Assembly: GCA_951802195.1 (NCBI GenBank)
Contig: OX637629.1
Span: 682,001 to 746,000 of the forward strand
Length of the DNA: 64,000 nt
DNA from: Tausonia pullulans
Lineage: Eukaryota > Basidiomycota > Tremellomycetes > Cystofilobasidiales > Mrakiaceae
Direction: 5' to 3'
Shown here: positions 1-64,000 of the stretch, one piece after another
Layout of the letters: each line of letters begins with the position of its first letter
How positions within the stretch are numbered: the stretch's first letter is position 1
Program-made: the position numbers and the translations under genes
Notes under the pieces: model-generated
Database searches by the model: none
Seen by the model: the letters and a program-made list of their open reading frames with translations, nothing else
What the model was told of the DNA's origin: nothing

Positions 1-1306
<1,306 letters not shown>

Positions 1307-1901
1307 GAGGGGAAGGAAAGGAAGGAGGTTGGCTCAGCGAGCGACCGCTCGCGAGGAGCGTTGTGTGCCGATCTCCCACGAGCTGCCGGCTCGCTCGATC
1401 GCTCGCTCGCCCGTCCTCATCTGGCCCTATCTCGTTGGTGTTTGTCACCCTATCGATTGGGTGACGGAAAGGCCATGCGGTACCAAGACCAAGGCACACG
1501 CTTGACTCTGAGACTGTAGATGACGCATGGTCGATTCGTTCGGGTCCGGTGGTCGACGAACGCCACCGAACGATGGACCATCAGGAGGCGTTGTGCGTGC
1601 TACCAGACTTTAACTTCTATAAATGGATAATAAATGGCCTCTCGGTGGATTCAAAAAAAGAATCCCTTGAGGCTGGATGAAGGAGGTTGGTTCGCCAGCC
1701 GAATGGGCTGGCTGGGCTCGCCGGTTTGACCAACTCTCGTCGCGAGTGGACTCGAGGGAGCCCTGTGCTCTGATTCCCTAAGGGTGCTGGCAAGGCGGGT
1801 CTGCGAAACATCAGAGAAAAAGAAATGAAGGACACAAGTCAGACTTCTTTAGCATAGGGATTGATGAGATTACGACGACGTACCTCTTCGCGCTCTACAT
1901 A
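1307..1901. other. Convergent intergenic region, no gene seen
   Basis: About 600 bp between the 3' ends of SUA5 (+) and the unknown minus-strand gene. It holds short CGCTCGAT-type direct repeats near 1390-1412 and A/T-rich stretches near 1610-1670 and 1810-1840 that could serve 3'-end formation. No coding frame with acceptable splice signals, and no tRNA A/B boxes, were found. Confidence 0.5.
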
Positions 1902-4900
1902 TCATCGCCAGCCCTCCCTCTCCGGCTCCTTCTCCTCCCACCAGTCATCATCCTCTTCCTCCGACCTCCCCCCCAAGGCGACCCTCCTTCTCTCTAACTC
2001 TCTCGCTTGCACCAGGAACCCTTCCACGATCGCTTCCGCCGCCCGGTCCTCTCGCCATCGGAAGCCAAAGAGGAACGCCTTGTACATAGGGATGACGAAC
2101 CGAGCATGTGAGGGTGGTGAGTCACGGTCGGAGGAGAACGTGAGGATCTCAAGTGAGGATGGGGAGCCTGCGACGGCGACGACGAGCTGCTCCTGCTCTC
2201 CCACCTCCGGGGCGTTGAGAGCATGGGCGTCGTCGTCCGAAGGGGAAGAGAGCAAAGACCTGGGCGTTACTGCTGGTGAGGGTCGCCGGGAAGGAAACCT
2301 CGAGTCCGGGAGGACCTTGACCCGAATGAGCTGTTCCCTGACGATCGCCTCCCGTCGGGGAGCAGGCCGACCGAAGAGGCGGGAGAGGATCTGCGTTGGT
2401 CCCTGCTGGGGCACGGATGTTGTCGTGTCGGGGAGAGGGAAGAGGGCCGTCGAGCTGACGCCAGGGAGGCGGGCATTGACGACAAGCGCTTGGAAGAGGG
2501 CTCGGTAGTCGGCGAGGTTGTAGATTTGGCGCAGGGGCGCTACGCTGTGGACGATAGTGAGGAGGGTCGTGCTGGGGAAAAGGAGAGATCAAGCTGAGTC
2601 AATGATTTCGGTGTCTAGAGAGAGATAGAGAAGCCTCGCTCACCGATCCGGCTTGAAATTTGGCTCGTTGTCCACTAGCTCCCATACGGCGCCTAACAGC
2701 CTCCTCAACTTGTCCACTCCTCCCATCCTTCTCGACATGCCCGAGATCTTGATCCGCCAGTTCCAGACTCTCATATCCGGCTCGTGTCCAAACAATCGCA
2801 TCCAGTCGACGACCTCGAGTGCCTGGATCGCAGAGCTCTCGCGAGCGAGCGATCTGAGGAGCATCCCAAACGTCCACGTCCGGAAGAGATGCCCCGTCTC
2901 CAGCACGTACGCAAACGCCGAGTGAACGCCGGCTTGAGCCCGCAACCCTGCAGCGATGACGTCTTCATTCGAAGGTTCGCCGCCGATAAAGACATCCCGA
3001 TCGTGCTTGTTTTGCGCGGGCGCGTACAACTGAGCTTCGATGGTGAAGACGTTGGGGCGGTGTGTTGGGTGTTCGGCGAGGAGCCTGTGGATTTTGGAGG
3101 TGAAAACGTCGGCTTCGTCCCGGAGGCTGAAGGCTCGGTTAGCTTCGCGAATGAGGTTGTTGTGCAGTCGGAGGGACCTTTGATGCGTTGGCAGACGGGT
3201 GAAGACGACAAGGGCGAGATCGAAGGCTGGGCCTGTTCGAACGCGGCAGAGACCCAGCAGGAGCCGGTCAATGGCCTTTAGCGATGTGGCTGGCAAGGCC
3301 GACGTGCCTGTGCAGGTCTTAAGGAAGAACTCGGCAGCCTCCATCGGTACCATGTTTTCGACGAGAAATATCGCCAATCGATCCCGGAGGTAGACCGGCA
3401 AGCTATTGAGAGCTCCGTCATCAAGGCGCAGACAGCTGTTCGCGAGGTCCCGTGCGGCCCGGCGCGAGTCGGTAATGGATGCCTTGGAGGCGTTAAAGTG
3501 GTTAATAATGCGAAGGAGAAGGAGATGGAGGTGCCGTGGTCGGAGACGGGGGTCGGCGAGGAGACCGCTTGCGAGTGCAGCAGACGGAGATACGAGAGTG
3601 AAACGGGCAAGGGAGGAGGAAAGAATAGGGATAGTGGGGAGAGAGACGATCCGGATGGCAACGTCGAGTGCGCGCTGAGAGGAGATGGAGGCGTGTTGGA
3701 CGATTTTTGAAGCCAGAAGCGAAAGAGCTTCGGTGTCCTGCGGCGTGATTGATGTCCTCTCCTCGGCGGAGGCAGCCAGGAGCTCGAGGAGGCGGCCGAG
3801 AGCCCAAGTATCCTTGAGACGACCGCATTGGCCAATGAGCTCGTCGTAGACACCCAGGAGATCGCTCCGGACGATCTGGGCCGGCGATCGTTGGGAGGCG
3901 ACAGAGAGAAACCGCTCGCAGGTCCGATGCAGGGCGGCCGTCGTACCCTTCGAGAGGAGGATTCGCAGGCCAGGCGCGTACGCCCCGGGATCAACATCAT
4001 CTAGCAGGTCGTCGAGCTTGATGTGAGAGGAGGAGTCAAGAGCTGGGACTGCCAGAACAGCTGCGTCAGACTGTGGGCCGGCGCGTCGGGACGACGACCG
4101 AGAACTCACCGGACCGCCCACGTTCCATCCTCGCCCACGCTCGCCAACGCTCGTCCCGTGGGAGTCTATCCCCCGGCCGGTCTCCCAGGAGAGCGAGGAC
4201 CACCTGAGCGTGCTCGGCTGCGAGTTCGGGCTTGCGAATGGGAGACGGTCGACGGGTGAACCGCGTTCCGACGAGCTCAACGAGAGCTGAGAGAGTGGTT
4301 GAGGAGATGCCAAAGTCGGTCAAGGGCCGATGGGGGGAGTTGATGAGATCAGCAATGACCATCCTGAAGGTTGAGGGTTGGAGATCAGGGAAGGTGTCGG
4401 TCTTGATGCGGTCAGAGAGGATGCGCCAGAGCTTGGGCGAGATGGAGGAGGACGGCGTGGAAGATGATGAGACTAGAGAGATGCTGCTGAGGGACGAGTG
4501 ACGTTGGAATGGGGAAGAAGAACGATGCGAGGGTTGAGGGCGAGGCGAAGGAGGAAGAGAAAGCGAAGAAGGGCGTGAGGGAGGAAGACAAGAAGGAGAC
4601 AGCTCGAGCGGAAGGCGGGCCGGTACTGGGGGAGGCGGCAAAGGAGGAGGCTCTGGCCGAGGAGGCGCCGCAACGGGACGAGGCTCAGCGTTAATCCTCG
4701 CAAGGTCGTCCTTTCGAGATATTGCTGGTGGTGGAACGGCCACCGAGTCTGATCGAGGGAACGAGAGCTCGGGAGGGTAGAGGAACGCTTGCGTCTCGGG
4801 GCGACAGGACCGGCGGCGAGCGCCAGCAGGCCTTGGACTCAGCTCCTGCTGCTCCTTCTCGGAGGGTACCGCCCGCCTCTTGCCCGCCGCCCGCGGGGAG

Positions 4901-5112
4901 GAGCCGGCGAGGTCAATGAGCCGTCTGGGCGGCTTGAAGAAGGGTAGCCCCAGTTCGCAAGAGGGGCCGGCCGAGGGCGAGTGGGCAAGCGAGACGCTCG
5001 CGAACCGGGCGAGAAGGGCGTGCCCGTCGGCGTGCTGAGGCCGGTCGAGGGCGCCGCCAGAGGGGACAGGAAGGAGCCTCGGGCGAGGAAGGGAGGGGAT
5101 GCGGCGACCCAT
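1902..5112 (-). CDS. Large protein of unknown function, possibly helical-repeat (PPR-like)
   Basis: Not recognised. Three exons on the minus strand keep phase: 5112..4110, 4048..2644 and 2571..1902 (introns of 61 and 72 bp, GTGAGT/CAG and GTGAGC/CAG), giving about 1,025 aa. The first ~280 residues are Pro/Ser/Arg-rich and probably disordered. From LWRILSDRIK onward the protein is mostly Leu/Ala-rich amphipathic helices. Parts such as TFGMLLRSLARESSAIQALE are reminiscent of pentatricopeptide or TPR-like solenoids, but I could not define a repeat register. The C-terminus is acidic and Trp-rich (EEEDDDWWEEKEPEREGW). The start is uncertain: the ATG at 5112 is the first in frame, but an upstream exon is possible. 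A mitochondrial RNA-related role would be a guess. Confidence 0.6.
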
Positions 5113-5920
5113 CCCATATCGAGAGCGGCTTGGGGTCGGGAGAGTCGAGGGGGGAGGGGACGCCGGGCAAACGAGACGGGGCGATGGTGGTTGGTCCAAG
5201 AGAGAGCCCAAAGAGCAGCTGGCGCGACACGTCGGACCGAACCCGGCCTCCGCACGACCCCGTCCCGCCCATGAGACCCCGAATTCAAAAACGAGCGTCA
5301 GACGCACCAGGAACTCGCTGGCAGGCAAGAAATGGTACAGCTGGTTTCACTTGCTTGTACATAGTTCGTCGAGTGAGATCCGTCAGGCGGTGGCTGCTTT
5401 GCTTTCCCCTGCTTGCGCGCGCTTGTCGCGTCGAACTTCTTTCGAGTCGGCCTCTTTCGACGATCCCCATCTCGACCCTACCTACCGTAAGTCTCGTCAT
5501 TCTTGTTCAGTTTGCAAGATCTTGGATTTCTTAAGTTTGGACTCATCGATCTCGACAGTGCTTGTTGATCCATCGCCGCTTGGATCTGTCAGACTGGAAA
5601 GAGAAGCTCGCTCAAAGGGTGCCAGAGATATAGACATGTGATCAAAGGTGACCCACCTTTGATAAGGCTGGATTAGCTTATAGAATGAAGAGGTGGCTTA
5701 AGAGAGGGTCAAGTAAAGGACGAAGGAGCCGAGACGAGGGACAGGCTTAACGGAGAAGAGCGAGAGTCGCGACATAATCGGAGAATCAGAGTGAGGGGAC
5801 AGGCAAGATCTAGAGGAACAGAGGAAGAGAAGGTGACGAGAAAGGGAGAGATGAGGAAAGAGAAAAAAGGAGAGAGAAAAAAAGGCATGGGTAGGGAGAA
5901 ATTCAAGTCCTGAAGAATAA
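5113..5920. other. Intergenic: promoter of the 5112 gene and 3' region of the zinc-knuckle gene
   Basis: About 800 bp. The part next to 5112 is the presumed 5' leader and promoter of the minus-strand unknown gene. The part next to 5921 is the 3' untranslated region of the zinc-knuckle gene and is strikingly purine-rich on the + strand (5810-5890, GA/GGAGA runs), so its sense RNA would be CU-rich. No convincing gene here. Confidence 0.4.
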
Positions 5921-8900
5921 TCAGCCAGACGCCATCCTGCCGCTGCTCGAGCTGACCCGCCTTCCACGCGAGTACGCCATGGCGAGCATGAGTCCAACGC
6001 GGCCGCATCCGGGCGATGTGCAAGGGATAGAGCCGACGGGAGTGCCAGAGATATTATTGTCGTTTGAAGAGGAAAAGGAAGACTTTCTCTCGTGGACCGC
6101 CTGCTTAAACTGGCGGTGTTTGTCGGCCAGTGATGTCTGCTGAAGATAGGGTGAAATGAGAGAGATAATGAGAGTCAGCCGCCGTGCATCGCGCTGTCTG
6201 TCGGCCTGACAAGGGTCGATCACCTTGCTAGCGGCCGATCCATAAGCTCGCTCTGCGAGAAGCAATGATAAGGTCAGCAAGCGAGCGCTATAGAGATCAT
6301 AGGCTGGACTCACCATGGAACAGCCCAAGAGCGTTCGCTGGCATCGCAGAGCCGGCAGAAACCCTACGCCTCATTATCTGCGACTTCATGGCCTGTTCTC
6401 GGAGCTGAGCCGTCGTCAGTGGAGCTGATTGCTTGCCGGAGGGAAGCACGCCCAAGGCCAGCGTCGTCGAGTTTTGCTGGGGGTGGCGCTGCTGAGAAGG
6501 GTGCTGGGAACTCGAGGGGTACTGAGACGAGCTGGGACCAGGGAAGAACTTGTTGATGAACGGGCTCCCATTTTCCGGCGCCAAGAGGGAGATGCTCTGA
6601 CGAGCTGTACTACCAGGCGGGGCGACAGAGGTTGGGCGCCACGCTTCCCCTCCCTGCACCGGCAATGGATGGAAGCCGGGGCCAAAACTGCAGCAAAAAC
6701 CAGTCCACAGTTGACCGGGTCCGCACATCGGGTAGCTGGATGGCTGGACGTAAGGGTGGGAGAAAGGGAAGGGAGAAGTGGAGGGGTGGGTAAGGGGCGC
6801 GCCGCTGTACCACCCGGGGGGAAGCTTGTCCATAGGAGCGGGCACGGATGAGTTGATCGAGATATGTCCAGCAGCGGCGGCGATCTGCGTCTTGTTGGCG
6901 GCAGGTGGCACTGCAGGGATGACGACCTCATGGGGTCGAAGGCGGAGCTGCGGAGTCTCGTCGACGTCAATATCCATCGCAGGGGTGGTGGGCTCGTTCT
7001 TGGTTGACTCTCCTTTAGGCACAGCCCTCTCCACCGGCCGCCTCTTCATCACCGTGGCCACCTGTCCCACCATCGCGAGACGCGGCCGCTTGGACGCAGG
7101 TGGGGCCATCTCCTCAAAAGCACTCCAGTCGCCGCCGAGCGCCGGACGCGAGCCAGCGCGCACCCCCGAGACAAAGAGCAGGCCTCGGATTCCGTTCTCG
7201 TCCGGGAGGAGTGGCTTCCACCCCGCACAGGCTGAAGTGTCGCGCGGGAACTCACGGGAGTCATAGTCAGGTGTGGACTCCCGCGAGCCGGGGGGCGTGT
7301 CGTCGATTTTAGAGCGGACAGGTTGCACGCGGTGGGAGCGGCGGTAGATCTCCAGGCTCAGGAGTTCGTGGCAGCCGGGTGTGAACTTGGGTGCCTGGTC
7401 GACGGGCGCCGGTTGCTGGTCGTCCTTCTGGTCGTCCTGGGGCAGCTCGATCAAGATAGGGGCGGGGGCGTGGCACTCTGAAGGTGAGGCCGAGCTCGAG
7501 TGACGACTTTTGTCCGAGGGAATTGCAATGGAAAGAGAGGCGCTGTTCGCGATGGAGGTGGTAGCTGTGATATCCGAATCTCGGGCTTCATCGCTGAAGA
7601 GAGACGAAGCGGGAGGGCTGCAGAACTGATTCAAAGTGGTAATCCAGGAGTCGACCCTCTTGCGGAAATCAGGGATGACAGATGCCCCCGGCTCAAGGGG
7701 GACGGACTCCTCACGCCCGGCCCCGATAGATCCTCGTGTAGCCTCATTGCTTAAGGGGATATCGTTCTGACAGATGCTGAGCTCCTCCCACGAGCTCGAG
7801 AAAGAAGGTTTCTCAGCGGCGACGTCGGCTGAGACGACAATGCTTTTGGTAGATGATGGGGAGCGAGTCGAGCTGCTAGGGGTGACGGTCTTGTGTGCCA
7901 AATCGACAAAAGATTCGGCCTGCGTGGTCGGCTGGAGATGGTTGATGAGGCAGCCGGTTGTAACAGGGCTCTCCGGCTGAGCCATCGTCTCGGTATCAAC
8001 GAGGAGGGGCGGGGTGATCCAACTGCAGGGTGAGGGGATGACTTAGTCAGCACTGGAGGAGCCGCAAGTTGGCAGCAGCATTTTGAGAGAAGTTTACCGA
8101 GTGGAAGAAGAGCTCCAACGGGACTCGCCTCGGGGTTCGTCGAAGAGAGACTGGTAGCGAGGAGGGCTGGACGTATGCTGGTGCGAGTCCCAGCTGGTTC
8201 CTGAACGAGAGACGAGGCCAGCTCAACGATATGTCTGACAAGAGCCCAGAGAACAACTTACGCTCTCGAGCCAAGCTCAATGGGTCCCTATTGTCGGAGA
8301 CTGGATGTATGCGCCCGTTAGCAGAGCCAGCATTTAAGCCAGCCCTCTTGCCCAAGGAGGTCAAGGAGAACTCACGCCAGCGGTCGGCGAACTTGTCCCC
8401 CAATCTGCTATGAGAGCTTTTGGGCACGTTGTCCCTGTCCAAGAACTGGCGAGTCCACCGAGGCCAGCTATGGTTGCGGCGGTCGCGGTAGTCGTCGTGA
8501 ATACTGGTGGTGCGCCGGCGGGCTGGAGTGGAGGGCGGGATAGATTAAGATCAGAACATAGATGGCGAGAGCCAGGGACAGTCTCTGTCACTTCTCACCA
8601 GAACTTTCACGGTCTTCCGCGTAAGAGTAGCGGCCATCTGCGAAGGCGAGAAAAATGAGTGTTCCAGTCTTGCCACGAGAGCAAGAAGACACGAACAAGG
8701 CTTCTTCTCGGAAAAGTACTTCCTGTGAGGCGGCTTTACGCCTGATGACCGGATACGTCGGCCTTAGCTCTGGGCCAGCGCAAAGGAGGGTGTTCGAGTT
8801 GGTATTCGCTCACGCTCGAGGTAGTTCTTGGACATGATGACCTTTTCGATCTGGCGGTGTGTACGGTCTGAGAACCGGGGAGATTGATGAAGCGGGTCGG

Positions 8901-9684
8901 ATGCAGGATCTGACGTGTAGATCGACAACTAACCCGCCTCGATGACGTCCTCCTCACGATGGCCGCTGGTTGAGACTGAGGATACGAAAGCTGGAAGGAA
9001 GGCGAGTATGAGAGGAAAAGAGAGTCAGCTTTGGCTGAGCTGTAAAAGGTGAGCAGGATAAGATGAAGAAGGAGACAGACCAAAGTACCACTTCCTCGTC
9101 TCAATCTTGCGGTCTCGGCCGTCGAGCTCGAGGCACATGCGGATATAGTGGCCCGCCTTGTTGCACCCATAGCAGATGTAGTCGCGGGGAGGGAGAGAGA
9201 AGCAGATGCTGTCTGGATGCTGATATGGAACAATGGAAAGGGAAGGGCATGTATTCGGTCAGCTGGCCGCCGCTGGCCCGGCGATCATAAAAGGGAATCG
9301 CTGAAAGGGAACTCACCCAACGCTCGCCCTGGAGAGTTCGATAAGGTTCATGTCATTTGAAGGCGAAGGAGAGAGAGTCTTTCAGTCTGGTGTTCAATCC
9401 TTCTGCCCGATCCTCGCTGGTTGAGACAGACATAATCACTCACGCAAATGGAGCAGGGATCCCATCTGGAGCGTTGGCGAGCGGTATTGCAGCTTGAGCT
9501 ATGTGTCCTATGAAATTCGCTGGTGAGCGGAAGAAAAAGAGAGAGGAAAATGTGAGAAAGAGATTGAGCATTAAAAGATTGAGCAGTATGGGGCGGGAGA
9601 GAGAGGGACAACGGAGGAGACGGGGCAGCGAGTGGTGAGCGAGGGAGGAACTAGGGAAAAGGGGAGGGCTTACTCAGTGGACAT
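5921..9684 (-). CDS. Double CCHC zinc-knuckle protein with long disordered tail
   Basis: Twelve exons, all phase-consistent: 9684..9674, 9519..9444, 9328..9317, 9219..9081, 8990..8934, 8867..8814, 8637..8599, 8522..8376, 8300..8262, 8200..8098, 8022..6314, 6252..5921; about 905 aa. Two adjacent CX2CX4HX4C zinc knuckles lie near residues 28-64: CSICGERWHPDSIC and CYGCNKAGHYIRMC, a fold that usually binds single-stranded RNA. The middle of the first knuckle (GERW) is encoded entirely by a 12-nt exon. After the fingers comes an Arg/Ser/Asp-rich stretch (DDYRDRRNHSW), then ~700 mostly disordered residues. The combination suggests an RNA-processing factor, but I cannot name an orthologue. The exon models rest on phase, splice sites and finger spacing. 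Confidence 0.75.
9317..9328 (-). other. 12-nt microexon coding GERW of the first zinc knuckle
   Basis: Sense sequence GGCGAGCGTTGG, preceded by CTCTCCAG and followed by GTGAGT. Flanking introns are 9329..9443 and 9220..9316. Both junctions are phase 0. Inclusion gives C-x2-C-GERW-H-x4-C, the exact zinc-knuckle spacing; skipping would remove the four residues between the second Cys and the His. Confidence 0.75.
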
Positions 9685-10169
9685 GGTGAGTGGTCCGCTG
9701 GATGGAAGGAAAGAAGAGGGAGGCAAGAATATGGGGGTTAGAGGGAGGGCTGAGGAGGCTGGTCGTTGCCCAAGAGGCTGGCCCTTGCTGGCACAAACCC
9801 CTGTCTGTGTCATGGCCACCCAGATTCACGCTTGTTAGCGCTTGATCTCGCGCACTGCGCAATCAAACGCAGGCGAACTCCATGTTTTCATCTCCCTTTG
9901 ACGTCTCCTCGCGTCTTTCCTTTGTCATCCTTTCACCGTCAAAGGGACCTGATTGACTTTCCACGCAGCAAAGTGATGCAGATCCATGGATGTACACATC
10001 TGCAAAGCAACAATTCGCTCTTACTTACCCCGACACTCATATGGGCGCGCGGCAGCCACGCTCTTTCAAAATCCTCTTGAACACGATGTTGGATCTTCGA
10101 CTTTGTCCTGGACTCCTCATTATCTGTGTATCTGCTTGAAACCCATAATCATCCAGGTCTTCTCCTCCT
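9685..10169. other. Intergenic between GRC3 3' end and zinc-knuckle gene start
   Basis: About 485 bp serving as promoter of the minus-strand zinc-knuckle gene (ATG at 9684) and 3' region of GRC3. No further gene recognised. Confidence 0.4.
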
Positions 10170-13036
10170 TCAGCCCCCTCCTCGCCGACCGACGTTCCGC
10201 CGCACCCGCCTCCTGCCACCACCAACGACGCCACCCTCGCCCTCCTTCCCCCAAACAAGATACGGCAGCTGCTCGTCTCTATCCTCCACAGAGCCGGTAC
10301 CGGCAGAAGTAGCAGCCCAATCGATCATCCCAATCACAGGAAGCTCCGTCTCGCCTCGAATAAGCGTGCGCACCCGGGCGAGCATCGACGGCGGGAGTGG
10401 TGTGAGGATCTGCATCGTCCTAAGGGATGATGAGGGGGAGGCGACCGAGCGGACGACGGCGAACCCGAGGAGCTCGGACGAGGCGAGCGCTGGCGGAGGG
10501 GCACCCTGAACATATGGGAGATTGTCGTTGGGCTTGAACGGGGACGGGAGCGGGGCGTCCGAGGCAAGGAGACCGACGAGAGCCCCGTTGAGAACGAGAG
10601 GGAGTTCCGAAGCGTCGATCTCTTCCGCTCCGGGGCCGAGGAGATGGACAGCGGCGATTGCGCGGGACCAGTCGAGGGTGTAGGGCCGCTGGGAAACGAG
10701 TGGGAGGGAGAAGTCCCAGCGCGTTGCGAGGGGAGAAGCGCCGACCTCAACGGGGGCGCTAGCTTCCAGCGATGACTTTGAAGATGGGAAGCGAGCGTGG
10801 AGGTACGAGAAGAGAGAGAGCTGGCGAAGGTCCGTCGCCGTGAAGCGAGAGGAGAGCACGGTGTCGACGATGGGCTCGAGCTGGAAGCGTTTCGCCGGGC
10901 TTGGCGCCGCCGGAGAAAGCTCCTCGGGGTCCTCGTCTGAGCGGAGCAAGCCCCAACCACCCTCGGCGGGGATGCGGCCCTCCCAGACGTCAACCCCCGC
11001 GCCGCCACCGAGGACGTCAAACTCGGCCTCCCAGTTGATCTCGGCCATGGCCTCGATCCGTCGGAGGAGGTCCATCCCGAGTCCCTTGACCCAGCCCTGG
11101 GTGTTGATGACCAAGGGAACTACCGACGTACTGCGGCCGTCATCCGTGGTGGCCGGGTTTGGCGGGTACTGGACCCGAAGGCGGTAGGTCTCGAGAAGGT
11201 CGGCGATGATCGCTAGGTAGAAAGAAGGGTCTTGCCGGGGTGTCGGCGCGCCGTAGTAATGAGCACGAAACGGGATGGCAGGGTGGGTAAAGGGCGGACC
11301 TGAGAGAGGTAGGCATCGAATCAGCTCGGCATCGTTGGCGACAACATCGATGAGTTACGTATGAACATACCGAGCAGCGGCTGCTCGATGATGACGAGGC
11401 TGACGCTTCCCTCCGGCCCAAACTCGTTCTGACCCAAGTCACACTCGAGGAAGGCAACTGAGTGATACCGTCCGAGAAGCGTATTGACGAGGGAGCGCGA
11501 GAAACCCGACTTGCCGGAACGTTTCGGGCCCTTGACAAGAGCTGTCAACGGATCATGGGCATCCACCTCCTCCTCGTCATCATCCTCGTCATTCGAGGAA
11601 TCGTCCACAGAAGGAGCAGTCTTTAGACAGGGCAGGGAGGCGAGCGCTGCCGCCCAGGAGGGCGGCACGATGTGGGGTCGATGGGACGACTGTGAGAGAA
11701 TCTGAGCAAAGAGGATTGCGAGTCAGATGGTGGGAATTTCATCCCTCTATAAGCGTCACTCACCGGGTGAAAGCCTCGGACGCCCCAGCCAGCCTCATCT
11801 CCCTTCCAAACGTTGTCGAAGCCGCCAACGGCCTTGCCCATGCGGTCGAGGCCGCAGTCCAACTCTCGGACAAGGAAGCTCACGGACGAAGTTTCCAAGT
11901 CGAGGCTGAGGGATTTGACCAAGGGGGAGATTGTCGATGCATGGGAGCCTTCAAAGGTGGAGGAAGGAGTGATGACCGGGAGGGGATGGCAAGTTGGAGC
12001 GTAGACCGGGTAGGCCAGCGGGGACGAGGCTGGCCGCAAAATAGCAGAAAGGAGCGAGACAGGTGCCGAGAGAGGGTAAAGACGGCAGAGGCCGGAAAAT
12101 ATGAGGTTCTGCAGCGATGAGGGAAAGGCGTCAGCATTGAAACGCAGCAGAGCAAAGGTACAGTCGGAACGCACCTCGTCCTCCGAAAGGGACACGATGG
12201 CGCCACCCTCGCCGTCACCAACGTCGTTGAAGGCCTTGCGCAAGTCCTCAGTGGAGAGGAGGATTACATTCTCGCCGAGTCGGGGCAGAAAGGAAGAGAC
12301 GGCGCCTATTGGGATCGTCGTAACGCTGAAGGAGACAAAGATGCTGTCAGCCAAAGTCGCGGTGGCGCCTATCAACCGCTATAACATACCGCTTCTCTTC
12401 CCGCCGGCGGGCTCCACGACCCGGCGTTCCAGACCCAGATGCAATCTCTAGACGAGGAGGGCTTCGCAGCCTCTGAGCTGAATGCGAGGGAGGCACCCAC
12501 CGCTCGCCCGAATCCGACCGCTCCTCTGGTTCCTCCTCGCTCTCTGGCTGGAACTGCTCAAAGCCCGACGCGCCGAACATCGAAGATGGACCACTCGGGC
12601 TCCAGCCTCGCTCGGTCCGCTCAAAGACGGGCTGCTTGGATTTGGTTTGCATTTGCGGCAGGCCCTCATCCCAATACCGGGTCGTGCGTCCCTTGCCCTG
12701 GTCGCGCTGGGATGCGTCCGGCTGAATCTCAAGTGACGCCATGGCAAGCTCGTCCTCCTCTGAGGAAGGCTCGCCCGAGCCGGCCGATGAAGCAGAGGAG
12801 GACTCGGAGGCCGCTGGCGAAGGCGCGGCTTCAACGACAAAAGGGGGAGGCGAGCGGGGTGCCGGCGTGACGGATGCTGAGGCGGCTAGAGCGGCCCTCC
12901 GAGCAGCGAGCGCGCTCAAAGGAGCGCTGGGTTTAGGAGCAGCAGCTGGGGAGGGACCAGGGGAGGAGGCGGCTGTAGAGGGCCCTGTCGAGCTACCTCC
13001 GTTGGTCTTGCGCTTCTTGGCAGCTGGGCCTGGCAT
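10170..13036 (-). CDS. GRC3: Polynucleotide 5'-hydroxyl kinase GRC3 (NOL9/Clp1 family)
   Basis: Five exons: 13036..12390, 12325..12175, 12108..11764, 11701..11371, 11299..10170; about 867 aa. It starts MPGPAAKKRKTNGGS, a probable nuclear localisation signal, with a disordered Ser/Pro/Glu-rich N-terminus of ~200 residues. A Walker A P-loop, GPKRSGKS, lies near residue 440, followed by FLECDLGQNEFGPEG and HYYGAPTPRQDPSFY, then VINTQGWVKGLGMDLL. These are the diagnostic blocks of the Grc3/Nol9 kinase, which phosphorylates the 5'-OH left by Las1 when ITS2 of pre-rRNA is cut and also acts in rDNA transcription termination. The acidic insert just before the P-loop (DEDDDEEEVD) is unusual. Strong family call. 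Confidence 0.92.
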
Positions 13037-13505
13037 TTAAACAGGCAGGGAGGTGAAGTCTGCTACTCTCAGCGGCAAGAGAACGTCGCTCAGGTCAGCA
13101 CATGCACCTTGCGGGATACATCGAGGGCGAATGCAAACAGGCACACCTAACGAAGCAGGCAATTTGAAGCGTTGAAGGCCGCGAGTAAGGTTGATGGTTC
13201 GCGGTAGACAAGAAGTGAGGGAGAGAGCCTTAGGAGCAAGACAGCGCACGGCCCGAACATGTCAAGACACTGCCGACTTGCATTCATCTGGTGTCTTTCC
13301 AGGAAGAGGAAATGAGAGCGAGGAACGACCGATAAACATTCGGCCATAAAGGTCAAGATCAATAGAACACTGTCTCTCATGCAGGTACCATCCTTCCATG
13401 TGGGCCATCATCTTCCTTCTCCCGCCCGCTGCATCGATATTGTGAATTCGCTATGATGAAACGAAAAGCACATGAGAGCTGAGCCCAAAAAGGGACTGAA
13501 CTAGA
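13037..13505. other. Intergenic: GRC3 promoter side
   Basis: About 470 bp between the GRC3 start codon and the 3' end of the GH79-like relic. Presumed GRC3 promoter. No coding signal beyond short chance frames. Confidence 0.35.
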
Positions 13506-14480
13506 CTAGAGGTAAACAGGCAAAGCCTCCGAAGCCGCAAACTGGAAGTTGGCTTTGCCAACGACAACCGGCGTCGTTTTATTGGAAGGCGTGCCTTGGA
13601 TCTCGTGGGTTGCATCAGCGAAGGAAAGCCCGCCGACCTGGAACGAATTTCAGATCAGTGAATGTCTAAAGCAAAGAGCGTGCAGTTGAATGGCCTTACC
13701 ATCAGACACTCTCCCAGCTCCTGCTGCGGTATGCGTTCCTCGCGGTGAGCCTCTTGGCGTAAACTTTGCGGCCCGTCCCAAGACTGGAGAACGCGATATC
13801 CTGGATCGTTCGAACGGGCGTGAGGGGTATATTGTAGTAGTCATTAGTGTACAGAAGGACTCGGATGGGTGCGGCTCTCTGACAGATGGAGTAGTCGCGA
13901 AGGTGTCGGCGCCTGGGGGCCAACGCAGCAACGTACACCGGCGAGATTCTACCTCCTCAGCAGATCGTCGAAGTTGTCTCCCTCAAAATTGTCGGCTAGC
14001 TGACGCTGTGGGATGCCGCAGGACGCTACCAGCTTCTGAGTCTCAGCCGTTTTCTCGGCTGGCGCTAGGTCAGTGAGGGACCATGTCGGTAACTTAGAAA
14101 ATACGCTGGTCTGGATTGCTCTGTCGGACGAGAGATTTCTAGGTACTTTTTCTGCCAGTCTATCTGGTTGTCAATATCGGCATCGGGTATCCAGATTTCA
14201 TCGCCGGAACCGACAATGATGGGTGATCCGAGGATGCGGGTGTACGCTATGAGAAGTTGATCAGCAGTTTTGCAACAGCGAGAAAGAGGTTAGCAAACAA
14301 TATTTACGGTTAGACTGATTTCCACCAAATCCGATAGCGTATAGTTTGCTGATCGCCTGCTAAGAGCTGGCACGTATGTGATGAGACACGCAAGTCTGAC
14401 CTCAGCGAACCGGGGAAGGTCGTTGACGACCTGTCCAGCATCGCCTCACATCAATTCGGCCATCGCGGTGCGATGAACAA
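13506..14480 (-). pseudogene. Decayed GH79-like glycoside hydrolase gene
   Basis: Fragments on the minus strand read in order: VVNDLPRFAEQAISKLYAIG, then YTRILGSPIIVGSGDE and a Trp-Gln-Lys-Lys helix, then RVLLYTNDYYNIPLTPVR, TIQDIAFSSLGTGRKVYAKRLT and VGGLSFADATHEIQG, ending in a Phe-Ala-Ala-Ser-Glu-Ala-Leu C-terminus with a stop at 13506. The last part resembles the C-terminal beta domain of fungal GH79 beta-glucuronidases (VYAKRLTA, GG-x-SF, ASEA-x-x-VYL). There is no credible start or N-terminal catalytic half; total coding is far below the usual ~500 residues. The frame of VYAKRLTA and that leading into VGGLSF differ by one base. Plausible splice sites remain, so decay looks fairly recent. 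Family and pseudogene status are both inference. Confidence 0.5.
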
Positions 14481-14583
14481 CTAGGTGCGCGAAGTCGATA
14501 GCCAGGTGTGAAAAATAGAGATCATTATCACCAGAAGCCTCATCCGTGGGAGCAAACCAGCAAGGAACCAAGCAAGTCCCTCA

Positions 14584-17399
14584 TCATCCTGTCCGGCTAG
14601 TCCCTTCACCGCCGTCGAGGTCCATCTTCCTGCCAAAGATCGCCGCAAGCTCATCTTCAGGCTTTACCGACCCCGAGCGAGTCGCCGGCGCAGACGATCC
14701 CAGCGCCGGCACTGTTGCCTTGCCAAAAGTGCCCACCGGGCCTGATGTTGTCGCCTTGAGCGGCGTGGCGAAGGGCGAGATGGCCGAGGAGATCTCGTCA
14801 TCGCGCTCCTGCCTTGCGTTCGTCCTATACTCGCGACGGAGGGCGACCCAGCTCGTCGTCGAATCCTTGCCCATTCCACAGCGTATGACGCCCATGCGTG
14901 TGCCGAGGGAGAAGTAATCGTTGTGCTAGAAGAAGGCAAGGGGTCAGTCACAGCAGCAAGCGGTCAATCGGTCCGGCTACCAGAACAGCAATCACGTTCT
15001 TCACGCCAACGCGCTCGAACACCTCCGGGTCAGCCTTCTGGATCATAAGCGCCAGTCTGCTTCTTGACGCGGCCGGGATTTTGAGCGGGTCGTTCGGTGG
15101 AGGGAGCGAATTGAGGCACTCGATCATCGGTGCAAAGAGTTCCGCCGTGTGGGCGGCGTAGCTCGGGCAGCCAGGGTCACGGCCAGCGATGTCGGCTGGC
15201 ACCGGTGGGTGTTCCTTGTTCGTGAGTCGAACCCATTCGGCGCCACCCTCACGAGAGCTGGGGCCGCCACCGAGCTCAACGACCCCGAATTGAGCGGCCG
15301 GGGAGACGTACGACTTCCAGCCATAGGATTCCCGGATCATCGGGTGCTTGGCGAAGAGGAGCGCCGAGACAATGTATCGGAGGGGAGGCGGATCGTGCGG
15401 CAGCGTCTTCAGGATGTCGACGAGCGGGTGGTAGAGGGTTGTGGGCTCGACCGACTCGGACGACAGCAGGGCGTTGACAAGGTGCTTGCGCGGGGTCGTG
15501 GATGCCGAAGGAGGCGCAGGGGTGAGCGACGATAACCGGGCAGGGACGTTGGACGTCGATAGGTCGGTGGCCGAGCGGCTGACGGGTAGTGCTTTGGCTG
15601 ACGTGAAGCTTTCAGATCGCTTGGGAGTGGCAGGAGCCTTCTTCTCTTTGTCCTTGTCGCTCTCGACGACGAGTTTGATCCACTCCTGGCCAAGCTTTTC
15701 GCCAGCGCCAACGTCGACAACGCCACTCTTGACCGCCGTCTCAACGTACTCCCTCCATGTCTTGACTCCAGCCTTGATGAAGGCGTCCCGATCCTCTTGC
15801 TGGACAAGCGGTGCGATGAATGACCGCAACGGCGCTGGATCGACGGCCCTCAACTGAAGAACGGAGATGAGAGGCGCAAATACGCTTCGGGGCCGAGCGA
15901 CAATGTTGGCGGACGAGTATGGTGCTTTAGACGGGGTGACCGCAGAGCTAACCGAGATTCCATCTCGAAGAGCGTACGCGATCGCCTTGGCTGGAACCGT
16001 TGCGAGACCCTTGGACTTTGTAAGCATAGCGGCCGAGTCACCGGGAGACATCCGCTCTGGCGGGTCCGAATTCGACCGGGCCCGCCGAGGAGTGAAGACG
16101 CCAGACATGGGCTCAGCCAAGATGGGCGGCGTCGAGACAGCTGTGTTGGGAGGGGGAAGATTCTTGGTTGGGACGGCCCCAGAGTCTCTTAGGAGCTCGC
16201 GCCATTTGTAGGTCACCGAAGCAGAGCTCTTTAGTTCGTCGGCTGCTCCCACGGGCGATTCGACGATGATGACCTCGTACTTCCTATGAGCGGGCCACTA
16301 TTAGTGCCTGACAAGAGACCCATAGGACAATGATGCAAGACCGACCTATGGCGCAGATTGGCGCATAGGTAGCTAAAGTCTTTATCGCCCGAACTAATTA
16401 GGGAAATGACTTGTCAGGCAACTTGAGGGGCAGAAGCGCGCGCATGAGGAGAAGAGCGCGAACTCACATCAGAACGATAGTGGCCGGTGCGGGGTTGTCA
16501 AGAGCAAAGAGCAGCATATCTGTCATGATATGGTCTGTTTGAGGGAAGAGTGTCTCGGCATCAGAGAGTTGTAAAGGGAGAGACCATGTTGATTGACTCA
16601 CGATCCGCAACATCCTTCCTGCCCCATCGACCGCAGTCCCTGACCTCAACTCCACAGGCCTCGAGACCTGCTCGGAGATTCTGCGCAAACACAGGCTGCG
16701 AACCAACATCTAGAATGACGCGCGTCGGCCGGGCGGTCAGTGAGCCAGCCAGAAAGACAAGCGCGTCTACGTCGCGACGAGACGAGCTCGCGCGATTCTT
16801 CCCCCCTTTCGCGTCTCTCGCCCTCGTCGGTACGAGCCTCAGAGAACACACCTTGATAGCATCGGATGAAGTGGATAGGACCAAGAGGCTGAAAGAGGTT
16901 TCTTAGGTACTTGACCAGTAGGCTGGAAGCAGACAGACAAGCGTTGAACATCAAATGTTATGTATGAGCTCCTCAGCCCACCCTGATCGGTCGATGACTC
17001 ACGTCGCCTTCGTCGTCAGCGGTGGAGAGCAGTTCTCTACAGACAAATATTTGAGCCAATGGTCAGCGTTTTTTCGCGTCGACCAATGACGACGGTAGCG
17101 ATCTAGTTAGACCTCCAGCTTCCGCTTCTTTACTTCTCACTCTTACCATAGTCCCAAAAGATCCCCACAGCCGGCGGTCGACCCCTCATCGGATTGAGAA
17201 GCAGCTCTCTCTCTCGCTTCCATGATTCACGTTCCGCCTCGTGCGACTTCATCGTCGCCGCCAGGAGCGTGCTAAGATGTCGGCTTATCGGGAGCAGCGC
17301 CTGCGAGACGGACGATGAGTTGTCCTCGTCGATATCGTCGTCATCCGGCTTGCGAGGGGAGAGTTTTGAGGAGGATAAGGGTTCAGAGGAAGAGGCCAT
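14584..17399 (-). CDS. NYN-domain putative ribonuclease with LOTUS/OST-HTH-like repeats (MARF1-like)
   Basis: Eight exons: 17399..17147, 17036..17003, 16922..16852, 16709..16602, 16534..16468, 16393..16346, 16283..14981, 14925..14584; about 741 aa. A NYN (PIN-like) domain spans roughly residues 75-215. GIFWDYENCSPP carries the first acidic residue, followed by GVEVRDCGRWGRKDVAD, HHIMTDMLLFALDNPAPATI and LISGDKDFSYL with the conserved acidic pair. Then come three related ~70-residue helical units starting FAPLISVLQL (about 330), YHPLVDILKTLP (about 465) and FAPMIECLNSLP (about 560). Each continues into Tyr-Val-x-x-A and a Gly-x-V-x-L-G-like element, resembling LOTUS/OST-HTH. Animal MARF1 combines NYN and LOTUS to silence transcripts. 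The catalytic role here is inferred; the LOTUS assignment is weaker than NYN. Confidence 0.78.
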
Positions 17400-17786
17400 A
17401 CTGGGGAGAAATGATCAGAGGTCGGATGAGGATGAATGTGATGGTTGAAGGAGAACAAGAGTTAGAGCAGGAGCTCGCAGAGGACGCGTCCGATCGAGAC
17501 ACGGGCTTTCCCGGCCTTTCCGCGCGTTCGCTACCTTCACCTGTGATATCTCCATCTTGTTGGCTCTTCTCGATTCTATACAACATCGCAAGTAAAATCG
17601 TGAACCAATGCAAGGACATGAATCAACAAGTCTGGGTGCCAGGGTTGAGCGGAGGAACACGACGAGACGGAGGAATATCGAGCAAGGGAAAGTAAAAGGG
17701 TGGCGTCAGGGGAAGAGCAAGACGAAGAAAGCACAGAAGAGGCATAAGCGAAGAGAGATGGGCCAAATCCTCCTCCTTTCTCTTCC
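17400..17786. other. Intergenic: NYN gene promoter and MUB1 3' region
   Basis: About 390 bp between the NYN gene start (17399) and the MUB1 stop codon (17787), both on the minus strand. No gene recognised. Confidence 0.35.
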
Positions 17787-20700
17787 TCAATCATCCATCT
17801 CAGCGTCTCCACTCCCATCACGCCTGCCTCCACTGCTCGTCAATCTCTCCCGTCCAAAGAAGTTCCTCACTCCACGACCTCCCCCCTCCGAGCCACTACC
17901 CCCTCCAGCTCCCCCATCGCCACCGCCATCACCCCCCTGACCCCCCAGCCCAAGCCGGGTGCCCGCAAACCCAAGAGCCCGCGCGAAGGCTCCGCCAGCC
18001 TGAGGGAGGATCGACGCCCGGTTACCGCTGTTGCTGCTCGAGCCGCCTCCAGAGCCGGACCCGCCACTTCGGTCCCTCGAGGAGCCCCCGCTGCCGCTGC
18101 CTGATCCGCGGGCAGCTGCACGAGCGGCGAGTACGGTTGCCGACCCGGGCGTGAGTGTTGGTGGCGCGTTGGCGTCGTTCGGGTTGCCGAGATTCGGGTT
18201 GTTGCTGTTGCTGTTGCTGCTGCTGCCATGATGGGAGTTCGACGAACCCCAGAATGATGTCCGCCGTGGGTTCGGCGACCGCGACGGGCCGGCTGCTTGC
18301 GGGTCAACGTCCATCGATCCACCGGAGACGATGACTGTGTCGTGGCCAGGGGCGGAGGAACCGGGCGGAGTAACGTGTCGAATGAGGATGTTTCGGCCCG
18401 CGCGGCCAGGGCCTGGAGAGTACTCTGGGACGTTGACGGCGCGCAGGGCAGCGGTAGATCGGGGAGCCCATGGGTTCGCGTTCCGAATGACAGGCTGTCG
18501 AGGGGCAGGGGCCGGGGCTGGAGGAGGCACAGGCGGTGTCTGCGTGCCATGGCTGGCGTCGACCGTCGGCCGGACGCCGGCGCCGCCGCGAGGGGGGGTC
18601 CCTGCAGCTGCGGCAGCAGCCAGCATCGCGCGGTGAGCGTGATGTTGATGATGGTGATGCCGGGCAGGGTGAATTGGCTCGCCGTTCTGGCTCACAGGCG
18701 GCTCGGGGACAGGCTGGACAGGCGGGGTACCGGAGTTTTCGCCCGACTCGTTCTCGCCACGTTGTCTGTGAGGACAGAGGGGGTGTCAGTACATTATCAT
18801 GCACGAGGAAGAAATAAGAAGGAGGAACTCACGAGCACCAAAATCGGTGACCCTCGGACCAGGCCTTGGACTGGCACTCCTTGGAGCAGTACTTGGCTTT
18901 GCGGCAACGCCGACACTTGGCAAACTGCCTCGGGCTTGCCTCCCACTTCCCGCACGTCATATTGGCGCACTGTCGGATCCCACCCCGACTTTCGTCTTTG
19001 CGGCAGGCGTTGCGCATGATAACGCCCGCCCAGTAGACAATCTCTTCGGGAAGCTGAGGCACCGTCGGATCCGTTGGCGATGGCCGAAACGTGAATCGCT
19101 CGACGAGGGAGAAGATGTTAGGCGTGGTCGAAAGCTGGGGCCGCTTGGCGACGTGCGAGATGAGAACAACGGTCCCTGGCTCGGTGCCCATAGGCTCGAG
19201 CGCAACGTTCGGGTGAAAGGGATCCCGCGGCCGGTGGAACGCCTGCCGGACGTGCGGGTACTTGGAGAGATAGGCAAGTAACTGAAGCGAGAGAAGGATG
19301 TCGTCATCTCGGTAGGTCGTCTCTGAGGGCGTCATCATGTTGCCCTCGAGGCTCAGATCCCGGAGTGTCCGCTGCGTCGCCTGGGCCGTCGCTAGAGCAA
19401 CCGTCGGTGGGGCCGTCACCGCCCCAGGGTCGGCAAAGTCGAAGCCAGGTCCACCTCCAACGGCTGGACGCGTGATGCGGACCGTTGCGTCGGCAAGAGC
19501 AGCGAGACCCCGAGGTCCCGGTGCACCACCAGTGGCGGGCGTTGTCGCGTCGTTCTGGGTGAGCGGGACAAACGGCTGCCGAGGCGTGACATCCGCGCCC
19601 GTTCGAGGCGTCTCGGCCGCTCCCGGAGCGCCAGGAGGTGCGCCCATCTGCATGTCAACGTTGTTCTCAACGCCGTCACCGAGTTCTGGCTCGATGCCTG
19701 TCGCCGTGTCCTCGTCTTGGACAATCTCCACCTCAGCGTTCATCGGCGGGCTCACGTCGTCCTCCGTCCCAACCAGGCTGTCACCATTCGGCTCGTTTCT
19801 TGCACCTCCACCGCCTGCCGCTCCGCCGGCGCCACCCTGACGGCCACCTCCACCCCCTTCTTCCAACGCCTCGTCGTCCTCGCCGCCTGTCGTTCCACTC
19901 TCATTACCCTCACCATCCGTGTGGCCTGGGTCTCTCCGCCTCCGACGCATCGGAGGCGCAGGTCGGCCCGTGAGTGTCCCGCTGCGATCCCGGCCCCCTC
20001 CGCCCGTCGGTGTGCCCATGGGCGTCGAGACGTTGCTGCCACCGGGGGAGCTCGTTGCGCTGACCTGGCCGCTGCCCTCGTTCGGGATGAGGAGCGCACG
20101 AGGAGATCGGCTGTCCAGTCTAGTGTTGGACTGGACGGCTGGGGACGACGAGGAAGAAGAGGATGTGATGGCTCCGCGGGTATCATCGATGTTGGAGGAG
20201 CTTGCGCTCGACGAGCGAGACATCGAGGGTCGGCGAGGGCGAATGGAGGAGGAGGACGATGCAGAGGCGGAGGCAGCAGCAGAGGCAGAGATAGCAGCAG
20301 AAGCGGCAGGCAGGTTGAGAACTGGGAGGTATGAGTGACCGGCACGAGGAGTTGGGTCGACCTCAGCCATGATACCAAAGGGATTGTTGTGGTTGCGAGT
20401 GATCGCACCGAAAGGTGTCCCTCCTCCAGCCATGTTCTGCAGAGCTTCCGTCGCAAGTTGGGCAAGACGACCAGTCTCGGCGTCAGTTACGGCAAGGACG
20501 GCCTCAACGTCGACGTCCATCATCTGCTGATCATCTCCATCATCCTGACCCGTCCCGCTTTCGCCGTCGTTCATCTCGGGGCCTTCGTCGCCCGAGGTGG
20601 GGACTGAGTCAGGGGCAGACGTCGTCTCAAGTGAAGCTGAGACCGGTAGACTGGTGGAGGAGGAAGAGGACGGGGCGATGGCCTCGGAGGGCTGACGAAG

Positions 20701-22071
20701 CCCGTTGGCCGGGGAGATGGTAAGGTCGGTCTGGGTCGGTGGCTCCATCGGTGGCCCGTCAACGCGTGGCCGGGGGGCAGACTCGCCGCCGCCGCCGCCG
20801 CCCTCCGCCGACGATGACGCGGGGACGACGACCTGCTGCTGCTCCTGGTGGATTGCTGGGTGAGGGACGGCAAAGTTGATGCCTCTCCGCCTGGACGCCC
20901 TTGGCACAGAAGAATCGCCGGCGCGTCCATGGCTCCCACCAAGGCCTCCCGGCTGGCCAAGCGGGCCGGCCTCGATGCTAAGGCCTCTCGACCGCAGCCA
21001 GACTTCGAGGACCTGAGCAACAACATCGAGAACGCCGGCCTGGACGACCCTCGTCCGAATTTGCTCACTCCCGCGGACGCCGACGTTGGAGACGCACTGG
21101 AAGGCGAGCGAGAAGCGGTAGGCGATGGCCCGATCCGGCGTGAGGAGACCAGTCGAGGCGGGAACCGAGAGCGAGAGACCGTAGAGGTCTGGCGGTGGCG
21201 GCGGCGGGCGAGGGATGCACGAGTTGCGGAGAATGTGAAGGAGTCGCTCGAGGCCGCCGTCAAGGGTGAGGATCTCACGAATCCGGGGCGAAGTCGAGGT
21301 AAGATAGGTGAGGTGGGTGAGAGAGTTGAGCAAGGGGAGGGCCGCCGTGCTGTCGAGAGCTGTGGAATCAGGAGCCAGGCCACCAAGCGAGTGGGCCAAC
21401 GAGGGGTCAGCCAGAACATTCGGGGGGACGACACGGCAGAGTGAAAGGAGACGGCAAGAAGAGAAGGCCCAAGTCTTAGGGCGGTCGGAGCCTCTGTGGA
21501 CGCGACGGGGAACCCGATGGGGGGGAGGGATGAGACTCCTACCTCTCGCTTGCCTCCGTCTCTTCCGCCCCCACATGTCTAGAGCTTGAAAGGCCAAACC
21601 CAACGAGATGATCTCACTGAGTCCAAAAGACAAGTCCATACAAGAGAAACAGGCGCCTCTCGGGCGGAAACGACGACAGCGACCAGGAGCGGCTGGCGAC
21701 GACTCTCCTCACGCGAGCGCTCGTGGCCGAGCCCCTAGTCCAAGGAGAGTCGGCCACACAACACCTCTCCCTCCCGCCATCGACCTCGCGGGGGATTCAG
21801 CAGCTTCTTGGCTACCAGACAAAAGCAGCATGCTACAAATTCAATCGCCTAAGGCTAGGGCGTGCCCAGGGTGGCTTCGAGGGCGACATCTCGTCATTAG
21901 AGGCGTGTCCCCCTCGCGGTCCACCGAGTCCACCCGTTCGTCTGCTGCGACACCGACACTTCTGTAGGAGCTGGCCACGACTCGACACTCACCTCGCCTG
22001 TCATAGAGCGCGCTCGTGATGCAGACGCACGCCCGGTTCTGCTGGGGGAAGGTGTGGTTGCTCTCGCGCAT
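17787..22071 (-). CDS. MUB1: MYND zinc-finger protein MUB1/SamB
   Basis: Three exons: 22071..21993, 21359..18833, 18765..17787; about 1,194 aa. It begins MRESNHTFPQQNRACVCITS, ending exon 1 in ALYDRR, which splices to ALDSTAALPLLNSL, the conserved N-terminus of SamB/Mub1. LAFQCVSNVGVRGSEQIRTR follows. A long disordered Ser/Pro/Glu insert spans about 200-600. The MYND finger sits at about 825-868, from QCANMTCGKWEASPRQF through CRRCRKAKYCSKEC to HRFWC, with the full C6HC ligand set. The last ~325 residues are Gly/Ser/Pro-rich. In yeast, Mub1 works with the E3 ligase Ubr2 to degrade the proteasome transcription factor Rpn4; in Aspergillus, SamB affects morphogenesis. Odd: the first intron (21360..21992, 633 bp) is far longer than its neighbours, with an in-frame ATG at 21639 open into exon 2. 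Confidence 0.88.
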
Positions 22072-22762
22072 CCTCAAAGGCGGGAAGCCGGGCGGCGCGG
22101 TAGGGGTGGAGGCGAAAGGAGCGGCCGGGGGGCCAACGGATAGAGTGGAGTGGGTAGGAGTGGGTTGGTTAGCAGGGGCGACTGCTACGGCGACGGCGGC
22201 GACGACAGCGAGTGGGAGTAGGTGGAGGTAAGGATAGTTGGTGATCGATGAGGGCGGGTTCGCGGTGAGTAAGGAGGGAGCCGCGTGAACCGAGGCGCCT
22301 TGAGCTGCTCTGTCAGTGGCCACTCTCGCCCGCAAGGATGGTGGATTACAGAACCTTCTACCTCTTGCCACCGGATAAGGTTTCGAGTCGGTCTTCAACC
22401 TTCCATCTCCAGAGGTGGAATCAGGCCTGAACGTTTCACAAAAGTCCGTGAAGATATCCTCCACTACTAGCGCGCGTCATGCTGTGGCATGGCTAGCAGC
22501 GTTTCCACGCTTGTTCTTCTTTCCTCGATCTCTCTCCCTCCGAGAACCATCTGCCTCTCTCTCCTACCCGTCTGTCTCCAACACCATGAAATTTCCCTCG
22601 ATCTTCCGCCTCATGTGTAGACACCAAATCTCGGCTCGATGGGCGACGGCCCATGCGGGGCACTCTTCCACTCCTCTTTCTCTTTCTGTCTTTCTCCCGG
22701 AACGGCCTCCACCAGCACCCCTGTACACTCCGTCTCACACCCGGCACGCACATCGGTCAGCT
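22072..22762. promoter_or_regulatory. Divergent promoter region of MUB1 and the Rieske-DUF455 gene
   Basis: About 690 bp separating two divergently oriented start codons. The frame of the Rieske gene is open upstream to 22415 and contains further ATGs, so part of this may be its 5' coding sequence; the conserved domain only needs the ATG at 22763. Confidence 0.4.
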
Positions 22763-25094
22763 ATGCAGGTCGCCGTCTCGCGCTTCATCCCTGTCGCCCC
22801 GCTCCGGTCGCTCCTCTCCCACACCCGGCACACCCTCCACTTTCACATCCCGCTCGCCTCCCCTCCCCAGACGTACCGCCTGCTCCTCTTCCGGCTTGCA
22901 AGCTCGAACGCGGCGCCAGAGTTCTATTCGATGGAGGCGACGTGCCCACACTTGGGCGCTGAGCTCAAGGAGGCGGACGTCGAGGACATGGTGGTGACTT
23001 GCCCTTGGCACCAGTACGAGTTCTCGCTGTGTGTCCTCTTTTTCTTTTCTTTGTTCTTCGTCTTAATGTTAGGGAGCAGAGTGTCGGCTGTTTGATTGAT
23101 AGGCGGGCGTATGGATGGGGCCTACCCGCCGGAGAGGAAGTCGACGCGCAGGAACGCGTCGCCACCATCCCCCCCCCCCCCCCCCCCCCCACCCAGTAGT
23201 TCTTGGTCGAAATCAAGTCATCTGAAGACTGAGACTGATGCCCGGCTCCAAATTACAGTGAGACCGGCGAGAGCAGCACGGGTATGCGACTCTGCACGTA
23301 CGCTGTCAAGGTGGAGGGCCAGGGGAAGGACAGGATGGTCCTCGTTGAGAGCCCAGGAACGGCCGACGAGCAGTGGGAACTCAAGAGCTTTGAGCCGGTG
23401 TCGGAGGGTAAGTTGTCTGTTGCGTGATGGGATAGATAGACGCGTTCATTCAGGGAACTGACGCGGCTACCTTCTTTTTCAGCCTTTGCCGACATGCCCT
23501 CGGTTGCCGACCTGGCCATCACCCCTCCTCCCATTTCCGGCCCTGACGCCAACATCGGCGCTGCTGCTCCCGCCCTCAAGAAGCCCGCCTCCTCATCTAT
23601 CTTCCTCGCTGCAACGGGGAAGACCGACACCTCCAAGACCACGCTCACATCCGAAACTCTCCCACCCCTCCCACCACCAACCACTCTCCTTACCTACGCG
23701 CTCCACATTCTCCGGACACCCAACCCACTCGCGAAGGTCGCTCTTACGCGCGAGGCTCTTGCCTTCCTCCGGGCGCGGACGGCCGAGGGTAAAGGCGACC
23801 AGCCGCTCGTGACGCCTGAGGAGGCCAAGTGGGCCGCGAGCGTCGTTGGGGATGGCACACCGCCGAGAGAGGAGGGCAAGGGGGGGACGCTAAACCCGAA
23901 TAGGATGGGCAAGCGCGGAAAGGGAGGCAGCGAGAAGAGCAGGGGGTTGATGCTTCGTGAGTGTGGCACCTCCTTGTCTTCTTGACGCCACCTTGGCTGA
24001 CTGTAAGGCTCTCTCTCTCGTAGACGCTCTAGCAAATATCGAGCAGTGGGCCATCGATCTCGCTTGGGACGTCATCGCCCGCTTCGCAATGACGTCGATC
24101 GACGGTCGCACGCTTCCCGACGAGTTTTATCTGGGCATGTTGTCCTGCTCTCTTTCTCACTTCTCCCTCATCGTCTGACCTCTACGCCGTCTCTCGACCA
24201 GATTGGGCTAAGGTCGCTGAGGACGAGGCCAAGCACTTCTCCCTTCTCGTTGCGCTCCTCAACGCCCGAGGAATCCAATACGGTGACCATGCGGTCCACG
24301 CGGGGCTTTGGATGTCGGCCCAGGAGACGAGCGCGAGCTTGAGGAGCAGGCTGGCGATCATTCACATGGCGAGTCGACCAACTTGTAGAAAAAAGCACAT
24401 GAGGGCAACTTGCTGACTTTGAATGAAACCAATACAGGTCCATGAGGCACGCGGACTCGATGTTAACCCGGTGACGAGTGAGTAACCTCTTGGATAAGTT
24501 CTACCGACAGCTCTGTAACTTTTCTACATCATGCAGTTGAAAAATTCCGCAAGCAGAACGACATGGAGGCCGTCACGGCGCTCGAGATCATCCACTCAGA
24601 CGAGGTCACCCGTGAGCCTCACTTCCCTTCTCTTTCGTCTGCATTTCTCAAAAGCACTGACCCGCGTTCGCGCTTGCTCATCCCAAAGACGTCACTGCCG
24701 GTCACAAGTGGTTCACCTGGGTCTGCGCCGCCCAGAACGTCGAGCCCGTCGCAACGTTCCGACGGGAGGTCCAGCTCAACTTCCGGGGGAAGCTCAAGGG
24801 GCCTTTCAACGAGGTCGACCGGGGGATGGCGGTGAGTTGGTCGGCCGTCTGTTTGCTTTTGTCTCGTCCTGTCACTGAATTTTTTGGTCTCGCTTTGATG
24901 TAGGGCATGACCCAGGAATATTACGAAGACTTGGAGGTGGGTTGTCGCGCTGATGGCTGCTTTGCAAGCTCGAGTCGCTCGCTGACTGTCTCCTTCGGTT
25001 TCGTCAGGGTTGGGGTGGAGACCAGGACGCTGTGCGCCAGCAGGGTGGCAAACCCGTGGAGAGCGAGGGCGAGATGCACCCGCGGTTGACTTGA
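22763..25094 (+). CDS. Rieske [2Fe-2S] domain fused to DUF455 ferritin-like diiron domain
   Basis: Ten exons: 22763..23028, 23259..23407, 23483..23956, 24024..24134, 24202..24368, 24438..24477, 24537..24611, 24689..24831, 24904..24936, 25008..25094; about 514 aa. The N-terminal Rieske module has CPHLG and, 16 residues after its His, CPWHQYEF, the C-x-H...C-x2-H cluster ligands. From about residue 285 comes DUF455, with ANIEQWAIDLAWD, VAEDEAKHFSLL, VHEARGLDVNP and IIHSDEVT joined to HVTAGHKWFTW. The E, ExxH, E, ExxH pattern suits a diiron ferritin-like site. A Rieske electron donor on the same chain suggests a self-sufficient oxygen-activating enzyme; the substrate is unknown. Two introns, 24135..24201 and 24369..24437, need GC donors. 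The start is ambiguous (22763 chosen). Confidence 0.85.
23169..23190. repeat. C22 homopolymer inside intron 1 of the Rieske-DUF455 gene
   Basis: Twenty-two consecutive C residues directly followed by ACCCAG, an alternative acceptor-like site upstream of the acceptor I chose (exon 2 at 23259). Its length may be misread by sequencing. Confidence 0.85.
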
Positions 25095-25421
25095 TGTATG
25101 CACTTGTCAACTCCGAAAGCGTAGAAATGGGGATCGAATGAACCCTTCAACCGTAGACGAAGACTGGAGTGGCACTTAGAAAACGTTCGCGCTCGTCATT
25201 GTTATAAAATATCTCGTGCAAAAACCTATCCGCCACGCTGTTGATTTGACAAAAGTCATCTTTGTACAAAGTGCAATATTTCATGGCGATCTCTCTCAAA
25301 TGTCTTCCCGGAGCACGGAGTGCGGGCTATCATCCCGCCGAGAACGGAGACGACATCGGACAAGAGAACGCGATCATCCTTTCCCTTCTGCTACCTCCTC
25401 CTCCCCCCAAACCACGCTACT
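25095..25421. other. Tandem intergenic region
   Basis: About 330 bp between the Rieske-DUF455 stop and the alpha/beta-hydrolase start, both on +. The left part has AATAAAA-like A/T-rich sequence (25190-25215) suited to 3'-end formation; the right part is the presumed promoter. The hydrolase frame is open back to 25320. Confidence 0.35.
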
Positions 25422-26747
25422 ATGTCGACCCCCGCTATTCCGCCCCTTCACCCAACCATATCTCCCCGCCTTTCAGTAGAGTGGCACGCCTTCCATAATT
25501 CGCATACGAGTCACGGTCCTCCCCTGCATGAAGTCGGCTGGTCGCCGACCTTTCGCGACCCTCCAGCTCCTGGGGGGCCGAAGATGGGTAGAGATCCGGC
25601 CGAGGGGGTGAGGAATAAAGAGCTCGTTGTCTCTTGGAAGGCTGGGGGTCCTGGATTGGGAGACGGATTTGGCGAGGGGGAGGGGCAGTGTGATGTCGGG
25701 GTATTTTGGCCGGAGAAGGCGGTAGATGATGGCCGCGGGTGCGTGCCTCCCACTTTGTCGTGCCGACTCAGCGGCAGACCTGACATACCTGATGCATAGC
25801 CTCCCCGTCTTCATTTATATCCACGGAGGCGGCTGGGTCAAGGCCCCTCCCGCAACCTCGTCCTTCATTACCCGAACCTCCCGCGAGGTGCCCTGCGTGA
25901 TGATCGTACCCCGACCGCGCGTGGCACCCGAAGATCCCTTCCCAGCGCCCCTCGAGGACGTATGGGGGATTGTGCGATGGGCGCTCGATGGATCGGCGGA
26001 AAAAGAGCTCGCTGCGCTGGGCGAAAAGGGGCCCGGGAAAGTCGACTGGAGCAAGATTGCGCTGGGGGGGGCCAGCGCAGGTGGAAATCTCGCAGCCGCC
26101 ATTGTGGGTGTCAACTTCCTAGCTGAACACACAGAAGATCTAAGCTGATGATAATGACGGACAGGCGACTTCTTTGAGCATGCCGCCACTCCTGGAACGC
26201 TTCCCAAACCCTTTTGTCCGCCTGCTACTCTTTGCTCCCGTTCTCGACAACACAGCCGACATCTCCTCCAAGTATCCTTCTTGGAGCGAGAACAAACACT
26301 GCCCGTGAGTAGTCATCCACCGTCATCACTTCTCTTTCGTTCTCGGACTCGGTCGTGTCTGACTCCCTTTTCCTCCGCTTTAGGCATCTCCCCTCCGGAA
26401 CCATGCTCCTCTTCCGCTCCCTTTACCTCGCCAACTCCCCCTCGTCCGTATCCCCCAGTCACCGCCTCATCTCCCCCATCAATGCCCCTGCCTCTTCTCT
26501 CGCCCAGCTCCCGCCTCTCTGGGTCGACGCAGCAGACTGCGATCTGGTCCGGGATGAGCCGCTCGTCTTTGCGCAGAAAGTTCGTCAGGCTGGTGGGACG
26601 GTGTGCCATGAGAGGAACTGGGAAGGCGTTGAGCATGCGTTTACGATCATGGACGAGGTGCTGGAGACGGCGAGGGTGTGGATGGGGGAGGTTGTAGAGG
26701 GTCTGAGGGAGGGGTTTGAAGAGAAGCGAGGGCGGGATGCGGAATAA
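25422..26747 (+). CDS. Alpha/beta-hydrolase, arylacetamide deacetylase/HSL-like esterase
   Basis: Four exons: 25422..25738, 25800..26103, 26165..26304, 26384..26747; about 374 aa. PVFIYIHGGGW gives the HGGGW oxyanion-hole motif of the hormone-sensitive-lipase-like family (alpha/beta-hydrolase fold 3). Downstream, IALGGASAGGNLAA holds the nucleophile Ser in GxSxG. LWVDAADCDLVRDE provides the likely acidic residue and GVEHAFT the His. No signal peptide is evident, so it is probably cytosolic. Likely reaction is hydrolysis of short-chain or aromatic esters; the substrate cannot be read from sequence. The first ~90 residues before the core are unusually Gly/Pro-rich. Confidence 0.85.
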
Positions 26748-27114
26748 AGGATATCAAGGAAAAACTCAATCTTTCTTTCTCTCTTTATGCTGTTACCTCG
26801 AAAAGCAAGAATTTGCCTTGACAGGCGGGAGGCTCGTATACACGAGAACGAGGAGTGCGTGTCTGAGCGCCACTGTGTGTAGTTGTAGTTTCCCCTGTGT
26901 TGTCTAGAAACGCCACGTTCTAGCTTTGGGGGTATTCCAGGCTTGACTCCTATTCATGTGTTGTTGGTGAAGTCTGAGAATGCTCAGATGACGGGAAAGA
27001 GGCAAGCAAGATCGGTCGAGTCGGGCGACGATATCGACAGAGACCAGCAGCACGAACGAGCAAGACCACATTCTTGATCTGCACCCGATCCTTGGGATTG
27101 TTAGTCCCATCCGA
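26748..27114. other. Convergent 3' region
   Basis: About 370 bp between the stop codons of the hydrolase (+) and uL6m (-). Contains a T/C-rich run (26765-26790). No gene recognised. Confidence 0.35.
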
Positions 27115-28004
27115 TCATTTCTTCTTTGCCTCCCTCCGCTTGATAACCTCGTCACCACTATGTGCAAGCGTCAAGATGGAATCAGCACCGCTCGGAGGCG
27201 TGCGCGAGGACGCGACGCGCACGCGCGCTTTCAGGTCATCGAGACTTACACAAAGATACCCTGAAGACAAGAGAAGGAACCTATCAGTCTCAGATCTCTT
27301 TCCAGACAGAAAGACAGAGAGCGACCACGCACCTTTCCACGATACGGCTCCGGCTCCCGCCAGGCTCGAATCTGAGCGGCGAAGAGTCCAAGCTTCTGCT
27401 TGTCGACGCCCGTGAGAATGATCTTCGTCGGGATCGGGAATTCGACGTTGATACCATCCGGGACAAGCATCAACACCGGGTGGGCGAATCCAAGCTTGAG
27501 GTTGAGCCGCCTCTTGCCGACCCAATCTTTAGGGTCCACACCTGGAGGGACGGGCGCGTCCTCGACGCTACCTCGGAACCCAACGCCGACCATTCGCAGA
27601 GGGAGACGGAAACCCTCGGTGACACCCTCGACAGCGTTGGCGATGAGCGTCCGGGTCGTTCCCCAGACTTTACGCTGGTTCCGGGCTGTCTCATCGAGGA
27701 TGGCGACCTCGAGTCGTCCCTCTGGGTTCTCCGGAGTAGGAGCCTGGTGAAAGAGCCGAACGAAAGGCTGGATGTCGACCGCTTGCACACCGAGGGGACC
27801 GGTGACGATGAGGCGGTCGTCCGAGATAGAGAAGGTCGTTTCGGAGGGGAAAACTACGGGTGCTTTGGCAATGTGGGAGCCGAGGGGAGAGGTCAAGGAA
27901 AAGGCACGCGACGAGGAGGCGAACGCGGAAGAGGAGGGGGAGGGGGACGAGGGAGCGAACGCGCGAGGGAGGACCCGGAGGGAGGAGCGGAAGGCGGTCG
28001 CCAT
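27115..28004 (-). CDS. MRPL6: Mitochondrial large-subunit ribosomal protein uL6m
   Basis: Three exons: 28004..27333, 27260..27250 (11 nt) and 27157..27115; about 241 aa. The N-terminus MATAFRSSLRVLPRAFAPSS, followed by Ser/Ala-rich sequence, is a typical mitochondrial presequence. The body matches bacterial/mitochondrial L6: LIVTGPLGVQ, RTLIANAVEGVTEGF, LRMVGVGFRG, LNLKLGFAHPV, TKIILTGVDKQKLG and AAQIRAWREPEPYRGK. The spliced C-terminus reads GIFVGDEVIKRREAKKK, as expected for L6. Length suits the family. Divergently placed from nothing; HEM15 lies upstream on the same strand. Confidence 0.92.
27250..27260 (-). other. MRPL6: 11-nt microexon of uL6m
   Basis: Sense GGTATCTTTGT between CTTCAG and GTAAGT. 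It enters at phase 0 and leaves at phase 2, coding G-I-F-V with the next exon. It restores the conserved YRGKGI join before DEVIKRREAKKK. Confidence 0.75.
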
Positions 28005-28278
28005 ACCGGGCTGGCAATACGGGGCGAGGCCTAAAGATGAAATAAAAGGGAGGAGGGGACGGGCGAGTCGCGACGAGTGATCCGAGGTCTAACGTCGTCG
28101 GTCGGTGGTCGGAACGGTTAAGGGCTGACGGGCACGCGGAAAAGGTCGAGGGCGAAGGCAGCCGGCCTCGCGCGTCTGGTCCCTCAACGATGATCTTCGT
28201 CGTCTTGACACCCGCAGCTTGCACTCGTGGTCTCGCTCATCGTTTCACAACCGCACTCAGAGATATCTCAGTCATCCT

Positions 28279-30018
28279 TTACATCCCGCCCCGCGCAAAA
28301 AACTCCTTCGTCGGACCACACTTTTCGCTCGTGCAACCAGGGCATCGAAGACCCATCTGGACGCTCGTCGGCCGCGTCTCGCCTGACGCGACGCCCTCGA
28401 GATGCTCCTTGGCCAGGTCGGCAAGCGCCCGGATGAAGATCGGCGAGTCATTGAGCGAGGGCGCGCGGGTGATGTTCATGCCGAGCTGGAAGAGGAGGAG
28501 GGGGTTGTATGAGGATAAGGACGGGGAGCGACTGGTCGAGCTAGAGAGAGCGCATGCGAACCTCCTTGCCCTCAGGCCCGTACTCGATGTCAAGCTCAAA
28601 TAGCGTTTCAATGTGGTCCGAGGTGAAGGCGATGGGCACCATGCAGACATCCTTGTTGCCGTTCTTGGCGAGACCCTTGATGGCGTCAATGGTCTGAGGA
28701 CCTTGCCACGCCGACGGGCCAACCTGGGACTGCCAGACGAGGCGGTATCTGACACACAAGGTGGCTCGTCAGCTAGCGCGGAGTGCAGGAGAACTGCTGG
28801 AAGAAGACCCACGGGTTCTTGTTGCCGAGCAGGTTCATCACAGCGTGCACCGTCGCGGCGACCTCAGTGATATAGGGATCACCACGGCTGCAAGAGCTCC
28901 ATCGGAATTAGTGGAAGTTTTCGAGCGCCAGTAGAGCCCAGCTCCGACTGACTTGACGACAGAAAGAGGCAGCGAGTGAGCCGAGAACAGAATGACGACG
29001 TTTTCGCGCTCCTCCGGGGTATAAGACGACTCGAGTGTCGCAGTGATATTGTGAGCGACGGCCTGATCATGGTCAAGTGTAAGCAGCCAAATCAGCCACA
29101 TATGCAAGCGAAAGACCAGGCGGGCGGCGCTACCACACATACCTCGACAAACTTGGACTCTGTCGGCCACCGGTCAATGACACTCCATGCGATGTCCTTT
29201 GCTCCCTCAGGCTTGTTTTCCGTTTTGAGCACGCGGTGAAGCTCATTGAGCGAGGACCCCGTCGTCGAGCACGAGTACTGCGGGTACTGCGTGAACGCGA
29301 CAGCGCGCTCGACGCCGTCCCTCCTGAGTTCCTCGAGGCACTCCTCCGTTAGTGGGTCCGCGTACCGAAACGCCGTGTACGCCTTGTGCGGGGCCGTCTC
29401 GGGCGACATTTCGTCGAGAAGCTGGATCATGAGTCGACCTTGGGTCGAGGTCCATCGACGGATGGGCGAGCCACCGATCTGCTCGTACTGCTTCTCGATC
29501 TGCGGTGTCCGCCGGCGGGCGATCCAAGGAGCAAGGTACTTTTGAAACGGAAGAGGAATGAGGTCGCCGTCGTGGAACAGCCGGCTCAGGAACGGGTGGA
29601 CCTCGGGCGTGGTAGCGGGGCCGCCCATCTGGAGGAGGGGGACAGGACAGAATAACGAAGATCAGGGAAGCGTAGGAGCAGGAGGAGGAAAGGAGCTCGG
29701 GAGAACGCCACTAACATTCATCATGACGATGGCTAGTCGGGTGAAGACGAGGCAGGAGGATCATCAGCGAGTGCTCGACGAATTTATGCAGGCCATAGAG
29801 CTTCTCACCAGTGGGCCTGAAAGTGGCAAGAGAGAAGAAGAGGCTTGTCAGACCACGTCCTGAATAGCGGGACTGGCAGATAACAGAACCCGTCTATAGA
29901 AGACAGGTGGGGGGAGGGAGAAGACAAACGGGCGAGTCTTTGCCTCGGTCGCGAGCGAGCGGGTGTGACAAGCGACCTTGCGAGTGATCGGGCGGGACAT
30001 CCTAGGGAGAGACGCCAT
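28279..30018 (-). CDS. HEM15: Ferrochelatase HEM15, with [2Fe-2S] ligands
   Basis: Inserts Fe2+ into protoporphyrin IX at the matrix side of the inner mitochondrial membrane, the last step of haem synthesis. Eight exons: 30018..29930, 29816..29809 (8 nt), 29732..29716 (17 nt), 29628..29143, 29062..28953, 28887..28813, 28748..28562, 28485..28279; about 392 aa, the usual length. Presequence-like N-terminus [16 protein letters not shown], then [19 protein letters not shown] built from two microexons. [42 protein letters not shown] and [17 protein letters not shown] are the signature blocks. The tail CPGCTSEKC plus the Cys in QYSCSTTG match the four cluster ligands of animal and some fungal enzymes, absent from S. 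cerevisiae Hem15. It shares a 390-bp divergent promoter region with CWF19. Confidence 0.95.
29716..29732 (-). other. HEM15: 17-nt microexon of HEM15
   Basis: Sense CCATCGTCATGATGAAT, preceded by ACTAG and followed by GTTAGT. With the upstream G it codes A-I-V-M-M-N, the conserved start of the ferrochelatase fold. Confidence 0.75.
29809..29816 (-). other. HEM15: 8-nt microexon of HEM15
   Basis: Sense GCCCACTG between CTTTCAG and GTGAGA. It enters at phase 2 and leaves at phase 1, supplying P-P-T between the presequence and AIVMMN. Without it,the frame into the next exon would be lost. Confidence 0.75.
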
Positions 30019-30408
30019 GGTGGAGGAAAGAGGCAGAGAGAGAGAAGGAGGAGGAGGCCGTTGAGGGGCGGACTCGAGAAGAAGTCGAGACCCAGACGCC
30101 TTAACTGAGGAGCAGCTCGATTCGAAGCGGGCGAATCGGACGCGGGACAACACTCCGTCATCAGTCTTGTATGTTCACAGGAATAAAAAAAAGACCAAAG
30201 TTTTCTACTGAGTTTCTGCGGTATTCTGCTTCAGATACGCCCTCGGGATGATAAGTCGGAGCTCACCCGGTCGACAGATTCAACAGGGTTGCCACGGCGA
30301 CAAGAGACCGGGCGCGTCACCGGTCAGGCGAGCAAGGGCAGAAGAGCTAAGTTCAGCTGGCTGACCGACTGTCCGACTCTTCTCGACCACCATCTCATAC
30401 GACCCAAT
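30019..30408. promoter_or_regulatory. Divergent promoter region HEM15 / CWF19
   Basis: About 390 bp between two divergent start codons. An in-frame upstream ATG for HEM15 exists at 30153. No specific operator recognised. Confidence 0.4.
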
Positions 30409-33400
30409 ATGGACGAGCCCTCGTCCTCCAGCAGACACCACCAACGCGACCACAAGTCGTCCTCGCACAAGCGGGACCGGAGCAGGGACCGCGACCGCGA
30501 GAGCAGCAGCAGGAGCAGGAGCAGCAAGCGGGATAAGAAAGACGACGACGGCGACAAGCGAGACAAGCACCAATACCGCCCATCTCACCACCACCGCTCG
30601 CATCGTGATCGGAGCCCCGACGACGAGCGTCGACGCAAGGAGAAAAGGCGAAGACACAAGGAGGAGGAGGAGGAAGAGCGAATCAGCGGCGGCATGCGGG
30701 TCGTCGACGATGACGACGACGAGGCCGTCTGGGTCGAGAAGGACGTCGAGGAGGTCTGTCCTCGTCCTTTCCCTCTTCCTCTTTTTCCTACCCACTTGAG
30801 ATACTCCGTTCAATGCCGAATCTGACCGATGACAACTCGCTCGTCTGTCTCCTCCTTGACCATCATCAACAGGGCTCCGTCTCGACGATCCCGACCGCCG
30901 AGTCGCTCGCCCTCAAGTCGCACGCAGGCCAATCAACGACCACCAAGCTTCCGCACTCAATTCTCACAACTGAGGGTGTCTCGCGCGACGCATGGATGCT
31001 TGAGAGTGAGCCCGACAGGAAGCCAAGCACATCGGCGTTGGGCGCGTACGGCGACATCGAGGCTCAGTCGACGGGTGGGGCTGCCGACTTCTTCGCAGCG
31101 CTCGGGACGATGCAGAGCTCACGCAAGGAGAAGGAGGCTGTTCAGAAGCAGGTTATCAAGGAGGAGGTGAGTGTGTAGTCTCTCGTGCCACTCATGCGAG
31201 TGCCGGTCGGGGGCGAAAGCCAGCAGATGTCTATACACGAGTCGGATTCCGAGAGCTCAGACAGTCGAAAGTAAGGCTGACTCGTCCTCCTATCCACCAG
31301 CCGAGGTTTCACCGGCGCGAGATCAACACGCAGCTCATGGAGGGCGACATCGCTCCCACCACGCCCGCTGGTTCGTTTCATGTTGAGGCCTGAGAGTCGC
31401 TGTGATCTTATCAGAGCTGATGAACTCCCCTTTCCCGCTCCAGCCAAGACAACCACCCCCGGAGCGCCCGGCTCGTCCTGGCGTCTGACCAAACTCCGCA
31501 AGACGTACGAACTGGCCGAATCGTCCGGCCGGCCCATCGAGGAAGTTGCTCTCGAACGGTACGGCTCAATGGAAGATTTCCAAGAGGCGGCCGAGGAGAA
31601 GCGCGTCCTCGATGAGCGCAAAGCCGGCCGTGGAGACCGGGGGCCTCGGTCGAACGCGAGTGGGACAAGCACGCCTGGCGGCAGTGGAGGTGGTGGGCTC
31701 AACAACAGCACCGGCGAGCGCTACATGTTCACGAGCGATGCGGCCGCTCAGTCAGGCAGCCGTCCGGGGAGCCGAGCGGGCTTCAGGCGACCAGGTGAAG
31801 AGCCCTCGGGTGCGCTCACCCCTGGTGGGGCTGGCGAGGTCTTCACGCCCGGTGGTGGTGGCAGTCGGGTCGACACGCTACGACGTGGCTCGTCTTTCCC
31901 ATCAAGTTCGGGTGGGTCATCGCCCATCCCGTCAGTTCTCCCGCCTCCGCGGTATCCGCTCCCGACGAACAGCAAGCCGCCTCTCTCGCCCTCGAGCCTC
32001 AACAAGATGCAGGCCGCAGTCCTCAAGGCCAAGCTTATGGGCTCAGATGGAGCCGACAATCTTGAGGCTGAATACGAAGCTGAGCTTCAACGATCGCGGG
32101 AGGCTCCTGTTGCGGTCGGCTCTACGGGCATAGACAAGACTGGCAAGGAGACGCGCGTTGAGCTCATACCGACACTCGATGGACAAGGTCGACTTTACGA
32201 CATTGGTGCGGGCAAAGAGGAACCGAAGATTCTTCCCGGGAACAGGAGGAAAAAGGAGAAGGTGCGAATCGATCGTGGCTACTTCCACCGATCGGACGAT
32301 TGACCCTCCCACCCTCTTTTCAGCTTGAGACCCACGATCCCAAGACCGGTGAAGTCGTCCGCCAGAATCTCGACGACGACACAACCTCGCTCGGTGACCT
32401 CGTCCGGGCGGAGCGCTTCGGCGGAGGTGCGGCGGACCAGAAGAACCTCGATGCTGAGCTTGCCAACTCGATCGCTCGGGACGCGAAGTTCACCGAGGGC
32501 CTAGACTACATGGACGAAAATGCCGACAAACTTGCGCGTAAGAAGATGAAGACAGACGCTTCCAAGCGGCTGTTTGCCATCAACGGTGAGTCGTGCGCCC
32601 AGACTTGCGCATTGAAGGATGGTGTTCTAAGCCAGATCTCAATTGTCGCCTTTCAGACTACGCACGCACGAAGAAGGCCCTTGATTCTTGTCTCTTCTGC
32701 CCAAAGGAGACGGATGGCGCCCCCCGGGCCGGAGTCATCGCCATGGGCACTCGCTCGTACCTTTCCCTCACGCAGACCGAAGAGCTTGTCGACGGCCACG
32801 TCCTTATCGTGCCCCTCCAGCACACGCTCACTATGCTCGAGGGCGACGATGACGTTTGGGATGAGGTTAGGGTGAGTCGCTCCAGCTCCTTCTTTTCCTC
32901 AGTCCTCGTATGCTGACCTCGCGCTCCTTACAGAACTTCATGAAATGTCTCATGAAAATGTTCGCTGCCCAGGACAAGGGTGTCCTCTTCTACGAGACCG
33001 TCCTCTCCCTCAAACCCCAAAAGCACTCCTACATCGAGGCGTGCGTAGCCCTCGTCCTGCGATTCTTCGCTGGATTGCCCGCCCATCACTAATCTTGCTC
33101 CGGTGTTTTCTTCCCCAGTGTCCCCGTCCCCTGGGATCTCTTCGATGACGCACCAGCATACTTCCGTGAAGGCATCCTTGCCTCGGAGACGGAGTGGTCC
33201 CAGCACAAGAAACTCATCGACTTCTCAGCCCGGCCCGGTGGTTTCCGTCGAGCACTCGTCGCCAATCTGCCGTACTTCATGGTTCAGTGGGACTACAAGG
33301 GCGAGAAGGGCTACGGGCACGTCATTGAGGGTGTTGAGGATAGCAGTGCGAAGCAGGGGGATGGGGAGGATATGGGCGCTGTGGACGAGGGCGATCGCGG

Positions 33401-33640
33401 GGGAGGGCAATTCCCAAGGTGCGTCTTGGCAGTCTGTTTTCTGCACGAGAGTGTGTCTCATACCGCTTGCTCCCCAGGTACTTTGCCGCCGAGATCATTG
33501 GTAGCATGCTCGACCTTGAGCCACGCAAATGGCGCAAGCCGAGGCGCGTCGACCCCAAGAGAGACAAAGAACGTATCGACAAGTTTGTCAAGAGCTACGC
33601 TCCGTACGATTGGACGGGCATGTTGAAGGAACAAAAATGA
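30409..33640 (+). CDS. CWF19: CWF19-like spliceosome-associated protein
   Basis: Nine exons: 30409..30753, 30873..31166, 31301..31370, 31444..32261, 32324..32585, 32657..32871, 32934..33040, 33119..33418, 33478..33640; about 857 aa. An RD/RS- and Lys-rich N-terminus (DRSRDRDRESSSRSRSSKRD) is typical of splicing factors. The C-terminal half carries CwfJ_C_1: SCLFCPKE (Cys pair), AMGTRSYLSLTQTEEL, HVLIVPLQHTLTM and KPQKHSYIEAVPVPWDLFDD. CwfJ_C_2 follows: YFMVQWDYKGEKGYGHVIEG, then FPRYFAAEIIGSMLDLEP and DPKRDKERIDKFVKSYAPYDW. Homologues associate with late spliceosomes and the Drn1/Dbr1 lariat-turnover system. The middle is Gly/Ser/Pro-rich and disordered. Confidence 0.92.
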
Positions 33641-33970
33641 AGGGTTTGGGCCGAGGTTTCCGTGTATGTATTGCGTTGTTGAAAGTTGTCGTCTGTTTTC
33701 GCAATGTAAACATGTAACTGCTTTTTTGCTGTCCGATCTGAGCTTCATCTTGTGACGCCCCTCACGATCGAGGACGAGTGCGAGAAGGGAGAGCCAGGGA
33801 TAAATGGATCAAGGCTCAAGGGTACAGAAAAATACATCTCGCAAACCACAACAGATGGAAATTGACAGTTATGAGGAAACAAAGTATGGAGGGACAGGAC
33901 ATATATTGAAATGAAAGACAGAGCCTAGAGAGGAAGAATCTATGTGAGAAAAGGGAACGGCGTGCCATCG
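33641..33970. other. Convergent 3' region containing the left boundary of inverted arm A
   Basis: About 330 bp between CWF19 and PUF copy A stop codons. Sequence identity with the other arm begins abruptly at 33889, 82 bp beyond the PUF stop codon. No terminal inverted repeat or target duplication is evident at the junction. Confidence 0.5.
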
Positions 33971-36900
33971 TCATCGCCAGATGCTGCTGTCGAGATCCCC
34001 ACCGCCGAGGCCGCTGCTCCAGTTCATTCGCTGGTCGGGAGGAGCGCGGGTGTCCGTCAGAGGCTGAGGGACGGGTAGGCCACCGTCGCTGGTGAGGTAG
34101 GAATGAGCTGGAGGAGGAGAGAGAGAGGTCTGCGTTATAGAGGAGGAGGGAGTCGAGGAGGCTGCGGTGGACGACGACGGCCGAGGCACGAGGAGCGAGA
34201 GTGCGACCCGTCCGTGGGCGTTCTGGCGGATATGGTGAGCGTTTGAGTAGAGCTGGGTAGGGGCGACATACGTCAGCGAAAGCCGAAGCACCGCAGGACT
34301 GGATGAAAAGACTGACCGTCTTGCGGATGTGGGAGACCAGCTGCGTCGGCGCCTCATTCACGATGTGCTGGAGGAGCGCCACTCCTGCCGGGCACCGCAC
34401 AGAGTTGACGATAGAGGGCAGATGGGTCGAGCTGGCAAGGAAGAGAGACGGCCGCTTCAGTCAGCGAGCGTCGCTCGCGCAGCCAGCCAGCCAGCGATGC
34501 AACACTCACCCATCGCACACCCGCCCGACCCAGACTTCCCATTCGTCGTGGGAGAGAGAAGGGATACCGAGTGAGGCAGACATCGCCTGACGGTCCATGA
34601 GCGCCCCGTGGACGACTTCCGGCCCGGCGCAGAGCGGATCGACCGAGAGCAGGACGGCGAGAAGTGTCCGGGAGCGGAGGGTCGGGTGGGACAGGAGCTT
34701 GAGGAGGACGAAGCTGAAGAGTGCGAGATAAAGAGAGTCAGATGGGGATTGAGAATTGACGCGGAAGGCGGCACTCACGAGCCGTGCGAATGGGCGGCGA
34801 GGAGGTGGACGCCGTTCAAGAGCTGGGAGTACGGCGGTGGGCAGCCTGAATCAGCTCTGCGCGCTATTATGCCGATTGCCCGACTACTCACCTCGGTAAG
34901 GAAGTGGTGAGAGAAGTCCCCGTTATGCGGATAGAGCTCAATAAGATTCTGGACAACAAGGCAGCCGTTCTTGGGGGGGGGGGGGGGATGGGGAAGGCCG
35001 TTTCAGCGAAGGCATCCAGAGTGAGCGGGCTTCAACACAGACACACCCTCGCCAGCGCCAGATCGATCCACTGCCCATACATGACGGAAGCCAGCCTGGA
35101 AAAACGTGAGGTCAGCCTGTCTCTTCATGCCTCCCCACCGCAGTTCGACCTCTACTCACTTGGCATACACCGGCCGGACCTGCTCCCGCGAGCATCCCTT
35201 GAGGCATTGCTCCAGAACCCTCACCCCGCCCCGCTCTCCAAGAAACGCGAGTCCGTCGTCGAGCAAGGGGCCCGCAAGCTCCTCGGCGAGCCAGGCGCGC
35301 ATGTCCTCCCGCTGGATCATGTTCAGGACGACGTGCTGGCCATACTGGGCGGAAACGATCGACTTGAGGGCTGGCCTGGGTGAGCGGAAGGGATGGGAAG
35401 GGGGAGGGGAAAGGAGGTGGTAGATGGGGAGGTGGAAGGGACGAGAGCAGGGAGGTGGAAGGGACGAGAGCAGGGAGGTGGAAGGGACGAGAGCAGGGAG
35501 GTGGAAGGGACGAGAGCAGGGAGGTGGAAGGGACGAGAGCAGGGAGGTGGAAGGGACGAGAGCAGGGAGGTGGAAGGGACGAGAGCAGGGAGGTGGAAGG
35601 GACGAGAGCAGGGAGGTGGAAGGGACGAGAGCAGGGAGGTGGAAGGGACGAGAGCAGGGAGGTGGAAGGGACGAGAGCAGGGAGGTGGAAGGGACGAGAG
35701 CAGGGAGGTGGAAGGGACGAGAGCAGGGAGGTGGAAGGGACGAGAGCAGGGAGGTGGAAGGGACGAGAGCAGGGAGGTGGAAGGGACGAGAGCAGGGAGG
35801 TGGAAGGGACGAGAGCAGGGAGGTGGAAGGGACGAGAGCAGGGAGGTGGAAGGGACGAGAGCAGGGAGGTGGAAGGGACGAGAGCAGGGAGGTGGAAGGG
35901 ACGAGAGCAAGGGTAGGGGAGAAGAGAGCAAGGAGGGGCAGATCAGCGCCGGAGAGCAAGAGGGACGAGAGCGATGAGCAAGCCCTCACCTCATTGCATC
36001 AAATAGCGCACGGCGGACATCCGGGCCGCAGCCAAAGGCCGCCTGGATGAGATAGTTGCCCTGCGGACGCAGACAGAGTTCGACAGCTGCTGTAGCGACG
36101 ACGTTAAGGACGGCGACGACGCGTGGCGAATGCCGCTTCTCCTGGCTGATGATGTCCTGGGAGGTTCGGTCGTTAGGTGGTCAACCAGCAAGTCGGAGAC
36201 TGTGTACAGTCGATGACGTCGATGACTGACTGTGAGCGCCTGTGCCCCTCGGCGAAGAGCACCCTCCTTGGGCGCATACTGCTCCGACGAGGCAAGCAGT
36301 GTGACGAGCCACTCGACCCGGACATGGAACGCGTCGTCCGGGGTAGGTGTCCAAGGGAAGACATCCCGGTAGTCGATGAGCCCGCTGCAGACGGCGCGTG
36401 TGAAGCGCTCGGTCGGTTGCGACAGCTGGGGGAGGACGGAAGGCGAGTTAGAAGAAGCGCGGCCGAGCGAGCTTCAAACAAGACGCCAGGGACTCACCCC
36501 AGATGTTAAAGGTGTTATGGGCGGCAAGATGTCCCTCCAGGCGGCTTCGACAGAGGCATCGCCCGATCCCCACCCTCTCCTGGCGCTGCTGCCGGCAGGA
36601 GGTGAGAGATCTGCCCTTTCTGCTGCTGCTACCCCCGGAGGCGAACGGCGAGATCCGCCGCCGAGGGACGTTGACGCCGAGAACTTGAGCGCGAGGTTCT
36701 CCGCCTGGAGTGCCTCGATCTGCGAGCTGGCATCGCGGATGAGGAAGGAGAGCTGGAGGCGACGGCAGCATCAGCCTCTACTGGTTGGATATTCAGGCAG
36801 GCAGCCGACCACACACCTCCTCGACCCGCGAGAGCATGCCAAGGACAAGTGCGTCGTCCAAGAAGGCCGTCTTGAGCGAGAGGATGCTGAGCTCCTGTAG

Positions 36901-37635
36901 GAGGCCGGCCAGACAAGAAAGTAAATCCCGATCAGCACCTGGCTCTCTCAGTCTTCCTTCTTGCGTCCTCTTTCGACCCACACTCTGCGCCGTCGCCATC
37001 AGATGGGCCGGTGTCCCCGGTGGTGTGAGCACGACGTCGGACATCTCGCTCCCCGGGCTCGCGCCCTCGAGGTCGCCACCCTCGCAGAGAACCAACGACG
37101 GCACGCGCGGACGGTGTGGTGCTGTTGTCGTCGCCATTCCAGCATAGAGTGAATGAGCATCTCCTCCTGGTAGAGCGTAGTCGACATCGAGTGGGCCAGA
37201 CGACCGAGGAGGGGGACCCATGGAAGCGGCCTGCGCCTGCGCCTGCGCCTGCCAGAACGTCGCTCCGGTCGCTGGCGGCAGGCGTGCTCCATTGCTGTAC
37301 GCATGGGCGAGCGAGTAGGGCGTCGTCGTCTGAGCAGACAAGGGCAAGAAATTTGGCAGAGTCCCTCGGGCTGGTTGAAACAGGAGCGACGAGTTGGTGG
37401 GTGTGGCTGCTGGCGGCGGCTGCTGGCCGGCGGCGGCAGGCGAGAAGGCCGAGTCAAAGGGCGAGAACGCCGGCGAGGATGCCAACATGGCGGAGGCTGC
37501 CCCGGGCGACAGCGAGGGAGGAAGGCGAGGAGAAGGCGAGCGAGACGACGTCGACCAGCCGTTGATGGACGGCTGCGGAGTGTCGACCGTCGGGAGGGGG
37601 ATAGACATCCGACGGACGTCCGAGGGGACGGGCAT
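33971..37635 (-). CDS. PUF-repeat (Pumilio-like) RNA-binding protein, copy A
   Basis: Eleven exons: 37635..36817, 36752..36498, 36425..36231, 36156..35990, 35375..35160, 35095..35047, 34969..34892, 34822..34779, 34713..34510, 34431..34317, 34252..33971; about 807 aa. The first ~260 residues are disordered. A coiled-coil region follows (ELSILSLKTAFLDDALVL, LSRVEELSFLIRD). Armadillo/PUF-like helical repeats run from about 430 to 740: GNYLIQAAFGCG, SAQYGQHVVLNMIQRE, GGVRVLEQCLKGCSREQ, NGCLVVQNLIELYP, HSHGSFVLLKLLSH and CPAGVALLQHIV. Such proteins bind 3'UTRs and repress or localise mRNAs; the repeats are divergent, so the target is not predictable. The 614-bp fourth intron (35376..35989) carries the minisatellite. 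The predicted protein equals copy B. Its upstream neighbour is RMI1, head-to-head. Confidence 0.7.
34973..34987. repeat. G15 homopolymer (C15 on the coding strand) at a PUF-A splice acceptor
   Basis: On the sense strand the run is 15 C residues followed by AAG and then the exon coding NGCLVVQNLIELYP. It is therefore the polypyrimidine tract of that acceptor. Confidence 0.8.
35428..35910. repeat. 23-bp minisatellite, 21 units, in PUF-A intron
   Basis: Tandem array of a 23-bp unit, starting GGAGGTGGAAGGGACGAG on the + strand; units look identical apart from the last base of the last unit. Twenty of 23 bases are purines on +, so the PUF pre-mRNA carries the pyrimidine-rich strand. It lies wholly inside intron 35376..35989. 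The matching array in arm B has 27 units. Confidence 0.97.
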
Positions 37636-38074
37636 GGGATGGGAGAGCGCGCGAGGGGAGTGAAGGAGGGTGGGACGAGGAAGGAGTCGAGTCAAGGAGA
37701 ACGGCAGGTGGTGGTCGGGTGCTATGCTGCGAGAGAGAAGCCAGGGAGTTGCCGAGAACAGTCTGCCAGAGAAAGAAAGGGCCGACTCGAGGAGGAAGAC
37801 AGAGGAAGGGAGGCAGCACGGCTCGATCCGGGTTAGAGTTGGCCAAGGGCAATCCGAGAGTTTAGCTTCGCTCAACAAACGGAAGACGCAGAGGGAAGCA
37901 GGGGAAGACAATGACGACGCTCCCAGCCCTTGAGGATGGCGAACACCCAGAAGCTAAGACAACCTGTCAGCACTCAGACCAAAGTTAGTCAGGGCTCTCT
38001 GAATGGTCTCGTGGGAAGGAGGATGAATCGTGGGAGGTTGTTTGTTGGTCGGACTTAGCCGGGAGACAGGTGCG

Positions 38075-38516
38075 CCACATGGACAGGTCAAACTCTCCTC
38101 TCCTGCATGTTTCAATCAAAACTAGCTCCACTCATGAGGAAGTGCCCTTGGCCGTACATTAAAGAATGATTTGAAGCCAGGGAGCAGGAGAAGGTGCGTT
38201 GCAAATGATGGCACTGCGACGCCGATGGGCCCAGTCGCAGCTCGTAGTTTTCCAGGTACATGTCCTCTTCAGTCGGGAGGGAAATTCTCATTTTTATTAA
38301 GCTTGTTTGAGTCACTCAATTCTCGTGTTCAATCTTCACTTCGGTGTTCAAGGGGGTCGGTCGTCAAGCATCTCTCGCTGCTCGTCAACGGCACACGCGC
38401 CGAACATAGAAGGCTCAGAGTCGCGTCCTGCTGCCATCAATCAGAACCCCTTCCACTCCGTCGACCTCGCCACCTACGATCAGTGTGCGTCGGACAGGCA
38501 ATGGCTATCAATCACG
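38075..38516. promoter_or_regulatory. Unique sequence between arm A and RMI1
   Basis: About 440 bp. With the 439 bp inside arm A it forms the head-to-head intergenic region of PUF-A and RMI1. Arm B has different sequence beyond its matching boundary, so distal promoter elements of the two PUF copies differ. Confidence 0.45.
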
Positions 38517-40399
38517 ATGACCGCCCCAATCCTCGCCAACCTTCAGCGGCTCTACCCGTTGCCTCAGATCGATGAAGTGAGGCACGTCAGACCTTCTCCT
38601 GCCTTTCTACCGCTGATTCTCTTTTGTTGTCTCTCCGCGCTCCTCCGTCTGTCTTCATCTGCAGAACTGGATCTCCTCGTCACTGGCCTCCCTACTCGCG
38701 TCCTCACCGGGCCTCTCACTCGTCCGCCAGATTCAACAGCTCCACGCTGCCCTTCTCGAGTCCAACCTCTCCGTGTCCACCATCTCCCGGACGGGCTTTC
38801 CCCCAGGCCTTGGACCCACCGAAGAGGGTGTCGAACCTCTCCACCGCGTTAACTGCTTTGTTGAACCCAAGCGGTGCTGCCTCGTCCAGATTGTCAGTCT
38901 AACTGAAATCGGCGCTTCAGCGGGGTCTCTTCAACGGACACTGGAGGAGCGACGCGAGGCCGGGTCTGGAAGGGCGCGCATCCGGCCTCTGGAAGGAGAG
39001 GAGATGAAAGAGGAGGCGGACGAGGATGAAAATGGGCCGAAGTACTCGAGAGGGATGCTCAGGATGGAGGTGTCAGATGGCCACTCGGTGTGCAAGGTGG
39101 GCCTGCCTATATGCGTTCTGCTCCGTGGGGGGGATGACTGACAAGAGGTCTCTCTGTCCAGGCCATCGAGTATCGCCGGATTGACGCTCTGCGCTTAGGC
39201 GAGACTCAGCTCGGTTGCAAGGTGACTGCATCAATCCTTAGCGACCTGCCGGTTAGTCCATCGGCTGAGGCGTTGTCCCCACCCAGCTTGTCCTTAAGAA
39301 CGTCCCTGTACTTCAAGGCATCCTCCTCCTCACTCCCGAAAACTGTACCGTCAAGGGCTCTCGCATCCCAGCTTTTGAAGATGACGGCCGTGGCGAGGCG
39401 GCATTCGAGGCTGGCCTGAGGGAACGGCTTGGGCTTGTCGAGCTTCTGCCTGCGGGGCCTCCTGGTTTTGTTCCTGCTGATGCCACTGATGGAAAGGAGA
39501 GAGCCAGGGAGGACGATGAAGAGGAAGAGTACATGCCTGAGGGATTCGCGATCATGGCGAACGACGCATCTCCACTCCCTCTTCGTCCTCCTCGTCCTCG
39601 TCCTACACCTCACCCTCCCGATCATCGGCGCCCGCCATCGTCACCACCTCGTGCTCGCCCATCAAAACGTAACCATTCAGCACTCCAGCCGAAGTCCAAG
39701 CCAGCCTACGTCGAGATCGACTCGGACGACGAGATGTACAGAGACGACGAGATCGAGGCGGCGCTCGCGGTCGAGGCAGCGGCAGCGACGACTGGAGCAC
39801 AACAGGCCCAGGCGCGTCGGCGAACTGCTATCGCTGCTCCTGCCCTGCTAGTGATGGGAAAGGAGCAAGACGTAGTGGAAGTCATTACGGAGCTTCAGTA
39901 CTCGAGCGATGTCGAGATGTACGAGCCAGAGGAGGGGAATTCACTGAGGAAGGAGCAGAATACTGCCGCCACTCCCAACGTCAACGCCAATGGCAGCCTC
40001 ACCTCGCCCGTTCTCGAGAAACGGCTCGCCTTGCCCGCATCGTCCTCCTCGGCGTGGCCGCCTTCCTTGAGCGGGACGGCATTGAACAGCAGACGCCAGC
40101 TACCACCCCCGCTACCGCCATCGTCGGTGTTCCTCGACAAGCACAAAACCGCCGGGAACCCGTGGGGGTCATTGATCTCAGCGTCGCCCTCCGTGGCTTC
40201 GGGCTCGTCTCAGACGAAGATACAGCAGTCGCCAAAGTCGCAGCTGCCCCACCGCTCGCTCCCTCCACCTTCGTCGTCGGGACCTTCGTCAACGGCGTCG
40301 TCCTCGACTGCCCCTGTTGCTGCTGGAGGAGGAAGAGAAAGGAAGAAGGCGCCACCAACGAAGGATGAGGAGGTCATTGACATTTCGGATTCTGATTGA
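38517..40399 (+). CDS. RMI1: RecQ-mediated genome instability protein RMI1
   Basis: Four exons: 38517..38576, 38665..39096, 39162..39221, 39287..40399; about 554 aa. It starts MTAPILANLQRLYPLPQIDE followed by NWISSSLASLLAS, the helical N-terminus of RMI1. The OB-fold core is clear: CLVQIVSLTEIGASAGSLQ, YSRGMLRMEVSDGHSVCKAI, EYRRIDALRLGETQLGCK, LVLKNVPVLQGILLLTPENC and VKGSRIPAFEDDG. The C-terminal ~300 residues are disordered and acidic, ending EVIDISDSD, perhaps a SUMO-interacting motif. RMI1 joins topoisomerase III and the BLM/Sgs1 helicase to dissolve double Holliday junctions and limit crossovers. It sits inside the spacer of the inverted duplication. Confidence 0.85.
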
Positions 40400-40541
40400 T
40401 GAGAAACTTTCTCTGTGTGCTGAATTGAAATGGATCACCCCATTTCGTACTATGTTCTCTCCCAATCGAGCAAAACAACCCTGCTCCCTGCCTCCCTATC
40501 ATCCCTTATCCACCTCGCACTTCCCTCAACTCACACAACCC

Positions 40542-42134
40542 TCACTGAATGATGACCATCCAAGCCACTGGAACGAAAACGCCCAGAATCAACACCTTTT
40601 TTCTCTCGCATGTCCGCCAGCGTGTCCACTCACAGATGAAGTAGAACAAAAACAGCGGGTACACTGCGAGTAGCCTCCTTGCGCTCGCGAGCTTGACGCC
40701 CGACATGAAATTGACGCTCGCCCAGACGGCCCAGGCGACGGCTGCGAGCGAGACGGGGACGCGGACGAAGAGGGAGTGGAGAAAGAACGAAATGATGGAG
40801 GAGAGGAGGAGTGGGGCGACGCAGTAACCGAGAGCGCAGAGGGACTGGAAAAAGGAGCTGCGTGAGGGCAGAAAGGGTGTGAGTGAGCTTGATAATGCGC
40901 AGCTGGTTGATGAGGAGAGGAGGAGGGCGTACACCTTGCCTCCGAGAAGCTTGGCGTTGACGGTGACGACGACGGAGCCGATCGTGACGAGGGAGATGAC
41001 AGTCGAAAACGCCTGGATCGACTGAGCTGGAGGAGCCTATGATATAGGCAGAGAGAAGATGTTCAGCGCTGGATCATAAGACAGCGGCTCTCCTCCTTGA
41101 TATGCTGCTTTAATGGAGATCCTGGGATGGATAAGGGCAGAGGAAAAGAAGACGGCGCGCGTGCTCTGGGACGCGACCTCCGAGCCTTGATCCAGGTTCG
41201 AGTGAGGACAAGAGGTCGCGCAGCGATGTAGCTGATTTAAATCTGGGGGAGGGTCGATGCCAGGACCGATGATTCTAGGTCGAGACTAGTAGACTCTCCC
41301 GTCGGGCTGCAGGGAGGGGACATCGAGCTGCAGACGTCGGGAGCACGACGCGTCGACTTGCAACGACCGCACAACCCGTCGCCATGAGCAGTCCCAGAAC
41401 CCTCCAACCTTATCTATCTTCTCGACAAGCGGCAGTTGGATGCGAACTTACATCGATGGAGAGCACAATGGCGAGGGCGAGACAGATGACGAGAGGACCC
41501 CAGAGATCCCACTCCTTGAGTAGATCCTGCGAGCCCTGCGAGTTGGATGATTGTCTCGGCGGGTAAAGGACCTGGAGGAGCTTGGCGTAGATGGACTTGA
41601 GGTCTCGGAGCTAGATGATAGTAGGGCGAGAGCTCAGTCGGGCCGAGTCTGAACGCTAACGAGTCTCGGCAACGAACGATGGTCTCCGATACAGGCTCGT
41701 CCAGCGTGTTGGCTCCCGTGTATCTCTGGAAAACGCACAACCATACAGACGCAGATAATATCAGTTATCAGTTGAACCCTAGCAGCACCTAGAGCGAGGG
41801 GGGGCGGGGGCGCGTGCTGACCGTCTCGACGCGGAAGCCGCCGACGGTGCTCCTTTGAGGGGCGCTGCTTGAGCCTATCCGTCCAGCGAGCGGGTTAGGT
41901 ACGGCGGCTGGTGCTGCAGAGGAAGCCGCCGGCGAGGAAGATGGGCCTGGGGAGCGCGAAGTAGATGGCCCAGGCTGGGTAAATGACAGAACGTCGTCGT
42001 CGTCGTCCTAGGAGGAGCGACGCGACGGTGCGAGGCCATCAGGGAGAGGTTGGAGACGGTGGTCAGCGGAAGAATGCATGTCGAGGTCATTGTGTCGTGG
42101 TGCTCACGGCTTGGATGAGAGTCGGGGCGGCCAT
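40542..42134 (-). CDS. YIP4: YIP1-family Golgi membrane protein (Yip4/YIPF6-like)
   Basis: Seven exons: 42134..42108, 42007..41822, 41725..41678, 41610..41452, 41036..40933, 40857..40634, 40567..40542; about 257 aa. The cytosolic N-terminus ends GGFRVETRYTGANTLDEPVS, then the DLKSIYAKLLQVLYP and LLKEWDLWGPLVICLALAIV blocks typical of YIPF6. Several hydrophobic segments follow: ISLVTIGSVVVTVNAKLLGG, SFFQSLCALGYCVAPLLLSS, VSLAAVAWAVWASVNFM and LAVYPLFLFYFILAWMVIIQ. About five membrane spans are expected. Members act with Ypt/Rab GTPases in ER-Golgi traffic. Exon 5 uses the donor at GGT|GTACGC, giving the conserved GGKVSFFQ join. Intron 41037..41451 (415 bp) is long for this window. Confidence 0.88.
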
Positions 42135-43079
42135 AGCAAAGGTCGATGGAGAAGCAAGGTGGGGGTTGAGGGTGCTTGCTACGCGCTGAGAGATCTCGTC
42201 TCGCCCGCTCGCGCGTCAACGCCGGGCCCGTGCACTTGCCCGCTCTCACGCGGATGCACGAGCACGCCCAAGCCGGCGCTGACGACCCGCCTCCGCCCAA
42301 ACGCCCACCACCTCCACCGACCTCATACTCTTTCGCCTGGCGCCCACCTCACCCATCAGCTCGGCCCCTTTCTAGTCTTACACCCAGGCCTAGATCATTT
42401 CTGGTTCGACCGACCTTGGACCGTAGAAGGCGCGGTGGTCCCCTTGCTTCCCTCTCGACCTTCTACCGAGCATCGTCCCGCCCACCCCCTCGTGTTGGGT
42501 GCTCGTCTTCCTCCCTCTCTTCTAGCGTGAGTAATATTTGCCCTGCTTCTAGATATCCCTTACAAGTTCACTCGCCCTGCCTACCGTGCTGGCCGATCAT
42601 GAATGGCGACTTCATCCCTTCGTCCACTCGAGGCCGAGCGACTCTCTCCCTCGAGACTGCGTCATTGACCTCGGCGCCACGAGCTAGATGGCGCCACGAG
42701 CTAGATGGCACTCCCTCAACCAAGTCGCTTCAGAGAGCCTTTGGAAGCTCCTCTGTCTGCACTGGCTTATCTCCCCGAACGAAGGGTTCTCACAGCGATT
42801 CCTTCTCGATCCGCCTGACTCGAGACTTGAGTACGAACGGGCGAGCACGGATGAGCTTCTGCCGAGTCTCGGTTCGCCATGTCCGTAGAGCAAACCGACT
42901 TTGCAATCCTCCTCCGGACTGTTGTACCTGCTTCTCAGAGCATGAAGAGGGAAGAGAGGGGGCAGGCTCGCGCACTGACCGATCTCACGATCCCTCTCGC
43001 TTGTCTCCTCACTCCCCTTTGCTCGTGATAACGACTGACATTCCCTCTTCATATCAATCAGACGCTACCTCATATCACC
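42135..43079. promoter_or_regulatory. Divergent region YIP4 / MGM1
   Basis: About 945 bp between divergent start codons. It has long open frames on + but no supported exon. A 17-bp direct duplication (GCGCCACGAGCTAGATG, near 42674-42707) is visible. The MGM1 frame is open upstream of its ATG but lacks conserved sequence. Confidence 0.4.
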
Positions 43080-46000
43080 ATGATTCGCCCTCGTCGTCCC
43101 CCGCCCCGCTTTCCGATTCTTTCCCCCCAGATCCGGTCCTTCGTCGTACCCCTCCGGCGACCAATCTCGTCCCCCTCATCGCCACCTCTCCGGCTCATCG
43201 GCCCTCCATCGCGTGCGGTCTCGTTCAGTTTTGGTACAGTTGGCCGTTTGATCAGCAAGTCGATTCGGATACCCGTCACGGGCGTTGCTGTCGGAGGAGG
43301 CGCAGCAAGCGCAGCGGCGTACCAACTCGACTGTGAGTGCCCGCCAACACTCGCCACTAGAACGCGCGACTTACGATTTCCCACGACTTACGAAACAGCC
43401 TTCCGCAACACGGCCACCTCATGGGTCACAGAGTTCACCGACCAAGTCTCTTCCGCGAGCTCGGCCATCTTTGACTCTGCCTCGGACGCTGTCTCGTCAC
43501 TCTCGTCGTCCCTTGGCCAGCTCAAAGACGCACTTCCCACCTCGCCAGCGGACATCTCCACCCCGGACTGGGTCCGCTCATTCACGCAGTGGTTCAATGA
43601 GGGTAGCGCCGGTGGGTCCGAGGCGCCTCCCCCCGAAGGAACGGGCGAGCCGAGCGGCGGGGGGGTCCCGCCTCCCGCTCCCCCAGCCGTCGGTGTCGCC
43701 CTCGCGGGCCTGTCAGTTGCCACGGACACGGACTCCGAGGAGGAGTCTGAGGAGGGTACCGAGGAGCAAATGAAGGGAGACGAAGTAGGCTTCCAACAGC
43801 TTACAAAGAAGCTCATCGAGATCCGGCAGGTCTTGCTATCGATTGACCAGTCCGACAGCCTCAAGCTGCCAAGCATTGTCGTCATTGGAAGTCAGAGCTC
43901 AGGGAAGAGCAGTGTACTTGAGGCCATCGTCGGTCATGAGTTCCTTCCCAAGTGAGTGGCTAAAGTCAAGCGCAGGGCGGCGGGGAGCGAGTGTCGAGCC
44001 AACTGACATCCATTGAGTCGCCTCTTTTCTTCCCTGCCCTTCGCAGGGGCGATAACATGGTTACCCGTCGACCGATCGAACTCACCCTCATCCACACGCC
44101 TCCGACAGCAGCCAACCCGAACCCCAAGGAGTACGGCTCGTTCCCCTCGCTCGGCATCACTCGGGTTACGTCGTTCTCCTCTATTCAAAAGACGCTCACG
44201 GAGCTTAACCTCTCTGTACCGGCCTCGGAGGCGGTTTCAAACGACCCGATCGACCTCCGGATCTACTCGCCACACGTCCCGGATCTCACGCTCATCGACC
44301 TCCCAGGTTACATCCAGATCTCTTCGATGGATCAGCCACCGGAGCTCAAGGACAAGATTGCGGGTCTCTGCGAGCGGTACATCCAGGAACCCAATATCAT
44401 CCTCGCCGTCTGCGCTGCGGACGTCGACCTCGCCAACTCGCCAGCACTCAAGGCCTCGAGGGAGGTCGATCCCTTGGGGCTTCGGACGATTGGTGTCGTC
44501 ACTAAGATGGATCTCGTCCCCCCGACGATTGGGGCAGGCATCCTCCAGGGCAATCGGTACCCTCTCCACCTCGGATACATTGGCGTCGTCTGCAAGGCCG
44601 TCAAGGCTGCCAACACGGACAAGGCAGGCTTGACCGGGGCTGTCTTGAGGCGGGAGCAGGACTACTTTGGCGGGGAGAACGCCGTCATTTTCCGGAACCG
44701 GAGCAAGCCGCTCCTCGTCGGCACCGACACGCTCCGCAAAAGGTTAATGGCTGTCCTTGAGACGAGCATGGCGAGCAGTCTCTACTCGATCACAAATGCC
44801 GTCCAGCTTGAGCTTGAGCAGGCGACGTACCAGTTCAAGGTCCAGTACAATGACCGTCGAGTCTCGCCCGAGTCGTATGTCGCCCAATCGCTCGACACGC
44901 TCAAGAACACGTTCCGGACGTCAGCGGCCCAATTCTCCAAGCCGAAGATCCGGGAGAAGCTCAAGGCGAGGCTCGACGACAAGGTTCTCAATATCCTCGA
45001 GTCTATCTACTGGGCGGACCCGAGAACGGCGGAGCTCTCGACGCTTGCGAGCCAGTCGGACCTCACTCCTGAGGAGCTTGATTCAGTCTGGCAGCACAAG
45101 CTTGAGACCGCCCAATCGCTGCTCACTAAATCTGGTGTGGGAAGGGACTCGACGACCATGGTCGCCGATGGACTCCGTCAGCTCATAGACGCGCTCGCGA
45201 CGTCCGATCCATTTGGATACCATGCAAGCTCGGCGGAGAAGCTCGTCCAGTTCTCGCATCGAATTCTGAGGGACCGGATCCCCATCACATCAGACCAAGT
45301 CGAGAACTGCATCAAACCGTACAAGTATGAGGTCGAGGTCGACGATCGCGAATGGGAACTCGGGCGGGCGAGGGCGGAGGAGCTGCTTGAGCGCGAAGTC
45401 GGGCTGATGGAAGGCAAGCTGGATGAGATTCGGAGAAAGGTTGGCGGGCGGAGGACACTCGATGGTCTCGTGCGGTATGTTGCCGAGGTGGAGCGGGAGA
45501 AGCGAGACATGGCAAAGCGAAAGCAGGAGAGAATGCGACGAGGGGAGGAGGATCTCAATGAAACGGTGCCTCCGCCGGATCCCTACCGCTACAACGTCGC
45601 GCATCTCGCCGAAGGTAAATCCCGTCTCCCCTGTTCTGATCAGATGTAACGATTAGACTGAGCTCCTCCCTCTTCTTCAGCCCGAATGGCCCTCCTCTTC
45701 CAGGATCGGCTCGCGATCGTCAAGCTCCGGAAGCGTGCCCTTCGCTCCAAGCGATGCAAGGCTGGTCCGGACGAGAAAGCGTTCTGCCCCGAGGTGTTCC
45801 TGAACGTCGTCGCCGATAAGCTCGCCTACACCTCGGTCATGTTCATCAGTTAGTCGATCGCACAAAGGTCCTTTTGTCCCTGAAGACGACGAACGAGGCT
45901 GACTGTCCTTCTGGCTGCTACAGACGTCGAGCTCCTCGACCCCTTCTTTTACCAGTTCATCAACGGCGTCGATACTGGTCTCCGGCCGGATCTCATCGTC

Positions 46001-46238
46001 CGTATTTGTTACTTTCTTCCCCCATTCTTGCCTACATTGACGTTTTGTTCCTTCCCAGAACGACCCCTCGTTCGCGCGTGAGAACCCGGAAATTCAAGAG
46101 CACCTCGACCTTCAGGAGCGTAAGGACAAGCTCGAGAAGGTCATGGCTTCCCTCCAAAGTCTTATCAACCTCCGCCAGGACTCGAGCTCGAGTGGGACGG
46201 GCGAGGAGAAGAGGAAGGGCGTCTTTGGGCTGTGGTAG
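43080..46238 (+). CDS. MGM1: Mitochondrial inner-membrane dynamin-like GTPase MGM1 (OPA1/Msp1)
   Basis: Six exons: 43080..43332, 43399..43951, 44047..45614, 45681..45848, 45924..45997, 46059..46238; about 931 aa. An Arg/Pro-rich presequence ([19 protein letters not shown]) leads to a membrane segment around [18 protein letters not shown]. The dynamin GTPase follows: G1 [19 protein letters not shown] near 245, G2 [11 protein letters not shown]3 LIDLPGYIQ near 355 and G4 VVTKMD near 424. Then come middle/paddle and GED-like helices ending in [20 protein letters not shown]. Mgm1 fuses inner membranes and shapes cristae after rhomboid processing. The 66-nt intron 43333..43398 is in frame, so retention would add 22 residues just after the anchor. 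The centre of the inverted-repeat structure (about 44277) falls in this gene. Confidence 0.94.
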
Positions 46239-47024
46239 AGTTCTTTTCCCGCGACGGACTAGTGCTTTTTTTTTTCTTTTGTCTCCCACCTCTCACGTTC
46301 GTCCTTTGTCTGCTTGCTGCGTTTGATACTCCTCAGGATCACGACACATTAACGCGTGCTGCAAGCTCTTCTAGTTTGATGAAAATTGCCTTAAGTCCGC
46401 CTTGAATAGGACTGTCCCTGGCCCTCTGGGGACCTTCCTTCGGTGCGTACAAACCTGTCCATGTCCTATCTTTCCTCATGGCCATCACCTCCCCTTCTCA
46501 TTTAGGCGGGATGACAGCTTCTTGAACTGAGCATTGGACTCGAGGCTGGATGGAGGGGAAGGAAGAGGGTTTGGCTTACCTGATTGATTGATTGGATAAG
46601 TCTCAATCATAATTCATGTCTGCATCGACCGAATGCGCACACAATAGCGAAGCGAGCTCGCAAGAGACATTGTGATTCGAGCTCGTCTTGGAGGGATAGA
46701 AGTACCGTCTAACATCGCGCCCTACCGCTCGATGTCTTGTGTTTGGAGCTCCCGGAATAAGCCGGCGCAGTGGACGTAGCGATGGTTGACAAGCCCGCCC
46801 CACGTGTTGATGATGAGCGTTGGTGACCCACCGCGCTCGCGGGAAGCGCAGTCCTATTAGTTCGCAGCCGTCTGCAATGAGAAGCGAGCACAATCAGTGA
46901 TAAGCCTAGGAGCATCAAGCCCAGAGGAGTTTGCGCACGTCTGGGAGGACCTGTCCTCAGAAGTGAGAGACCGCGCTGTGGTGAATCCGAGGCGACAACG
47001 ACGTGTCGCCATCGATCAACCTCC
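46239..47024. other. Convergent intergenic region, nothing recognised
   Basis: About 790 bp between MGM1 and MED22 stop codons. Contains T-rich stretches after 46265, a TGAT microrepeat near 46583 and short chance frames on the minus strand. No tRNA boxes or homology recognised. Confidence 0.4.
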
Positions 47025-47843
47025 TCAATCCAGGTCTACAACCACCTCCGCCTCGGTGTCGTCTCCCGCCGGGCCTGCCTCCTTGACGTCCGTCTCCATT
47101 TCCGGCTCCTTCCCCCATTCCTTCATCTCCTCATGTTCCTTCTCCTGCTCCTCCCCTTTGTCGGCCATGTTCCCACCATTGCTCGATGTGGCCTCCTCCG
47201 CCGTCAGTTTCGACGCATCCTCCCCTTCCCTCTGCTCCTTTCCTCCCAATGCATCGTCGCTCTTCTCTACCCCCTTCCCCTGCTTCTCCTCCTCCTTTTC
47301 CTCCTCCGTCTTCTCGGGCATCGTCTTTTCAGCCACCCCACTGGAAAGAAGCGCTTGGATCTCCTGCTTGAGCTCCAGTACCTCACGCTCCAAGTCCTCT
47401 CTCTCCCCTTCAGCAGGGGCTTCTCCCTGTTGCCGCCGCTGGACGGCTCCTCGAGCAAGCAGGACTAGCTTGAGGTCTTGACTTGTTCGGAGGAGACCTT
47501 GTGCAGCGCGCATGAGGTCGTTCTGAAGGAGAGGGAGCGAGAGCTGAGCAAGCGTAGGGCGGTCTTCCGTCTGTACTCAAGTTCGTGGGTGGATCAGGAA
47601 TGAGAGCAGCGGGAGAAGATTGGGAAGCAAGCAAGTAAGATGACGCACGGAGAAGGATCCGACGAGCTCAGAGAGCCCTGAAGCGAGGAGGCTGATGTCG
47701 CCGTCGATGAGGACGTTCCACTTCTCCTCGGCTTGGGCGATGTAAGTGTCCGGGTCGTGCTCGGCGCCGCTGCCGGAGGGCTTGCTGAGAGACGTGCTGC
47801 CGCTGGGGCTCGTGAGGGTAGGAGCGGCTGGGCGAGAGGCCAT
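47025..47843 (-). CDS. MED22: Probable Mediator subunit MED22 (Srb6-like) with acidic tail
   Basis: Two exons: 47843..47649 and 47570..47025; about 246 aa. After a short Ser/Pro-rich start, YIAQAEEKWNVLIDGDISLL and ASGLSELVGSFS join across a phase-0 intron to TEDRPTLAQLSLPLLQNDLM, RAAQGLLRTSQDLKLVLLAR. This two-helix pattern, with the LIR-AA-LL-x-L-x-LK-LLLL type ending, is that of MED22, a Mediator head subunit bridging activators and RNA polymerase II. The normal family length is ~120-140 residues. Here a coiled-coil and a ~90-residue Glu/Lys-rich tail ending EAEVVVDLD are added. The family is short and divergent, so this is a moderate call. Confidence 0.62.
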
Positions 47844-48145
47844 CGCGGTGGGAGGCTAGATGAGTGATGATGGTTGAGGGGCGAAGGGAGGAGACAGATC
47901 GCGTTCGCATTTCGATTAGAGCTGGCGTTGTCAAGTGGCGGCGCCTCTTACCCCCTTGGTAACGACCACGCTCCGGCTCAATACGCCGACCATTTTAGCC
48001 ATCCCGGCCGGCGGCCAGAGGGGGGCGGGGGACGTTCTGTTCTCGCTCTCTTTCTCCCTTCAATCCACGAGCGCACCTCTCTCCGCTCGACCCCTTCAGC
48101 TCTCGCCTGTTGGACGAGAGGCGCACCCTTCCCTTCCCATCCGCC
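47844..48145. promoter_or_regulatory. Divergent promoter region of MED22 and the 48146 gene
   Basis: About 300 bp between two divergent start codons; GC-rich, with a T/C-rich run just before 48146. No specific site recognised. Confidence 0.4.
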
Positions 48146-50223
48146 ATGGCGCCCTTCGACGACCTCATTCCCTTGGGCCAACCGCTCTCACGCCCACTCT
48201 CACTCCCAGTCTCGCCGCACCGCGGACGCGAAGGTGGCGCCGACCTCTATGGCGCGTTGGATGACAGTTTGCGGCCTCGCTCGGTAGATGCGAGGTACAG
48301 GGACGTCAGGATTGATGCGGACCTGCTTGTGAGTGGTGATTTATATTTCTGTGGGACGCAAAGGAAAGGGAGAGGCGAGAGCAGGGCAACGCCATCTCCT
48401 TCGCCGTATTCCTCGGAAGAGAGAGCGAGCGTCCTAAACGTTGTCCATGCACTCACTCTCTGAATGGGAAGCGCTGTTATTTGGAACTGGCACGGACGTA
48501 TCAGTGGGGCCTGCCCGACTGACCTCTCGTCTCTCCGCACCCTCTTTCACTTCAGTCTTCAACTGAAACCTCAGCGCCGTCGGCACCAGAGCCGCCCGTC
48601 GTGTCTCTTCCCTCCTCTTCTTCCTCAGAACCCAGTCGGCCTCCCCCTCGCTCAAGGGCCCGCCCTCCTCCTCTTGCGCTTGTCTATGCGGCGTCAGCGA
48701 CGATGGCATCCAAAGAAGACCCATTGGTCTCTGCAGACGACGGAGGCGACGCGGAAGATAGCGACTCCGCGATCAAGCGGTCAGTGGCTGATGGTGACGA
48801 TCTCGAAGCCGCCGGAGCCGAAGGATCCGACAGGCCCGCGACGATGCCTTCCGCATCCGGCACTCTCGCTGGAGGCCGCGACAGTCCCCAGGCAAAGATC
48901 GCCTCCAGAAACAGTAGCATCAAGCCAGGTGCTACGATTTCTTCCCCCCTGTTGGAGAAAGCTGCTCCTCTGGATGACGCCGAGTCGACGCTTGCGGCCG
49001 CCGTCCGCGTCCCGCTGCCGGTCGAGGGCAGAGATGAAGATGTTCTCGACAGCATTGCGCCCACCAACACGAAGGAGGAGAACGAGAGAGCGGTCTCTCC
49101 CGCTCCGATGCCTGCCTTGGCCTCGATCGTCTCGCCTCCTCCCAGGACGTCGTCATTGCCCCCTTCGCCGCGCAGAGAGTCCGCCCTCGCCTCGTCGCCC
49201 AATACCAGTGGCTCCTCGCCCAAGATCACCCCTGGGCCCTTCCATTCGCCAACGACATGGAAATTTTCGGTCTCCACGCCTCCAACGCCCAAAAGTCCAC
49301 CTCTTCCTCCCGGCCTCGACCCATCTGGGCCCGTCCCGAAACGGCGCGCCTCGTCGGGCGTTTACACCCCACCGACGTACCCAGGGCCTCTGGGCGGAGC
49401 GAGAAGAAACTCTTCGATTCCGAACGAAACTGGGCAGCCATCCCAGCCCGCATCTCCGGCAATGCAGCGCAAGTCTTCAGGCTTCTATCTCGGGCTCGGC
49501 TTCTCCTCGCTCTCGTCAGCCACGCCGGCCGGCGGCGCCACCCCTCCCTCCATATTGACTCCCTCTCCCTCGACAGCCGCCGCCCCGGGGGTCCTCACGC
49601 GAGGCCGCTCCTATTTTGCTTCTCTCTCTCCCGCCTCAAGCTTCTTCTCCTCTCCAAACACCGCGTCGCCGACTATCTCCACCCCTTCTCCGATCTCTTC
49701 GCCTCTCACCGGCTCCCTTTCGGTCTCGGGGGTGTACACGCCGGCGACCTTCTATTCCTCTCAGCAGGTCCGCTCGCCCTCAATGTGCCGAAGCGTCAGC
49801 GGGCCCAGCGGCCCCTTCCTCGCCTCTCCCATGTCGGACTTCCCCACGTCTTCATTTGCAGCGTCGTCCACCCCTCCGGTTGCCCCGACCCTCGCCATCC
49901 CTCGTAAACCAGCCCCGGCATGGAAACCCATCCCTGTTTACTCCGGCACACCCTCTCCCGACGATGCCGAGGCATCTATGTCCGTTTCCGGCAGTAGCGA
50001 AGCGAGCGCCGAGCATGACAGCGGCTCAACCCCCGCTACGCCTCCCGTCGGGGCCTGGGCCCCGCCGATGGCGCTTGAGACGACGACGTCAGCATCTCCG
50101 GCTTCAGCGCAGACTTCGTCTAGTTGGTGGGGGCGAGGTGCGGGTGTCGGCGGGAAGACGATGCGTGTCGTCGAGGTCAGTGAAGATGGCCTCGGCAAGG
50201 GCGACAGTGGGAGGGTGTTTTGA
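48146..50223 (+). CDS. Ser/Pro-rich disordered protein, function unknown
   Basis: Two exons: 48146..48328 and 48556..50223 (227-bp intron, GTGAGT/TTCAG, phase 0); about 616 aa. It begins MAPFDDLIPLGQPLSRPLSL. The only compact-looking part is near residues 35-60 (DLYGALDDSLRPRSVDARYR, DVRIDADLL). The rest is low complexity: Ser/Pro/Thr-rich with many SP and TP sites (TPPTPKSPPLPP, STPSPISSPLTGS) and a conserved-looking RxSSGVYTPPTYP-like motif that recurs as GVYTPATF. That pattern is usual for phosphorylated cell-polarity or signalling scaffolds, but no domain is recognised. Codon usage looks like that of neighbours. It is the last gene of the spacer; arm B starts 257 bp after its stop. Confidence 0.65.
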
Positions 50224-50918
50224 GCAATTTCCATTTCTCTGCTTATCCTTCTCATGGACACTCTGTCTTTTCATTTACTCTTTATTTCGGGCAGTCTCTC
50301 TTTGTGGGACATTATTATCCTCTGTACCCAGTCCTTTATCATATCCTCCGTCGGCCCCTCCCTTCACTATTTTACGATCACCTCGGTACCTATGCAACTG
50401 CATTTCTAGCTATCATGCTGCTGTTATGGCGCGACCGGGCAGCTACAGAGATGAACAGGAAGAGAGCGACAGAGCACCTCGCACCTGTCTCCCGGCTAAG
50501 TCCGACCAACAAACAACCTCCCACGATTCATCCTCCTTCCCACGAGACCATTCAGAGAGCCCTGACTAACTTTGGTCTGAGTGCTGACAGGTTGTCTTAG
50601 CTTCTGGGTGTTCGCCATCCTCAAGGGCTGGGAGCGTCGTCATTGTCTTCCCCTGCTTCCCTCTGCGTCTTCCGTTTGTTGAGCGAAGCTAAACTCTCGG
50701 ATTGCCCTTGGCCAACTCTAACCCGGATCGAGCCGTGCTGCCTCCCTTCCTCTGTCTTCCTCCTCGAGTCGGCCCTTTCTTTCTCTGGCAGACTGTTCTC
50801 GGCAACTCCCTGGCTTCTCTCTCGCAGCATAGCACCCGACCACCACCTGCCGTTCTCCTTGACTCGACTCCTTCCTCGTCCCACCCTCCTTCACTCCCCT
50901 CGCGCGCTCTCCCATCCC
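50224..50918. promoter_or_regulatory. Region upstream of PUF-B with the arm B boundary
   Basis: About 700 bp. 50224-50479 is unique, probably the 3' region of the disordered-protein gene. From 50480 the sequence is the reverse complement of arm A, so only 439 bp of PUF upstream sequence is shared by the two copies. Confidence 0.5.
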
Positions 50919-53900
50919 ATGCCCGTCCCCTCGGACGTCCGTCGGATGTCTATCCCCCTCCCGACGGTCGACACTCCGCAGCCGTCCATCAACGGCTGGT
51001 CGACGTCGTCTCGCTCGCCTTCTCCTCGCCTTCCTCCCTCGCTGTCGCCCGGGGCAGCCTCCGCCATGTTGGCATCCTCGCCGGCGTTCTCGCCCTTTGA
51101 CTCGGCCTTCTCGCCTGCCGCCGCCGGCCAGCAGCCGCCGCCAGCAGCCACACCCACCAACTCGTCGCTCCTGTTTCAACCAGCCCGAGGGACTCTGCCA
51201 AATTTCTTGCCCTTGTCTGCTCAGACGACGACGCCCTACTCGCTCGCCCATGCGTACAGCAATGGAGCACGCCTGCCGCCAGCGACCGGAGCGACGTTCT
51301 GGCAGGCGCAGGCGCAGGCGCAGGCCGCTTCCATGGGTCCCCCTCCTCGGTCGTCTGGCCCACTCGATGTCGACTACGCTCTACCAGGAGGAGATGCTCA
51401 TTCACTCTATGCTGGAATGGCGACGACAACAGCACCACACCGTCCGCGCGTGCCGTCGTTGGTTCTCTGCGAGGGTGGCGACCTCGAGGGCGCGAGCCCG
51501 GGGAGCGAGATGTCCGACGTCGTGCTCACACCACCGGGGACACCGGCCCATCTGATGGCGACGGCGCAGAGTGTGGGTCGAAAGAGGACGCAAGAAGGAA
51601 GACTGAGAGAGCCAGGTGCTGATCGGGATTTACTTTCTTGTCTGGCCGGCCTCCTACAGGAGCTCAGCATCCTCTCGCTCAAGACGGCCTTCTTGGACGA
51701 CGCACTTGTCCTTGGCATGCTCTCGCGGGTCGAGGAGGTGTGTGGTCGGCTGCCTGCCTGAATATCCAACCAGTAGAGGCTGATGCTGCCGTCGCCTCCA
51801 GCTCTCCTTCCTCATCCGCGATGCCAGCTCGCAGATCGAGGCACTCCAGGCGGAGAACCTCGCGCTCAAGTTCTCGGCGTCAACGTCCCTCGGCGGCGGA
51901 TCTCGCCGTTCGCCTCCGGGGGTAGCAGCAGCAGAAAGGGCAGATCTCTCACCTCCTGCCGGCAGCAGCGCCAGGAGAGGGTGGGGATCGGGCGATGCCT
52001 CTGTCGAAGCCGCCTGGAGGGACATCTTGCCGCCCATAACACCTTTAACATCTGGGGTGAGTCCCTGGCGTCTTGTTTGAAGCTCGCTCGGCCGCGCTTC
52101 TTCTAACTCGCCTTCCGTCCTCCCCCAGCTGTCGCAACCGACCGAGCGCTTCACACGCGCCGTCTGCAGCGGGCTCATCGACTACCGGGATGTCTTCCCT
52201 TGGACACCTACCCCGGACGACGCGTTCCATGTCCGGGTCGAGTGGCTCGTCACACTGCTTGCCTCGTCGGAGCAGTATGCGCCCAAGGAGGGTGCTCTTC
52301 GCCGAGGGGCACAGGCGCTCACAGTCAGTCATCGACGTCATCGACTGTACACAGTCTCCGACTTGCTGGTTGACCACCTAACGACCGAACCTCCCAGGAC
52401 ATCATCAGCCAGGAGAAGCGGCATTCGCCACGCGTCGTCGCCGTCCTTAACGTCGTCGCTACAGCAGCTGTCGAACTCTGTCTGCGTCCGCAGGGCAACT
52501 ATCTCATCCAGGCGGCCTTTGGCTGCGGCCCGGATGTCCGCCGTGCGCTATTTGATGCAATGAGGTGAGGGCTTGCTCATCGCTCTCGTCCCTCTTGCTC
52601 TCCGGCGCTGATCTGCCCCTCCTTGCTCTCTTCTCCCCTACCCTTGCTCTCGTCCCTTCCACCTCCCTGCTCTCGTCCCTTCCACCTCCCTGCTCTCGTC
52701 CCTTCCACCTCCCTGCTCTCGTCCCTTCCACCTCCCTGCTCTCGTCCCTTCCACCTCCCTGCTCTCGTCCCTTCCACCTCCCTGCTCTCGTCCCTTCCAC
52801 CTCCCTGCTCTCGTCCCTTCCACCTCCCTGCTCTCGTCCCTTCCACCTCCCTGCTCTCGTCCCTTCCACCTCCCTGCTCTCGTCCCTTCCACCTCCCTGC
52901 TCTCGTCCCTTCCACCTCCCTGCTCTCGTCCCTTCCACCTCCCTGCTCTCGTCCCTTCCACCTCCCTGCTCTCGTCCCTTCCACCTCCCTGCTCTCGTCC
53001 CTTCCACCTCCCTGCTCTCGTCCCTTCCACCTCCCTGCTCTCGTCCCTTCCACCTCCCTGCTCTCGTCCCTTCCACCTCCCTGCTCTCGTCCCTTCCACC
53101 TCCCTGCTCTCGTCCCTTCCACCTCCCTGCTCTCGTCCCTTCCACCTCCCTGCTCTCGTCCCTTCCACCTCCCTGCTCTCGTCCCTTCCACCTCCCTGCT
53201 CTCGTCCCTTCCACCTCCCTGCTCTCGTCCCTTCCACCTCCCTGCTCTCGTCCCTTCCACCTCCCCATCTACCACCTCCTTTCCCCTCCCCCTTCCCATC
53301 CCTTCCGCTCACCCAGGCCAGCCCTCAAGTCGATCGTTTCCGCCCAGTATGGCCAGCACGTCGTCCTGAACATGATCCAGCGGGAGGACATGCGCGCCTG
53401 GCTCGCCGAGGAGCTTGCGGGCCCCTTGCTCGACGACGGACTCGCGTTTCTTGGAGAGCGGGGCGGGGTGAGGGTTCTGGAGCAATGCCTCAAGGGATGC
53501 TCGCGGGAGCAGGTCCGGCCGGTGTATGCCAAGTGAGTAGAGGTCGAACTGCGGTGGGGAGGCATGAAGAGACAGGCTGACCTCACGTTTTTCCAGGCTG
53601 GCTTCCGTCATGTATGGGCAGTGGATCGATCTGGCGCTGGCGAGGGTGTGTCTGTGTTGAAGCCCGCTCACTCTGGATGCCTTCGCTGAAACGGCCTTCC
53701 CCATCCCCCCCCCCCCCCCAAGAACGGCTGCCTTGTTGTCCAGAATCTTATTGAGCTCTATCCGCATAACGGGGACTTCTCTCACCACTTCCTTACCGAG
53801 GTGAGTAGTCGGGCAATCGGCATAATAGCGCGCAGAGCTGATTCAGGCTGCCCACCGCCGTACTCCCAGCTCTTGAACGGCGTCCACCTCCTCGCCGCCC

Positions 53901-54721
53901 ATTCGCACGGCTCGTGAGTGCCGCCTTCCGCGTCAATTCTCAATCCCCATCTGACTCTCTTTATCTCGCACTCTTCAGCTTCGTCCTCCTCAAGCTCCTG
54001 TCCCACCCGACCCTCCGCTCCCGGACACTTCTCGCCGTCCTGCTCTCGGTCGATCCGCTCTGCGCCGGGCCGGAAGTCGTCCACGGGGCGCTCATGGACC
54101 GTCAGGCGATGTCTGCCTCACTCGGTATCCCTTCTCTCTCCCACGACGAATGGGAAGTCTGGGTCGGGCGGGTGTGCGATGGGTGAGTGTTGCATCGCTG
54201 GCTGGCTGGCTGCGCGAGCGACGCTCGCTGACTGAAGCGGCCGTCTCTCTTCCTTGCCAGCTCGACCCATCTGCCCTCTATCGTCAACTCTGTGCGGTGC
54301 CCGGCAGGAGTGGCGCTCCTCCAGCACATCGTGAATGAGGCGCCGACGCAGCTGGTCTCCCACATCCGCAAGACGGTCAGTCTTTTCATCCAGTCCTGCG
54401 GTGCTTCGGCTTTCGCTGACGTATGTCGCCCCTACCCAGCTCTACTCAAACGCTCACCATATCCGCCAGAACGCCCACGGACGGGTCGCACTCTCGCTCC
54501 TCGTGCCTCGGCCGTCGTCGTCCACCGCAGCCTCCTCGACTCCCTCCTCCTCTATAACGCAGACCTCTCTCTCTCCTCCTCCAGCTCATTCCTACCTCAC
54601 CAGCGACGGTGGCCTACCCGTCCCTCAGCCTCTGACGGACACCCGCGCTCCTCCCGACCAGCGAATGAACTGGAGCAGCGGCCTCGGCGGTGGGGATCTC
54701 GACAGCAGCATCTGGCGATGA
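50919..54721 (+). CDS. PUF-repeat (Pumilio-like) RNA-binding protein, copy B
   Basis: Eleven exons: 50919..51737, 51802..52056, 52129..52323, 52398..52564, 53317..53532, 53597..53645, 53723..53800, 53870..53913, 53979..54182, 54261..54375, 54440..54721; about 807 aa, same predicted product as copy A. The ATG at 50919 (MPVPSDVRRMSIPLPTVD) is the first in frame after upstream non-ATG codons. Exon 4 ends FDAM(R) at 52564 and exon 5 resumes with PALKSIVSAQYGQHVV, so the 752-bp intron 52565..53316 removes the minisatellite. Reading straight through it would hit TGA at once (ATG AGG TGA). Downstream lies a Nudix gene in convergent orientation. Nothing suggests that one copy is decayed. Confidence 0.7.
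52644..53264. repeat. 23-bp minisatellite, 27 units, in PUF-B intron
   Basis: Same unit as in arm A on the opposite strand, 621 bp in 27 copies. The six-unit excess over arm A is the entire length difference between arms. Three units are 69 bp, so six-unit change leaves all frames unaltered. Confidence 0.97.
53705..53719. repeat. C15 homopolymer at a PUF-B splice acceptor
   Basis: Fifteen C residues followed by AAG at the start of the exon coding NGCLVVQNLIELYP (53723). Same length as its partner in arm A. Confidence 0.8.
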
Positions 54722-54958
54722 CGATGGCACGCCGTTCCCTTTTCTCACATAGATTCTTCCTCTCTAGGCTCTGTCTTTCATTTCAATATATGTCCTGTCC
54801 CTCTGTAAGATTTTTTTTCTGTTTTTGTAACTGTCCTTGTGAGAAGAATATCTATTTATTGTTCCTTCCTCTCCCTTGATTCCTACGCACGCAATCCTCC
54901 CAAGCCAGCCGGGAAGAAAGGCAGCGCTCGCAGCAAGCTCGCCGCTCGCTCCACTCAA

Positions 54959-56333
54959 TCAATGCTGCACCCGACTCTCCCTCTCCCTCCGCCTCTCCTC
55001 CCAACCAGCCTCCATCGACTCCTCCACAACGAGATCCAACATCGGGCCCCATGTTTCGCGGCTTTGCCCTGGGGAGAAGGCAGCGAACGACATGGCTGGC
55101 GCGGCGTGGGCGATGCTGGCAGTCTCGATCTGAAGAACGGCGTCAGACAGAAAGAGGAGGAGAGGAAAAGAAGGACAAACGAGAATGTCACTCGTGAGAC
55201 CCTTGATCGGGGTTTGGTGCGTTCGAAAGCGATGCATCCTGTAGAGCAAGGGGGAGCCCTCCTGGATTGACAGCACCACCATCAGTCTCTGTCTCGTCTT
55301 GCGCGAGATGAAGAGACAGCACGTCTGGCCAGACGCACCCGCCAAGCGATGTCCGAGTAATTGTACACTTGCCCCAGGTCGTACGCCCAATCATCTCCGG
55401 CACTCAACACGCCCCCATCTCTCTCCCTCTCCACGTGAGCGAAGTCCCAGCACGTGTCGAGGAAGATCTCCCAGATCTTATCGACCTCCGCCGGGCTTGG
55501 GACGAGCGAGTCAATGACGGTGAGGTCCGAGACAAGCGCGATGGTAGGGTGAACGATGAGGTTGTATTTCGAGAGGAAGGGTGCGAGCGTTGTGAGGGTG
55601 TAAATCGATGGGTGAGGTGGGAGGGGGAGCGAGGTCTCCTCGAAGGCTTCGCGATACTGCACATGGGATGGGAGTGGATGAGCAGGAGCTTGATGAGAAA
55701 AAGATCGGAGGACAAACGCACAGCGGTATACGAAGGTGAGGGATCCGTTGGGTCAATTTTGCCTCCCGGCAAGGCCGTTTGACCCGGGTGAGACCTTTGA
55801 CGGGACAGACATTGTAGGAGAGGAACAAACGCGCGCATCAGGAACAGCAGCCCTCTTTCTCTCGCGCGCGCATCGAGAAACGGCGCATGCACCTGAGGCT
55901 CTTGGACCGAGTAGTAAGGAGAACTCGAAGCCCGGGCTCGTCTGGCCGTTCAAAGAGGATAACAAGGACGCCGGCTTGCTTGACCTTGCCGAAGCTGAAA
56001 GAGGAGAGGATGCGGAGAGGTGGCCGAAGGGTCGGTCGGAGTCGTCCGAAGGTCGTTCGATTGAGCACGTCGTTCGAGTCAGTTGAGGAAGAGTCCTACA
56101 ACGAACGAACCGCGCGCGGGTTAAGGACAAACGCACTCTGTCCGACCCGGGGGAGCTTGATATGCGAGCAATCTGTGGACCCCAGCGAGCGCCTGCTCGG
56201 ACAACCCGGATGTAGCCGCGGGCGAGAGGCGGCGAGGCTCGTAGGCACGCCGGAGGAAGGCATCTGATGCCCCAGCGGACGAAGGAGGCGGCGTTGTCGA
56301 GGCAGAGGGGGTGGCTTCTAGATCGATGGTCAT
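54959..56333 (-). CDS. PCD1: CoA-type Nudix hydrolase (PCD1/NUDT7-like)
   Basis: Six exons: 56333..56133, 56095..55893, 55794..55722, 55656..55339, 55261..55181, 55129..54959; about 348 aa. FGKVKQAGVLVILFERPDEP and LRVLLTTRSKSLR precede SHPGQTALPGGKIDPTD and YTAYREAFEETSLPLP. The latter is the UPF0035/CoA signature (SHPGQ-x-x-LPGGK) plus a Nudix box with REAxEE. MHRFRTHQTPIKGLTSDIL is the conserved C-terminal block. PCD1-type enzymes cleave CoA or oxidised CoA to phosphoadenosine diphosphate and phosphopantetheine, often in peroxisomes; no clear C-terminal peroxisomal signal is seen (ends SRVQH). Intron 55130..55180 (51 nt) is in frame, so its removal is judged from conservation. The first donor (TGC|GTTTGT) is weak. 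Confidence 0.88.
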
Positions 56334-56560
56334 GGCGGTGGGAAGGCGATGCGAGAGGCTGTCCTGGGTAGTACGAATAGTTTCGTATGGGGACAGCGGA
56401 GAAAGAAGGAGAACGTTGGAGGAATCAGCCGAGAACGGGGCCGCCCGAAGGGGGGACGACAGGTCGCCGAGATGAGGAGGGCGCAGGAGAGGCTGTCCAT
56501 GTCCGGCCTCTACTTGTCTGCACTCCTTGCCCTGCAACCATCACTCTCGCTCTCGCACCC
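56334..56560. promoter_or_regulatory. Compact divergent promoter, PCD1-like gene / annexin
   Basis: Only 227 bp between divergent start codons, the shortest such interval here. Confidence 0.4.
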
Positions 56561-58709
56561 ATGTCCTATAATCCATACGATCAGCAGCAACAGCAGCAGC
56601 AGCAGCAGCCTTACTATCCGCCGTATCAGGGCGCGCCACCCCAGGCGGTGTACCCGCCGCCCGGCGGAGACGTCTACAACCAACAGCAGCCGTACCAGCA
56701 CCAGCAGCCGTACCAGCACCAGCCTCCGTACCAGAGTCAGCAGCAGGGAGGCTATCCTCCTCAGCACAACCAGCAGCACAACCAGCAATCGCCAAGTTTC
56801 TCGGGTTACCCTCAGGCCGCCGGCTACCCTCAAGACCCGCACGCTGGCGGCTTCCCCCAACACCACCCCCAGCAGCCTGGTCCTCTCATATTTTTGGGTC
56901 AGGAAATCGTCCCTCTGGCAGGTATGGGGTACGGCCACATCCCACTCGTCAACCTCGGGACGTACAACGCCGAATTCGACGTCGAGCGCATCCGGAAGGC
57001 GACCAAGGTTCGTCATCTTCCTTGAATCGTCTGTCCAGCAGCGGGGCGGCGTGCCATGCGAACCGCCCGCTTTGGGCAGCACCGGCGACTCCGCCCTTGT
57101 CTGCCTACCCCGTGCGGGGCGGAAGCCCTCGAGATACAGCCGGCAGATCGAGGGTAAGAGGGCGGAGCCGGCGAACGACTTTTGAGGATCTGCTACCGCG
57201 ACGCATCAATCACGGCGAGGGCACTGCATGACTGTGCTGCGATATACTGATCTTTTGATCTTGTCTTCATTGCATACAGGGCATGGGCACGGACGAGAAG
57301 ACGCTCGTCAATGTCCTGGGTGAACAGGCATACTTACTCTATTTAGACTCTCGCGCGCGCGCCCAACTGAGACCGCATCTCTGCAGCTCCTCTCAGCGCC
57401 CTCCAGGTCCACGCCCTTTCGAACCGATACGAGGCCCAGGTCGGGCGCTCTCTTGTCGAGACGTGAGCGGAAAGGACAAAGATCTCAAAGAGCTCCAAAC
57501 TGACCTAAATGATTCAGTATCGAAGCAGAGACCAAGGGCGACTTTGAAAACGCTCTCCGGGGTCTCGTCCTTGGCCCGCTCGGATGGGATATCTGGCTCA
57601 TTGACCGGGTGAGCTGGCTCTCCTTTCAATATTGGTTTCGGCTGGCGCTAAGGATAGTTTATAATCAGGCTTGCTCAGGAATGGGCACGCATGAGGAGTA
57701 AGGCCAGGTATCAAACCCTTCTCTTCCCATTCATGCTGACTTCTCTTCTCTCCGCAGCCTCCTGACAGAGATTCTCCTCGGCCGGACAAATCAGGAGATC
57801 CATCTACTCAAGTGGGCGCGCGTCTCGCATGCCAGGGACCTTTTGTCCTTTGCTGACCCGTTTCTCCCACAAAGGCTCGCCTACAAAGCCCTCCTCGGGC
57901 AGGACCTCGCCCACGTCGTCCGGGGCGAGCTGTCGTCCAAGACGGAGCGGCTCTTTGTCATGGCGCTTGCTGTGCGTTGCGATTTGTTCCTTTCCAATTT
58001 CGCAGCTGCTGATTGAGCGTCTCTCAGGGCACGCGGGACGAGTCGTCGCATGTCAACCCGGAACAGGTCAAGCGCGACGTCGACGACCTTTACAAGTCAG
58101 GCGCAGGCAAGATCGGCACGGACGAGGTGCATCGTTTTCCTCTTCCTCTCTCTCCCCTTCCTATCCTCTCTCACACGCTTCCCTCCCACCCCAGATCCGT
58201 ATCTCCTCCCTCCTCGTCAATCGCTCCCCTCAGCATCTCACCGCCCTCTCTCAAGCATACAAGGCCGCCCACAAACATACGCTCCCCGAGCTCATCCGCG
58301 CAGAGTTTTCCGGCGACCTTGAGGACAGCCTGCTGTTCATCGCTGAGGGAGCGGAGGGTGGGGGACCCTATGGCGTAGAAAGGGACGCGGAGATGCTGGA
58401 GAGGGCGATGAAGGGATTTGGAACCAAGGACGAAAGGCTGTGAGTCTGGCTCGGGGTTCGTTTGGTGATCTTTGGCTAATCGTGAAATTGCAGGACATGG
58501 CGCATCATCCGCGCCCACTGGGACAAGCCGAGATTCGCTCAGATCAAGGCTGCGTACCAGCGAAAGTACCGCAAGTCGCTCGCGGCCAGGGTCAAGGGTG
58601 AGACGGGTGGGGATCTTGAGGTAAGACAGGACCCAGCATGGGCGTCGAAGAAGTGTATCGGTTGCTGACGATTGTTGTACAGATGATTTTGCTTGCAATT
58701 ATTGGTTGA
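56561..58709 (+). CDS. Annexin with Gln/Tyr/Pro-rich N-terminus
   Basis: Eleven exons: 56561..57007, 57280..57319, 57387..57462, 57518..57608, 57669..57697, 57758..57811, 57875..57971, 58028..58126, 58195..58439, 58494..58620, 58683..58709; about 443 aa. The first ~120 residues are low complexity (MSYNPYDQQQQQQQQQPYYP), as in fungal annexins and annexin A7/A11. Four annexin repeats follow: RIRKATKGMGTDEKTLVNVL; ACSGMGTHEDLLTEILLGRT; AGKIGTDEIRISSLLVNRSP; and MKGFGTKDERLTWRIIRAHW, ending LEMILLAIIG. GxGT loops in all repeats support Ca2+-dependent binding to acidic phospholipids. The 29-nt and 27-nt exons are short but well bounded. Cytosolic and membrane-recruited by expectation. Confidence 0.93.
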
Positions 58710-59164
58710 AGATGTTCGTTTGGTTTGTTTGTTTGCCTCTGCTGCCGTATGCACCTCCGCTGCTATAATGGTCTCACTTTAAGTATAGTCGGAGAAAGCA
58801 CTAGCAGCGGTTTCACACCTTGTCTGCGAGACCGCGGTTTTGGTTCCCCTCTTTCGTCTCTCCGCGCGTAATCGATTATTGATCCTCGTGAGTGGTCAGT
58901 GATCCGTGGAGGATGACGCCTGTTTTCCTTGAGGAGCTCTGGCAGCTTATCGATATTCTCTATGAATTGAATCCCCACGTAAAAAGAATTGAGTGCTGGC
59001 CTTGAGCTTGCATTATTGGTTGTTGAAAGAAGAAACCTGGGACAGCGTGGCCTTGTCTCGAATCGTCTTCCCTTCTTCCGTTCGCGAGAAAGACCGACGC
59101 CCGCCGCACCCTTTACGATCGCCCAACGCCCACCTTCTCCATCGGACAGTCCGATCACCACCCC
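58710..59164. other. Tandem intergenic region, annexin to WC-2
   Basis: About 455 bp, presumably annexin 3' end and WC-2 promoter. No tRNA boxes or other gene seen. Confidence 0.35.
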
Positions 59165-62100
59165 ATGCCGTTGCCCTCGCGGACGTCAAGTGTCTCCTCA
59201 GGCGATGGCCGACCCGACCTCAGCGCTATAGGGAAGATCCTAGGCGCCGGCGACGACAGTCAAGTCCCCAAGCTCGGCAAGACACGATGCTGTCAGTTCC
59301 TCCCCTCCTTCACTTCCCGCCTCTCTCCTCTCCCTCCGCTCCGGAACCGCCATTCTCTGGGCCTGTCATCGAGACGAATCGCTCCCCTCCCTTCCTCGTA
59401 CGCCTACGACGCGTCTCGCTCCCATGACGGATGCCTCTCCTTCTCTCACGTTTTGTCTTCGTTCCTTCACTCCCTCTCTTTCGTGAGGCCTGGGCTCGAG
59501 GGAAACCTCCACTCTTGAGACCCTCGCCCATCCCTTGTTGCCAGACTGACGCTTGGTCATGTATCTTTGCTTTACGTATGCCATACTGTTGCGCTATGTC
59601 TTCCTGCTTGTCCGCTTCTTTTTACAGACTGGTGAGTCCTTGTCGCTCGCTCGCCCTTCGCGTCTGGCCGTGATAGCGGGCTGATCGAGCTCGCTTCCTT
59701 GGTTTCTTGTCGTCGGCCTTCTCTCGCTCTCTCGCTCTTCCTATGGCCCTTCCGTCTCGTCTTCCCTCCTCCTCCAATGCAGGGCTCTCCTCACATCGGA
59801 CCTGGACTTTCTATACCTCGACCCCGTGCTCCAGCATCATATGGGGCCAGAGCACCAGGTCATGCTCGGCACCAGTCTCCTCAGCTATCTTCATCGTGCG
59901 TCGGCCCCGCGCTCGTCGATGGGCCAGCTACCTCGCTCGCTCTATTGCTGGCGTTTGACCCGCTGATGTTCGCTCCATACATTTAATTGTAGCTGCCGAA
60001 CTTGAGCAGGCGAGGAAGGACCTCCGGGGTATCGTCGATAGCGGGACCCTCTTCGGGAGCGTCACTCGGTGAGCAGCATGTCATTAGCCCGGGAGCGTCC
60101 GGCAAGCTGACGGCGTGCTGCCTCACGCCGCTCGTTTCCCCCAGCGTCCGCTTCGCCCGTCTCTCGCACATGAGGAAGCTCCTGGGAGCCAACGAGCCTG
60201 AAGTTCCTGAGTGATTCTCTTGTTGCTCCCTGTTTCAAGTCGATCATCGGCTGATTCCATGCTTCAACGTTGAACATCTAGGGACGCCGCAACCTTTTGC
60301 TCGGACGACAAGTACATCGCGCTCGACCTCGTCATTAACGCCGCCGGCGAGGGTCTCGTCCTCGCTTTTTTCCACGCTATCACCGACAAGCAACAGAAGG
60401 ACGACCAGGACGAGTTGCGGAAGAGCGAGTGGACGAACTGGTGCGGGACGCCGTTTATCACCCAGGACGTAAGTGGTGTCCCGTTCTCTCTTCACGCCCG
60501 AGGATCACATGCGCCGCTCACCAAGTAACCAATACTCCAGATGATCAAGCTTCTATGGGAAAAGGTTTCAACCGTCCACCTGCCTCCTCCCCCTCGCGCG
60601 CCAGCCTTTCGTCAGTTCTCATTATGTGACGGTTTCCTCAGCCTCTGGGTCTGACAGTCCTTTCCGTCCCCTTTCACCAGCCCCTCAGCGCGTCTTCCAG
60701 ATCCATCTTGCCTCTTCTGAGCACGAGATTCTCCTCACCCATCCTCCTGCCCGCCCCATGCCCTTAAACGATGGACCGCCGTTGCTGGACGGCGGATACC
60801 AAGAGGAGGAGTTCCAGCGGCTGCTCGAACAAATTTCGCTTAATCCCCAGGGTGGTTCGCCTTTTAGCGAGGCTAAGACGACGTGCACTCGTCGGTTCAG
60901 AGCCAAGCACACGCTTCTCACCGAGGGCTGCTTTCGGACAATTGAGAGTGTCTTCATCCCATACGGTCGGTCCCTCCTCCCTACGCGCAGTGGCGCTTCG
61001 TATGTTGATCAGCTTGTCCCACAGGCACTCTCATCTTTGCATGCTTCCAGACGAAACACCAGGAGTGGCTTCCTCCCTCGGCCGGACCTCAGGCTGGCCC
61101 GCGACCGCCTCAGATCGGGTACAACTCCCAGCAGCAGCACCAACACCAGCAACAGCAGCAGCAGCACGCCATGAATCACTCGAACCAACACAACGCTTCG
61201 CCGTATCCTCCGCCTCCACCAGCGAACCACAGTTGGAACTCCCAGCCCGCTGCTGCCGTTGGGTACGGCGGCGCACCGCCCTGGCCTGGGACTCCGGCGG
61301 CGTCTACGACGAGCAGTAATGGGCCCTCCGGGTACGGCTACTCTGTCTCGTCGTCGTATGGCGGCGATCAGCACCCGTACCGCGTCCATCACCAGCAGCC
61401 GGGACCGCCTCCTCCGCAACAACAGCAGCAGCAACACCAGCCGCCGCACGTCCTCCCGCCTCCACCGACGGATGGCTACTCTCAACAGCGGTTTGAGTCG
61501 ACTTCGCCTCCACCGGGTCCGGAGTTCTCTCAAGACGACCATCATGACTCGGCTCAGGAGGGCACGAACGGCTCTCCCTCCTCACAGAACCCCGTGCCGC
61601 GGAAAGCGGCGATCCCTATCACCCGGCCCAACAAGAGCATGCGCGGTGGCTCCGGTGGAGGGTCGCTCTCCGCCTCGGGCCTGCCTAAGCTGCCCGAGCA
61701 GCTCCGGAACGGTGGGAAGCCGCCCAAAGGCATTTCATGCTGCGCAAGCTGTGGAACGACGGACAGTGCGGAGTGGCGCAAGGGCGAGAGCGGGCAGAAG
61801 GATCTGTGCAACGCGTGCGGGCTGAGATACGCTCGGATTGTCGCAAAGCAGTCGGGTAAGGTGCGCGCGAGGAAAAAGAAGGACAAGAACGGCAACGACA
61901 TTCAGCCGAAACAGCTACCGCCGTCATCCACTACCGCTGCCACCTCATCGTCCAACACTGGTCGAAGCGACTCGGATGGGTCAAGCGGGCAGCCGCCAGC
62001 AAAGAAGGCGCGCGCGCGAGGCGCCGCCAGTACCACCTCGCCTCTTCCCCCTCCATCTGTGCCGGGTCCCTTGACGGACGGCCCCAACGCGTCGTCGTCC

Positions 62101-62976
62101 TATCCAGGAGCCGAGCTCACTTCCTCAAGCATGTCATACCATCACTCGGGGCACCCGCTCTCCAACTCACCCTATCCTCCCAGCGGATCCTACCGCCCTT
62201 CTCCCCACCACGCCGCTTTTCAGGCTGCACCTCCGCCTCCACCTCCGCTTCCACCTCCATCGTCCCACCCCAACCACCCGTACCCAGCCGCGCTCGCACA
62301 GCCGCACGACTCTTACGCGCCGTCACCGCACCAGCAGCAGCATGCGGCCTACGCGCAGCCCCCACCCCCCGCCCACCATCACCCTTACAACGGATATGAA
62401 CCTGCTCCGGGTTCCCTCTACAAGCCGTACGGTGGTGGACCTGGTGGTGACGGTGGTCAGCCGCATCAACCACATCGCCCTCATCTCCAGCAGCAGCCTC
62501 ACCAAGCGGGCATTCCACCTCCCCTCCAGCAGTATCCTCCTCATCCTACTCCACCTCCTCCACCTCCTCCACCTTCTCCTCATCCTCCTGCTCCCCAGCA
62601 GCAGCAGCAGTCGTCTTACTCGCCATATGGCGGAGGTCACCCGAATTATCATCCAACGCAGCCACACCCACAGGCGCATCGCCAGCAGCAGCAGCCGCTT
62701 CACCACTCCGGAGGCTACCAGCCGCCCCCTCTGCCGCCTGTTTCGAATGGGGGTGGGTACCCGACATACTCAAACAACGGCAATGGCGGAGGGTACGACC
62801 GCCACCGTCTTCAGCATCATCAGTCTCAAAACGACGGCGGCGGGCCGGGTCCGGCGAGCCACCAGTACCCAGGGATGGGATATGCCCAGCCTGGTTATGG
62901 CCCGGGACCTGGGTCGTACGCAAGTGGTGGTAGGGGCGAAACTGGGCCTGGGATCGCTGGGGAAAGGGCCGGCTAA
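59165..62976 (+). CDS. WC2: White-collar-2 type PAS/GATA zinc-finger factor
   Basis: Nine exons: 59165..59291, 59628..59631 (4 nt), 59783..59895, 59993..60068, 60145..60210, 60282..60468, 60541..60564, 60689..60965, 61025..62976; about 941 aa. The PAS region runs about 43-320: [20 protein letters not shown], then [93 protein letters not shown] and [20 protein letters not shown]. The GATA finger near 530, [15 protein letters not shown] followed by [11 protein letters not shown], has CX2CX18CX2C spacing and the WC-2-like EWRKG. A Lys/Arg stretch follows; the remaining ~370 residues are Pro/His/Gln-rich with polyQ runs. WC-2 partners the flavin photoreceptor WC-1 to drive light-responsive transcription; WC-1 is not in this window. 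Confidence 0.9.
59628..59631 (+). other. WC2: 4-nt microexon (ACTG) of the WC-2 gene
   Basis: Lies between CTTCTTTTTACAG and GTGAGTCC, both strong splice sites. Exon 1 ends in phase 1 (TGC T) and exon 3 must be entered in phase 2 (G GCT CTC CTC), so exactly 1 mod 3 bases are needed. ACTG completes TAC and begins TGG, giving R-C-Y-W-A-L-L-T-S-D-L. Introns are 59292..59627 and 59632..59782. Confidence 0.7.
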
Positions 62977-63397
62977 GTCAATCGCCCTCCAGCGCATCCT
63001 ACTCCCCTTCTCTTCCTGTCTGCTTCACTCGCTCGCTTACTTATCTATCTTTCTACTTTAAACTCATGCCTCATTCATTCCGTCCTCGCTCCCTTGGCTT
63101 GTTCTGTGGTTTTCCCTTTGGCTTCGAAACCTCCCCGCTGTTGTTCCTTTCCCTTTGGCGTTACTATCCTCTATCATGGTGTTCATCATCTCTCTCTCTC
63201 TCCTTCCCATTCAACCAACACTTCACAAACCTTCATCTTTCAATTGTTCACCGAGCCCCATCGGGTCCGCTGTCACCCTTCTTCTGCACCACTCCCTCTA
63301 CCACTGAACTAGGTCAACTTGAACCCGCGCTTCTTTCTTCGTCGACGTCGACTTCGGCATAGCGTTGTCCTCGCTCGTTTGTCTCCGGCCGACGTGT
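62977..63397. other. WC-2 3' region, no other gene seen
   Basis: About 420 bp, T/C-rich on +, consistent with a 3' untranslated region and a convergent boundary with the edge gene. Confidence 0.35.
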
Positions 63398-63860
63398 CTA
63401 AACTCGTTGCCGAAGTTGCTGGAGATGGCTGAATCTCTGACGGGATAAGGCGACACGCTGTCCCCTCCGCCATCGCTCTAACTCCCATTCGCGGTCCGCC
63501 TCGGTTTCCGTTGGCTCAACGTCATGGGCGGCTTCCAGCCGGACCCGGACGAGAACATCGAGGACATCTGTGGAAGAGGGGACACCAAAGACGGTAGTCA
63601 GCTCCCGCCGCTCGCCTTTTTCCCGAGGCGAGGGTGGCGATGGAAGGTCCGCAAACGCCGGTCGGAAGATCGTGGTGCAGCCTCTGCCATTCCACTGTTG
63701 CTTGTCTCTCTCCTTCTTCGCGTCCTCAGCTTACTTCGCCTGCTCATCAATGAGCTGTTCTCGCTGGAGACTAAACCCTTCCTCGGCCTGGAAAACCGCC
63801 TCTTGCCGACACCACTTCCTGCGGTCCCAACTAGCGCTCTCTTGTACAAGGGCGATCGAT
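63398..63860 (-). pseudogene. Incomplete minus-strand coding region at window edge, interrupted by an in-frame stop
   Basis: Not recognised. From the right, the frame reads SASWDRRKWCRQEAVFQAEE and GFSLQREQLIDEQAK, then a TAA near 63747, then in the same frame AEDAKKERDKQQWNGRGC, TTIFRPAFADLPSPPSPREK, ELTTVFGVPSSTDVLDVLV, RVRLEAAHDVEPTETEAD and REWELERWRRGQRVALSRQR, ending with TAG at 63398. Codons show a purine-first pattern typical of coding sequence on both sides of the TAA. A donor-like GTAAGC overlaps the TAA, but no acceptor of workable length keeps the frame. Upstream of about 63860 the frame shifts. It may be a damaged gene, or two genuine exons whose connection I have missed. The 5' end may lie past 64000. 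Confidence 0.35.
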
Positions 63861-64000
63861 CCTCTTACGATCGAGCGAGGCGCGGCGCTCTTCCCGCAGG
63901 CGTGGATTCTCTGAACAAATATATATATATAAATTTGGGTCGAGGATCAGCTTCTTCTCTCCTTCCCACTTCGAAAAAAAAACGCATCTCCGCTATATAT

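Follow-up and report, generated by a model that had tools for sequence, protein, structure and literature searches.

A complete PUF-like gene is present twice, in mirror image, in the 64,000-bp stretch of DNA analyzed here (the window, C10:682001-746000, on a contig of 1,242,235 bp), with a single-copy block of 12.4 kb between the two copies. It is highly probable that this is a real and recent duplication, at the DNA level, of one complete gene, and our leading, still tentative, reading of the layout is that of a scar left by a small 12.4-kb inversion through staggered breaks. The elements of the layout are as follows.

33889..38074, minus strand: arm A, 4186 bp, inverted duplicate with a complete PUF-like gene
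38075..50479, no strand: spacer, 12,405 bp, single-copy, the proposed inverted segment
50480..54803, plus strand: arm B, 4324 bp, arm A reverse-complemented, with six extra 23-bp units

The original prediction, made from the letters alone, held that the arms are reverse complements without substitution, and an exact comparison of arm A with the reverse complement of arm B bore this out. Both share a prefix of 2021 bases and a suffix of 2648 bases; together these make 4669, or 483 more than arm A measures, and 483 is the length of the arm A array, so that removing 138 bp from arm B yields arm A, with zero substitutions (0 of 3703 non-array sites). An exact reverse-complement match of 4.2 kb lies far beyond chance. 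The identity reaches the terminal base at both ends, and outside it neither the outer nor the inner flanks (300 and 1000 bp) gave an alignment above the best of 100 shuffles, the outer flanks scoring near the shuffle maxima (23 and 27; shuffle means 18 and 22, shuffle maxima 27 and 29). A search of the own genome (23.86 Mb) found the arm twice. Within the 264 kb of contig C10 compared by megablast (word size 20), counting repeats of at least 80 bp and, inside 33800-55000, rows of at least 2000 bp (the rest being the array against itself), there was no other near-identical pair of comparable size; smaller repeats were present.

The length difference of 138 bp had been attributed to six minisatellite units, and TRF gives precisely this, with 21 units in one arm and 27 in the other. 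A C15 tract, said to be the same in both arms, does have 15 bases in each.

35427..35909, minus strand: intronic minisatellite, copy A, 21 units of 23 bp, 100% matches (TRF)
52645..53265, plus strand: intronic minisatellite, copy B, 27 units of 23 bp, 100% matches (TRF), inside intron 52565-53316
34973..34987, minus strand: homopolymer of 15 in an intron, copy A, C on the gene strand
53705..53719, plus strand: C15, copy B, in intron 53646-53722

When the 23-bp unit was searched in the genome with up to 2 mismatches, 48 of 48 matches fell in the two arrays, and the reversed-pattern control gave 0. Folding of four array units as DNA gave no structure. The PUF intron array, in its two copies, is the only TRF array in the sampled 264 kb (55 TRF rows) whose period is at least 9 and whose copy number is at least 6. 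Elsewhere in the window, a run of 22 C at 23169-23190 exceeds the length of the tracts in the arms. The unequal arrays (21 versus 27 units) provide a simple PCR marker for strain surveys.

Each arm had been expected to carry a complete PUF gene, and a splice model made by hand agrees, with 11 exons, an open frame of 807 residues and a PUF score above the cut-off. The automatic predictor split the PUF gene at the 752-bp intron and added false introns.

33971..37635, minus strand: copy A of the PUF-like gene, mirroring copy B (11 exons, 807 aa); the automatic prediction has the same start and stop
50919..54721, plus strand: PUF-like gene, copy B, hand-made splice model, 11 exons, 807 codons, open throughout
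50919-51737, 51802-52056, 52129-52323, 52398-52564, plus strand: exons 1-4 of copy B, hand-made splice model
53317-53532, 53597-53645, 53723-53800, 53870-53913, plus strand: exons 5-8 of copy B, hand-made splice model
53979-54182, 54261-54375, 54440-54721, plus strand: exons 9-11 of copy B, hand-made splice model

The ten introns of copy B are all GT-AG, nine of them of 64-78 bp and one of 752 bp that holds the array, and all 10 are kept in both arms. Since the arms are identical outside the intron array, both gene copies are intact. The model (start 50919, stop end 54721) also agrees with the abrupt boundaries originally placed 439 bp ahead of the coding region and 82 bp past its end.

The predicted protein is a divergent member of the PUF family, its whole-protein Pfam PUF score (34.4 bits) being above the curated cut-off of 26.3. 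It resembles the PUF (Pumilio) RNA-binding proteins in this score and in its matches to solved structures, as 16 solved relatives include Pumilio 1, Pumilio 2, PUF3 and PUF4. It differs from them in that no single repeat (0) passes alone and in that the best alignment, to Pumilio 1, covers residues 81-265 of a 380-residue piece, i.e., part of the domain. We call it divergent because it was missed by the Pfam PUF search of the own genome, whose seven listed matches fall on C7 (five) and C19 (two), and because its own domain as query finds the two arms only: 16 of 16 matches were located there, and the PUF matches of C7 and C19 were absent. When residues 250-740 were used to look for homologous proteins, 8000 candidates were scored and none reached an E value of 0.001.

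The genes of this organism are intron-rich and have roughly 60% G+C, which, together with the STE3 gene described below, suggests a basidiomycete. A search for aromatic lyase found none. Neighbors are predictions, obtained with a simple predictor trained on the 264 kb and with Pfam; one of the predictor models (17787-21576) has a two-base first exon and lacks a proper start codon.

30409..33640, plus strand: CwfJ-like gene (left neighbor), complete model, ends 248 bp before arm A
38517..40399, plus strand: RMI1-like gene (RMI1_N_C), predictor and Pfam, divergently oriented from PUF copy A
40545..41036, minus strand: open frame with a Yip1 domain (Pfam), exon of a gene of unsettled limits
42254..46081, plus strand: MGM1-like dynamin GTPase gene, predictor and Pfam, both model ends uncertain
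48447..50223, plus strand: Ser/Pro-rich gene, no Pfam match, upstream of PUF copy B and in tandem with it
54959..56333, minus strand: NUDIX-domain gene (right neighbor), low-scoring model, ends 155 bp after arm B
57283..58709, plus strand: annexin gene, predictor and Pfam

Each PUF copy ends towards a convergent neighbor, the CwfJ-like gene for copy A and the NUDIX gene for copy B. All four arm edges lie between predicted genes, so that no neighbor is visibly broken and the edges are silent on which of the copies is the older.

The spacer, predicted to be unique, was searched in the own genome as two halves, each of which was found once in full; the second half had, in addition, one 119-bp match (73%) on C5. 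The outer flanks (ca. 5 kb each) have one full copy each, the right one with four further matches of 66-71 bp on C1. The single-copy spacer and the difference between the arrays had been put forward against a simple artefact, and they retain this weight. An assembly artefact, with one copy placed twice, two haplotypes merged or differing copies made alike by polishing, would explain the zero substitutions between the arms, but we consider it very unlikely: the arrays differ in length, the spacer and the sampled flanks are single-copy apart from those short weak matches, both contig ends carry terminal arrays, and the genome search turned up one STE3 gene. A fold-back read would be expected to give neither a single-copy spacer nor a second single-copy flank, and a fold-back palindrome was rejected because of the 12.4 kb of single-copy DNA between the arms.

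Of the three options first considered (a very recent event, continuing gene conversion or an artefact), the very recent event is the best supported, with identity to the terminal base and nothing beyond. An old inverted pair whose identity gene conversion has maintained, perhaps while the spacer flipped repeatedly, seems scarcely probable, even slightly less so than an artefact. Inverted arms of 4.2 kb can recombine, and the arrays themselves are homogeneous; however, diverged margins would be expected, and here the identity extends to the last base at both ends, with no similarity above shuffles outside. A recent event thus fits better than long gene conversion. At an assumed mutation rate of 3e-10 per site per generation, the 95% upper bound for the age of the two copies is 1.35 million generations (0.41 million at 1e-9 and 4.05 million at 1e-10). 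The length of the 15-base homopolymer does not differ between the arms either. This makes the locus an unusually fresh case, in which a second intact gene copy and its near upstream DNA, derived from one event, can be seen before any substitution.

Inverted duplicates of otherwise single-copy DNA are found here at both ends of one segment, which is the layout of a staggered-break inversion. A single original PUF-like gene would have been bracketed by two nicks in opposite strands, ca. 4.2 kb from each other, which, with a clean break ca. 12.4 kb away, would have freed a segment that was then joined back the other way round. Filling in of the long single strands at the staggered end would have copied the gene, and the inverted block, with the RMI1-like, Yip1, MGM1-like and Ser/Pro-rich genes, would now have a mirror-image gene at each end. 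The ends would have been joined bluntly, as in non-homologous end joining, and the later change would be limited to the intron array (21 versus 27 units). The inversion of the spacer with respect to the ancestor, the staggered break and the order of events are what we infer. We put staggered breaks first because they give exactly this layout in one event and because the published cases resemble it; the mirror orientation and the closeness of the copies then need no further assumption.

These published cases come from Drosophila. Two papers (PMC3355041, PMC5080602) give a single-copy block flanked on both sides by mirror-image copies as the mark of a staggered-break inversion. In D. mojavensis, a stagger at both breakpoints left inversion 2q with inverted duplicates of 4.3 kb and ca. 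1 kb, and inversion 2h has an inverted duplicate of 7.1 kb, one copy of which has since been cut to 2.7 kb; in D. subobscura O8, the gene Prosbeta2R2 is found at both breakpoints and derives from one staggered breakpoint of the old arrangement (PMC3355041, PMC5080602). As far as these accounts go, the fly inversions (D. mojavensis 2h and 2q; D. subobscura O4 and O8) share with our locus the inverted duplicates at both segment ends, the size (4.2 kb here), the whole gene and, for O8, the one-sidedness. The present case differs from them in being probably fungal, in its short segment of 12.4 kb, which would be inverted, and in its zero substitutions. A limited literature search for fungal parallels showed no direct one among the papers listed, and the two papers that it brought up for yeast and fungi name a fly and maize in their titles. 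The duplication is very probably of an already known type, and a fungal case of staggered breaks would add to the fly examples. If the spacer were found to be inverted in relatives, the locus would show in a fungus what PMC3355041 and PMC5080602 describe for flies, an inversion that duplicates a gene as a by-product.

The new junctions have 0 or 1 bp of microhomology in each of the four ancestral layouts (arm at A or at B, spacer kept or inverted). Such near-blunt junctions fit end joining in general and hence a captured insertion too. An insertional inverted duplication, in which the spacer was never turned and a second copy of the gene went in, reversed, at a distance of 12.4 kb (by replication template switching or end-joining capture of a fragment), is a serious possibility, somewhat less probable than the inversion, whose margin over it is small. 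Its final layout would be identical; all four edges are intergenic, and the empty site would leave neighbors 411 or 690 bp apart, which is in the usual range. Template switching, however, usually leaves microhomology at the junctions, and those found here (0 bp for layout H1; 0 and 1 bp for H2) fall short of the few bases characteristic of MMBIR. MMBIR-type inverted duplications are thus similar in having a mirror-image copy near its source and different in their junctions, which have at most 1 bp of microhomology here. Furthermore, the closeness and mirror orientation of an inserted copy would be coincidental unless the event was replication-based. Intergenic distances favored no layout, being ordinary in all four; this comparison used 63 predicted genes with a score of >15 (PUF halves merged) and gaps of 0-3000 bp (12 convergent, 11 divergent and 25 tandem).

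Mobile DNA was also considered. Abrupt edges would suit a transposon-borne or retroposed copy, but this is extremely improbable: the introns are kept, inspection by eye shows no inverted-repeat relation between the arm ends, target-site repeats measured from flank to flank come to 0 bp at A and 1 bp at B, and the genome has no further copies. A transposable element was rejected, with no terminal inverted repeats, target-site duplication or several copies, and so was retroposition, as all 10 introns are present in both arms. The absence of a transposon signature claimed for the arm boundaries was confirmed.

Both gene copies retain the 439 bp before and the 82 bp after the coding region, and therefore both may be expressed, in which case the dose would be doubled. 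The 4.2-kb arms could also permit flipping of the 12.4-kb block. Switches that work by inversion between inverted repeats are known, for example, in the mating-type switching of methylotrophic yeasts. Our locus is similar in that the inverted arms could flip the segment between them; it differs in that the arms hold a whole gene plus near upstream DNA, in that one orientation is known, from one assembly, and in that the nameable spacer genes (RMI1-like, Yip1 and MGM1-like) are of the housekeeping type. The only TRF array of its kind in the sampled 264 kb sits inside the only large near-identical repeat there, and the intron array may be a break-prone trigger. The full scenario, in which this array triggered the staggered-break inversion, a post-transcriptional regulator was doubled in one step and the arms let the RMI1-MGM1 block flip in living populations, seems unlikely.

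The one STE3-type pheromone receptor gene found in the genome is located at C14:628845-629869; it appears as two matches side by side, and the in-frame stops within them are what introns would produce. Having found one such gene suggests a haploid genome. A mating-type receptor locus at the arms was rejected, since this gene is on C14.

Both ends of contig C10 carry arrays of a 13-bp unit, with 15 exact units on the left and 12 on the right, each within about 200 bp (the outermost ca. 215 bases). This terminal unit (TGGGTCGGTAGGT / ACCTACCGACCCA) stands in place of TTAGGG, the repeat reported for Rhodotorula pacifica and Salmacisia. A telomere-like unit of this length looks unusual in a probable basidiomycete, and a limited literature search showed no direct parallel for it among the papers listed. 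Two-unit exact matches number 448 in the genome; among the 100 of them listed, C1, C2 and C4 have clusters at their start and C1 to C5 have clusters at high coordinates, the one on C5 being at the contig end. In addition, dispersed repeats of 93-435 bp with 84-98% identity are found on C10 at ca. 546,900-548,000 and 593,700-598,500, two clusters ca. 46 kb apart and ca. 84-135 kb to the left of the window, and are perhaps mobile elements.
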